A stretch of 40,562 bases of DNA, taken from NCBI GenBank assembly GCA_009692615.1, contig SHYW01000039.1, positions 1-40,562 of the forward strand, in the 5' to 3' direction. Each line of letters opens with the position of its first letter. The first letter of the stretch is position 1. The DNA comes from Deltaproteobacteria bacterium. GTDB taxonomy: Bacteria; Desulfobacterota; Binatia; UBA9968. Of the stretch, positions 1-40,562 are shown one piece after another. Made by a program: the position numbers and the translations under genes. The notes beneath the pieces are model-generated. The model saw only the letters and a program-made list of their open reading frames with translations. It was not told the DNA's origin and searched no databases.

Positions 1-252
1 GCACACACTTGGCCTATATCGAACCAACTCCAACAAGGTGGGGTTCCGCTATGGCCAGGTTTCTAACTTACGACCTCAACCCAACGCACTACCCTGACAT
101 AATCGCGTTGCTGTTAACATGACATATTGACGTTGCCACGACAGGTAAAGTCGACGTTGTGTTGAACAGCGTTGAAAAAGATCAAATCGCATTGACGCTG
201 GCTAACTATCAATGTTAATCCTCGCGCCATGTCGATGGCCGGGAGCGTGCTT
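1..252. other. Left-edge region without a clear gene
   Basis: No convincing gene is seen. All three forward frames are open from the left edge for a short way (stops at 64-66, 95-97 and about 118-120), so the tail of a truncated plus-strand gene could be present, but none of the three short peptides is recognisable. No clear sigma70 promoter or strong ribosome binding site was found for the next gene. Confidence 0.4.
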
Positions 253-1254
253 ATGAGACGCCAACTATTGCTTACTGGATTATCGTTGCTTTTACTGGCA
301 AGCCGGATCGTCCACGCGCAGCCGCTGATCGACGGCGCCAAGAAAGAAGGCCAAGTGGTCTTCTACGCGTCCATGGAAGCGGTCTCGGCGCAACGCATCG
401 TCGCCTCCTTTGAAAAGAAATATCCGTTTATCAAAGTCGACGCCACGCGAATCGGTTCGGAACGCATGGCGACCCGGCTGGTCGCCGAAGCCCAGGCGCG
501 CAAAGTGCGCGCCGATGTCGTGCAACAATCGGCGTTCGATTTTTACGGCGTCTTGCAGAAAGGAATCTTTGAGAGCTACTTTTCTCCCGAGCGCGCCGCT
601 TTTCCGCCGGAGTATCGTGACGACAAAGGTTTTTGGATGATGCCCGCCTCGACGCTCAACGTCATCGCCTACAATAAAAAAATGGTCGCCCCGGCCGATG
701 TGCCGAAAAGTTTTTTCGATCTGACCGAACCGCGCTGGAAAGGTCAATTGTTGATGGACGACAACGAGAGCAAGTGGATGGCCGGCATGATCCAGTATTA
801 TGGCGAAGTTAAGGCGATGGACTTGCTGCGCAAGCTCGCTGGGCAAGACATCCAATTCCGCGTCGGTCACTCGTTACTGCAAACCCTGCTCGCCGCCGGC
901 GAACGCGCCGTCGTGGTCGTGGCCTTCGCCAACGGCGTCGACCGTTTGAAAAAAGAAGGCGCGCCCATCGAATGGATCGCCGCTGAACCAGTCATCGGCC
1001 TGACCTTTGGCATGGCCGTGGTCAAAGACGCGCCCCATCCCAACGCGGGAAGGCTGCTCAACGATTACCTGCTTTCGCGCGAGGGCCAGGAGGTGATCGC
1101 CACCGCCGGCTATCACGTGCCGCGCGCCGATGTCGCTTCGCCTATCCTCAAAGAAGCGCCAGCCAAAACCAAAGTCATACCGCTGCCCATGAGCATGGCG
1201 CCGCGCTACAACGAATACTTTCAGACCTACCGCAAGGTGATGGGGTTGAAGTGA
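253..1254 (+). CDS. ABC transporter periplasmic substrate-binding protein (iron/thiamine-type fold)
   Basis: Likely binds a small solute or metal complex in the periplasm and hands it to an ABC importer. The start chosen is the ATG at 253, eight codons inside the longest frame, because MRRQLLLTG begins a normal signal peptide: basic n-region, Leu-rich core, cleavage after VHA near residue 22. Mature protein is about 310 residues. The pattern KKEGQVVFYASMEA near the N-terminus, a central NVIAYNKKMV segment and the DLTEPRWKGQL segment are typical of the Fe3+/thiamine/putrescine extracellular solute-binding group (SBP_bac_6/8/11-like). No permease or ATPase gene is adjacent, so it is an orphan binding protein and the substrate cannot be named. 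The gene is complete and shows no frameshift. Confidence 0.85.
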   Translation: MRRQLLLTGLSLLLLASRIVHAQPLIDGAKKEGQVVFYASMEAVSAQRIVASFEKKYPFIKVDATRIGSERMATRLVAEAQARKVRADVVQQSAFDFYGVLQKGIFESYFSPERAAFPPEYRDDKGFWMMPASTLNVIAYNKKMVAPADVPKSFFDLTEPRWKGQLLMDDNESKWMAGMIQYYGEVKAMDLLRKLAGQDIQFRVGHSLLQTLLAAGERAVVVVAFANGVDRLKKEGAPIEWIAAEPVIGLTFGMAVVKDAPHPNAGRLLNDYLLSREGQEVIATAGYHVPRADVASPILKEAPAKTKVIPLPMSMAPRYNEYFQTYRKVMGLK

Positions 1255-1331
1255 GTTTTTAGTTTTGAGTTTTTAGTGATTAGTTATCGGAGGCCGGTCA
1301 ACTAAAAACTAAACACTCAAAACTAAAAACT
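1254..1331. repeat. Two-armed heptad repeat hairpin
   Basis: Two 32-nt arms (1254-1285 and 1300-1331) are imperfect inverted repeats around a 14-nt spacer. Each arm is itself a degenerate 7-nt tandem repeat: AGTTTTT, AGTTTTG, AGTTTTT, AGTGATT on the left and AACTAAA, AACTAAA, CACTCAA, AACTAAA on the right. It begins at the stop codon of the binding-protein gene and could act as a terminator for it, but the long degenerate heptad pattern is more than a terminator needs. Related arrays occur elsewhere in the window. Confidence 0.85.
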
Positions 1332-1360
1332 TGCGTCGACCATCAACCAAGGAAAACGAT

Positions 1361-2722
1361 ATGACTTACCAATCTGAAAAAGGCAATTTCACCATCGCTC
1401 TGGCGGGCGATACGATGCTAACGCGCAAGCTCATGCCGTTCAAAGAAGAGAAGTTTCTCCAGCTGCGGGACATTTTTCGCGGCGCCGATGCCAGCTTCGC
1501 CAATCTTGAAGGCACGATACATACATGGGACGAAGGCACGCCGGGAATTACCCAGGGCACCTTCATGACGACGGATCCGAAGCTGCTCGAAGACCTGCAA
1601 TGGCTCGGCATCAACTTGATTTGCTGCGCCAACAATCACGCCTTCGATTACGGCGAAGACGGCGTGCTGGCGAATCTCAAACATCTCGACGCCGCGGGCA
1701 TGGTTCACGCCGGTAGCGGCAAAAATCTCGCCGAAGCGCGCGCGCCCGGCTATCTCGACACCCCTAACGGCCGCGTTGCCTTGGTCGCCGCCACCGCGAC
1801 CTTTCGCCCCTGGAATCAAGCCGGCGAACAGCGACCCGACCTGCGCGGCCGGCCGGGCATCAATCCATTGGGTTTCCAAACCACCCACTACGTCGACGCC
1901 GCGGCCTTCGAACAATTGCAACGCATCAGCCGTCAACTGGGCTTTGAAAAAAGCACCGAGCGCGCGCGCAAACATTTTTACAGCGACAAAGAGCTGTCTA
2001 GCGCCAACACCAATGAGCTGACCTTGCTCGGCAATCGCTACGTCTTAGGCGAAGGCTTCGCGATTGCGACCGAAGCGAGCGAACGCGACCTGCAAGACAA
2101 CTTACGCTGGATCGGCGAAGCGCGCCGCCAAGCCGACTGGGTGGTGGTCAGCGTCCACTGCCACGAGTTCGGCGGCCCAAGTTTGCTAACCGCCAGCACC
2201 CGCGCGGAACTGGAAGAGTGCGCCGACTTCGTCACCAAATTCGCCCATCAAGCGATCGACGCCGGCGCCGATATCTTCGTCAGCCACGGCCCGCACTTTC
2301 CCCTGGGCATTGAAATCTACAAAGGCAAGCCGATTTTCTACAGCGTCGGCAATTTGATTTTCCAAAACGAAACCGTCGGCTTTTTTCCTTCCGACGCCTA
2401 CGAGCGTTTCGATCTCGACCTCAAAGCCACCTCGGCCGATTTTCTCGACGCCAGAACCAACGGCGGCAAGAAAGGCCACCCCAGCGATCCCGCCTACTGG
2501 GAAAATATGTTCGCCGTCTGCGAGTTCAATAGCAACAAACTAAGAGAAATCCGCATCCACCCCATCGACCAAGGCTTCGGCCGACCAAGACCGCAGCGCG
2601 GCCGGCCAGTGCTCGCCGAAGGCGAGGTCGCCAACCGCGTGATCGAACGGGTGAGCAAACTATCGGAGCGCTACGGAACCAAGATTGTAAAGAGAGGCAA
2701 TGTTGGAGTAATCAATCTATGA
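1361..2722 (+). CDS. CapA-family metallophosphoesterase-like protein
   Basis: Member of the CapA/PgsA family (calcineurin-like fold), named for a poly-gamma-glutamate capsule protein but widely used for other, mostly unknown, hydrolytic roles. The start is the ATG at 1361, preceded by AAGGAAA; the longer frame from a TTG at 1331 would begin inside the upstream repeat. Family motifs are present in order: LAGDTML at residues 14-20, ANLEGT at 47-52, CANNHAFDYG at 89-98, then VSVHCHEFG and VSHGPHFPLG, which together supply the expected Asp/Asn/His metal ligands. Length is 453 aa. There is no signal peptide, so it is predicted cytoplasmic, unlike membrane-anchored CapA. No capsule genes are nearby, so a capsule role is not supported here. 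Confidence 0.85.
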   Translation: MTYQSEKGNFTIALAGDTMLTRKLMPFKEEKFLQLRDIFRGADASFANLEGTIHTWDEGTPGITQGTFMTTDPKLLEDLQWLGINLICCANNHAFDYGEDGVLANLKHLDAAGMVHAGSGKNLAEARAPGYLDTPNGRVALVAATATFRPWNQAGEQRPDLRGRPGINPLGFQTTHYVDAAAFEQLQRISRQLGFEKSTERARKHFYSDKELSSANTNELTLLGNRYVLGEGFAIATEASERDLQDNLRWIGEARRQADWVVVSVHCHEFGGPSLLTASTRAELEECADFVTKFAHQAIDAGADIFVSHGPHFPLGIEIYKGKPIFYSVGNLIFQNETVGFFPSDAYERFDLDLKATSADFLDARTNGGKKGHPSDPAYWENMFAVCEFNSNKLREIRIHPIDQGFGRPRPQRGRPVLAEGEVANRVIERVSKLSERYGTKIVKRGNVGVINL

Positions 2723-2732
2723 TCCAGAACTC

Positions 2733-2874
2733 GTAGGATGGGTGGAGCGCAGCGATACCCATCGCGTCGTTTCAGAACGATAGTCATCAATGGTTAATCA
2801 CGCTCCATACGCTCAAAGTTGACGGTACAACTGATAATAGCATGGCATCGACTAATGACGACCCACCCATGCCA
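2733..2874. repeat. REPIN-like inverted REP pair
   Basis: A REP-like hairpin at 2733-2766 (GTAGGATGGGTGGAGCG... ending ACCCATCGCG) faces a more diverged partner in the opposite orientation at 2841-2874 (ending ACCCACCCATGCC). The same core recurs at 11354-11445. The right partner covers the first codons of the zinc finger/HEPN gene. Confidence 0.6.
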
Positions 2875-3687
2875 ACAGCGAAAACCGTCTGTTCGTTCTG
2901 CGGCAAAAATCAGGATCACGTGCACACTATCATCGCCGGGCCGAAAGTTAATATTTGTGATGAATGCATAGATATTTGCGCTGACATCTTGGAGAAGTCT
3001 AGGCGAGATACGTCAGTCAATGCCCGTGGACGGAATCAAGAGTCGCCTCCTTGGTGGCCTATTGATCGCTGGGCTAGAAGAAAAAGTGGTTTACCTGCGG
3101 TCGCAACAGATCGCCCACAAACTACAGAACAAATTGCTGCCAAATTTTGCGCTCTCTGTGATGAGCCGGTGCCGCTCGCGGACGTTTTCTTGGTGCGGGA
3201 CCGATGGTTCATGTGTCCAACATGCGTCGAGGCCGTGCGTGCGCTTGTCTTAGGTGAAACAACGGAAGAGTCGGCAAGCGCTTGGATTGCTCAAGCGGAG
3301 GATGACCTCGCCGCAGCCCGCACGATAGCGGATAAAGGAGATTGGGGTTACGCTTTATTTTTTTGCCACGAAACTATCGAGAAATCTCTCAAAGGCTTCC
3401 TAGCAAAGTCGAGAACATCGCATGCCCGTGCGACTCACTCGGTGTATACGTTGTTAAAGTGGGCGGCCGAAGCAGACGCAATGTTCGGCGGATTTGGTCC
3501 CGAGACCTGGAGTCTCGACACTTGTTACTATCTGACACGATATCCGGTCGGCGACCCGCCGAAGCGGTCCAAGGAGTTTTTCAATAACCCAGCGGAAGGC
3601 AGCGCGGCGATCCAGACTGCCGAAGCAGTCCTTGCTCTTAGCAAGGAGTTGGTAAGTAATTTTTCAACGGTGAAGAACGCAACCTAA
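2842..3687 (+). CDS. ClpX-type zinc finger plus HEPN domain fusion protein
   Basis: Three parts can be read. Residues 17-50 match the zinc-binding domain of ClpX (C17xxC20...C39xxC42, with CSFCGK and the IAGP-x-V-x-IC-x-EC pattern), but no AAA+ ATPase follows. Residues 103-128 form a second C4 knuckle (C103xxC106...C125xxC128). Residues about 146-270 look like a HEPN domain of the PF05168 type (AEDDLAAAR, then [15 protein letters not shown] and a THSVYTLL segment). A canonical HEPN RNase Rx4-6H motif is not evident. No partner nucleotidyltransferase gene is adjacent. The start is uncertain: ATG 2842 or ATG 2869, neither with a good Shine-Dalgarno, and both lie in a REP-like sequence. Base composition looks lower in GC than the flanking genes, suggesting transfer. 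Function unknown; a ClpXP-related adaptor or defence role is only conjecture. Confidence 0.75.
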
Positions 3688-3727
3688 ACGCACCGGTATA
3701 CAAAGCATCCCCCCGCTCATCCTACTT

Positions 3728-3758
3728 TCTAAAATCTGCAATTTGAAATTTGAAATGG
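3728..3758. repeat. Single-arm heptad array
   Basis: Four consecutive 7-mers, TCTAAAA, TCTGCAA, TTTGAAA and TTTGAAA, lie between two convergent genes. It is AT-rich against a GC-rich background and belongs to the same style of degenerate short-period array as those at 1254, 14798 and 14883. No opposing arm was seen here. Confidence 0.6.
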
Positions 3759-3764
3759 CGCAGC

Positions 3765-5231
3765 CTAAAGCCCCTGCGCCGCTGCATTCCGTCCGGCCAA
3801 GCGCGAGAAGACGACATTGCGCGTCTGTCCGGTGCACGACGGATAGTTGTGAAAGAACAGTCCGACAATATCGCCGGAGGCGAACAGGCCGCGGATCGGA
3901 TTGCCGGAAGTATTTAACACCTGCGCCTGCGTATTGATCTGCAGTCCCCCGAAAGTAAACGTCACGCCGCCGGTGATTGAAAACGCCCAGTAAGGCGGCT
4001 TGTCTATGGGACTCGCCCAATGGGATTTTTTTGGCGTGATGCCTTCGGTGCATTTGCCGTCGAGCTTGGTCGGATCGAAGACCACGTCCTTGCGCGACGC
4101 GTTGTTGAATTCCGTGACTGTGTGTTTGAGCACGGTCGGCTCGATGCCGATCTTGCCGGCCAACTCGTCAATTGAGTTTGCCTCAATCGGCGTGGAAAAT
4201 TCGTAGCGCGTGCCGAGCAGAGGAATCGTTGTCTGATCGTAGATCTGATAGGCCAGCGCGCCCGGCTGAGCGAGCACGGCCCAACCGGTTTTCGCATAAG
4301 TGTAAGAATGGCGCGCTTCGCCTTCGTCGAAAAAGCGCTGACCCAATGTGTTGACCGTGATGCCGTACGGATAACCGTAGCGATTGGCTTTGCTGCCGAT
4401 CTCGACATCGGGATAAGTCGAATCGATCGGCGTCGCGTGGGCGCCTTGCCAATGGCCGGCCGCCTTCGCGCCCATCGCTAATGTCATCATCAAGACTTCG
4501 CCGGTATCGTGGCGGCTGCCGCGCACCTTCATCAAGTCGGCGTTGGCGCCAAGATAGCGCGCGCGCATTTCCGGATTGGCCTGAAAACCGCCGGCGCAAA
4601 GAATGATCGACCCGCTTTTGATTTCGTATTCTTCTTTGGGATCGGAGACCACGACGCCTTCGATATGCCGGTCGTTGCCGAGCAAGGATTTAACCCGCGA
4701 CTCGTAGCGCAGATCGACGCCCATGCCCAATGCAATTTCGCGCCATTGTCCCAACTGGCCGAGTCCGCCACCGACGCCGCCGACCGGATGGATCACCAAT
4801 CCCGGCTCGAAGTAATAACGGCCGTCGATGACCACGTTGGAATCGATTTCCCACTTGATGCCCAACTCGCGCATCCAATGAATCGCCGCGTTAGATTGAC
4901 TGACCAGCACGTCGGCCAGTGTCTGATCGATGCGGCCGCGGGTAACGCGCTGGAGATCGGCGTGGAACAGCTCGCTTGAATAGGCGGGTAGATTTAGTTT
5001 TTGAAAAGTCGCGTCGTCGAGATCGGGCAGGAACCGGCGGATCTCATCCGCGCCGGAAAACACCCAACGAAAACCGGTGTGCGAATAACGCGCGTTGCCG
5101 CCAAACTCCGGCTCCGGTGCTTTTTCCAACATGACGACTTTGGGCGCGCCCGCCTGTTTCGCCGCCACGGCGGCTTCGAATGCCGCGCTACCGCCGCCAA
5201 CAACCACTACGGGGATGTTTTCAGTTCTCAC
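3765..5231 (-). CDS. FAD-dependent dehydrogenase, TcuA/fumarate reductase flavoprotein family
   Basis: Flavoprotein of the succinate dehydrogenase/fumarate reductase family, closest by eye to the tricarballylate dehydrogenase TcuA group. The FAD-binding Rossmann motif VVVVGGGSAAFEAA is at residues 8-21, followed by the LEKAPEPEFGGNARYS stretch that is typical of TcuA-like proteins. The C-terminal ITGGVTFTFGGL and HNYPSCTGQTRNVV segments complete the FAD and catalytic regions. Length 488 aa is normal for the family. It starts with GTG at 5231, with GGAG about 11 nt upstream. It has no signal peptide. It lies just downstream of the broken NitT/TauT-type binding protein on the same strand (46-nt gap). 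The TcuB and TcuC partners are absent, so tricarballylate as substrate is a guess. Confidence 0.82.
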   Translation of the reverse strand: MRTENIPVVVVGGGSAAFEAAVAAKQAGAPKVVMLEKAPEPEFGGNARYSHTGFRWVFSGADEIRRFLPDLDDATFQKLNLPAYSSELFHADLQRVTRGRIDQTLADVLVSQSNAAIHWMRELGIKWEIDSNVVIDGRYYFEPGLVIHPVGGVGGGLGQLGQWREIALGMGVDLRYESRVKSLLGNDRHIEGVVVSDPKEEYEIKSGSIILCAGGFQANPEMRARYLGANADLMKVRGSRHDTGEVLMMTLAMGAKAAGHWQGAHATPIDSTYPDVEIGSKANRYGYPYGITVNTLGQRFFDEGEARHSYTYAKTGWAVLAQPGALAYQIYDQTTIPLLGTRYEFSTPIEANSIDELAGKIGIEPTVLKHTVTEFNNASRKDVVFDPTKLDGKCTEGITPKKSHWASPIDKPPYWAFSITGGVTFTFGGLQINTQAQVLNTSGNPIRGLFASGDIVGLFFHNYPSCTGQTRNVVFSRLAGRNAAAQGL

Positions 5232-5276
5232 GGTTCAAAATTCTCCATCTTCGATAAAAATTAAATGCGGGGACTA

Positions 5277-5801
5277 TCAGTTCTTTTTATACAAGCCCTG
5301 GATGAACCCGGAACTTTCGAGCTTGTTCATGAAAGAGTTGTCGATCAACGTCTCGACGCGCACTTCGGCGATCTTTGGGTTGAGCTGGATCAAAAGTTTT
5401 TGCAGCCGCTTCATTCCCTCCACGCTGGTGTGCGGCGCGCGCTCGTAGTTGGTGATCAACGCCTGATAGGACTCCTCGACATCGGCCGGATTGCTCAAAC
5501 GCAGGTTCGCTGCCAAGAGCCGGCTCACCAGTTCCTTGTTGGCTGGATCGGCGATCATCGCGATCGCCTCGATGGTCGCTTTCAAATAGCCTTCGATCAC
5601 CTGCGGCTTTGTCGTCGCCGTGCGCCGCGTCGTCACCAGCATGTTCTGCGGCAAGGTCACGCCGGCCGATTTTAAATTATAAAGCAAGGTGAAACCTTTG
5701 TTGGCGTAGACCTCGCCCATCGCGCCTCTGAGCGTGGTGGCGTCGACGCTGCCGCTCTCGAGGGCTAAGCGCCGGTTCATTTCCGTCCCCGGTATCGTCA
5801 A
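5277..5801 (-). CDS. NitT/TauT-type substrate-binding protein, C-terminal fragment
   Basis: C-terminal half of the binding protein whose N-terminal half is at 5798-6313. Read from a TTG at 5801 that is really an internal Leu codon in the restored frame (KIFF-L-TIPG). It contains the second lobe, with SGSVDATTLRG and a segment of predicted helices ending LESSGFIQGLYKKN. On its own it has no signal peptide and no credible ribosome binding site, so it should not be treated as an independent gene. See the pseudogene entry covering both parts. Confidence 0.7.
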   Translation of the reverse strand: MTIPGTEMNRRLALESGSVDATTLRGAMGEVYANKGFTLLYNLKSAGVTLPQNMLVTTRRTATTKPQVIEGYLKATIEAIAMIADPANKELVSRLLAANLRLSNPADVEESYQALITNYERAPHTSVEGMKRLQKLLIQLNPKIAEVRVETLIDNSFMNKLESSGFIQGLYKKN

Positions 5802-6313
5802 AAAAAAATCTTTGCTGGATCGATGCTAAGACCCTGGAGCGCCAACATCGACACCAAATGTGAGGTCGAACCGGGACCGCTGACGGCGATCCGCTTGCCG
5901 CGCAGATCTTCCGGCTTCTTGATCTCAGGGCGCGTGTTCAGGCGGAAGTCTAGTTTCTGATTGAAGTTGGCGATGCCGACGACTTCAGCGCCGCTGAGAC
6001 CCGCATTGACGAGATGTCCGGGGCCGATGATCGCGGCATCTATTTCACCTGCAAGCAAAGCAGCGATCGCTAATGGATTGCGCGGCATGAGAATGAACTG
6101 CATGTCGACGCCATATTTTTTGAACAAGCCGCGCTCGCGCGCGACCCAGACATGGGTCATGCTTTCGCTGGTCACGCTAGAGGAAAGATTTGATTTTGTC
6201 TGCGCGCTTAAAAATTTCGGGACGGATAAGATCGAAAAAAGAACCGCCAACACCAGCCAAAACGCCAACGCAATTCTTGGCGTCTCCGGCCATCGACGCG
6301 CTACACACTCCAT
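5798..6313 (-). CDS. NitT/TauT-type substrate-binding protein, N-terminal fragment
   Basis: N-terminal half of a periplasmic binding protein of the NMT1/SsuA-like class. The start used is ATG 6313 (MECVARRWP), with AGAAGGA eight bases upstream; the longer frame from TTG 6331 would run into a palindrome. A signal peptide or anchor (ALAFWLVLAVLFSILSVP) ends near FLSA|Q. The first lobe is intact: MTHVWVARERGLFKKYGVDM, then LLAGEIDAAIIGPG and the DLRGKRIAVSGPGS motif typical of NitT/TauT proteins. It stops at DPAKIFF where a run of nine T's on the coding strand puts TGA in frame. Confidence 0.75.
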   Translation of the reverse strand: MECVARRWPETPRIALAFWLVLAVLFSILSVPKFLSAQTKSNLSSSVTSESMTHVWVARERGLFKKYGVDMQFILMPRNPLAIAALLAGEIDAAIIGPGHLVNAGLSGAEVVGIANFNQKLDFRLNTRPEIKKPEDLRGKRIAVSGPGSTSHLVSMLALQGLSIDPAKIFF

Positions 6314-6328
6314 CAAGTGATTCCTTCT

Positions 6329-6364
6329 CAACGTCGGGGAGATTCATGAATCTCCCCGACGTTG
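6329..6364. repeat. 36-bp perfect palindrome
   Basis: Positions 6329-6364 are perfectly self-complementary: the left half CAACGTCGGGGAGATTCA is exactly mirrored by the right half. It lies between the VOC gene stop (6373) and the binding-protein start (6313), all on the minus strand. In RNA it would make an 18-bp stem ending a few bases before the AGAAGGA ribosome binding site of the downstream gene. There is no T-tract on the minus strand, so it is not a classical terminator. Confidence 0.85.
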
Positions 6365-6372
6365 GCTGCGGA

Positions 6373-6765
6373 TTATTCGGGCTTCTTCTCGCCCAGCGGC
6401 ACCACGTTGGAAAAGCCATGCTCCGAAATATCGAAGTAGTTACCGTCGATATCGGAGCCGCGGGTTTCGGCATAAGGACGTCCGTTGGGCCGCGCTTTGG
6501 GCAGTTTGTTGGGGTTGACCTTTTTCAAGCGCTCGACGATCTTCTCGCCGTTCTCCACTTCGAAACCGAAATGGTACAGACCGTTGGGCGCGTTCTGTTC
6601 ATGATTGGGCAGGATCGCGAGATTGAAATAACCGTCGGTGAGAAAAATCGCGCCGCCTTCCTCTTTTTCCTTATGCAGCATCTGCATCTCAAAGACGTCC
6701 ATGTAAAACGTCGCCAGCTTACCGGTATCTTCGGTGCGGATGGCCAGATGGCGTAGTTTAGGCAT
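6373..6765 (-). CDS. VOC (glyoxalase/dioxygenase fold) family protein
   Basis: Single-domain protein of 130 aa in the vicinal oxygen chelate superfamily, which uses two beta-alpha-beta-beta-beta units to hold a metal. The N-terminal LRHLAIRTEDTGKLATFY motif carries the usual first His ligand (H6), a YHFGFEVE segment gives the middle strand, and GSDIDGNYFDISE gives the last. The family covers glyoxalase I, extradiol dioxygenases and resistance proteins, so no reaction can be assigned. It is one of four minus-strand genes in a row (cupin, this gene, binding protein, TcuA-like). The spacing to the cupin gene is 44 nt and a GGAGGACAG sequence precedes its ATG. Co-transcription with the cupin is plausible. 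Confidence 0.8.
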   Translation of the reverse strand: MPKLRHLAIRTEDTGKLATFYMDVFEMQMLHKEKEEGGAIFLTDGYFNLAILPNHEQNAPNGLYHFGFEVENGEKIVERLKKVNPNKLPKARPNGRPYAETRGSDIDGNYFDISEHGFSNVVPLGEKKPE

Positions 6766-6809
6766 GAGCTGTCCTCCTTGGAACGGTTGGGAAACGGTTG
6801 ATAAGTAAT

Positions 6810-7160
6810 TTATTTTTCCGCCGCGCGGGTGATGCCGATGCCGAACGGTTCGGAGCGATTGCCGAACATCACCAGCGGCTCGGTCCCTTTATTGATCAAC
6901 TGATAATATTCTTTCGCCGCGAAAAATACGATGTCATCTTTTTTCGCCACCCGCTCCCCGCCTTTAAAATCTTTCACCGTACACTCGCCTTGAATGACCA
7001 GAAAGGTCTCCGGATTTTGATGGAAGTGCATCGGCGTATCGTCGCCCGGCTCAAAGTAAAGCATCCACGAGCGAAAATTATCCGTGCCGAAGAAATGGCT
7101 GTTCTTGATTTTCTGCTCGCGCGCCTGGTCAATCTTCTGCACTAGGTTGAGAAACTCCAT
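6810..7160 (-). CDS. Small cupin-domain protein
   Basis: 116-aa single cupin. The first cupin motif is clear, with G39, H45-x-H47 and E51 followed by VIQGE (GDDTPMHFHQNPETFLVIQG). In the second motif, the His that normally completes the metal site is replaced: the text reads AAKEYYQLINKG, with Tyr at the usual His position, so metal binding would rest on three ligands or differ from the standard. No signal peptide; predicted cytoplasmic. An upstream GGAGGG sequence sits close to the ATG. It lies upstream of the VOC gene on the same strand. Both proteins are small metal-fold enzymes often found in aromatic or small-molecule catabolism, but no substrate can be named. Confidence 0.8.
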   Translation of the reverse strand: MEFLNLVQKIDQAREQKIKNSHFFGTDNFRSWMLYFEPGDDTPMHFHQNPETFLVIQGECTVKDFKGGERVAKKDDIVFFAAKEYYQLINKGTEPLVMFGNRSEPFGIGITRAAEK

Positions 7161-7238
7161 GGCACCCTCCCGGTCAATATGAACGAGCCGAACTTATCGC
7201 GAGGCGGGTTTGGTTGTCAATTGGAGGGCCAGGGGCAA

Positions 7239-7315
7239 TTGGAGCGATGGAGTAGTGGAGTAATGGGTTTTTCCGGACCCCAACACTCCATTACTCCAAT
7301 ACTCCATCACTCCAA
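7239..7315. repeat. Two-armed octad repeat hairpin
   Basis: Arms 7239-7266 and 7288-7315 (28 nt each) are complementary with two mismatches. Each arm is a period-8 tandem array: GGAGCGAT, GGAGTAGT, GGAGTAAT on the left and ACTCCATT, ACTCCAAT, ACTCCATC, ACTCCAAC on the right. It lies just past the stop of the DHH gene (7324) and upstream of the cupin gene, so it could end the DHH transcript. Confidence 0.85.
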
Positions 7316-7323
7316 CTTTTCCC

Positions 7324-8730
7324 TCACCGCAACTCCAGCTCGATCTGATCGCGGTCGACGATCATCGGCAGCATCGCTTCGCGAATCGCCTTCTCGCTCA
7401 CTTCGCCGAAACGTTCTTTGAAACGATCGACGGGCACCACGGCTTTGGCCATGGCGCGGTGGCCGCCGGCGCTGCCGATGTCGTCGTAGAGTTTTTTCAT
7501 GATCTCGCCGGCGCTTTTGACGTAGCCGACGTTGCGCACGGAAATCACCACGCGGTCATTGACGATGCCCGAAACCACGCCCCAATCGACGCCTTCGATC
7601 TGCAAACAGAACTCGGCCATCTGCGGAATCACATCTTCGCGGTTGACCTCGCCCAGGTGAATCACGGCGACGCCGCTGTCGACTTGCAGCCGGCTGAGCG
7701 CCCGGCCAAAGGCTTCGAGATCCTCGCGCGGCAACGCCGGTCGCTCGATGCGGGTGATCATCGCCTTGTTGGCGAGCGGATAGAGATAGTTGAAAGCGCT
7801 CAAGTCGGCCAAGTTGTTGCCGCGCTCAAGAAACAGCGTGTCGGTCTTGATGCCGTAAACTAATGCCGTGGCCAAACGCTGCGACGGCTCCATGCCGGCG
7901 GCGCGCAGATACTCGGTAAAAATCGTCGCCGTCGAGCCGTAACCACTGCGCAGATCGGCGAAGCGCGCTTTGAAATTGGTCCGTTTGGGATGATGATCGA
8001 CGACCAGATCGACCCGGCCGAGCGGCTGTTCGAAGTAAGGCGGCTGGACGTCGACCAACGCTAAGCGCGCGCCGTCTTTATGCAAGTCTTCAGGCGTGAT
8101 TCGCTCGATCTGAATTTCCAACAGATCGATCATCGCCAAATTTTCCGGCCGGGTCACCTGGCCGAAGGTGACGATCGGCGTGGTGGCGCGGTTGCGGTTG
8201 AGCAATTCGCGCAGCGCCAGAGCGCTGCCGATGGCGTCAGGATCGGGATCGTGCTGCAAGAGAATGTTGATCTTCTCGCCTTCGTCGAACAGCGAACGAA
8301 TGCGCTCGACCTTTTTAATGTTCAAAGTACCGAGCAGCTGGGCGGCGCAAAACTCCTCGAAGATATCGGCCAACAACAAGTGACGCAGCAGCGCGTCCTC
8401 CGGTTCTTTGCTCGGCTTCTTGCCGTTTTTCTCCGAGGTCAAAGAAACGATCGAAATATTCTTGTCTAATTCGCGCAGCAACCTGCATACCGCATGCTGA
8501 TCGTCGCTGTCGCGCACGAACACCACCGCTTGGTCTACATGGTGCAGTTTGATCTTTTTATAGATGTCATCTTTGTAGAGATCGCCGTGGCGCACCTTGC
8601 CGCCTTGGCGCTTGATCCGCCCGGCAATGCGTTGATTGGGCACCAGATAGCGCACGTCGCCCTGTTCGGCGGCAACATTGCGCATAAATTGAAACAACAG
8701 ATCGTCCTCGCAAATTGCCAGATACTGCAT
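7324..8730 (-). CDS. TrkA-N-like domain fused to DHH/DHHA1 phosphoesterase
   Basis: 468-aa protein with three parts. Residues 1-100 resemble a TrkA-N/RCK nucleotide-binding domain, as found in potassium-channel regulators, although the Gly-rich loop is degenerate (AICEDDLLFQF). Residues about 153-310 are a DHH domain with QHDPDPDAIGSA (H160, D161, D163, D165), DVQP (D227) and the signature DHH at 245-247. The C-terminus is a DHHA1 domain with GSAGGHRAMAKA. DHH/DHHA1 enzymes cleave nanoRNA, pAp or cyclic dinucleotides using Mn2+. The RCK fusion suggests a link between nucleotide turnover and ion or redox sensing; this is inference. AAGGG precedes the ATG by about eight bases. Predicted cytoplasmic. 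It appears monocistronic. Confidence 0.85.
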   Translation of the reverse strand: MQYLAICEDDLLFQFMRNVAAEQGDVRYLVPNQRIAGRIKRQGGKVRHGDLYKDDIYKKIKLHHVDQAVVFVRDSDDQHAVCRLLRELDKNISIVSLTSEKNGKKPSKEPEDALLRHLLLADIFEEFCAAQLLGTLNIKKVERIRSLFDEGEKINILLQHDPDPDAIGSALALRELLNRNRATTPIVTFGQVTRPENLAMIDLLEIQIERITPEDLHKDGARLALVDVQPPYFEQPLGRVDLVVDHHPKRTNFKARFADLRSGYGSTATIFTEYLRAAGMEPSQRLATALVYGIKTDTLFLERGNNLADLSAFNYLYPLANKAMITRIERPALPREDLEAFGRALSRLQVDSGVAVIHLGEVNREDVIPQMAEFCLQIEGVDWGVVSGIVNDRVVISVRNVGYVKSAGEIMKKLYDDIGSAGGHRAMAKAVVPVDRFKERFGEVSEKAIREAMLPMIVDRDQIELELR

Positions 8731-8915
8731 AAGGGTTTCCCTTGGACAGGGAATTATTCTGCGAGCTGAGACGTGAAGACTTTGACGGGGTTGCTTGGGT
8801 GCACGAGGTCGAACTGTAGCAGCTAGGCCCGGCTATTTCCAGGGCCACCTTGATCCCAGCCACCACCCACCATATAAGGTGACGATCGATTAAGAAAAAG
8901 AGAGCCTGTGAACGA
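8731..8915. other. Divergent intergenic region
   Basis: This 185-nt stretch separates the minus-strand DHH gene from the plus-strand M24 gene, so promoters for both must lie here. No strong -35/-10 pair, palindrome or RNA gene was recognised. Confidence 0.4.
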
Positions 8916-10145
8916 ATGATCAACAGCGGTGAAAGAGGCTTTGGACTACCCAAGTTCAGCTTAGCGGAACGGCAGCGGCGTTGGCAGCGCGTGCGCGAGC
9001 GCATGGCCCAAGACCACTTGGATGCCATCATCGGTTTCCCCAATCAAAGCCATTGGGACCAGTTTCAAGCGAACATTCGCTATCTAACCCACATCGGCGG
9101 ACATCAAACTGAAGTCGCCGTGGTCTTTCCCGCAACCAGTGAACCCACCGCGTTTGTCCGCGGCGGCAACGAAATCGAATGGTGGAACATCGCTCAAGAC
9201 TGGGTCCACGACATCCGTCCCTCACGCCGGGAATGGAGCCCGCCGCTGATTACGCGCATGAAAGAATTGAATTTGCAGAATGGCCGCATCGGCGTCAGCG
9301 GTTTGAGCGGTTTGTTGCGCGCGCCCGAAGGTACCGTGGTTTCAGGCATGCTCGATCGGGTGCGTGAAGCCTTTCCCAAGGCGCGGTTTGAAAACGCCAC
9401 GGAGATGTTGCAGGACGCCCGCTCCGTCAAAGGACCGGAAGAAGTCGCTTGGATGGAACGGGCGGCGGAGATTCTCGATAAAGTCGTCGCCGCGATTCTT
9501 GCCAAAGCCAAACCCGGCGTGATGGAAAACGACATGGTGGCGACCATCTGGCAGACGATTATTTCAAATGGCGGCGATTATCCATCGATGACTCATTGGG
9601 GCGCCGGCGCCGACGTGCCCTGGGCGTGTCGCATCGCGCCACACCGCCCGCTTCAAGCCGGCGACATGATCAACACCGAACTGGAAGCCAAATATGGCGG
9701 CTATGTTTCGCAAACCGTGCAAGCCGCTTGTCTGGGAAAAATTCCAGTGGAATTGAAGCGCGCCTTCGAGGTCAGCGTAAAAGTTTTCGATGAGCTGGTG
9801 AAGTTCATGAAGCCGGGCGTGTCCTACCGCGCCGTGGTGGAATTTTATCAGAAGCTCGTGCGCGAAGCCGGATTCATCCCGAAAGGCATGTTGCTGCACG
9901 GCCGCGGCATCGGCGAGGACCGGCCGCAGATCACCGGCGAAGTCGAAGGCGATATGTACACCAGCGCTACTTACACGCAGCATCTCGATTTGCCCATGGT
10001 CGAAGGCAATGTCTTCGTGCTCAAACCGGGAGCGATGCCGGGCGACGCGCCGGATTCGATCCGCTGTGGCGATACGGTTGTCATCGAAAAAAACGGCGCG
10101 CGCCGCCTGGGCAAACGGCCGTTTAGCTTTCCGGAAATTATTTGA
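8916..10145 (+). CDS. M24 (pita-bread) family protein with degenerate metal site
   Basis: 409-aa protein with the creatinase-type N-terminal domain (residues 1-165) and an M24 catalytic fold (about 170-400). Active M24 peptidases use five ligands, Asp-Asp-His-Glu-Glu. Here the aligned residues are E255 and Q266 (GDMINTELEAKYGGYVSQ, with the canonical spacing of 11), H328 (LLHGRGIG), K370 (VLKPG where EPG is usual) and G385 (IRCGD where IRIED is usual). Only the His and one acid remain, so a two-metal peptidase is unlikely. It could work like creatinase, which is metal-free, or in C-N or other hydrolysis. No signal peptide. It precedes a two-domain VOC gene by 100 nt on the same strand and may be co-transcribed with it. 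Confidence 0.85.
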   Translation: MINSGERGFGLPKFSLAERQRRWQRVRERMAQDHLDAIIGFPNQSHWDQFQANIRYLTHIGGHQTEVAVVFPATSEPTAFVRGGNEIEWWNIAQDWVHDIRPSRREWSPPLITRMKELNLQNGRIGVSGLSGLLRAPEGTVVSGMLDRVREAFPKARFENATEMLQDARSVKGPEEVAWMERAAEILDKVVAAILAKAKPGVMENDMVATIWQTIISNGGDYPSMTHWGAGADVPWACRIAPHRPLQAGDMINTELEAKYGGYVSQTVQAACLGKIPVELKRAFEVSVKVFDELVKFMKPGVSYRAVVEFYQKLVREAGFIPKGMLLHGRGIGEDRPQITGEVEGDMYTSATYTQHLDLPMVEGNVFVLKPGAMPGDAPDSIRCGDTVVIEKNGARRLGKRPFSFPEII

Positions 10146-10245
10146 TCGGGACGGCAAAAATTTTTTTAGTGCAGCGGTTGACGGCTATAGGCAATTTTAG
10201 TTAGGTTCCCGTTGTCAGCCATGCGCCTGTCGGAGGAAAATAAAA

Positions 10246-11154
10246 ATGGTCGCGGAAATTCGTTACGGAGTTGAAACCATCGACCATATCGCCATCCCGG
10301 TGGGCGATCTGGCAGTCAATCAAGCTTTCTATGTCAACATCCTCGGTTTGAAATTCAAAACCACCCGGCGCAATCCCGACGGTAGCCCGCGCCAAACCTA
10401 CGTCCTCGCCGGCGAAAATATCATTGGCCTGCACCTGCCCGGCGTCAGCGCGCCGGCTTCGGCGAGCGCCGCGCCGCGCATCGGCGTCGGCGTTTCAGCC
10501 GCGCGCTTCGAGCAGGTCGAGCAAAATTTATTGCTCGCTAACCATGCGTTTAGCGGACCGGTGCAACATTCCGCGGACGCGCCGCTAGCGCGCTCGATTT
10601 ATTTCGACGATCCCGACGGCAACCATCTCGAATTCTGCGTCCGCCGCAAAGAGCCGTCTAGCGAATGCATCAGCCACACGGTCTTCGAAACCCGCAACTT
10701 GAAAAAAGCCCTGACCTTTTACTCCGAAGTTCTCGGCACCGGCGCGCCGGTCGCTTGTGGCACAGAAATGATGATCCCAACCCAGAATGGCCAGATGATC
10801 GGTTTGGTTGAAGTCGAAGAACTATCCGAACGCAGCAAAAAGCATGGCCGCGGCTGCCACATGGCGATGAATGTGGCTCAAGAAGATTTCGCTTCCATGA
10901 TCGCGCTGGTCGAACGCCATGGCGGCCGCAGTCAAGGCGACAAACGCGCCGACGAAGGGCTACGGCCCGAAGGCGAGCGCAGCATTTATCTCTTCGATCC
11001 CGACAACAACCGCTTGCAGATCACCGCCCTGGCGCTCAATCACAAAGATGAACTCCTCGACGACGAAGAAAAATGGCGCCGCATCATCGCCGCCCGCAAA
11101 GAACAAGGCCGCGGCCTGAGTAAATGGGAAAGCGACGGCAAGAAACTGCTCTAA
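10246..11154 (+). CDS. Two-domain VOC family protein (extradiol dioxygenase-like)
   Basis: 302 aa with two VOC domains, the layout of type I extradiol ring-cleavage dioxygenases. Domain 1 (about 10-138) begins TIDHIAIPV and ends FDDPDGNHLEF. Domain 2 (about 141-265) carries the positions that bind iron in BphC-like enzymes: H144 (ISHTVFE), H205 (GCHMAMN), and Q258 where the family has Glu (NNRLQIT). The His-His-Gln set makes classical Fe2+ ring cleavage uncertain. A charged tail (residues 266-302) follows. The start is firm: GGAGG lies nine bases before ATG 10246. Probably works with the upstream M24-fold protein on an aromatic or amide compound; this is inference. Confidence 0.8.
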   Translation: MVAEIRYGVETIDHIAIPVGDLAVNQAFYVNILGLKFKTTRRNPDGSPRQTYVLAGENIIGLHLPGVSAPASASAAPRIGVGVSAARFEQVEQNLLLANHAFSGPVQHSADAPLARSIYFDDPDGNHLEFCVRRKEPSSECISHTVFETRNLKKALTFYSEVLGTGAPVACGTEMMIPTQNGQMIGLVEVEELSERSKKHGRGCHMAMNVAQEDFASMIALVERHGGRSQGDKRADEGLRPEGERSIYLFDPDNNRLQITALALNHKDELLDDEEKWRRIIAARKEQGRGLSKWESDGKKLL

Positions 11155-11294
11155 AAAAAATTACTACTGCTCGTTAGCAGCCATTGCAGATTGATTCTTA
11201 GCCGCAGAGGGCAGTTTCGCACCGAACCAGTTTTCCTAATGGGTATCGGCGTGAACCTGTCACCCATCTGACGATGCCGAAATGAATTGACCTT

Positions 11295-11326
11295 ATGTAG
11301 GGGCGCGATTCATCGCGCCCCTACAT
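11295..11326. repeat. Perfect GC-rich hairpin repeat
   Basis: Fifteen-base arms (ATGTAGGGGCGCGAT and its exact complement) surround a two-base loop. The GTAGGGGCGCG...CGCGCCCCTAC form looks like a dispersed intergenic repeat rather than a terminator, as no T-tract follows on either strand. Confidence 0.75.
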
Positions 11327-11353
11327 CGATTCGTTCAGGTCATGGAAGAGCCA

Positions 11354-11445
11354 GTAGGAGGGTTGATAAGTGATACCCATCACGCATGCGACATTTCGAA
11401 TACCCTCGAAGCCGATGGATTTCGTTAGAACTCAATCCATCCTAC
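11354..11445. repeat. REPIN-like inverted REP pair
   Basis: Left unit 11354-11385 (GTAGGAGGGTTGATAAGTG, then ATACCCATCAC) faces a right unit at about 11412-11445 on the opposite strand (GTAGGATGGATTGAGTTC, then AATCCATCG). The shared GTAGGATGG...CCATC layout is the same as at 2733-2874. Confidence 0.6.
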
Positions 11446-11459
11446 GAAACGAAACGCTA

Positions 11460-12485
11460 TTAACTCTTCGTCGCCAAGATCAGTGTCGTCCCAGGCAAGG
11501 TCTTGGGAATATCGCCGTGGGTTTCGATGGCAGCGAACCCAGCTTTCTTTAGCCACTCGGAATATTGCGACAGCGTCCAGCACTCGCCTTCCGGCGTGTG
11601 CGTCAGCGTGTAGACCGAAAAGCGCAAAGCGAATGTTGGTTCCGTGCGTTCTTCGTTGGGCACGAAATCGTTGACCACGAAAATGCCGCCGGGCTTCAAA
11701 GCGGAATACGCTTTGGCGAACAACTCCTGATTGCCTTTCGGCGATTCGAAGCGGCAGAAATTGCTGGCGAGAACAAGATCATAATAATTCGTTTCGATAT
11801 TCGCCGTGTGATGTTCGCCGTCGATGAAACGAATTTTTCCTTCGAGGCCGCGTTCTTTGTTAGCCTTCTTCGCCACTGCGTTAACGTTGGGCCAGTCTAA
11901 CTGCGTCACCTGCGCGCTCGGATCACGCGTGACGATGGTCATTCCGAAGATGCTCGACCCACCGGCGATGTCGAGGACGCGCATGGCTTTACGCTCGCCG
12001 CCAATTTTTAAGATATCGCACAGCGCTTTGGCCGCCGGCTCGGCGATGACGATGATGCCGAGCACGAGCTTTTCCCAAACTTGCAGCTCGGCGTTGGTGT
12101 CCATGCGGCTGAGCGGCTTGCCGGTCTTGAGCGATTCTTTGAGATGGGCCATGCCATCCCACAGCGCTAAAGCGACGTAGCGAAAATCGCCGCAATAGGA
12201 AGGTTTGCCTTTGACGAGAAAAGCTTGCGCTGACGGCGCGAGGAAATACTTGCCGTCGCGCTTTTCAATCAGCGACAACGCCGGCAGGCTGTCGAGCACG
12301 ATGCGCGTGGCGCGCGCATCCGTGCCGGCTTCCCGCGCCACCGCGTCGGCAGTGTTATGGCCCTTGCTGATCAGCGTGAAGAAATCATACTCCAATGCGG
12401 CGTCGAGAATTTGACTGTTGGCGAAATCGCCGAGGATGCGCATCAGCGGTCGGGGCGAAACTTCTTCTTGGTTAGAATCGGCCAT
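11460..12485 (-). CDS. SAM-dependent methyltransferase (class II O-methyltransferase/BchU type)
   Basis: 341 aa from ATG 12485, two bases after the stop of the upstream gene, which implies translational coupling; a 53-codon longer frame was rejected because it overlaps that gene. Residues 10-95 form the winged-helix dimerisation domain of small-molecule methyltransferases (ILGDFANSQILDAALEYDFF). The AdoMet loop is LDIAGGSSIFG (171-181) and the ribose-binding acid is D197 (QLDWPNV). The group includes hydroxyindole O-methyltransferase, CrtF-like enzymes and BchU, a C-methyltransferase. The catalytic His of plant-type O-methyltransferases is not obvious (ASNFCRFESP), so O- versus C-transfer is open. 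Last gene of the five-gene operon. Predicted cytoplasmic. Confidence 0.85.
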   Translation of the reverse strand: MADSNQEEVSPRPLMRILGDFANSQILDAALEYDFFTLISKGHNTADAVAREAGTDARATRIVLDSLPALSLIEKRDGKYFLAPSAQAFLVKGKPSYCGDFRYVALALWDGMAHLKESLKTGKPLSRMDTNAELQVWEKLVLGIIVIAEPAAKALCDILKIGGERKAMRVLDIAGGSSIFGMTIVTRDPSAQVTQLDWPNVNAVAKKANKERGLEGKIRFIDGEHHTANIETNYYDLVLASNFCRFESPKGNQELFAKAYSALKPGGIFVVNDFVPNEERTEPTFALRFSVYTLTHTPEGECWTLSQYSEWLKKAGFAAIETHGDIPKTLPGTTLILATKS

Positions 12486-12487
12486 GG

Positions 12488-13282
12488 TTATTCTTTGTAC
12501 AAGCCTTCTTTTTTGATTTGCTGATAGACGCCTTCGAAGAACCAGGCGAAGTAGGAAGTTCCCATGCGCATGCAGTATTCGAGATTGAAACCCGGCCGGG
12601 TCTCGGCCTTGCCTTCCATGAGCAAGTTTTTCAAGACCAGCCAATCGAGATCGGCGTGGGCCATGATGCCGTCATGCTCTTCGAGATCCGCTTTGGCGTG
12701 CACCCGAAAGTAGACGATCTTATCTTCGGGAAAGTTGTAAACCTTGCGCAGCGCCGTGCCAAAAAAACGCGCCCAGTGGCCCACCGCTTCTTCGACACAG
12801 AACGACGCCCACCATTCGGCGGTGGTCCCCTCATACAAAACGCCGCGGTAGTATTCCAAAAACGCCCGGCACTCGGCGAGCATTTCGTACTCGACCATGT
12901 CGTCATCTTTGAGACCGAAGTTGTATCCCTGCTCGAGAACGATCTGAATATGGCCGGGGGGCTTGGGATGAATCATTTCGTCGGCGACATGGGCGGCGAA
13001 ATGTTTGAGCAGCTCGGGGTGGCGTTTGAAAAATGGCTGCTGGCGCTGGTAGGCGACACCGTGAAAATTATTGATCTCGGCGACGAAGCCATACCAGTTT
13101 TGCCAAAAGATTTTGAGCGCCTCCATGGGCAGCGTGCCGTTGCCCATGTCGCTATGAAAGCGTCCCTTGATGAGCCACTTGTCGGCCAAGTCCAACAAAT
13201 ATTTTTTCAAATCGGCGATCACCGCGTCGGCTTCGGCCTCGGTTAATTTCTTGCCGCTAAAATCCTGTCTGCCCAGACTCAT
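12488..13282 (-). CDS. Haem-oxygenase-fold iron-containing (diiron) redox protein
   Basis: 264 aa from ATG 13282, with GGAGG six bases upstream; the longer frame overlaps the preceding gene. All-helical protein resembling the PqqC/TENA/CADD-like iron-containing redox family. Candidate metal residues are E69 and H74 (FVAEINNFHG), H98/E102/H105 (HVADEMIH), E164/E165 and H169 (VEEAVGH), and H195/D199/E202/H203 (HAKADLEEH), close to the E...H...E...H-x3-D-x2-3-H set of CADD. Relatives carry out O2-dependent oxidation, C-C cleavage or N-oxygenation of small molecules. It lies 14 nt after the VAO gene and 2 nt before the methyltransferase gene. Assignment of exact ligands needs a structure model. 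Confidence 0.78.
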   Translation of the reverse strand: MSLGRQDFSGKKLTEAEADAVIADLKKYLLDLADKWLIKGRFHSDMGNGTLPMEALKIFWQNWYGFVAEINNFHGVAYQRQQPFFKRHPELLKHFAAHVADEMIHPKPPGHIQIVLEQGYNFGLKDDDMVEYEMLAECRAFLEYYRGVLYEGTTAEWWASFCVEEAVGHWARFFGTALRKVYNFPEDKIVYFRVHAKADLEEHDGIMAHADLDWLVLKNLLMEGKAETRPGFNLEYCMRMGTSYFAWFFEGVYQQIKKEGLYKE

Positions 13283-13296
13283 AAATTCCTCCGTGA

Positions 13297-14781
13297 TTAA
13301 TAAAGCGCGCCGGGATTTAAGATATTGTTCGGATCCACCAGCTGCTTGATCTCTTTGATGACATCGTAAAGATTTCCCAAACGCTGATAAGGCACCGGCC
13401 CTTTGGTGCTCAGCGTCGGCGCGGTCCACACCACGCCGCGCTCGTTGCTAAACTGCGCCACCATGCCCATCCATTTACGCAGCTTGCCGACATCTTCCTC
13501 GTCGTAGGGATTGTAGAAAGTGAAATACTCTTCTTTGATGGCGAAATCGCGGGTCACGTAACTGTCATGCTGCGGCGAGTGCTCGGCGTCCCAGATGCCG
13601 CATTCGCGCTTGGCCGCTTCGTCGAGATCGTACATCTCTTTGAGAAAAGTAAGCGGATACATTTTCGAAGTGACGGCGAACATGCCGGTATGGCGCACCA
13701 CCGCACCGCACCAACCGTCCGGCCCCATGACATGCCAATCGGGCCAGCCGTGCAAACCCAACTCCTGCGCCTGGGCGCCCATCGCCTTGTCGGCGATCTC
13801 CGGCACGTCGACACCGCCGGCGGATTGGTAAATCCGCCGCATGCGCTTTTCCTTGAACGCCAGCTCTTCTTGATCGCGCGCCAAGAGCACGGTCTTCAAG
13901 AAAAACCAGCCGTCGTCGGGAATTTTGCTTTTATCGTACAAGCCCTCTTCCATGGGCCAGTGATACTGCCAGCGGTCGGTGAAATGAATGTCGTAAACCA
14001 CTTCGCCGCGTACCTGTTCCATGAGCGCGTCCTGCACCTGTTGCAACTGATCGCGGCGGAACACGTAGCAGTAATCATGCAGCCACTCGCGCCGGCATTG
14101 AATCGCGCGCAGACAAACTGTGCTGATGATACCCATGGAACCGGCGGCCAGAGTAAACAGGCCGAGCAAATCCGGCAGGTGAATCCATTTTTGAAACGGT
14201 CCGAAGGTCGTTCCCTGATTTGCTAGCGCGCCCAAACGAATCGTCTCGCCGTTGGCGAGAATCACTTCAAGGCCGAGCACCATGTCGGCGATCCAACCGT
14301 AGCGCGTCATGCCGTAGCCGATGCCGCCCTTGTTGATCATCGCGCCGATGACCACGGCGGGTCCGTAGGTGCCGAAGTTGGGCAGCATCAGACCCTGCTG
14401 GCGCAGTGCATGGTGAATCGCGTAAACGCTGGCGCCGCCTTCGGCGATGACATACTGCAGAGTCGGATTTACTTCGAGAACCTTGTCCATGCCAAGCATG
14501 TCCAACAGCAAGCCGCCTTTGAGCGGCGAGCTAATGCCCATGCCGACGCCGCCCTTGGCGACGATGGGAATTTTATTTTCATTGGCGAATTTTAAAATAT
14601 CGGCAACCTTGTGATTGCCCTGGGCGTCGGATTCAATACGCACGATCACATCCGGCAAAGCGCGATAGGCGCCGTAGGCCAAGGTATGCTGGTAGTTGAT
14701 CTTGTCGATCGGATTGGTCGAGATCCGCCGCGGGCCGACAATGTCGGTTAGTTTAGCGATGATCTCGTCGAGAGTAAGCAT
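13297..14781 (-). CDS. VAO-family FAD-linked oxidase/dehydrogenase
   Basis: 494 aa with an FAD-binding PCMH domain in the N-terminal half (residues about 40-220; VAKGGVGMGISSPLKGG and FGTYGPAVVIGAMINKGGIG) followed by a VAO/4-cresol dehydrogenase-type cap domain. Such enzymes oxidise phenolic or alcohol groups, often para-substituted phenols, with release of electrons to O2 or a cytochrome. Predicted cytoplasmic, no signal peptide. Third gene of the five-gene operon: 126 nt after the SDR gene, 14 nt before the diiron gene. The gap before it carries a heptad array that could affect expression. Substrate unknown. Confidence 0.85.
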   Translation of the reverse strand: MLTLDEIIAKLTDIVGPRRISTNPIDKINYQHTLAYGAYRALPDVIVRIESDAQGNHKVADILKFANENKIPIVAKGGVGMGISSPLKGGLLLDMLGMDKVLEVNPTLQYVIAEGGASVYAIHHALRQQGLMLPNFGTYGPAVVIGAMINKGGIGYGMTRYGWIADMVLGLEVILANGETIRLGALANQGTTFGPFQKWIHLPDLLGLFTLAAGSMGIISTVCLRAIQCRREWLHDYCYVFRRDQLQQVQDALMEQVRGEVVYDIHFTDRWQYHWPMEEGLYDKSKIPDDGWFFLKTVLLARDQEELAFKEKRMRRIYQSAGGVDVPEIADKAMGAQAQELGLHGWPDWHVMGPDGWCGAVVRHTGMFAVTSKMYPLTFLKEMYDLDEAAKRECGIWDAEHSPQHDSYVTRDFAIKEEYFTFYNPYDEEDVGKLRKWMGMVAQFSNERGVVWTAPTLSTKGPVPYQRLGNLYDVIKEIKQLVDPNNILNPGALY

Positions 14782-14797
14782 GGAAATGAGATTTTAA

Positions 14798-14839
14798 GTA
14801 AAATTGCAGAGTGCAAAATACAAAAGTTAAAATCGAAAA
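14798..14839. repeat. Heptad array (left arm)
   Basis: Six 7-mers of the form TNNAAAA: GTAAAAT, TGCAGAG, TGCAAAA, TACAAAA, GTTAAAA, TCGAAAA. It lies in the SDR-VAO intergenic gap and faces the array at 14883-14910, which has the opposite orientation. Confidence 0.6.
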
Positions 14840-14882
14840 CGTTTATCCGCGATCGCCGTCGAGCAATTAGAAGGTTTTGTAA

Positions 14883-14910
14883 TATGGAATCTGGAATTTG
14901 TAATTTCTCA
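14883..14910. repeat. Heptad array (right arm)
   Basis: Four 7-mers, TATGGAA, TCTGGAA, TTTGTAA, TTTCTCA, overlap the last codon of the SDR gene. Similar in wording to the array at 3728-3758. Confidence 0.55.
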
Positions 14911-15681
14911 CAGCTGCAGATGACTCCCACCGGTAATCAGCATATGACTTCCCGTCATCATGCTCGCTTCATCGCTGGCCAAGAACGCGATCGCCCCGGC
15001 GATGTCTTCAGGATAGAGATGCCTTTTCAGCGGCCGGGTATCCTTCACCCGCTCGCGAAACGCTTCGGGCATGATCAGCGAGGCATCCGTTAACGTAAAC
15101 GCCGGCGTCACCACGTTGACGGCGACGCCCAGCGGGCCCAATTCAATCGCCATCGTATTCGCCATCGATTCGAGCGCCGACTTCGCCGCCGCATAGGCGC
15201 CCATGCGCGGCAGCGGCTGCTGCGCCAAGCGCGTGCTAACGACGATAATCCTGCCAGCCTGCTTTTCTTTCATCGCCGGCAAGCAAACCTGCACGCAATT
15301 ATAGAATGCCGACAACTCATGCTCGATCGCCTGATGAAATTTGTCCCAAGATATTTCGTGCAGCGCACTGACTTGAAACGGAAAGTAGGCGTTGTTGACC
15401 AGTATATCGATAGCGCCAAGTGCTTCACTCGCGGCGCGCACCATGGACTCGACCTGGGCGCGTTGGGTGACATCGGCTTGATAAACGATCCCGCGCCCGC
15501 CGGCGCCGCGAACTTCGTCGAGAACTTTCTCGGCCGCCTCGCGGTTCTGATGGTAATTGACGACTACCGCGGCGCCGCCTTGGGCCAAACGAATCGCCGC
15601 CGCCGCGCCGATGCCGCGGCTGGCGCCGGTAACTAGCGCGACTTTACCGCGCAATGTCGGAATTGTTTTCGCTTCTGCCAT
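14908..15681 (-). CDS. Short-chain dehydrogenase/reductase
   Basis: 257 aa from ATG 15681; a 56-codon longer frame overlaps the radical SAM gene and was rejected. Classical SDR: cofactor loop TGASRGIG (GxxxGxG), structural NNAYF in place of NNAG, catalytic Ser in VVSTRLAQQ, and the Tyr-Lys pair in AYAAAKSA. The C-terminus (ITGGSHLQL) is typical of FabG-like members. It reduces or oxidises a ketone/alcohol with NAD(P)(H). Second gene of the five-gene operon, 14 nt after the radical SAM gene. No strong Shine-Dalgarno is visible, consistent with coupling. Confidence 0.88.
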   Translation of the reverse strand: MAEAKTIPTLRGKVALVTGASRGIGAAAAIRLAQGGAAVVVNYHQNREAAEKVLDEVRGAGGRGIVYQADVTQRAQVESMVRAASEALGAIDILVNNAYFPFQVSALHEISWDKFHQAIEHELSAFYNCVQVCLPAMKEKQAGRIIVVSTRLAQQPLPRMGAYAAAKSALESMANTMAIELGPLGVAVNVVTPAFTLTDASLIMPEAFRERVKDTRPLKRHLYPEDIAGAIAFLASDEASMMTGSHMLITGGSHLQL

Positions 15682-15695
15682 GACCAGGACGAGAA

Positions 15696-17177
15696 CTAAA
15701 TTGCCGCCTCGCCGTGCGCGGCGTTCTGTTCGTACTTCGCCGCGTTGCTCTTGAACGACAGGAATTTCATTTTCACATAGGGCGAAGTGTAGCCGTTGAG
15801 AATACGCTCGACGCGGCCCGGCTTGCTGTAAAAAGATTGAAACGCCCAACCGGTGAGTTCGCCCAACTGTTGGCGGCTCAAATATTTCGTCGGCATCACC
15901 GAATGTTCCAAGTCGTAGAGACTCAGGTTGTCGATTTCGATGATGTTGTTCTTAACTGCGGCTTTGTAAATCGGCGAGCCGGGAATCGGATTGAGCACTT
16001 GAATCATTACGATGTCGGGATCGATCTCGTCCACCGCCTGGGCGCGCTGGCGGATCTTGGCTTCGTCATCTTCCCAAAAACCGTTGAGGTAAGTCGAAAT
16101 GGTGGAAATGTCGTTCTGGCGCAGGAACTGAATCAGCTCTTTCAATTCTTTGACGCCGACTTTCATCGGTCCCTTACGCGCTTCGGCGATCTCCTCGTCC
16201 GTGCCGCCGTCGATGCCGATCAATACTTGATACAAACCGACCTTGCGCAATCGCGGCACCAGATCCTTATCGCGAATCAGGTTTTGCGCGCGGCTGAGCA
16301 TGAACCAGCTCATGTCTAACTCTTTCTCCTCTAACGCTTCGACCAAGTCGACCATCTTCTGCCGATCGGAGCTGAAATCGTCGTCCATGAAGGTGAGGGC
16401 TTTGACGCCATAAGTCTTGTTCAGCAGTTCCATTTCTTCAGCGATTCTCTTCCCGCCTTTGGTTCGGTGCGAGGTGAAATCGCGCGGGTTGCGCGGGTCG
16501 ACCAGCCACCACTCGTAGCAAAAATGGCATGCGCCCTCGCAGCCGCGCGAAGTCACCGACTCATTATAATTGGGAATCACCGAGTAGCCGTAATACTTGT
16601 CCATCGGAAACAGATCGTAAGCGGGCATCGGCAGCTCGTCGAGATTGGCGATCACCGGCCGCGCCGGCGTCAGCACCACCTCGCCATTTTTGCGGTACGC
16701 CAGCCCCTTGATCGCGCTGAAATCGGGCGTGGATTTTTTCAGTTCTTCTAATAACTCACAGACGGCGTATTCATTGTCGCCAAACACGCCGACAATCGCA
16801 AAGTCGAGTTGCGGATTGTCAGCCATGATCTTTTGCGGCACCGCGGTGTACATCAGACCGCCACCGATGGTAACCGTTTGGGGCGCGACCTCTTTGATCT
16901 TTTGCATCGCCGCATGGAAGCGATTGAGCGTCGCCGCACCGCCGGCCGCGGCAATCATAGCGCCAAAGAAGACCGCCTCGGGCCGTTGCCGCAGCACTTC
17001 CGCCAACATCTGATCGTCGTCCAAACCGAGCGCGCGGCAATCTAAGACGGAGACCTCCGCGCCATTCTTTTGCCGAATGAAAGCCGCCACTTGCGCATGA
17101 AGCGCGTTAACCGCCAAATGACGCTCGCCCCAGGGCGCCCAATTGCCCATGGGGGGGGTAACAAAAAGAAGTTTCAT
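15696..17177 (-). CDS. B12-binding-domain radical SAM protein, BchE-like
   Basis: 493 aa. Residues 1-150 form a cobalamin-binding Rossmann domain (GGGLMYTAVPQ, IVGVFGDNEYAV). In place of the DxHxxG motif the text reads D46-C-R48-A-L-G51, so the lower-ligand His is Arg. The radical SAM core (about 205-420) has the 4Fe-4S motif C213xxxC217xxC220 (SRGCEGACHFCYEWW). The C-terminal part resembles the BchE/anaerobic Mg-protoporphyrin ester cyclase group. Such enzymes methylate or oxidise unactivated carbons or form rings. First gene of the operon; AGGAGA lies seven bases before ATG 17177, and a sigma70 promoter lies 30-60 nt upstream. Not a tetrapyrrole pathway by context. Confidence 0.88.
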   Translation of the reverse strand: MKLLFVTPPMGNWAPWGERHLAVNALHAQVAAFIRQKNGAEVSVLDCRALGLDDDQMLAEVLRQRPEAVFFGAMIAAAGGAATLNRFHAAMQKIKEVAPQTVTIGGGLMYTAVPQKIMADNPQLDFAIVGVFGDNEYAVCELLEELKKSTPDFSAIKGLAYRKNGEVVLTPARPVIANLDELPMPAYDLFPMDKYYGYSVIPNYNESVTSRGCEGACHFCYEWWLVDPRNPRDFTSHRTKGGKRIAEEMELLNKTYGVKALTFMDDDFSSDRQKMVDLVEALEEKELDMSWFMLSRAQNLIRDKDLVPRLRKVGLYQVLIGIDGGTDEEIAEARKGPMKVGVKELKELIQFLRQNDISTISTYLNGFWEDDEAKIRQRAQAVDEIDPDIVMIQVLNPIPGSPIYKAAVKNNIIEIDNLSLYDLEHSVMPTKYLSRQQLGELTGWAFQSFYSKPGRVERILNGYTSPYVKMKFLSFKSNAAKYEQNAAHGEAAI

Positions 17178-17213
17178 GTTATCTCCTGGTATATGGAAGG
17201 ATCGCTGGACAGT

Positions 17214-17242
17214 AAAATATTTAATACCTTAAGGATTGTCAA
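17214..17242 (-). promoter_or_regulatory. Sigma70-type promoter for the radical SAM operon
   Basis: On the minus strand, TTGACA (17237-17242) and TATTTT (17214-17219) are separated by exactly 17 bases. Transcription would start near 17207, about 30 nt before ATG 17177. It is the best-looking promoter in the window and defines the start of the five-gene operon. Confidence 0.65.
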
Positions 17243-17321
17243 GATTAGGCCGCGATTGAAAGGCGGCGCAGTAATTTCCAAGCGACGGGAATCGCCGTTT
17301 TTGATTCGCCTGATAAATCTG

Positions 17322-17374
17322 TTGACAACTATCTGCCCTTTTGGTACTGGTGCGCTGCTGATGACACTGTGTCA
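17322..17374 (+). promoter_or_regulatory. Possible promoter and operator palindrome of the ABC permease gene
   Basis: TTGACA at 17322-17327 is followed after 17 bases by a weak -10 (TACTGG, 17345-17350). A perfect 13-nt palindrome, TGACAC-T-GTGTCA, lies at 17362-17374, where a repressor would cover the start of transcription. The promoter is divergent from that of the radical SAM operon. Confidence 0.4.
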
Positions 17375-17407
17375 ATGTCCTAATCGTAACCATTGGAGGG
17401 AACTAAT

Positions 17408-18247
17408 ATGGCTCAAGCGGCTGAAGAACAACTTTTAGATATTCGCGTTGCCGAAGCATCGGCGGCGTATAAATTTTATCTGAACAATGAGAAGTTAATT
17501 CTCGGCACTTCTTCAACGGTGCTATTCCTGTTGACCTGGGAAACCATTGGCAATTGGGCGGGGCTCATCAATCCCATGTTCATGAGCGCGCCGTCGATGA
17601 TCGCCAAGGCTGGATGGCAAATGTTCGCCTCGGGGGAAATTTGGAATGACCTCTATGTCAGCGGCGTCGAGTTCGGCTGGGGCTACTTCTTGTCGATCAT
17701 CTTCGCGGTCCCATTCGGCATCGCCATCGGCTGGTACAAAAGATTCGCGTATGTCTGCGATCCCTTCGTCAACGCCATGAACGCCACGCCACGTGTCGCG
17801 CTTTTGCCATTGGTGATTATTTGGCTCGGCATCGGCATTTTGTCGAAGGTCGGCATCATCTTTCTCGGCGCGGTTTTCCCACTGCTAATCAATACCCGTG
17901 ACGGCGTCAAAACTACGCCGGCCAATTTGCTCACCGCGGCGCGCAGCTTCGGCGCCTCGGAATGGCAGATTTTCAAATCCGTCGTGCTCCCTTCCACCGT
18001 GCCTTTCATCTTGACCGGTTTGCGCCTGGCCATCGGCCGCGCGCTGATCGGCGTCATGGTCGGCGAGCTCTATGCCGCCACCGCGGGCATCGGCTTCATG
18101 ATCACCGTCGCCGGTGCGACTTTCCAGACTGACAAAGTGTTCGTCGGCGTTCTGATCTTCGCGATCAGCGGCATGGCTTTAACCGAAGTGGTCGATCGCT
18201 ACGAGAAACGCTTCGATAAATGGCGCCCCAGAGTCGGCCACGATTAG
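17408..18247 (+). CDS. ABC transporter permease, NitT/TauT (SsuC-like) class
   Basis: 279 aa from ATG 17408, with GGAGGG seven bases upstream. Inner-membrane protein with about six transmembrane segments (first near residues 28-50). The EAA loop that docks the ATPase is readable as LLTAARSFGASEWQIFKSVVLP. The class imports nitrate, sulfonates, taurine, pyrimidine precursors and similar solutes. No ATPase or binding-protein gene is adjacent; related binding proteins occur at 253 and (broken) at 5277-6313, so the transporter is either scattered or a relic. A strong terminator follows directly, which makes the gene monocistronic. Confidence 0.88.
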   Translation: MAQAAEEQLLDIRVAEASAAYKFYLNNEKLILGTSSTVLFLLTWETIGNWAGLINPMFMSAPSMIAKAGWQMFASGEIWNDLYVSGVEFGWGYFLSIIFAVPFGIAIGWYKRFAYVCDPFVNAMNATPRVALLPLVIIWLGIGILSKVGIIFLGAVFPLLINTRDGVKTTPANLLTAARSFGASEWQIFKSVVLPSTVPFILTGLRLAIGRALIGVMVGELYAATAGIGFMITVAGATFQTDKVFVGVLIFAISGMALTEVVDRYEKRFDKWRPRVGHD

Positions 18248-18280
18248 GCTTGACCCCAAGCTAAAGCTTATCTAAACCCC

Positions 18281-18316
18281 AAAATGGCGCTGGAACGTTC
18301 CAGCGCCATTTTTTTC
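18281..18316 (+). terminator. Rho-independent terminator
   Basis: A perfect 16-bp-arm palindrome at 18281-18312 (AAAATGGCGCTGGAAC and its complement), followed by more T's, lies 34 nt after the permease stop codon. It has A's before and T's after, so it could work on both strands. Confidence 0.88.
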
Positions 18317-18415
18317 TACACAACAGCAAATATAATGGCAGTGACCACAAGTTTGATAGTTTTGACCGGCATCGAACCGCCGCATTGCCATGAACTAACA
18401 ACTTCTCTACGAACC

Positions 18416-18429
18416 CAGTCAATTGACTG
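18416..18429. promoter_or_regulatory. 14-bp palindrome upstream of UPF0182 gene
   Basis: CAGTCAATTGACTG is perfectly self-complementary and lies 29 nt before the ATG of the next gene. It could be an operator and includes a TTGACT, but no well-placed -10 was found. Confidence 0.3.
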
Positions 18430-18457
18430 ACCGTTTATAAGTCTGACGGAGGCCCCC

Positions 18458-21160
18458 ATGCGCAGAATCGGCGGCGTGATCCTACTCATCACTTTAGTCA
18501 TGGCCGTGATGTTCTTTCGCCAAGCGATCGGACTTTACGTTGACTGGCTATGGTTTCAGGATGTTGGCTACGGGCATGTTTTTACTACCATCCTCACCTA
18601 CAAAAGCGCTCTCGGTGGTATCTCCGGCAGTCTGTTCGCGCTGTTAATCTACGTCAATTTGAAAATCGCCTCCTCGATGCCGACCGGATTTCATTACAGC
18701 GGCGCCGACAATATTATTGAACTTCCCGCCCCCGAGCTCATCGATCCGATGTTCAAGCGGCTGCTGCTGCCGGGCGCGCTGCTAGTCGGCATCATGGCGT
18801 CACCCCAAGGCGCGGCCAGTTGGGAACAAGCATCGCTGTTTTTCAACGCCGTGCCGTTCAACTTACAAGATCCGCAGTTTGGCCAGGACGTCGGCTTCTA
18901 TGTTTTTCGCTTGCCGCTGTTACGGGTCATTTACCATTGGGCGATCTTTGCCATCGGCTTGAGCATCGTCGCCTGCGCGGCGGTTTATCTTGTTTACCGC
19001 GGCATAGAATATACCGCGCGCGGCCTGTTGCTCGGCGCGCGTGCGCGCAATCACTTACTGGTTCTGTTCGGCTTGCTATTGATCGCCAAGGCCGCCGGCT
19101 ATTATCTCGACGCTTTCGACCTTTTGCACTCGAGCCGCGGTGTGTCCCATGGTGCCAGCTACGCCGATGTTTATGGCAATTTGCCGGCGCTGAGAATTCT
19201 CACTTTTCTCGCCTTGATCGCGGCGGCGCTCTGTTTCGCGCAAATTTACCGCGCCGGTTATAAATTTGTCATCCTCGGCGTCGGCGCTCTAGTCGGCGTA
19301 CACCTGCTCGGTCTCAACGCCTACCCGACGCTATTGCAGCGCTTTCGCGTCACGCCCAATGAAATCGAAGCGGAGCGGCCGTTCATCGAGCGCACGATCA
19401 AGTTCACTCGTTTTGCCTTCGGCTTGGATAAGATCACAACTAAAGATTTCCCGGCCGATGAGCAGCTCACGGCGGCGGATCTCAAACGTAACGAATCGAC
19501 GATCAGCAACATCAGGCTCTGGGACCATCGGCCGCTGCTGACCACCTACGCGCAGCTGCAAGAGATTCGCCCCTATTATAAATTTGTCGATGTCGACAAC
19601 GACCGCTACATGATCGACGGCACTTATCGCCAAGTGATGCTGTCGGCCCGCGAGCTGTCCCACCAACATCTGCAAAGCCGCAACTGGATCAACGAGCATC
19701 TGACCTTCACCCACGGCCATGGCGTGGTCTTCGGCCCGGTCAACCAGGTCACCTCGAGCGGCCAGCCAGAATTTTTTATCAAAGACATTCCGCCGGTGGC
19801 GACCACTTCGCTGAAAATCTCTCGCCCCGAGATTTACTACGGCGAACTCGCCAACGACTATGTCTTGGTGCAGACCAAATCCCAGGAATTGGATTACCCG
19901 GCGGGGGATCAAAATATTTACACGACGTACAAGGGTCAGCGCGGCGTGGCTATCGGCTCCCTATGGCGCCGCTTGGTTTTTTCCGCTCATCACGCATCGC
20001 TGCGCATCTTGCTGGCCCAGGATCTTAACGCCGAGAGCCGGATACTTTACTACCGCCAGATTCAGGAGCGGGTAAAAAAGATCGCGCCGTTTATCATTTT
20101 CGACCGGGATGCTTATGTGGTCGTCGCCCAGGGTGGCAGACTATTCTGGATCGTCGATGGCTACACGGTTTCGGATCGCTTTCCCTATTCGGAACCGCTG
20201 CGCCAGCAGGGCACTAACTATATTCGTAACTCGGTCAAAGCGGTGGTCGACGCGTACCAGGGCACGGTGGAGTTTTATACCAGCGACACCCAGGATCCGG
20301 TGATTCAATCCTTTGCCAAGACTTTTCCCAATCTGATGAAACCACTTGAAACCATGCCCGAGGATCTGCGCGCCCATATTCGTTATCCGCAGGATCTATT
20401 TTCGATTCAGGCGCGGGTCTACACGACCTATCACATGCAGGACCCGCAGGTTTTTTATAACAAAGAAGACCTGCTCAGCATCCCGCGCCAAAATGACGAA
20501 GGGCGCGAGCGCGATGTCGAGCCTTACTACACGATCATGCGCTTGCCCGGAGAAACCAAGGAAGAATTCGTCCTGTTGCTGCCGTTCACGCCGAACAAGC
20601 GCGACAACATGCGTTCCTGGTTGGCAGCGCGCAGCGATGCGCCCCACTACGGCAAACTAATCGCCCTGGACTTTCCCAAAGCGAAACTGGTTTACGGACC
20701 GAAACAGATCGATGCCCGCATCGATCAAGACACGACGATTTCCCAACAGCTGAGCCTGTGGAACCAGCGCGGCTCGCAGGTGATTCGCGGTAGTTTATTA
20801 TCGATTCCTATCGACCGCTCCTTGCTCTACGTCCAGCCGCTCTATCTGGCGGCGGAAAAGGGCTCCCTGCCGGAACTCAAGAGGGTGATCGTCGCCTTCG
20901 GCAATCGTATCGCCATGGAAGAAACCTTGGAGCAATCGCTGCAACGAGTTTTCGGCGCAGCACCGGCCAAAGAAGCGGCGCAACCGGTGGTCGCCGCGGC
21001 CCCGCAAGCGGCGGCGAAAAGTGAGCAAACCCCGGCGCGCCAGGCGCTGGACCATTTTCAACGGGCCCAGGAAAATCTCAAGCAAGGCAACTGGGCCGGC
21101 TATGGCGATGAAATGAAAAAGATCGAAGCGTTATTGAAGGAAATGCAAAAAGGCCGGTGA
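18458..21160 (+). CDS. UPF0182 family large membrane protein
   Basis: 900 aa, the usual size for UPF0182/COG1615, a family of unknown function found in many bacteria. The first ~310 residues hold about seven transmembrane segments, starting with IGGVILLITLVMAVMFF, and include the conserved VDWLWFQDVGY near residue 28. The remaining ~550 residues form a large soluble, probably extracytoplasmic, domain with family landmarks such as RNWINEHLTFTHGHG. The C-terminal ~70 residues are Ala/Glu/Lys-rich, ending in a short helical segment (HFQRAQENLKQGNWAGYG). GGAGG precedes the ATG by five bases. No partner gene suggests a role; the 98-nt gap before the TVP38 gene leaves co-transcription possible. Confidence 0.9.
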   Translation: MRRIGGVILLITLVMAVMFFRQAIGLYVDWLWFQDVGYGHVFTTILTYKSALGGISGSLFALLIYVNLKIASSMPTGFHYSGADNIIELPAPELIDPMFKRLLLPGALLVGIMASPQGAASWEQASLFFNAVPFNLQDPQFGQDVGFYVFRLPLLRVIYHWAIFAIGLSIVACAAVYLVYRGIEYTARGLLLGARARNHLLVLFGLLLIAKAAGYYLDAFDLLHSSRGVSHGASYADVYGNLPALRILTFLALIAAALCFAQIYRAGYKFVILGVGALVGVHLLGLNAYPTLLQRFRVTPNEIEAERPFIERTIKFTRFAFGLDKITTKDFPADEQLTAADLKRNESTISNIRLWDHRPLLTTYAQLQEIRPYYKFVDVDNDRYMIDGTYRQVMLSARELSHQHLQSRNWINEHLTFTHGHGVVFGPVNQVTSSGQPEFFIKDIPPVATTSLKISRPEIYYGELANDYVLVQTKSQELDYPAGDQNIYTTYKGQRGVAIGSLWRRLVFSAHHASLRILLAQDLNAESRILYYRQIQERVKKIAPFIIFDRDAYVVVAQGGRLFWIVDGYTVSDRFPYSEPLRQQGTNYIRNSVKAVVDAYQGTVEFYTSDTQDPVIQSFAKTFPNLMKPLETMPEDLRAHIRYPQDLFSIQARVYTTYHMQDPQVFYNKEDLLSIPRQNDEGRERDVEPYYTIMRLPGETKEEFVLLLPFTPNKRDNMRSWLAARSDAPHYGKLIALDFPKAKLVYGPKQIDARIDQDTTISQQLSLWNQRGSQVIRGSLLSIPIDRSLLYVQPLYLAAEKGSLPELKRVIVAFGNRIAMEETLEQSLQRVFGAAPAKEAAQPVVAAAPQAAAKSEQTPARQALDHFQRAQENLKQGNWAGYGDEMKKIEALLKEMQKGR

Positions 21161-21258
21161 TGAGTTTCGGTGCTTAGCGTAAGCAACCGGCGATCAACAA
21201 CGCTAATGGAAGCGGTTGATCCCTCGTCTTTGCGAGCTATTGTTGCTATAAGACCCCG

Positions 21259-21990
21259 ATGAGCGACCAACGGCGCCGCCTCGCCATCAGAGGGCTGATC
21301 TTCATTGTTCTGGTAGCGCTGCTGTTCTTCTTTAGCCGCTATATTCCTCGGCCATTCAGCGCCTTCGCCCCTGCCAGCGAAGATCTCGACGACTTCGAGG
21401 GGATTTATGCCAGCAGCGATAAGCTCAGCAAGTTCTTGCAAAACCTCGGCCCCTACTCGCCGGCAGTATTCGTCCTATTACAAGTCTTACAAGTGGTGGC
21501 CGCGCCAGTTCCCGGCGAGCTCACCGGCGTCGCCGGCGGTTATGTCTACGGCGAAACGGTGGGTTTTTTGTTGTCGACGGTTGGACTTTCCCTAGGCTCG
21601 TGGTTGGCCTTTGAGCTGGCGAGTATTTTGGGCCGGCCTTTTGTCGAGCGTTTCGTCAAACGTGACGTGCTCGAGAAGTTCAACTTCCTCACCAGCAGCA
21701 CCGGCGTGGTGATTTGCTTTGTGCTGTTTTTGTTCCCCGGTTTTCCCAAGGATTATCTTTGCTACGTACTCGGCTTGAGCCGCATGAAGGTCGGCACGTT
21801 CTTGTTCGTATCCATCATCGGCCGAATCCCCGGCACTTATCTGCTCACCATGCAGGGTGCGACCATCGCCAATCAACAGTACAGCACATTCGCGATTATC
21901 TCTGTGGCATCGGTGGCGATCTTGGGGGTCGCCTATTTCTATCGCAATCAGATTTTCGACTGGGTCAAACGGCGCGAGGAACCGAAATAA
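21259..21990 (+). CDS. TVP38/TMEM64 (VTT/DedA-like) membrane protein
   Basis: 243 aa integral inner-membrane protein with about six hydrophobic segments (first at residues 11-26). The VTT landmarks are readable: APVPGELTGVAGGYVYG, then FLFPGFPKDYLCYVLG and IGRIPGTYLL, the last two matching the conserved GxPxD and R-x-P motifs. Members are proposed to move lipids across membranes, including undecaprenyl phosphate recycling for DedA relatives. This fits the neighbour uppP, which is encoded convergently six bases beyond its stop, though the link is only positional. Confidence 0.85.
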   Translation: MSDQRRRLAIRGLIFIVLVALLFFFSRYIPRPFSAFAPASEDLDDFEGIYASSDKLSKFLQNLGPYSPAVFVLLQVLQVVAAPVPGELTGVAGGYVYGETVGFLLSTVGLSLGSWLAFELASILGRPFVERFVKRDVLEKFNFLTSSTGVVICFVLFLFPGFPKDYLCYVLGLSRMKVGTFLFVSIIGRIPGTYLLTMQGATIANQQYSTFAIISVASVAILGVAYFYRNQIFDWVKRREEPK

Positions 21991-21996
21991 ACATCG

Positions 21997-22821
21997 TTAA
22001 AGTCCAGTACCGCGGGTCAGAAAGTAAAAAATCGGCGACACCACGATGCGATACCAAGCGAACGGCGCGAGCCGGCCGCGGCTGAGAAAACTGACGAAGC
22101 CTTTGACGGTAATAAAAGCGACGACAAATGAGATCACGAAGCCGATGCCCAGAGCGACTAAATCTTCACCAGCCAGTTGGCCGCGCATTTTGATCAGCTC
22201 GTAACCGCTGGCGGCGCACAACACCGGCACGGCGATTAAAAAAGAAAACTCAGCCGCGCCTTTGCGGTCGAGGCCGAGCAGCATGCCGCCGACAATCGTC
22301 GCCGCCGCCCGCGATGTCCCCGGCCACAAGGCGAGAACTTGAAACAGACCGATACCGAAAGCCTGCATCAGTGAAATGTCCTCCAGGGCGACCGAACGCC
22401 GCTGGGCGATGGAGCGCTCGACCAGCAGAATCGCCACGCCGCCAACCAACAAGGCCACCGACACCGCTTCGGGATTGAACAAGCGCTCCTTGATCGCGTG
22501 GCGCGCGACAAAGGCGATCGACAACGCCGGAAACGTCGCCATGACGATGCGCAAGATTCCCGGCCAACCCTTTAAATTCGAACCCGAGCCGAGCAGCGAT
22601 TGGCCGGAAATCGGCATCAGCCCGGCGAATCGGTGCCAATAAAGAAACACCACCGAGAGAATGGCGCCCAATTGGATCGCCACTTCGAAGCTCGACGCTT
22701 TGTCGCCGACAAAGCCAAGCATGTGGCCGGCGATAATCAAATGGCCGGTCGACGACACCGGCAAAAACTCCGTTACCCCTTCGACCACACCCAACACCGC
22801 TGCGATTGTCCAACTATTCAT
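21997..22821 (-). CDS. uppP: Undecaprenyl-diphosphatase
   Basis: 274-aa membrane enzyme that dephosphorylates undecaprenyl pyrophosphate, recycling the lipid carrier for peptidoglycan and other envelope polymers. The first conserved box is EGVTEFLPVSSTGH (E14, E18, S23-S24, H27) and the second is PGTSRAAATIVGG (R171), matching catalytic residues of BacA/UppP. About eight transmembrane segments are predicted. GGAAGGA lies seven bases before the ATG. The length and both motifs are normal, so the assignment is secure. It is downstream of the ArnT-like gene on the same strand (57-nt gap), so the two may share a transcript for lipid-linked sugar handling. Confidence 0.95.
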   Translation of the reverse strand: MNSWTIAAVLGVVEGVTEFLPVSSTGHLIIAGHMLGFVGDKASSFEVAIQLGAILSVVFLYWHRFAGLMPISGQSLLGSGSNLKGWPGILRIVMATFPALSIAFVARHAIKERLFNPEAVSVALLVGGVAILLVERSIAQRRSVALEDISLMQAFGIGLFQVLALWPGTSRAAATIVGGMLLGLDRKGAAEFSFLIAVPVLCAASGYELIKMRGQLAGEDLVALGIGFVISFVVAFITVKGFVSFLSRGRLAPFAWYRIVVSPIFYFLTRGTGL

Positions 22822-22878
22822 AATTGTCCTTCCGGTAGCTGCTCTGGTTGCGAGCCCTTGTTGTTGCCGCCATCGAGT

Positions 22879-24639
22879 TTAAGGTTTCCAAAGTACCACG
22901 TAATCGTTGACCATGCCGACCTGTTTGGGCGCGGCGCCAATTTCCGCTTCGAGACGAGCGCGATTTTTTTCCTTAACCAAGATCACCATCGGTCGTTTGA
23001 CGCTTTTCCACTGTTCGCGAAACTCGTCGAAATCCAACAACGCCCGGCCGCGCGGACCGATAGGCTCTGCCCGTTTGCCCAGGGCGTAAAAATTCCCCAA
23101 AAACGTCCGCTTCTTGTTGCGATAGGTCACCACCCAGAGCGGTTTCTCGGCGCGCAGATAAAAAGCCATGCCCGATTGAAAGGTATCGTAAAACACCACT
23201 TGGGTGTCAGGCCGAACCATCGCCGCAGCTTTTTCCGCCAAACCCTTAGCCGAGCGCGCCGAAGCGGGCGCGCTAATTACCTGCGCGACAAAAGCCAAGG
23301 ACGCGACCAAGGCACAGGCTTGAACGACAAAGAGTTGCTCCTGGCGGAAAGTTTTCCGTGTTGCTTGCCAGCACGCAAGCAGAGTCAGGGTTATGGCAAC
23401 CATGATGCCATAAAGCCAGACCGGATGGGTTAGCACGCTGACACCGCTGCCTATAGTACGCGGCAAGATTGCCGGATAAACGATCCCAATGACAAAATAG
23501 CATGCCACGAGCCCATGGCAGCCCAAAGTGAGCAGCAGCGCGCGCTGGGCTTTTTTTGGCGATTCGCGGCAAAGATTGACCAGCGGCACGGCGATCAACA
23601 ACGACAAGGCCGGGAAAATCGGCAGAATGTAGTGCGGCAGTTTTGACCTGGAGAGGGAAAAAAACAACAACGGCAAAGCCGCCCAGAGCACGACAAACAA
23701 AGTCTTGTCGTCAAGCGCCTTGCGGCGCCAACCGGCAAGCAGCGTGGGCAGCAACAAGGTCCAGGGAAACAATCCGACCAAGCCGACGACGATGAAATAA
23801 TACCATGGCTGGCTGCGATCGAATTCGTCGCTGGCGAAGCGGCCGAAATGTTCGTCCCAAAAATAATAGCGCAAATAACCGTCATGGCGCGCGCCGACTT
23901 CGAGATACCAAGGCAATACTAAGAGGAGAAACAGCAAGACGCCGGGAAGCAGATAAATGCGCCGCAGCATCGCCCACTGCCGCGTGAGCAAGAGATAAGC
24001 AAATATCACCATGCCGGGAACAACGATGCCGATAAGCCCTTTGATCAAAGTCGCGGCGCCGAGCGCACTGTAGAGCAGCAGACACATCCCTCTACGCCGC
24101 TGGAGATTTTCACAGTGGCCGGCGTCGTAAAAAGCGCACAGCGCCAGAGTCAGGAAAAACGTCAACGGCATGTCAAAGATGACGATGCGCGCGAGAATAA
24201 AAAATTCCGCGCTGGTGAGCAGAATCAACGCGCTCCACAGCGCCGGCCAGCGTCCCCAATGGTCGCGGGCGAAAAAATAAACCAGGCCGACGCAGCCCAA
24301 CGCGGCGAGCGCCGACGGCAAGCGCGCCGCCCATTCGGAAATGCCAAGGAGTTTCAACGACAGCGCGATCAACCAGTAAAAAAAAATCGGCTTGTCGAGC
24401 ACCGGATGAAAGTTGTCATGGGGCGTGACCCAGTCTTGGAGCACGAGAATTTCCCGCGCCTTCTCGGAATTTCGCCCCTCGTCGGGTTCGAACAACGGCG
24501 CGGCGCCGAGTTGGAAAAATAGAATGAAAATCGCACAAGCGAAAACTATCCAAGGCAGCCAGCTCGCCAACCGGTCGAATCGATCGTCATGCTCGGCAAT
24601 AGCGGTTTGTGAGTTCGATATCTGGACGATGTTGATCAC
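22879..24639 (-). CDS. ArnT-like glycosyltransferase (GT39/GT83, PMT_2 family)
   Basis: 586 aa with about 12 transmembrane segments. The periplasmic first loop has the family's acidic signature (FEPDEGRNSEKARE, D53/E54) followed by HPVLDKPIFFYWL. Enzymes of this type move a sugar (for example aminoarabinose or mannose) from a polyprenyl-phosphate donor onto lipid A or another acceptor at the outer face of the inner membrane. The last ~150 residues are a soluble periplasmic domain. It starts with GTG at 24639; no strong ribosome binding site is visible, and an internal ATG start cannot be excluded. Substrate unknown. It fits with UppP next door in lipid-carrier metabolism. Confidence 0.85.
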   Translation of the reverse strand: MINIVQISNSQTAIAEHDDRFDRLASWLPWIVFACAIFILFFQLGAAPLFEPDEGRNSEKAREILVLQDWVTPHDNFHPVLDKPIFFYWLIALSLKLLGISEWAARLPSALAALGCVGLVYFFARDHWGRWPALWSALILLTSAEFFILARIVIFDMPLTFFLTLALCAFYDAGHCENLQRRRGMCLLLYSALGAATLIKGLIGIVVPGMVIFAYLLLTRQWAMLRRIYLLPGVLLFLLLVLPWYLEVGARHDGYLRYYFWDEHFGRFASDEFDRSQPWYYFIVVGLVGLFPWTLLLPTLLAGWRRKALDDKTLFVVLWAALPLLFFSLSRSKLPHYILPIFPALSLLIAVPLVNLCRESPKKAQRALLLTLGCHGLVACYFVIGIVYPAILPRTIGSGVSVLTHPVWLYGIMVAITLTLLACWQATRKTFRQEQLFVVQACALVASLAFVAQVISAPASARSAKGLAEKAAAMVRPDTQVVFYDTFQSGMAFYLRAEKPLWVVTYRNKKRTFLGNFYALGKRAEPIGPRGRALLDFDEFREQWKSVKRPMVILVKEKNRARLEAEIGAAPKQVGMVNDYVVLWKP

Positions 24640-24911
24640 CGGCGGGCTCAGAGTCTGTTTGCACCATCAGGTTTACCTGACATGGGGCCATTTGCAAGCC
24701 GATTTGGCTCGGCGCTGCGACTGAATCAACGTCATTCAACGCGCGTTGACTTAGCCCAAACCGAGGCGTAGCGTAAACGCCTCTGCGTTGGAGCGCCGCG
24801 CGGTTCGGTCATTTTGCCGCAACCATACAGCGGCTCCACGCGCGCCGCGAGAACGATGATGAAGTAACGACGACGACACCATAGCGTCGTCCCGAGTTCC
24901 GCTAATTCTCC
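24640..24911. other. Divergent intergenic region
   Basis: 272 nt without a convincing gene between divergent genes. It contains small dyads: CAGGTTTACCTG near 24667, CAACGCGCGTTG near 24737, and GAGGCGT...ACGCCTC at 24763-24783. No clear promoter could be picked for either direction. Confidence 0.45.
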
Positions 24912-26078
24912 ATGATACACCGTGCGCCCAACGCCGCCGATTTCGTTTTGGCCGCGCTACTGCTTTTCATGCCGCCACCGGCACAGGCCCAACAACCGGT
25001 GGCGAGTTTTTACTACGACGAGCGCGGCAAAGTCATCCGCCAGGAACAAGACACCAATGGCGACGGCAAAATGGATCGTTGGACCCATTACGACAGCCAA
25101 GGCCAAACCCTCCGTGTCGAACAAGATGTCAACTTCGATGGCAAAGTCGATCTGATCGTCCACTACGAAACCGGCAAAGCGGTTCGCCAAGAAAGCGCCA
25201 GTAAGAACGACGGCAAAATCGACACCTGGCTTTTTTTCGACGCCAACGGGGAAATCCAACGCAAAGGCCAAGACACCGACGGCTCGGGGCAACCGAGTTT
25301 GTGGGTTTATTATCAAAACGGTCATCCGGTGCGCAGCGAAGAAAATATCAAGTCAGCCGGTAAAGCGACTCGCACGGTGCACTTCAAAGACGGCAAGATC
25401 AGCCACATCGACGAAGATACTAACGGCGATGGCAAGGCCGATAGTTTTTCCTATTTCGACAACGGTCAGCTCGTGCGCAAAGAACTCGACCGCAAAAACA
25501 ACGGCAAGATCGATCTGCGGGGTTACTATCAAGACGGCCGGCTGGTCAAACAAGAAGAAGACCTGCGCGGCGACGGCAAGGTGAGCCGCATGGTTTATTT
25601 TCAGGGCGAAGCGGTGGTCCGCCGCGAAGAGGACAGCGCCGGGCGCGGCCGCATGGATATGATCGAGATTTTTTCTCAGGGCAGTATCACCAAACGGCTA
25701 CGCGATAGCAAAGCGAGCGGCAAATGGGACACGGTTTACTATTTTCAAGATAATCAGCTGGTACGTGAAGAGCGCGACAGCGATGGCGATGGCATCTTCG
25801 ATTTGCGCATCCTTTACGACCAGGGGCAAATCGTCGCCCAGGAAGCCGACACCAACGGCGACCGGCGCGTCGATGTTTGGGTCAAATTTGCCAACGGCGA
25901 GCAAGTCGAACAGCTCGAAGATCAAAAAAAACAAGGCAAGATTACCGCCCGCTACAGTTTTAAAAATGGCCAAGTGGTCAGCCAAGAACAAGTCGACGAC
26001 GGCGAAGCGCCGAGAAAGTCCGCGCCATTCGGCACGGTTGAAGAGGAGCTTCGAAGTATGGCAGGCTACAAATATTAG
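24912..26078 (+). CDS. Secreted protein of 13 tandem D-x-N-x-D-G repeats
   Basis: 388 aa with a signal peptide (FVLAALLLFMPPPAQA, cleavage before QQP near residue 27). Almost the whole mature part is 13 repeats of about 23-25 residues of the form D-x-N-G-D-G-K-x-D-x-W-x-Y-F-x-N-G-x-L-V-R-x-E. Loops such as DTNGDGKMD, DVNFDGKVD, DTNGDGKAD and DSDGDGIFD keep the calcium-type acidic pattern, while others (DSAGRGRMD, DQKKQGKIT) have lost acids. The strand-turn-strand spacing (YFDNGQLVRKE) recalls MORN_2/YwqK repeats, so each unit is probably a beta hairpin plus a calcium loop. First gene of a run leading to tonB, exbB and exbD. Function unknown. No ribosome binding site is obvious. Confidence 0.8.
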   Translation: MIHRAPNAADFVLAALLLFMPPPAQAQQPVASFYYDERGKVIRQEQDTNGDGKMDRWTHYDSQGQTLRVEQDVNFDGKVDLIVHYETGKAVRQESASKNDGKIDTWLFFDANGEIQRKGQDTDGSGQPSLWVYYQNGHPVRSEENIKSAGKATRTVHFKDGKISHIDEDTNGDGKADSFSYFDNGQLVRKELDRKNNGKIDLRGYYQDGRLVKQEEDLRGDGKVSRMVYFQGEAVVRREEDSAGRGRMDMIEIFSQGSITKRLRDSKASGKWDTVYYFQDNQLVREERDSDGDGIFDLRILYDQGQIVAQEADTNGDRRVDVWVKFANGEQVEQLEDQKKQGKITARYSFKNGQVVSQEQVDDGEAPRKSAPFGTVEEELRSMAGYKY

Positions 26079-26117
26079 AGATTTCAAAGTTCTCTGCCAC
26101 TCGCAGCAAGTGTGAAT

Positions 26118-26147
26118 TTGCCCCGGGAACAAGAAATCAAGTAGAAT
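26118..26147 (+). promoter_or_regulatory. Possible sigma70 promoter
   Basis: TTGCCC (26118-26123) and TAGAAT (26142-26147) with an 18-base spacer precede the lipoprotein gene start by 21 nt. It may give an internal start within the repeat-protein/TonB run. Confidence 0.35.
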
Positions 26148-26168
26148 CGGTTTTGTAAAGTTTGAATT

Positions 26169-27347
26169 ATGAGATCCGAATTACTTTGTCTGTATCTGGT
26201 AATTGTGCTGTTGGCAGGTTGCACATCTTCTTCACCTGTCCAGTATCCGCCAGGATCACGACCCTATCCTTCTCAGGGCCCAATCCCGACTAGTCCAGGG
26301 CAATCTGGTGTGAATAGTACCCAACAGAATCAACAAGACAGTTCTCGTCGATGGGAACACGCCATCAACAGTGCAAATAAAGGAGCTGTATTAGGGGGCA
26401 TGTTCGGTGGTCCATTCGGTAGCGCTGGCCTTGGAGCATTAGGGTTGCTCTACGGAATAATTACCGCCGATACAAAAATCGAGGAAGAAAATGCGCAAGC
26501 TCAAGCGGCCTACCAGAAATTGACGGAAGAAGGGAGATTGCGTTACGGGAAGGAGCTCGATAAAGACCAACAGCTCGAGGCCGCCATCGAGCAAGAGCTG
26601 GCGCGCCAGCGCGAGCTGGAAAATCAAGTCACTGGAACCGCTGGAACGGCGCCGGTGCAAACGCCAATGCGCGCAAGCAACGCGCCACAGCAACGAACAG
26701 TCAGTGGCAATCCGCCCGCGGCGAATTCCGCGCCCCAGAATGTTCAAGTTGCCGCACTCATCAAATCGCTACCGCCGCAGCCGTTTAAAAATGTCGAAAT
26801 GCGCGATGTCAATGGTGACGGCGTTCCGGATCTGTGGATTTATTACGATCCGCAAAAGCCTGGCGAAGTGATGCGCCAAGAAGAAGCTAGCAAAGGCGAT
26901 GGCCGGGTCGACACCTGGAGTTATTTCAAAGACGGCCAATTGATTCGCCGCGATGTCGACAGTAAAGGACGCGGCCGACCCGATACGGTTTTCAGTTATG
27001 ACAAGGATCAAATCGTCCGCGAAGAGCGCGATGAAGACGGCCAGGGCCGCATGACCTATCGTGCCAGCTTTCAGAACGGCCGCCTTGCCAAAGTGGAAAA
27101 GGACACCACCGGCAGCGGTCGCGCCGATCTGTGGATTTACTACGACAGCAGCCGCGACGGCGAAGTGGTGATCAAAGAAGAACGCGATCTCAACGGCGAC
27201 GGCGCCGCCGATCTGTGGAGCTATTTTGAAAATGGTCGATTGGTACGCCGTGATGTCAGCGCCATCGGCCTGGAAATTCTCTCCAAGCAGGAGCAGCTGC
27301 CGGCGCCCACCGCTGGACTCAAACCGCTCTCGACTCCCGGCAGCTAA
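26169..27347 (+). CDS. Lipoprotein with glycine zipper and six D-x-N-x-D-G repeats
   Basis: 392 aa. A lipobox (VLLAGC, C18) marks it for lipid attachment. After a Pro/Gln-rich linker, a glycine-zipper segment (GAVLGGMFGGPFGSAGLGA, about 60-90) could insert in a membrane. A charged helical stretch follows (about 105-150). From residue ~210 on come six repeats of the kind in the previous gene (loops DVNGDGVPD, DSKGRGRPD, DTTGSGRAD, DLNGDGAAD and others), each followed by W-x-Y-F/Y and a polar turn. The first ~400 bases use AT-richer codons than the repeat part, hinting that an unrelated lipoprotein head was joined to the repeats. It ends 2 nt before tonB, so translation is coupled. Likely an envelope partner of the TonB complex; inference. 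Confidence 0.8.
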   Translation: MRSELLCLYLVIVLLAGCTSSSPVQYPPGSRPYPSQGPIPTSPGQSGVNSTQQNQQDSSRRWEHAINSANKGAVLGGMFGGPFGSAGLGALGLLYGIITADTKIEEENAQAQAAYQKLTEEGRLRYGKELDKDQQLEAAIEQELARQRELENQVTGTAGTAPVQTPMRASNAPQQRTVSGNPPAANSAPQNVQVAALIKSLPPQPFKNVEMRDVNGDGVPDLWIYYDPQKPGEVMRQEEASKGDGRVDTWSYFKDGQLIRRDVDSKGRGRPDTVFSYDKDQIVREERDEDGQGRMTYRASFQNGRLAKVEKDTTGSGRADLWIYYDSSRDGEVVIKEERDLNGDGAADLWSYFENGRLVRRDVSAIGLEILSKQEQLPAPTAGLKPLSTPGS

Positions 27348-27349
27348 AC

Positions 27350-28381
27350 ATGCTCGACAACACTTCCAGCGAATGGGGAGAGTCGGAACTTTCCTCGCTC
27401 TTTCGCAGCCGGTTTTTATTTTCTTCGCTGCTGTTTCATGCACTGTTATTTTATGTCGCGCTCCACGCCGGCAGTCTCGCGCTGCCCAAAGCGGAAAACA
27501 ATCCGCCGATTTCCGTACAGCTGATGGAAGTGCGCAGCGGCTTGGACACCAAGAGCATCGGCCCTGGGCAGGGCGCCGGCGGTCCGCGCACCATGCCGAA
27601 ATTGGGCGTACCGATCCCACCGGCTGAGCGCGTTGGCAAGATCGACAGCGGCTCAGTGGAAACCAACGTCCCGGCGCCGACAACGAATAATGTCGAAGCC
27701 GTGCCGCCGCCAAAACCGGTCGCATTGCCTGGACCGAAAGTCTTGGCCCTCGACACGCGCCGCGAAGCGATCAACAGCAAAGAAACCTCAGCCGACTCGC
27801 TAGTCCGACTTCCGACCAAGGAAAGCGCTACCCATTTGCCGGCCAACGCCGCCGCCGATCTCGACGCCCATCAAAGAAGCCTAGCCGCGCTCAAAGGCGG
27901 CAGTGATAACGTCGGTATCAAAGCGCTCAAAGAAGGCGGCCAAATTCCCGGCGCGCTGGCTGGCAGCGGCACTGGCGCCGGCCCTTTCGGCGTACCCGGC
28001 GGCAGCCGTAGCGGCACCGGCATCGTCGGCGGTGGCACCGGCACCGGTACGGGCGGCGGCGGCGCCACGGGGCTCAAGGGAATTCCGGCGGCGGATTACG
28101 GTAATTATTTGAACCAGCTAAAAAAACGCGTCGAGTCGGCGTGGAAGTATCCGGATAATATTTCCGGCGTGCAAAAAGTTGCCATCCGCTTCATTCTCGA
28201 CCGCGCCGGCAAACTGACGCTCTCGGAAGTATTGGAGTCGTCAGATACGCGCTTGAACGCCAGCGCCTTAGACGCGATCCGGCGCGCTTCGCCGTTTCCA
28301 GCGATCCCCGACAGTTTAAAAGATCTCGCCAACGAGCCGATGATCATCCGCTTCGAAGTCGCCATCCGCGTGCGCGGTTAG
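27350..28381 (+). CDS. tonB: TonB-family energy transducer
   Basis: 343 aa. One N-terminal transmembrane anchor (residues ~22-44, FLFSSLLFHALLFYVAL), a long Pro/Ala periplasmic spacer, a Gly/Thr-rich low-complexity stretch (about 205-240), and a C-terminal TonB domain. The WKYP motif (VESAWKYPDN) and the closing ASPFPAIPDSL segment are characteristic. It carries energy from ExbB/ExbD to outer-membrane partners. The spacer is unusually Gly-rich rather than the Pro-Lys/Pro-Glu type of E. coli. It starts 2 nt after the lipoprotein stop, and exbB follows 67 nt later. No TonB-dependent receptor is in the window. It could equally be a TolA-like protein acting with the Tol-like pair that follows. 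Confidence 0.85.
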   Translation: MLDNTSSEWGESELSSLFRSRFLFSSLLFHALLFYVALHAGSLALPKAENNPPISVQLMEVRSGLDTKSIGPGQGAGGPRTMPKLGVPIPPAERVGKIDSGSVETNVPAPTTNNVEAVPPPKPVALPGPKVLALDTRREAINSKETSADSLVRLPTKESATHLPANAAADLDAHQRSLAALKGGSDNVGIKALKEGGQIPGALAGSGTGAGPFGVPGGSRSGTGIVGGGTGTGTGGGGATGLKGIPAADYGNYLNQLKKRVESAWKYPDNISGVQKVAIRFILDRAGKLTLSEVLESSDTRLNASALDAIRRASPFPAIPDSLKDLANEPMIIRFEVAIRVRG

Positions 28382-28422
28382 GCGCTCATTTCGTTGCATT
28401 AATTTTGATTTAAGGTAATCAT

Positions 28423-28440
28423 CTTCCGAACCTTCGGAAG
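28423..28440 (+). promoter_or_regulatory. Hairpin overlapping the exbB ribosome binding site
   Basis: CTTCCGAA-CC-TTCGGAAG forms an 8-bp stem with a two-base loop. Its 3' arm runs into AAGGA (28438-28442), the ribosome binding site six bases before ATG 28449, so folding would partly hide it. Confidence 0.5.
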
Positions 28441-28448
28441 GAACAGAA

Positions 28449-29075
28449 ATGCAGCAGCAGGGTCTCGATCTTCTCGACATCATTCATAAAGGCGCCATTG
28501 CGACTTATCCGTTAATTTTGTTGTCGGTGCTCAGCGTCACCGTCGTGCTCGAGCGCTTTTGGTCGCTGAAAAATTTGAGCTCGATCACTTTGCGCATCAC
28601 CGAATCGCTGCTCGATCCGCTGCGCAAGGGCCAGCGCGATCTCGCCATCGCCATGTGCAAGCAGCACAACGATTGTCCGGTGGGAAGAATCGTTCTTAAT
28701 ATCCTCAACCACGACAGCGCCGCCCACCCGGAACTCACCAACAGCGTCGCTGTCGAAGCGATGTTCGAGGAGGCCCAACGGCTGAAGAAAAATCTCTGGA
28801 TTCTCGGCACCGTCGCCAGCAGCGCGCCGTTCATCGGCCTGCTCGGCACCGTGGTGGGCATCATTAAATCATTTGAGAGCATGGCGGTGGCCGGTACCGG
28901 CGGCTTCGCTGTCGTCGCCGCCGGCATTTCTGAAGCCCTGGTGGCGACCGCCTTGGGCCTCGGTGTGGCGATCATCGCGGTGATATTTTACAACTACTTT
29001 CAAACCCGCATCGCAAGTTTGAACGGCCTGTTCCGCATCCAAGTCGGCAAAGTAATCCACAGTATTAGCATCTGA
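28449..29075 (+). CDS. exbB: MotA/TolQ/ExbB-type proton channel
   Basis: 208 aa inner-membrane protein with three transmembrane helices, near residues 16-36, 113-135 and 150-178. The family core is clear: SSAPFIGLLGTVVGIIKSF, then GISEALVATALGLGVAI. With ExbD it makes a proton channel that powers TonB (or TolA). ExbB and TolQ cannot be told apart by sequence alone; the following gene is ExbD/TolR-like and tonB precedes, so exbB is preferred. Length is slightly under that of E. coli ExbB. Its ribosome binding site lies in a small hairpin. Confidence 0.9.
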   Translation: MQQQGLDLLDIIHKGAIATYPLILLSVLSVTVVLERFWSLKNLSSITLRITESLLDPLRKGQRDLAIAMCKQHNDCPVGRIVLNILNHDSAAHPELTNSVAVEAMFEEAQRLKKNLWILGTVASSAPFIGLLGTVVGIIKSFESMAVAGTGGFAVVAAGISEALVATALGLGVAIIAVIFYNYFQTRIASLNGLFRIQVGKVIHSISI

Positions 29076-29085
29076 GCAACCAGCC

Positions 29086-29508
29086 ATGTCGATGACACCC
29101 TTGGGCGGCGACGACAACTCGGACATCGTCGCGGAAATTAACATCACGCCCCTGACCGATATTTTTCTCGTGCTGCTGATCATTTTCATGATCACCAGCT
29201 CGGCGATGATCGAGTCGGGCGGCAAAGTGAATCTGCCCAAAGCGGTCGCCACTCGCTCGGAGTCGCGCGGCACCACGGTGACGCTCACGCCCAAGCACGA
29301 GATCTTCGTCAATCAGAAAAAAGTCAGCGAAGATAGTTTGGAAAAAACTCTCCAAGAGGCGCTCAATGGCAACGCCGATAAGACGGTGATTCTGCGCGGC
29401 GACCGCGATGTCTTGTTGGGCGACACCGTCAAAGTCATGTCGATCATCAAGCGTGCCGGAGCGACAGAAATCGCCATCGCCGCCGAAGCTGAAACCAAGG
29501 CCCGATAA
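29086..29508 (+). CDS. exbD: ExbD/TolR-type biopolymer transport protein
   Basis: 140 aa with one N-terminal transmembrane helix and a periplasmic domain. The signature EINITPLTDIFLVLLIIFM contains the essential proton-carrying Asp (D25). The rest (IFVNQKKVSEDSLEKTL, then DKTVILRGDRDVLLGDTV) is standard for the family. It starts 10 nt after the exbB stop and ends the plus-strand run of repeat protein, lipoprotein, tonB, exbB and exbD. Normal length; no odd features. Confidence 0.92.
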   Translation: MSMTPLGGDDNSDIVAEINITPLTDIFLVLLIIFMITSSAMIESGGKVNLPKAVATRSESRGTTVTLTPKHEIFVNQKKVSEDSLEKTLQEALNGNADKTVILRGDRDVLLGDTVKVMSIIKRAGATEIAIAAEAETKAR

Positions 29509-29575
29509 GTTTCGTTGCCAATTTAATAGGTGCCTCGGGCTTTCGTGTGCATGTTCTGCCACACTCGGTTTGGTT

Positions 29576-29653
29576 TTTTCACCACGAAGAGCACGAAGGA
29601 CGCGAAGGTTCGGATAATTATCGCTCCGAACTTCGTGTCCTTCGTGGTGAAAA
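29576..29653. repeat. Two-armed nonad repeat hairpin
   Basis: Left arm 29576-29614 carries period-9 units CACGAAGAG, CACGAAGGA, CGCGAAGGT; right arm 29625-29653 carries CTTCGTGTC, CTTCGTGGT. The arms start and end with TTTTCACC/GGTGAAAA and TTCGGA/TCCGAA. It lies between the convergent exbD and VWA genes and could end both transcripts. Confidence 0.8.
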
Positions 29654-29698
29654 CATCCTCACACTGAACCCAGAAGAAGTTTTAAAAAGACAAATCGC

Positions 29699-31018
29699 TT
29701 AGCGCGCCGGCCCATCGGTGGCCGGCGGCAACTGTTGCGGGCGGCGCAGGCTGTCTTCGCGATTGCGCTCGACATCGCGCTGAATCTCGGCTGGAGTTCG
29801 ACCCAATCTTTCTACTTCCAATTTAAGCTTCTTTTCCCTCTCGAGAAACACTTCCAGCTCCAAAGACTTTTGGTTGCCCGACTGATAAAAAATCGTGATC
29901 GAATCCCGGCCGATGGAGCCGTCGCTGCCACGCGCCACTACGTCGATCTGATTTTTTCCTTCGACCACCGGCACTGCGGATGAAAAGAAGCCATCGGCGG
30001 CGAGTCGTAGCTGGGTCGCTTTCTGGCCGCTGGTTTGGTTTGTCACTTGAACAAAATCAACGCCAACAACCGAAACCTGGTCCATAACAGCTAACACATC
30101 AGCAGGACGCGCAAGAGGTGTAAACGTTCCTCCACTTTCTTTAGCTATTCCATGGACGGCCCAAGGAAAGGAAAGTACCTCGTCGCCTAGACCAAATACA
30201 TGGATTTTAATACCGGCTTTGCCAGCAAGACGCGCCGAGTTTATAGTAAGTTGCACATCAGTTTCGGAAACGCTATTGCCATCGCCAGTGGGCAATGAAG
30301 GCAAGCCATCCGTCATTAATAACTGCGCTTTAATAGCATCCTGGCGCTTAGAACTTTGACCAAGCCCCATCAACTCACGGATACCGAGCCTTATACCATC
30401 AACCATATTGGTACCACCGTTAGGACCGGCCCAATATACTTGGTCTAGCACGCGCCGCACTTGATCGAAATCTTGTGTCAAAGTCTGCACCAACCTCGCT
30501 TCCTTCGCAAAAGTAATGATGCCGACTCTTGTGCTTTGAGCGTTGAGTTGCGCTAGCAAGCGTTTTGACGCGATGATTTCGGCGCCAAAAATCGAATGGC
30601 GCAAGTTATACCGCGTCGGCTCATATTGTGGCGGCCCTACTCCAATACCGCGCCGGGAAATACTGATCTGTGGTGCCGGTCGTGCAGGCCCGCCGAAAAG
30701 ATATTTTTCAGGAAGTTCTGATTGAGTGGCAAATTCAGACCCCGCAAACTCGGCCGTGCTGCCGGAAGTATCGATAACCAGAAAAATATCGACGTTGGCG
30801 GAGCGGCCGGCATCGCGCGCGACTTTGCCGCTGACAAATAGTGAAGGCTGATCCTGGGGCAAACGGCTGCCGTCTTTGGGCGAAAGTATTTGCACACGCG
30901 GCTCGCCGGCCCAAGAGGTAACCGGTCCAATCAGACAGATAAGAAACCAGCCAATGGCAATGATTTTTAAATGAACACGGTTCATGCTGAAAATTCCCAG
31001 ACGCCCAAACGCTAACAT
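29699..31018 (-). CDS. Secreted VWA-domain protein
   Basis: 439 aa (or 428 from the second ATG, 30985). A signal peptide is seen (IIAIGWFLICLIGPVTSWAG). The VWA domain (about 76-345) has a full MIDAS site: DTSGST (D83, S85, S87), GGTNM and MTDG. A beta-sandwich-like segment (VDFVQVTNQTSGQKATQL) and a charged helical tail with LEVERLGRTPAEIQRDVERN follow. VWA proteins bind partners through a metal ion. ATG 31018 has GGGGGT upstream; ATG 30985 gives a more usual signal peptide, so the start is open. The middle of the gene (about 30040-30730) is visibly AT-richer than both ends. It is convergent with exbD and divergent from the coiled-coil protein gene. Confidence 0.82.
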   Translation of the reverse strand: MLAFGRLGIFSMNRVHLKIIAIGWFLICLIGPVTSWAGEPRVQILSPKDGSRLPQDQPSLFVSGKVARDAGRSANVDIFLVIDTSGSTAEFAGSEFATQSELPEKYLFGGPARPAPQISISRRGIGVGPPQYEPTRYNLRHSIFGAEIIASKRLLAQLNAQSTRVGIITFAKEARLVQTLTQDFDQVRRVLDQVYWAGPNGGTNMVDGIRLGIRELMGLGQSSKRQDAIKAQLLMTDGLPSLPTGDGNSVSETDVQLTINSARLAGKAGIKIHVFGLGDEVLSFPWAVHGIAKESGGTFTPLARPADVLAVMDQVSVVGVDFVQVTNQTSGQKATQLRLAADGFFSSAVPVVEGKNQIDVVARGSDGSIGRDSITIFYQSGNQKSLELEVFLEREKKLKLEVERLGRTPAEIQRDVERNREDSLRRPQQLPPATDGPAR

Positions 31019-31065
31019 TTTTACCCCCAGGGCAAAAGACCTTTTCCCGACAGTAAAAAATCGAG

Positions 31066-31094
31066 TTCCGCCAAAATCACCGCTGTGTTATAAT
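31066..31094 (+). promoter_or_regulatory. Sigma70-like promoter with very short leader
   Basis: A consensus -10, TATAAT, at 31089-31094 with a weak -35 (TTCCGC, 31066-31071) 17 bases upstream. Transcription would begin about four bases before ATG 31105, so the message would be almost leaderless; no Shine-Dalgarno is present. Confidence 0.55.
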
Positions 31095-31104
31095 TTGCCT
31101 CAAT

Positions 31105-31809
31105 ATGAAAATGACCAAAGCAATCTTGCTGGCAGCGATTGTCAGCCTCGGTTACTCCATTGATGCCGCGCACGCACAATCGATCTTAGTGCTCAAGAAC
31201 GGCCGCCAGATCACCGTGCAGAGTTATCGTGAGGATGGTTCGACGATCAAGTTCAGCGGCTTAGGCGGCGAGATCGCGATTCCCAAGGATCAGATCCAAG
31301 CGATTCAAAAAGCCGGTCCAAGCGATCGGCCAGGAGTAAGCATTAGCGAGATGGAATCGGCGGCGCGACGCGCACCGACGGCACCGCAAAAAACCGCATC
31401 ATCCCCAGCGCGCGATCTCGCGCCACCGGCAAGCAGCGGAGAGAGCAAGGGCGCGGCCGAACAAGATGAAGCCAAGGAGTACCAAAAGAGACTTACTGAG
31501 GTGACGTTTAAGTTGGAAACCGCCAAACAAGACTATATCTCCGCGACCCAAGGCGGCGGCACGGCCAACAATGTTAGCAAGGATGGTTTGAAAAGCTGGG
31601 CGATGGACTTGGCGTCGCGCATTCACGACTCGCAAAAGGTCGCCGGTGGCGGCGGCGCGGGTTCGACACCGCCGACCTATCCCTACGCGCCCAACTATAC
31701 GGCTAAAGAAAAAGAATTGAGCGATCTGCGCAGCCGCATCGACAGCCTACAAAAAGAACGCGACGCCTTGGTCCAGGAAATGAAAAGCAAAAACCTGCCG
31801 GTCAATTGA
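31105..31809 (+). CDS. Secreted protein, small beta domain plus coiled coil, unknown function
   Basis: 234 aa. Signal peptide (AILLAAIVSLGYSIDAAHA, cleavage before QSI near residue 25). Residues 27-70 form a small beta-rich unit (LVLKNGRQITVQSY, then GGEIAIPKDQIQAI), a pattern common in periplasmic proteins but not assignable. The middle is Ala/Pro/Ser-rich and two segments (about 125-150 and 205-230; KEKELSDLRSRIDSLQKERD) are predicted coiled coil. An ATG at 31111 is an alternative start. The gene is divergent from the VWA gene and convergent with aroQ, with an 11-nt gap. No function is proposed. Confidence 0.72.
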   Translation: MKMTKAILLAAIVSLGYSIDAAHAQSILVLKNGRQITVQSYREDGSTIKFSGLGGEIAIPKDQIQAIQKAGPSDRPGVSISEMESAARRAPTAPQKTASSPARDLAPPASSGESKGAAEQDEAKEYQKRLTEVTFKLETAKQDYISATQGGGTANNVSKDGLKSWAMDLASRIHDSQKVAGGGGAGSTPPTYPYAPNYTAKEKELSDLRSRIDSLQKERDALVQEMKSKNLPVN

Positions 31810-31819
31810 TTGGAATCGC

Positions 31820-32266
31820 TTAACTAGAAATCTGCGCCACCGCCGCGCGCAACCCCAGTAAATAACTATCGACGCCGAATCCGGCGATCTGCCCCACCGC
31901 CACCTCGGCGATAAACGAGTGGTGGCGAAACTGCTCGCGCTTGTGAATGTTCGACAGATGAATCTCAATGGTGGGAATGCCCACCGCTGAAATCGCATCG
32001 CGCAGCGCCAAACTGGTGTGCGTGTACGCCGCCGGGTTGATTACCATGGCGGCAAATTTTCCCGCCGCCTGTTGAATCCAGGTGACCAACTCGCCCTCGC
32101 TGTTGGACTGGCGAAAATCGATTTCCACGGCTAACTCTTTGGCCAGTGCGCGGACTTTTTTTTCAATCTGCGCCAGCGTCAGTTTGCCGTAAATCTCCGG
32201 TTGCCGGGTGCCCAACAAATTTAGATTCGGCCCATTCAGCACCAAAATCTTTTTTTTCTGCGCCAT
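31820..32266 (-). CDS. aroQ: 3-dehydroquinate dehydratase, type II
   Basis: 148 aa cytoplasmic enzyme converting 3-dehydroquinate to 3-dehydroshikimate. The type II signature [17 protein letters not shown] (catalytic Arg21 and Tyr26) is complete, and [16 protein letters not shown] and [17 protein letters not shown] supply the substrate-binding His/Ser/Arg residues. Normal length for the dodecameric family. Last gene of the pil-aro operon; 26 nt after aroB. Confidence 0.95.
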
Positions 32267-32292
32267 GGTTAATTCCTTTTCTTAATCGGCGA

Positions 32293-33369
32293 TCAAGCGC
32301 TCAGCCCGGCCAATATCTCGCTGGGCGAAAGTAAATGAAAGCGCGTCTTGCCGATGCCGTCGCACATGACGAATTTAATTTTGCCGGCGGCCGCTTTCTT
32401 GTCGACTTCCATGGCTTGGATCAACCTCGGCATGGAAACCGTGCTGGGAATTTCGCTCGGCAAGCCGGCATGCTTGATGAGTGCAACAATGCGCTCGAAG
32501 CTTTGCCGATCGCAGAAACCTTGGCGCTGGGACAGCGCCGCCGCCTTGACCATGCCGACGCCGATCGCTTCGCCGTGGAGAAACTCCGTGTAATGAGTGA
32601 CCGCTTCGAGGGCGTGGCCGATGGTGTGGCCAAAGTTGAGCACGGCGCGGTAGTCCTCTTCGCGCTCGTCCGCTTCGACCACTCGGGCCTTGATCGCACA
32701 GGAAGTCGCGATGGTTTGAATCAGCAAGTCGCGGTCCAGCTGCACCAATTTTCCGATCTGGCTTTCGAGCAATGCGAACAACGCCGGATCTTCGATCACG
32801 CCATACTTGATCACTTCGGCTAAACCGGCGATCAATTCGCGTCGCGACAAAGTGCTAAGCGCGTCGACGTCGATCAAGACCAATCTCGGCTGATAGAAAG
32901 CGCCGATCAGATTTTTACCATCGGAGTGATTGACGCCGGTCTTGCCGCCGACGCTGGAATCCACCTGCGCTAACAGCGTCGTCGGCACTTGGACGTAAGG
33001 CACGCCGCGCAAGTAAGTCGCCGCGGCGAACCCTGCAAGATCGCCGACCACGCCGCCGCCCAGTGCCAGTACGCAGGACTTGCGCTCGAAGCGCTCGGCG
33101 ATCAAGCGGTCGAAGATGATTTGCAGGGTGTGAAGATTTTTGTGCTCTTCGCCGTCGGGTAAGAGAATCGGCACGGCGGTAAATCCCGATTGAGTCAGCG
33201 CCTTGACCATGCCGTCCAAGTAAAGCGGCGCAATCGTGGAGTTGGTCACGACCGCGACTTTGCCGCGCATTCCCGCCTGAGCAAGCAATTCGCCGGCACA
33301 CGGTAAAATGCCCGCGCCGATATGGATCGGATAAGAGCGCGCGCCGAGATTGACGTTTAATGTTTGCAT
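32293..33369 (-). CDS. aroB: 3-dehydroquinate synthase
   Basis: 358 aa cytoplasmic enzyme forming 3-dehydroquinate from DAHP, with NAD+ and a divalent metal. Readable landmarks: DGEEHKNLHT, the glycine-rich ALGGGVVGDLAGFAA, the VPTTLLAQVDSSVGGKTGVN segment, KNLIGAFYQP, and the metal-binding FGHTIGHALE and LHGEAIGVGM. Length is normal. It lies 4 nt after aroK, the order found in many proteobacteria beside pilMNOPQ. No separate promoter seen. Confidence 0.96.
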   Translation of the reverse strand: MQTLNVNLGARSYPIHIGAGILPCAGELLAQAGMRGKVAVVTNSTIAPLYLDGMVKALTQSGFTAVPILLPDGEEHKNLHTLQIIFDRLIAERFERKSCVLALGGGVVGDLAGFAAATYLRGVPYVQVPTTLLAQVDSSVGGKTGVNHSDGKNLIGAFYQPRLVLIDVDALSTLSRRELIAGLAEVIKYGVIEDPALFALLESQIGKLVQLDRDLLIQTIATSCAIKARVVEADEREEDYRAVLNFGHTIGHALEAVTHYTEFLHGEAIGVGMVKAAALSQRQGFCDRQSFERIVALIKHAGLPSEIPSTVSMPRLIQAMEVDKKAAAGKIKFVMCDGIGKTRFHLLSPSEILAGLSA

Positions 33370-33373
33370 AAAA

Positions 33374-33898
33374 CTATTCGCCGGTTTGGATCAGCGCGAT
33401 AATCTTGTCGACCACTTCGTTCAAAGTCAATTGATCCGTTGCGATCGTTACATGGGCCTGGGCGTAGCGCGCCTGGCGCGCTTGAAACAGTTCTTCGATA
33501 CGCTCGCGCCGGTTGGCGCCCTTCAACAAGGGACGGCTCGCGCCGTTGCCGACCCGGCGCAGGATCGTGTCGGTGGCAGCTCCCAAGCAAACCAGCAAAG
33601 ACTTTTCTCGCAACCAAGCGAGATTTTCATCATCGAGCACGACGCCGCCGCCGGTGGCGATCACTTGGCCGGGCTCGGATAAAACTTGCGCCAGGGTCTG
33701 TTTTTCACACTGGCGAAAATAATCCTCGCCCTTTTGCTTGAAGATCTCGCGCACTTTCATGCTTTGATTTTTTTCAATCAGCCGGTCGAGGTCGACGAAA
33801 CGGCGGCGTAAACGCTTGGCGAGATTGCGGCCAACGGCGCTCTTGCCCACCGCCATGAAACCGATCAGCGCGATGTTTTGAGTTGCAGCTAATGCCAA
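33374..33898 (-). CDS. aroK: Shikimate kinase
   Basis: 174 aa cytoplasmic kinase phosphorylating shikimate with ATP. Walker A is GFMAVGKS (residues 13-20), the shikimate-binding acids are in FVDLDRLIE, the glycine-rich IATGGGVVL holds the substrate loop, and a lid Arg lies in GASRPLLKGANRRERI. Typical length. 4 nt before aroB and 3 nt after aroC, so all three are translated in close coupling. Confidence 0.95.
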   Translation of the reverse strand: MALAATQNIALIGFMAVGKSAVGRNLAKRLRRRFVDLDRLIEKNQSMKVREIFKQKGEDYFRQCEKQTLAQVLSEPGQVIATGGGVVLDDENLAWLREKSLLVCLGAATDTILRRVGNGASRPLLKGANRRERIEELFQARQARYAQAHVTIATDQLTLNEVVDKIIALIQTGE

Positions 33899-33901
33899 CG
33901 G

Positions 33902-35098
33902 CTAATAGTTCTTGATCTGTTCGAGATAGTTTTCGTAGTTGCGGCGGATTTCGCGCAAGGAGTCGCCGCCAAACTTTTCTAAAAAAACCTTGGCGACTTC
34001 AAAGGCCACCACCGATTCGCCGACCACCGCGGCGGCCGGGGCGGCGCAGACATCCGAGCGCTCCACCGACGCGTCGGTCACTTGCTTCGTGCGCGTGTCC
34101 ACCGATTGCAAAGGACTCATGAGGGTCGAGATTGGCTTCATGGCGACCCGCACCACCAACGGCGACCCGTTGGTCATGCCGCCTTCGGTGCCGCCGGAAT
34201 TGTTGCTGCCGCGGTAAAATCCGGTGGGCACGATCCGCGGCGTGCCTTCGCCGACCATCTTGGCCGGATCGAAGAAAATTTCGTCATGCACCTGGGAGCC
34301 GCGCCGCTTCGCCATTTCGAAGCCGAGGCCGATCTCGACCCCTTTCATCGCTTGAATGCTCATCAGCGCCTGCGCCAAGCGGCCGTCGAGCTTGCGATCC
34401 CATTGGGTGTGCGAGCCCAATCCAGGCGGCAATCCGAGAGTGACGACTTCGAAAACTCCACCCAGCGTGTTGCCTTCTTTTTTGCACTCTTCGATGAGCG
34501 CGATCATTTTTTCTTCGGCGGCGCTATCGGCCGTGCGCACCGGCGATTCTTCGCTACGCTCGAAAGTTTCGGCGTAGGTCAGGCCGTCCAAATTCGCCGT
34601 GACATTGCCGATAGAGCGGATATAACCCATGACGCGAATGCCGAAGGGCGCGAGCAACTGTTTGGCGAAGGAACCCACCGCGGTGCGCGCCACGGTTTCG
34701 CGCGCGCTGGCGCGCTCGAGAATATCGCGAATATCGGCGCGGTCGTATTTGAGTACGCCGTTCAGATCGGCGTGGCCCGGTCGCGGTTTGGTCACGGCGA
34801 TCTTGTCGTCGCGGTCCGCGGCATTGGGCGACATTTTTTTCGTCCAATTTTTCCAGTCGCGGTTTTCGATGCCGAGAGCCACCGGCGACCCCATGGTCTC
34901 GCCCCAACGGATGCCGGAACGGATTTGCGCTTCGTCCTTTTCGATCAGCATACGCCCGCCGCGGCCATAGCCTTGCTGGCGGCGCCAGAGGTCGTGATTA
35001 ATTTTATCGATATCGAGAGGAAAACCGGCGGGCACCCCGTCGACGATCATGGTCAGGCAGGGGCCGTGGGATTCGCCGGCCGTAACATAGCGCAACAT
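33902..35098 (-). CDS. aroC: Chorismate synthase
   Basis: 398 aa, FMN-dependent enzyme making chorismate from EPSP. Signatures are present: GESHGPCLTMIVDGVPAG at the N-terminus, RRQQGYGRGGRM, RPGHADLNG, and RASARETVARTAVGS. The C-terminal KPISTLMSPLQSVDTRT and the Arg-Ser motif (VERSDVCAAPAA) are also standard. The length and composition match Actinobacteria/Firmicutes-type long AroC as well as deltaproteobacterial forms. It begins 32 nt after the pilQ stop. Confidence 0.96.
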   Translation of the reverse strand: MLRYVTAGESHGPCLTMIVDGVPAGFPLDIDKINHDLWRRQQGYGRGGRMLIEKDEAQIRSGIRWGETMGSPVALGIENRDWKNWTKKMSPNAADRDDKIAVTKPRPGHADLNGVLKYDRADIRDILERASARETVARTAVGSFAKQLLAPFGIRVMGYIRSIGNVTANLDGLTYAETFERSEESPVRTADSAAEEKMIALIEECKKEGNTLGGVFEVVTLGLPPGLGSHTQWDRKLDGRLAQALMSIQAMKGVEIGLGFEMAKRRGSQVHDEIFFDPAKMVGEGTPRIVPTGFYRGSNNSGGTEGGMTNGSPLVVRVAMKPISTLMSPLQSVDTRTKQVTDASVERSDVCAAPAAAVVGESVVAFEVAKVFLEKFGGDSLREIRRNYENYLEQIKNY

Positions 35099-35130
35099 GG
35101 GCGCACTTTACCTGATTCGTTTTCGAGAGG

Positions 35131-36384
35131 CTAGGGCCTGAGAATCGTCTGCTGCGCCACTGGACCCTCGGTTTGTTTCATCTGGTCGCGCCAAATCTGC
35201 TCGGCGTTGGGCAAGTTTTCCGCGCCCGCCGCCATGATCCGCGGCGTGATGAAAATCACTAGTTCTTCGAAATCCTTTTGCCAGGAAGATTTCTTGAATA
35301 GCCAGCCGAGGGCGGGGATGTCTTTTAGATAAGGAATACCGTTCTCGGAGTTTGAACCGGTGTCTTTCATAATCCCACCGAGCACAACGGTCTCGCCATC
35401 TTTGACCAGGACATTGACCTTGGCTTCGCGAGTATTTTCTTGCGGGATACCGTCGACGGTCTTGCCGAAATCGAGGGTGCTCGATTTAGCGCTGATGTTG
35501 AGCAAGATAAAGCCGTCGGCGGAAACCTGCGGCGTCACCTTGAGGGTAATGCCAGCGCGAATTTCCCGCAGCGCTCCCGCTTCGCCAACGGTGGCGGCGG
35601 AAGTACGTATGCGGACGATGTTCGCGCTTTCGATCATCGATTCGACGTTGTTCAACGTCACCACCGACGGGCGCGAAATAATTTTCACGTTGCCCTCGGC
35701 TTCAGCCGCCGAAAGCACGCTGGTGATGTTGTTGCCGAAATAGCCGAAGCGAAAACCCTGAGTCGGAATCACCAATTGATTGACCGTCGGCGTCGGCTGA
35801 GGACCGCCATTGAACGGCGGATTGGCGATGAAGCGATCGCTGGTACGCACCCGGCCGTTATTGAACAGCGACTCCATTTCAATGCCTAATGAACGGGTAA
35901 ACGTCGGCGTGGTTTCGATGAGATTGGATTCGATGAGCACCTGAGGTGTGCGGGTATCGAGCCGACCGATTAAGTTCTGAACATCCTCAACGCTCGCTTT
36001 GATGTCACGAACGATCAGCGTGTTAGTGCGCTGGTCCGCTTCCACTTTGCCGCGCGGACTGAGCAACGACTTGACCTTTTCGACGAGATCTTTGTCGGTG
36101 GTGGTATCGCGCTGGCCTTTCATGACCTTGGCATAGTTGACGGTCAAGTAAGCGGTCTGCAGCGGCTCGAGATTTTCTTCCGATTTCTTCGCCGCGGCGA
36201 GATTGTCGCGCTCGGTTTTCAATCGTCCCGCCGTGGAGATGCGGATGACGTTGCCCGTCTCGTCCTTACCCAAACCATTGGTATCGATGATCACGTCCAT
36301 CGCCTGATCCCAAGGAACTTCGATCAAGCGCACGGTGACTTTGCGATTGACGTCGTCAGTGACAACGATATTTTTACCGCTCAC
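35131..36384 (-). CDS. pilQ: PilQ secretin C-terminal fragment
   Basis: 417 aa read from a GTG at 36384, which is really an internal codon (the same frame stays open upstream as KDADIKNVFRLLGEVSGKN). It contains the STN/secretin N0-N1 part (VTDDVNRKVTVRLIEVPWDQAMD), a secretin N domain (AYLTVNYAKV, then NTLIVRDIKASVEDV), and the secretin barrel ending in VLVKDGETVVLGGIMKDT and ELVIFITPRIM. This is the outer-membrane pore of the type IV pilus. See the whole-locus entry: the AMIN part is out of frame by one base at the A-run 36440-36446. Confidence 0.88.
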   Translation of the reverse strand: MSGKNIVVTDDVNRKVTVRLIEVPWDQAMDVIIDTNGLGKDETGNVIRISTAGRLKTERDNLAAAKKSEENLEPLQTAYLTVNYAKVMKGQRDTTTDKDLVEKVKSLLSPRGKVEADQRTNTLIVRDIKASVEDVQNLIGRLDTRTPQVLIESNLIETTPTFTRSLGIEMESLFNNGRVRTSDRFIANPPFNGGPQPTPTVNQLVIPTQGFRFGYFGNNITSVLSAAEAEGNVKIISRPSVVTLNNVESMIESANIVRIRTSAATVGEAGALREIRAGITLKVTPQVSADGFILLNISAKSSTLDFGKTVDGIPQENTREAKVNVLVKDGETVVLGGIMKDTGSNSENGIPYLKDIPALGWLFKKSSWQKDFEELVIFITPRIMAAGAENLPNAEQIWRDQMKQTEGPVAQQTILRP

Positions 36385-37019
36385 TTCGCCGAGTAGACGA
36401 AAAACATTCTTGATATCGGCATCTTTGAATTCGAGGGAATTTTTTTGGCGCTGTATCTCGTGTCCGCGCCGATCACTCTATCGCTGCCCAAGGGTTGCGC
36501 CGCCGACCTCTTAGTCGGCGCGGCCGCTGCGGCAGCCGTTGCCGTCGTTTCGGGCGTACGAATATCGATGCGCGCCCCGCCGCGCACCAGAGTCACGTCT
36601 TTTTTTGTCGAGAAGCTCGGGTTGACGGGACCGACTACCAGGCGAATGCCATTATCTTCGGGCACCACCGTGTAGGCGGGCACAGTGGCAGCAGCCGCAT
36701 CGATGGTCACGCGGACGCTGCCATCAAGGTTAGTCAGGCGTAATGTCGACAGCCAATGGGTGTCGATCCGGTAACTGAGCGTCTGCGCCGAGCGATTGGC
36801 GCTGTTAAAAATATCGATAACGATGCGTGCCGGTGTGGGTAATGGAAAGTGGCGAAACTCCTTTACCGGCTGGGAGAATTTCAAGAACACGCTGGTTTGC
36901 CCCTGGTCTTCGCGCACCGACAAATCTTGCAGCGTCAGCTCGGCACCGGCGGGGTTGGCTTTGCTATCACTGGCGGGCTGCGCCGCCGCTGACTTCTCTA
37001 CCGGCGCCTTGGCGACCAT
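36381..37019 (-). CDS. pilQ: PilQ AMIN-domain fragment, frameshifted
   Basis: 212 aa in a different frame from both its neighbours. It carries the AMIN domain that anchors PilQ to peptidoglycan (LTLQDLSVREDQGQTSVFLKF, then FPLPTPARIVIDIFNS and HWLSTLRLTN), and an Ala/Thr linker. The last ~15 residues (IPSNSKMPISRMFFVYSAK) are out-of-frame translation: with one more A in the run at 36440-36446 the text becomes KKNSLEFKDADIKNVFRLL, as in other PilQ proteins. ATG 37019 has no signal peptide and no good ribosome binding site, so it is not the true start. Confidence 0.8.
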   Translation of the reverse strand: MVAKAPVEKSAAAQPASDSKANPAGAELTLQDLSVREDQGQTSVFLKFSQPVKEFRHFPLPTPARIVIDIFNSANRSAQTLSYRIDTHWLSTLRLTNLDGSVRVTIDAAAATVPAYTVVPEDNGIRLVVGPVNPSFSTKKDVTLVRGGARIDIRTPETTATAAAAAAPTKRSAAQPLGSDRVIGADTRYSAKKIPSNSKMPISRMFFVYSAK

Positions 37020-37169
37020 ATTCTTTATCCGGGTTCACCACGCAAGCGCTCAAGCTTAACGACAAAAAAGCCATGATCGCAGGCAAAGCCCGTGCTTGGC
37101 GCCGTGGCGCCAAACCGGCAAGGCTGCCATCGACATTTGCTACACCGATTGTCCGCTGTGACATTTTCA

Positions 37170-37796
37170 TCACTCCGTTGCGAGCCCCATGCTCACGTCA
37201 TGTTTTTTTCGATTGCCATAAATATCGTTGCCAAACTCTTCCACGACAATTTGGTTGCGATGAATCGCTTTAACCTTGCCATCGTTGTTGCCAATCGGCG
37301 TGCCCACTTTGACGACGTAGCCGAGGCCAGCGCCATCTTCCACCATCGCTCGTGGGTCTTTAATGTCCCAGACGATGCCAACTAACTTCAGTTGCGATAA
37401 ATCGAGCTGCTCGAGGGGCGAGAGATTTTCGCGCGCCCGGGTGTTCACCTTGGCCCGCAGTGTCAGTGGACGGAACGGATCGCGCATGCCGTCCTTCACT
37501 ACCGGCGCCGGCGTCGTCCCTTGGGGGTTTTTTTTCGGCAGCTCTAAATCGACGCGCTCGCCTTTAGTAGTTTCGCTTTTCGCCTTGGCGCCCAACGTTT
37601 CTTTTAGTTTATTCTTTGCCGCGTCGCGCAGGCCCTGCAGCGATTTACCGATGCTCGCCGGCGTATCGTTGAATTTATCCACCGCATCTTTGGCTTTCTG
37701 CGACGGCATCGGGTCGGACTGCTGGGCCCGCAGCGTTGCACTGGCCGACAACCCACAGCCCAGCAGCAAAATTGATAACAGCTTCAGCCCACGCAT
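37170..37796 (-). CDS. pilP: Type IV pilus alignment lipoprotein PilP
   Basis: 208 aa. N-terminus has a hydrophobic segment with a possible lipobox (LLLGC, C14). The first ~110 residues are low in structure and charged; the C-terminal ~95 hold the beta-sandwich PilP fold (MRDPFRPL, then LEQLDLSQLKLVGIVWD, GYVVKVGTPIGNNDGKVKAI). PilP links the PilM-PilN-PilO inner-membrane platform to the secretin PilQ. It follows pilO by 6 nt; its stop overlaps the real pilQ start. The DPFRPL box and L-x-L-x-G-I-V-W motif are diagnostic. Confidence 0.9.
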   Translation of the reverse strand: MRGLKLLSILLLGCGLSASATLRAQQSDPMPSQKAKDAVDKFNDTPASIGKSLQGLRDAAKNKLKETLGAKAKSETTKGERVDLELPKKNPQGTTPAPVVKDGMRDPFRPLTLRAKVNTRARENLSPLEQLDLSQLKLVGIVWDIKDPRAMVEDGAGLGYVVKVGTPIGNNDGKVKAIHRNQIVVEEFGNDIYGNRKKHDVSMGLATE

Positions 37797-37802
37797 CTGA
37801 TT

Positions 37803-38426
37803 TTACTTCTTGCCCTTCGCAGCTTTCGCCTTGGCTTCGGCGACTTTCTTTCTTTCGGCGTCGCTAAGAAATCGGAACGCCGTGGCCACGCTGGTGGTTT
37901 CCAAAATCACACCATCGCCGGCAATGGTCGGGTTCTTGAAACCGATGCTGTCGATGTTGATCAAACGATTGAGCCGGCCAACCTCATCGAAGAAGCTGAC
38001 GGTATTATGAAACCTGCCCTTGACCGTAATATCGACCGGCACTTCAGCGTAAAACTCCTGAAAGGTTTCCGCGCGCGGGCGAAACAACAGCACATCGAGA
38101 CCGGCTTGCTGCGCCTTGGCGGAGATGCTCGTCAGCAACAGCGCCATCTGCTTGTCGTTAGGCAATTGCGCCAAGGCCTTTTTCAGTTCCATGTCCAATT
38201 GCTTGAGATCGCGCTGCAGGCGCGGCAAGTTTGCCGCCTTTTGCTGTTTTACGGTTTTTTCATTGCGGGCGATTTCAACGCTATCGGCGAGCTTGGCCAC
38301 TTCATCGGAGCGCGGGCTATAAATGAAACTGTAATAGAGCGCGCCGAGCAAAATAATCGCCGCCGCCAGGATACCGATGCGCTGAATCCTCGGCCGCTCT
38401 AGTAAATTGTCGAGCAGCTGGTTCAA
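37803..38426 (-). CDS. pilO: Type IV pilus alignment protein PilO
   Basis: 207 aa. One transmembrane helix (residues ~17-36, IGILAAAIILLGALYYSF), a coiled coil (about 45-95), and a ferredoxin-like periplasmic domain with PNDKQMALLLTSISAKAQQAG and the VDITVKGRFHNTVSFFDEVGRL segment typical of PilO. It dimerises with PilN. Start ATGA overlaps the pilN stop by 4 nt. The C-terminal Lys/Ala tail (EAKAKAAKGKK) is short and charged. Confidence 0.92.
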   Translation of the reverse strand: MNQLLDNLLERPRIQRIGILAAAIILLGALYYSFIYSPRSDEVAKLADSVEIARNEKTVKQQKAANLPRLQRDLKQLDMELKKALAQLPNDKQMALLLTSISAKAQQAGLDVLLFRPRAETFQEFYAEVPVDITVKGRFHNTVSFFDEVGRLNRLINIDSIGFKNPTIAGDGVILETTSVATAFRFLSDAERKKVAEAKAKAAKGKK

Positions 38427-39037
38427 CCCTTTTTCTCCTCTTTTTTAACCGCCGGCGCTTTGGCTTTTGTCGCAGGCTCGGGAACGGGTTCATCGGGTTG
38501 ATATAACACGCCGGCCTTGATGGCGAATTTTTGATAGCCGACGGACGTGCCCGCGCCTTGGGTGGTTTCCACCAGCTCGACGGTTTTGAAATGCTTCGAC
38601 GCTTCCAAGCCGGAAATAAAATCGGCAACGGTCTTGTTGTCAATTGCCAGGCCATTAAGCGTGACGTTGCCGCCGGTTTCTTTGAGTTCGGTCAACCACA
38701 ATGTCGCCGGCGTCGCCTGGGCGAGATTCTCCATCACCAATACCGGACCGCTTTTTTTCTTATTGAGATCGGCGATGATTTTGTTCTTGCCGCGCAGATC
38801 CTTGATCTTGTTTTGCAAGTCGCCCACTTCTTTGACTTTCACGTTGAGCGTTTGCAGCTCGTTGCGCAGTGTCGCGAGCTCAGTTTCCAGGGAATTCAGC
38901 TGAAACATTTGATAAATATGAACGGCGATAATTGCGACGATTCCACAAGCCAAAACCGTTCCACCGATAATAATCTCCCGGCGCCGGTTGACTTCGGCAG
39001 CGAGTTGCTTGAAGGGCAGTAAATTGATTTTTATCAT
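38423..39037 (-). CDS. pilN: Type IV pilus assembly protein PilN
   Basis: 204 aa. It begins MIKINLLPFK, the conserved cytoplasmic tail that binds PilM, then a transmembrane helix (~23-42, IIIGGTVLACGIVAIIAV), a coiled coil (about 50-90) and a ferredoxin-like domain (WLTELKETGGNVTLNGLAID; FISGLEASKHFKTVEL). The last ~45 residues are an Ala/Pro/Lys-rich tail, slightly longer than usual. Overlaps pilM by 4 nt (ATGA) and pilO by 4 nt. Confidence 0.92.
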   Translation of the reverse strand: MIKINLLPFKQLAAEVNRRREIIIGGTVLACGIVAIIAVHIYQMFQLNSLETELATLRNELQTLNVKVKEVGDLQNKIKDLRGKNKIIADLNKKKSGPVLVMENLAQATPATLWLTELKETGGNVTLNGLAIDNKTVADFISGLEASKHFKTVELVETTQGAGTSVGYQKFAIKAGVLYQPDEPVPEPATKAKAPAVKKEEKKG

Positions 39038-40134
39038 CGATCTCCCGGTCGTCGGATCGACAATCCCGCAGCCACGGCAAAACTCGGTGCGCCTTCGAGT
39101 AAAAACTCGCGCTCGATGTTTTTGCTGACGGTGAAGCTACGAAACGGCTCACTCAGCCTCGCCGGCACCCCGAGGCGCTCCTCAATCACGGTGCGCAAAC
39201 CTGTTAGCTTTGCGCCACCGTCGCTGAGATAGATCAATTTAAGCCCATCGCCCTCTTCGGAGGCCACCGCACCATAGAGACTCACGGTGCGGCGAATTTC
39301 CTCGGCCAACTCCTCAGCAGTCGGCCGCACCAATGCGGCCAGATCCAATCCCTGGGCTTCCTCCGACCGACCCGTCATCTTGAAATTCTCCGCCGCGGCC
39401 AAGGACAAATTAGCCTGGGCCGCCAACGACTCGCTAAAGTAAGCGCCGCCGAAAGAAAGATCGCCGGTGAAAATAGATACACCATTTTGCAGCAGACTGA
39501 TGCTCGTGTTCTGCGCGCCGATATGGATCAACCCCACCATGCCGCGAGTTGTCTCGGCAGCATAGTTGGTCTCGAACATATTTTCCAAGGCAAAATAATC
39601 GACATGCATCACCGCCGGTTCCAGACCGGCCTCTTCGATGGCATCGGTATAGCTGTTGACGATCTCTTTTTTCACCGCCACCAACAGCACGTCCATCTTG
39701 TTGCCATCTTCGGTTTTGCTGAGAATCTGATAATCGAGATTGACGTTTTCGAGATTTTCCGGGATGACATTCTGCGCTTCAAATTCGATATTCGCTTCGA
39801 GCTCGGCCTGTTCCTGAACCGGCATCTGAACTTTTTTCATGATCACGGCCCGGCCGGGCACTGCGGAGATAACATTTTTCGCGCTGACGCCGGATTCCCG
39901 GATCAACGCACGAATCGCTTCAGCCACCGATTTGGTATCGACAACCATGTTGTTTTGGATGGCATTTTCCGGCAGCGGCGCTGACGCTAGCTTTACAACC
40001 AGGTAACCATTGCGATCCACCACCGATTCGACCAGCTTGATCGAGCTTGAGCCGATATCGAGGGCAACGTAGCCGTCGTTGCTACCCAGTGATTTAAAAA
40101 ACCCGAGGTTAAAGTTTTTCCAAAAAGGTGCCAT
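39034..40134 (-). CDS. pilM: Type IV pilus assembly protein PilM
   Basis: 366 aa, actin-like ATPase (FtsA/SHS2 fold) of the cytoplasmic pilus ring. It has the nucleotide-binding phosphate-1 motif VALDIGSSSIKLVE at the N-terminus and the second phosphate motif VGLIHIGAQNTSISLL, then the adenosine-binding LIYLSDGGAKLTGL. It recruits PilN and the motor ATPases. Start ATG 40134 is 3 nt after the XRE gene stop; its end overlaps pilN. Typical length for PilM. Confidence 0.95.
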   Translation of the reverse strand: MAPFWKNFNLGFFKSLGSNDGYVALDIGSSSIKLVESVVDRNGYLVVKLASAPLPENAIQNNMVVDTKSVAEAIRALIRESGVSAKNVISAVPGRAVIMKKVQMPVQEQAELEANIEFEAQNVIPENLENVNLDYQILSKTEDGNKMDVLLVAVKKEIVNSYTDAIEEAGLEPAVMHVDYFALENMFETNYAAETTRGMVGLIHIGAQNTSISLLQNGVSIFTGDLSFGGAYFSESLAAQANLSLAAAENFKMTGRSEEAQGLDLAALVRPTAEELAEEIRRTVSLYGAVASEEGDGLKLIYLSDGGAKLTGLRTVIEERLGVPARLSEPFRSFTVSKNIEREFLLEGAPSFAVAAGLSIRRPGDR

Positions 40135-40137
40135 GGA

Positions 40138-40338
40138 TTATTGCTTGAAAAGAGTGTGCTTTTGCTCGATGGACAGACCTAAGGCTAATAAGATCTTGCG
40201 CTTGGTCGCCATGCGGCAATCCTTGCCCATTTCAATTCGTTGAAGCGTCAAAGGCGATATTCCCGCCAAACGGGCCAATTCAGATTTGCTCAACATCTTC
40301 GCCTCGCGGACTTTTTTAACGTTATTGAGCTGATCCAT
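40138..40338 (-). CDS. Small XRE-family helix-turn-helix regulator
   Basis: 66 aa from ATG 40338 (a GTG one codon earlier is the alternative). Nearly all is a Cro/C1-type HTH: VREAKMLSKSELARLAGISP then LQRIEMGKDCRMATKRKILLALGL. It sits 3 nt ahead of pilM, so it is translated with the pilus genes and may regulate the operon itself. HTH-only proteins of this size usually bind as dimers. No signal or membrane segment. No partner toxin gene. Confidence 0.8.
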   Translation of the reverse strand: MDQLNNVKKVREAKMLSKSELARLAGISPLTLQRIEMGKDCRMATKRKILLALGLSIEQKHTLFKQ

Positions 40339-40341
40339 CAC

Positions 40342-40414
40342 TGCTGCCCCTCAATAAAATAGCGGACTAAAATTCCGGTAGTTTTGGATTACCGAATCGA
40401 TATCCTTTAGTCAA
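40342..40414 (-). promoter_or_regulatory. Upstream region of the pil-aro operon
   Basis: On the minus strand TTGACT (40409-40414) is followed after 17 bases by TAATCC, a poor -10. The -35 abuts the IS-like element. Promoter assignment is weak. Confidence 0.3.
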
Positions 40415-40562
40415 CATAAGGAATCTCTGAACAAGTCATCTAGCAAGTCGTCTAATAACGAAGAGCAGAAAGACCGACAAGGTGAGGCGGGAGGAAAGAG
40501 CGTGGGGGAGCAGACAACGTTTGCGAGTTTGGCGTGGGCGAGAAAGAAAAAGCAGAGCAAGC
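40415..40562 (+). mobile_element. Left end of an IS5-like insertion sequence (cut by window edge)
   Basis: AAGGAATCTCTGAACAAGTC (40418-40437) has the look of an IS5-type terminal inverted repeat. About 65 nt further comes GGAGGA and a GTG start of a transposase-like frame. The exact left boundary and target duplication cannot be fixed without the other end. Confidence 0.5.
40502..40562 (+). CDS. Transposase, N-terminal fragment (IS5-like), truncated by window end
   Basis: The frame from GTG 40502 reads MGEQTTFASLAWARKKKQSK. This resembles the first residues of IS5-family DDE transposases, which often begin with Q-T-T-F-A-S-L and a basic stretch. GGAGGA lies six bases upstream. Only 20 codons are present, so the family call rests on this resemblance and on the nearby terminal-repeat-like sequence. 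Confidence 0.55.
   Translation, partial: MGEQTTFASLAWARKKKQSK

Follow-up and report, generated by a model that had tools for sequence, protein, structure and literature searches.

Predicted hairpin-ladder proteins encoded with TonB-ExbB-ExbD: a candidate exported accessory of outer-membrane uptake in Desulfobacterota

Two neighboring genes in the window (the whole stretch of DNA analyzed, a 40,562-nt contig from a Deltaproteobacteria bacterium of the Binatia) encode exported-looking repeat proteins, REP1 and LPP, which may well act as an exported accessory of a TonB-ExbB-ExbD system driving receptor-mediated uptake at the outer membrane, a reading in which we place moderate confidence. The repeat genes stay linked to the motor genes across relatives, even where the motor itself has been exchanged; related loci in other families often have a receptor gene nearby, and a fixed subset of acidic loops is conserved. 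Both proteins are predicted to fold as ladders of hairpins.

Gene layout, acidic loops, and predicted fold

REP1 (positions 24912 to 26078; 388 amino acids) has, by reading, a signal-peptide-like start and carries 13 loop-plus-hairpin units, whereas LPP (26169 to 27347; 392 amino acids) is a lipoprotein with an LAGC lipobox, a glycine-rich helix, a linker, and six hairpin units. The ATG of the gene for a TonB-type protein (27350 to 28381) lies only 2 nt past the LPP stop codon, and genes for an ExbB/TolQ-type proton channel protein (28449 to 29075) and an ExbD/TolR-type protein (29086 to 29508) come next, all five on the plus strand. The three motor products score over the Pfam cut-offs for TonB_2, MotA_ExbB, and ExbD, respectively, so that ExbB, ExbD, and a protein with a TonB C-terminal domain are encoded together, as expected of a TonB-ExbB-ExbD system; in the TonB product, an S26-xxx-H30 motif can be read within the N-terminal hydrophobic segment. 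The coordinates and the lipobox thus bear out the first-pass annotation, which had described two neighboring secreted proteins of about 13 and 6 units, the second a glycine-zipper lipoprotein 2 nt from tonB with exbB and exbD following. Beyond exbD lie a gene on the minus strand for a VWA-domain protein with a signal-peptide-like start (29699 to 31018), which accompanies the cluster in 18/20 relatives and is missing only from two whose stretches both stop at contig edges, and a plus-strand gene for P7, a protein of unknown function (31105 to 31809) matched in 14/20 relatives. Promoter-like matches numbered 6 against a shuffled mean of 3.3, and terminator-like matches 15 against 11.4; neither set is given weight here.

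The register of the acidic loops was fixed from the hairpins of structure models, replacing a unit count by local HMM that was dropped because it split units. On this basis, REP1 has 13 nine-residue loops spaced 24 to 25 residues apart and LPP has six. The pattern D.[DN].[DN]G..[DE] occurs four times in REP1 and twice in LPP, counts that none of 2000 shuffles per protein reached (largest counts, 2 and 1, respectively). Since only 4/13 REP1 loops and 2/6 LPP loops are complete, the loop is not calcium-type in every copy, as had been claimed for each unit; what holds of that claim is that complete loops exist, occupy fixed places, and are kept by orthologues. In REP1 these are loops 1 (residues 47 to 55; 25050 to 25076), 2 (residues 72 to 80; 25125 to 25151), 6 (residues 169 to 177; 25416 to 25442), and 11 (residues 289 to 297; 25776 to 25802), complete in 17, 16, 15, and 15 of 17 aligned rows, respectively. 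Loop 12 (DTNGDRRVD; residues 313 to 321; 25848 to 25874) has no G at position 6 and is complete by the pattern in 0/17 rows, with an acidic/amide mean of 4.0 of 4 over the same rows. Loops 1 (residues 213 to 221; 26805 to 26831) and 6 (residues 340 to 348; 27186 to 27212) of LPP are complete in all 18 aligned rows, and the lipobox cysteine (residue 18; 26220 to 26222) is likewise C in 18/18. All these sites lie on the plus strand, as does a glycine-zipper-like stretch (26379 to 26462) placed by sequence inspection and the model within a predicted helix spanning residues 53 to 155. In E. coli, D or E at the lipoprotein +2 position can favor inner-membrane retention, most strongly D; the LPP +2 residue is D or E in 13/18 rows and T in the window's own protein.

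Modeling of the repeat as a solenoid, suggested by the first-pass annotation, gave a high-confidence result: the AlphaFold model of REP1 is a single-layer ladder of hairpins with a pLDDT of 89.8. VIA-align placed this ladder against engineered OspA (2fkj) with a Z of 13.4 over 302 aligned residues, at a high rmsd of 12.1, and against MORN1 (6t69 and 6t4r) with a Z of 8.4 and an rmsd of 5.3 to 5.8, a Z value which, being under about 13 on repeats, may reflect just a common arrangement. Sequence searches of solved structures returned no match at E up to 1 for query A1 and two weak matches, both off the hairpin array, for query A2. Rhs, teneurin, and Tc chains, the best Foldseek rows, were rejected as kin, with TM-scores under 0.2 and local hairpin similarity only.

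Linkage to motor genes and exchange of the motor

LPP adjoins motor genes in 21/21 genomes of the window's lineage, and REP1 precedes it in 19 of them, the remaining two ending at contig edges. The 21 include a partial LPP of 75 residues, cut off where its G022 contig stops, and leave out a 96-residue fragment (G015:C166, L111), a REP1 gene alone (G012:C125, L058), and two weak matches (G000:C54, E 0.004; G020:C5, E 8.6e-4), all four with no motor match within the stretches fetched around them. A scan of genome contigs with LPP yielded three loci, all in 'Deltaproteobacteria' MAGs. Three lineage genomes (G006, G007, and G019) keep a window-like ExbBD with repeats not nearby, which indicates that the repeats are dispensable for the motor and weighs against the accessory reading.

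Elsewhere in the phylum, other families have a longer repeat gene ahead of exbB-exbD-tonB, and 35/38 repeat loci are motor-linked, the number of loci being a lower bound because up to four candidates were scored per genome. ExbD is encoded within 5 kb of the repeat gene at 33/38 loci, against 0.39 expected on the assumption of random placement and with a distance limit chosen after the values were known; ExbB is adjacent at two more. The 33 include two loci, counted at distance 0, where repeat and ExbD share one frame (G519:C164 and G429:C8), and 31/36 remain when these are set aside. We rejected this pair as Rosetta-stone evidence of contact, as it is nearly identical across two families with no ExbB match beside it and thus looks like a decayed or misplaced copy. 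A further phylum sample gave 14/16 motor-linked loci, although it is biased to linkage by a query (A3) drawn from motor-linked rows only; of its two misses, L208 and L198, the latter stops at a contig end. The repeats therefore do not lie mostly away from tonB, the outcome that would have told against the initial proposal, in the lineage, the phylum, or this biased sample. The stronger expectation that they always neighbor tonB/exbBD holds for the lineage and most phylum loci but not for the extra REP1-like gene standing alone at L058, nor for a separate, shorter five-repeat lipoprotein of family f11, none of whose 17 loci has a match to TonB, ExbB, or ExbD along the stretch fetched around it.

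The linkage persists through replacement of the motor. Between two genomes of one genus (G014 and G020), LPP and the VWA protein are 66% and 73% identical, whereas ExbB and ExbD share only 31% and 28%; for the same two motor proteins, identity between G014 and G011, a genome of a different genus, is 80%/66%. The motor has thus been swapped inside one genus, with LPP and the VWA protein retained. Repeat-linked ExbBs fall into three separate groups, P, A, and B, with support of 100/99, 94/99, and 100/99, in a midpoint-rooted tree whose long branches may give false joins and of which only the separateness of the groups is relied on here; the group P rows were picked for being repeat-linked.

Receptor neighborhood and alternative readings

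The earlier statement that no TonB-dependent receptor is present is correct for the window but not for its genome, which has one on contig C9, with a small tonB match nearby and a NikR gene (NikR_C, 95.4 bits; cut-off 22) ahead of it. The same genome has two ExbDs, one non-Tol and the other in a Tol-Pal locus on C82. A plug domain is encoded in 24/26 genomes drawn from the lineage and the order to which it belongs, and within the lineage no receptor was seen adjoining the REP1/LPP pair. In the other families, at least 21 of the 38 repeat loci have a receptor plug domain no more than 10.5 kb away, against 1.25 expected (again assuming random placement and with limits chosen after the values were known), with at least 13/38 within 3 kb and at least 18/38 within 5.5 kb. 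In 13 of 31 phylum genomes, no plug domain among the matches listed comes as close as 10.5 kb; the contigs concerned are in some cases short, but those of G277, G297, G406, G467, and G519 are not. At the 16 lineage receptor loci fetched, a small tonB was matched near the receptor in seven, as in the window's own genome, and another ExbB/ExbD pair by the receptor in two (L172 and L176). With small tonB genes near receptors and no receptor adjoining the pair, the TonB of the window cluster may serve another purpose.

These patterns bear on the proposal of the first-pass annotation that TonB has the repeats as its partners in an envelope machine, in place of a classical receptor, with a possible role in adhesion, gliding, or cargo handling; the VWA protein might be a further part of such a machine at the surface. 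The association of the repeats with a TonB motor, the first half of the proposal, stands. The receptor-free window, the small tonB genes by lineage receptors, and the conserved VWA gene would suit such a machine, and vWA proteins by TolQR-like motors have been proposed as force transducers in PMC12204202. We nevertheless judge it quite unlikely, given that related repeat genes adjoin a receptor in other families and that the receptor of the window's own genome has no second non-Tol ExbD to use.

Metal handling offers a different account, in which the repeat proteins would themselves handle the metal or metallophore, the acidic loops buffering or chaperoning imported metal in the periplasm, and shared regulation would explain the linkage to TonB. 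It would fit the fixed places of the loops, the NikR gene before the only receptor of the genome, and the genes for DUF4198 and FeoB at L122 and NicO at L155, but these last are a few hand-picked repeat loci, most REP1 and LPP loops are incomplete, and by pattern the loops look more like those that hold calcium (EF-hand, dockerin, and FG-GAP profiles, every match being under cut-off) than like transition-metal sites; we regard this account as unlikely. A relationship to Leptospira surface adhesins, with an operon shared with TonB genes by chance, is suggested by NF050087 (Lsa25.6), the strongest named profile match of REP1 (E 5.9e-16), LPP (E 1e-8), and three phylum repeat proteins (E 2.4e-22, 7.5e-17, and 6.4e-4). 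However, REP1 and LPP score 58.6 and 35.0 bits, far under the curated cut-off of 150, and chance sharing is hard to reconcile with a linkage that is frequent and survives motor exchange, making this explanation highly improbable.

Proposed role and comparison with known systems

In the preferred reading, an exported accessory of the TonB system, REP1 would most likely be free in the periplasm and LPP anchored on a membrane via its lipid and glycine-rich helix. Calcium or another divalent ion is probably bound by those acidic loops that stay complete at fixed places, which would stiffen the ladder. The ladders could then serve as a scaffold in the periplasm, either positioning or bracing TonB/ExbD or passing on cargo that arrives from the receptor. 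More tentatively, we raise the possibility of a recurrent, undescribed TonB component in the phylum, an exported ladder that couples or steadies periplasmic force transmission and is retained by selection despite replacement of ExbB/ExbD by a distant pair. In the usual description, TonB systems comprise three proteins plus receptors, and a repeat protein that is operon-heading in many families and outlasts motor replacement suggests a missing part. Such a protein would offer a direct way to study how TonB crosses the periplasm and functions there, with a bearing on scarce-nutrient uptake by bacteria of the phylum. The available text of PMC11247825, PMC7662565, and PMC12204202 contains no description of such repeats beside TonB genes, subscription journals being mostly outside this coverage.

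The predicted hairpin ladder of REP1 may parallel, at high rmsd, the ladders of MORN/MORN_2 proteins (PF07661) and the single-layer beta sheet of OspA, which differ from REP1 and LPP in that the latter carry acidic loops and show no sequence relation over cut-off (REP1 scores 22.5 bits with MORN_2, against a gathering cut-off of 29.6). The repeat unit itself is recognized by the profile of the Lsa25.6 adhesins, whose namesake binds laminin, plasminogen, and fibrinogen according to PMC7662565. Tol-Pal has a related motor, and the best NCBIfam scores of the window ExbB and ExbD are for TolQ and TolR, under cut-off; no TolB_N or OmpA-domain (Pal) match was found among the seven window proteins scanned, and the genome has a separate Tol-Pal set on C82 with TolB_N and OmpA-domain (Pal) genes and another TolQRA-type set. 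The vWA systems described in PMC12204202 likewise have a VWA gene beside the motor, but the window differs in having a TonB gene and a VWA gene on the other strand. TonB-ExbB-ExbD systems serving TonB-dependent receptors share their motor genes with the window, and receptors are found nearby in many relatives; unlike in the usual systems, a hairpin-ladder gene here heads the operon, and the window's lineage has two of them plus the VWA and P7 genes.

Composition and predicted fold of the repeat gene cluster

The window, which is the entire contig C39 of a 5.05-Mb genome assembled in 186 contigs, carries on its plus strand the genes of an exported-looking hairpin-repeat protein (REP1; 24912-26078) and a lipoprotein with a glycine-rich helix and hairpin repeats (LPP; 26169-27347), followed by tonB (27350-28381), exbB (28449-29075), and exbD (29086-29508). 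The LPP stop codon lies 2 nt ahead of tonB. Beyond exbD, a VWA-domain protein is encoded on the minus strand (29699-31018) and P7, a protein of unknown function, on the plus strand (31105-31809). An inverted repeat of the type CACCACGAAG...CACGAAGG occupies the exbD-VWA gap (29580-29649; two matches versus none in shuffles). Farther downstream, the minus strand encodes chorismate synthase, PilQ, and PilM (33902-40134); upstream lies a 900-residue protein (18458-21160) with PRK02509/PRK00068 profile matches below the cut-off.

REP1 and LPP both fell below every cut-off in the Pfam scan, and their top NCBIfam match, Lsa25.6, reached 58.6 and 35.0 bits, respectively (cut-off, 150). The first-pass annotation assigned a calcium-type acidic loop to each repeat unit. 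The 13 and 6 units were recovered as nine-residue loops, spaced by 24 to 25 residues in REP1, but only 4 and 2 of them, respectively, fit the complete acidic pattern D.[DN].[DN]G..[DE], numbers reached by none of 2000 shuffles. Among 17 aligned REP1 rows (gapped rows left out of denominators), loops 1, 2, 6, and 11 were complete in 17/17, 16/17, 15/17, and 15/17; loops 4, 5, 8, and 13 in 4/14, 3/13, 5/17, and 7/17; and loops 3, 7, 9, and 10 in none, while loop 12 retains the four acidic/amide positions with R instead of G. LPP loops 1 and 6 were each complete in 18/18 rows, and loops 2, 3, 4, and 5 in 5, 1, 0, and 6 of them. These counts indicate that acidic sites are retained at set positions and lost elsewhere.

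The AlphaFold model of REP1 (17 sequences; mean pLDDT, 89.8; pTM, 0.74) arranges hairpins in series from residue 31 to 364, and that of LPP (score, 75.3; pTM, 0.45) shows hairpins at 209-363 in addition to a signal helix and a second helix at 53-155. Engineered OspA was the top structural neighbor in VIA-align (Z, 13.4; rmsd, 12.1); the match to MORN1 (Z, 8.4) may, among repeats, reflect shared arrangement alone.

Linkage of the repeats to motor genes and a probable motor exchange

LPP searches matched 22 of 58 genomes, the window's own included, and, with a profile, 37 of the 148 genomes in the class. Of the matched genomes, 21 (own counted; G022 partial) carry LPP, every one from family f1 or f2. 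The first-pass annotation proposed checking whether the repeats always neighbor tonB; in this lineage, LPP lies beside motor genes in 21/21 carriers. REP1 precedes LPP in 19/21, the other two loci (L044 and L063) ending at contig edges. VWA adjoins the cluster in 18/20 relatives, both misses being contig edges, and P7 was matched in 14/20. In five genomes (loci L048, L055, L056, L057, and L063), the slot between LPP and VWA holds a different ExbB/ExbD pair on the opposite strand. Within genus g11, genomes G014 and G020 share 66% identity in LPP and 73% in VWA but 31% in ExbB and 28% in ExbD, whereas the motor of G014 is 80% (ExbB) and 66% (ExbD) identical to that of G011, from another genus. 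Repeat-linked ExbB proteins form three mutually separate tree groups (P, A, and B). The simplest reading of these sequences is that the motor was swapped beneath persisting repeat genes. Window-like ExbBD also occurs in three genomes devoid of LPP (G006, G007, and G019), with repeats absent nearby. Two further arrangements were observed: a second REP1-like gene of G012 (L058:10639-11679) on a 17.4-kb contig with LPP and motor matches absent, and a single 647-residue open frame of LPP and TonB in G010 (L052:2982-4925), which lacks the LPP end and may stem from a deletion or from the assembly.

Across 395 phylum genomes, the REP1 profile matched 36: 2 from the window's family, 3 from family f11, and 31 others, the latter with 38 repeat loci among the matches listed. 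Of these loci, 33 have ExbD within 5 kb of the repeat, where chance would give 0.39, and 2 more (L144 and L146) have ExbB next to it, typically in the order repeat, exbB, exbD, tonB; the remaining three comprise different proteins (G177 and G179) and a contig end inside the repeat gene (G301). A search of the class of G275 with motor-linked rows matched 20/85 genomes, 13 of them new, and ExbB adjoins the repeat at 14/16 new loci. The proposed neighborhood fails in f11, whose 5-repeat, lipoprotein-like protein (∼155 residues; L061 and L095-L110; 16 genomes) is solitary: no match to the window's TonB, ExbB, or ExbD (E up to 0.01) was found in 17/17 fetched stretches, and in three f11 genomes tested with Pfam, ExbD lies on other contigs. 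Nearly identical frames fusing repeat and ExbD, from genomes of two families (L149:303-1103 and L158:687-1511), resemble a copy in decay or a contig that was misplaced.

Receptors and the putative role of the repeats

Repeat proteins were also envisaged as TonB partners replacing a classical receptor, none being present nearby. That absence stands for the window but not for its genome, whose sole TonB-dependent receptor match is on contig C9 (L159:1361-5948), with a NikR gene ahead of it and an MFS gene and a small tonB behind. ExbD was matched twice in this genome, once in the window and once at a locus encoding TolB_N, OmpA-domain (Pal), and TPR proteins, which by gene content is Tol-Pal; the window's ExbBD is thus the only evident non-Tol motor for the C9 receptor. 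Plug domains, markers of such receptors, occur in 24/26 genomes drawn from the lineage and the order to which it belongs; among 16 receptor loci fetched there, a small tonB lies near the receptor in 7 and another ExbB/ExbD in 2. Of the 38 phylum loci, at least 21 have a plug domain no farther than 10.5 kb away (18/31 genomes; 1.25 loci expected); the distance is 5.5 kb or less for at least 18 and 3 kb or less for at least 13. One receptor adjoining a repeat operon (L148:10351-12540) matched NCBIfam "TonB-dependent receptor, FCYXU motif-type" at 734.5 bits (cut-off, 825).

We propose that the repeats would act in the periplasm as accessories to TonB-driven uptake, REP1 being free and LPP held at the membrane. 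Of 18 LPP rows, 9 have D and 4 have E at position +2, where the window's protein has T; in Escherichia coli, D at +2 would favor the inner membrane, a rule that is not universal. The repeats may contact TonB or ExbD, bind ions, or serve as a scaffold. The main alternative to such an accessory function is metal handling by the repeat proteins themselves. Proteins picked by hand around three phylum loci include a receptor, two DUF4198 proteins, and one FeoB (L122), NicO (L155), and a TauE protein (L145).

TonB systems are known, and our literature search returned no account of a hairpin-repeat component in them. vWA proteins have been described beside TolQR-like motors (PMC12204202), and the account of those motors consulted there leaves hairpin repeats unmentioned.
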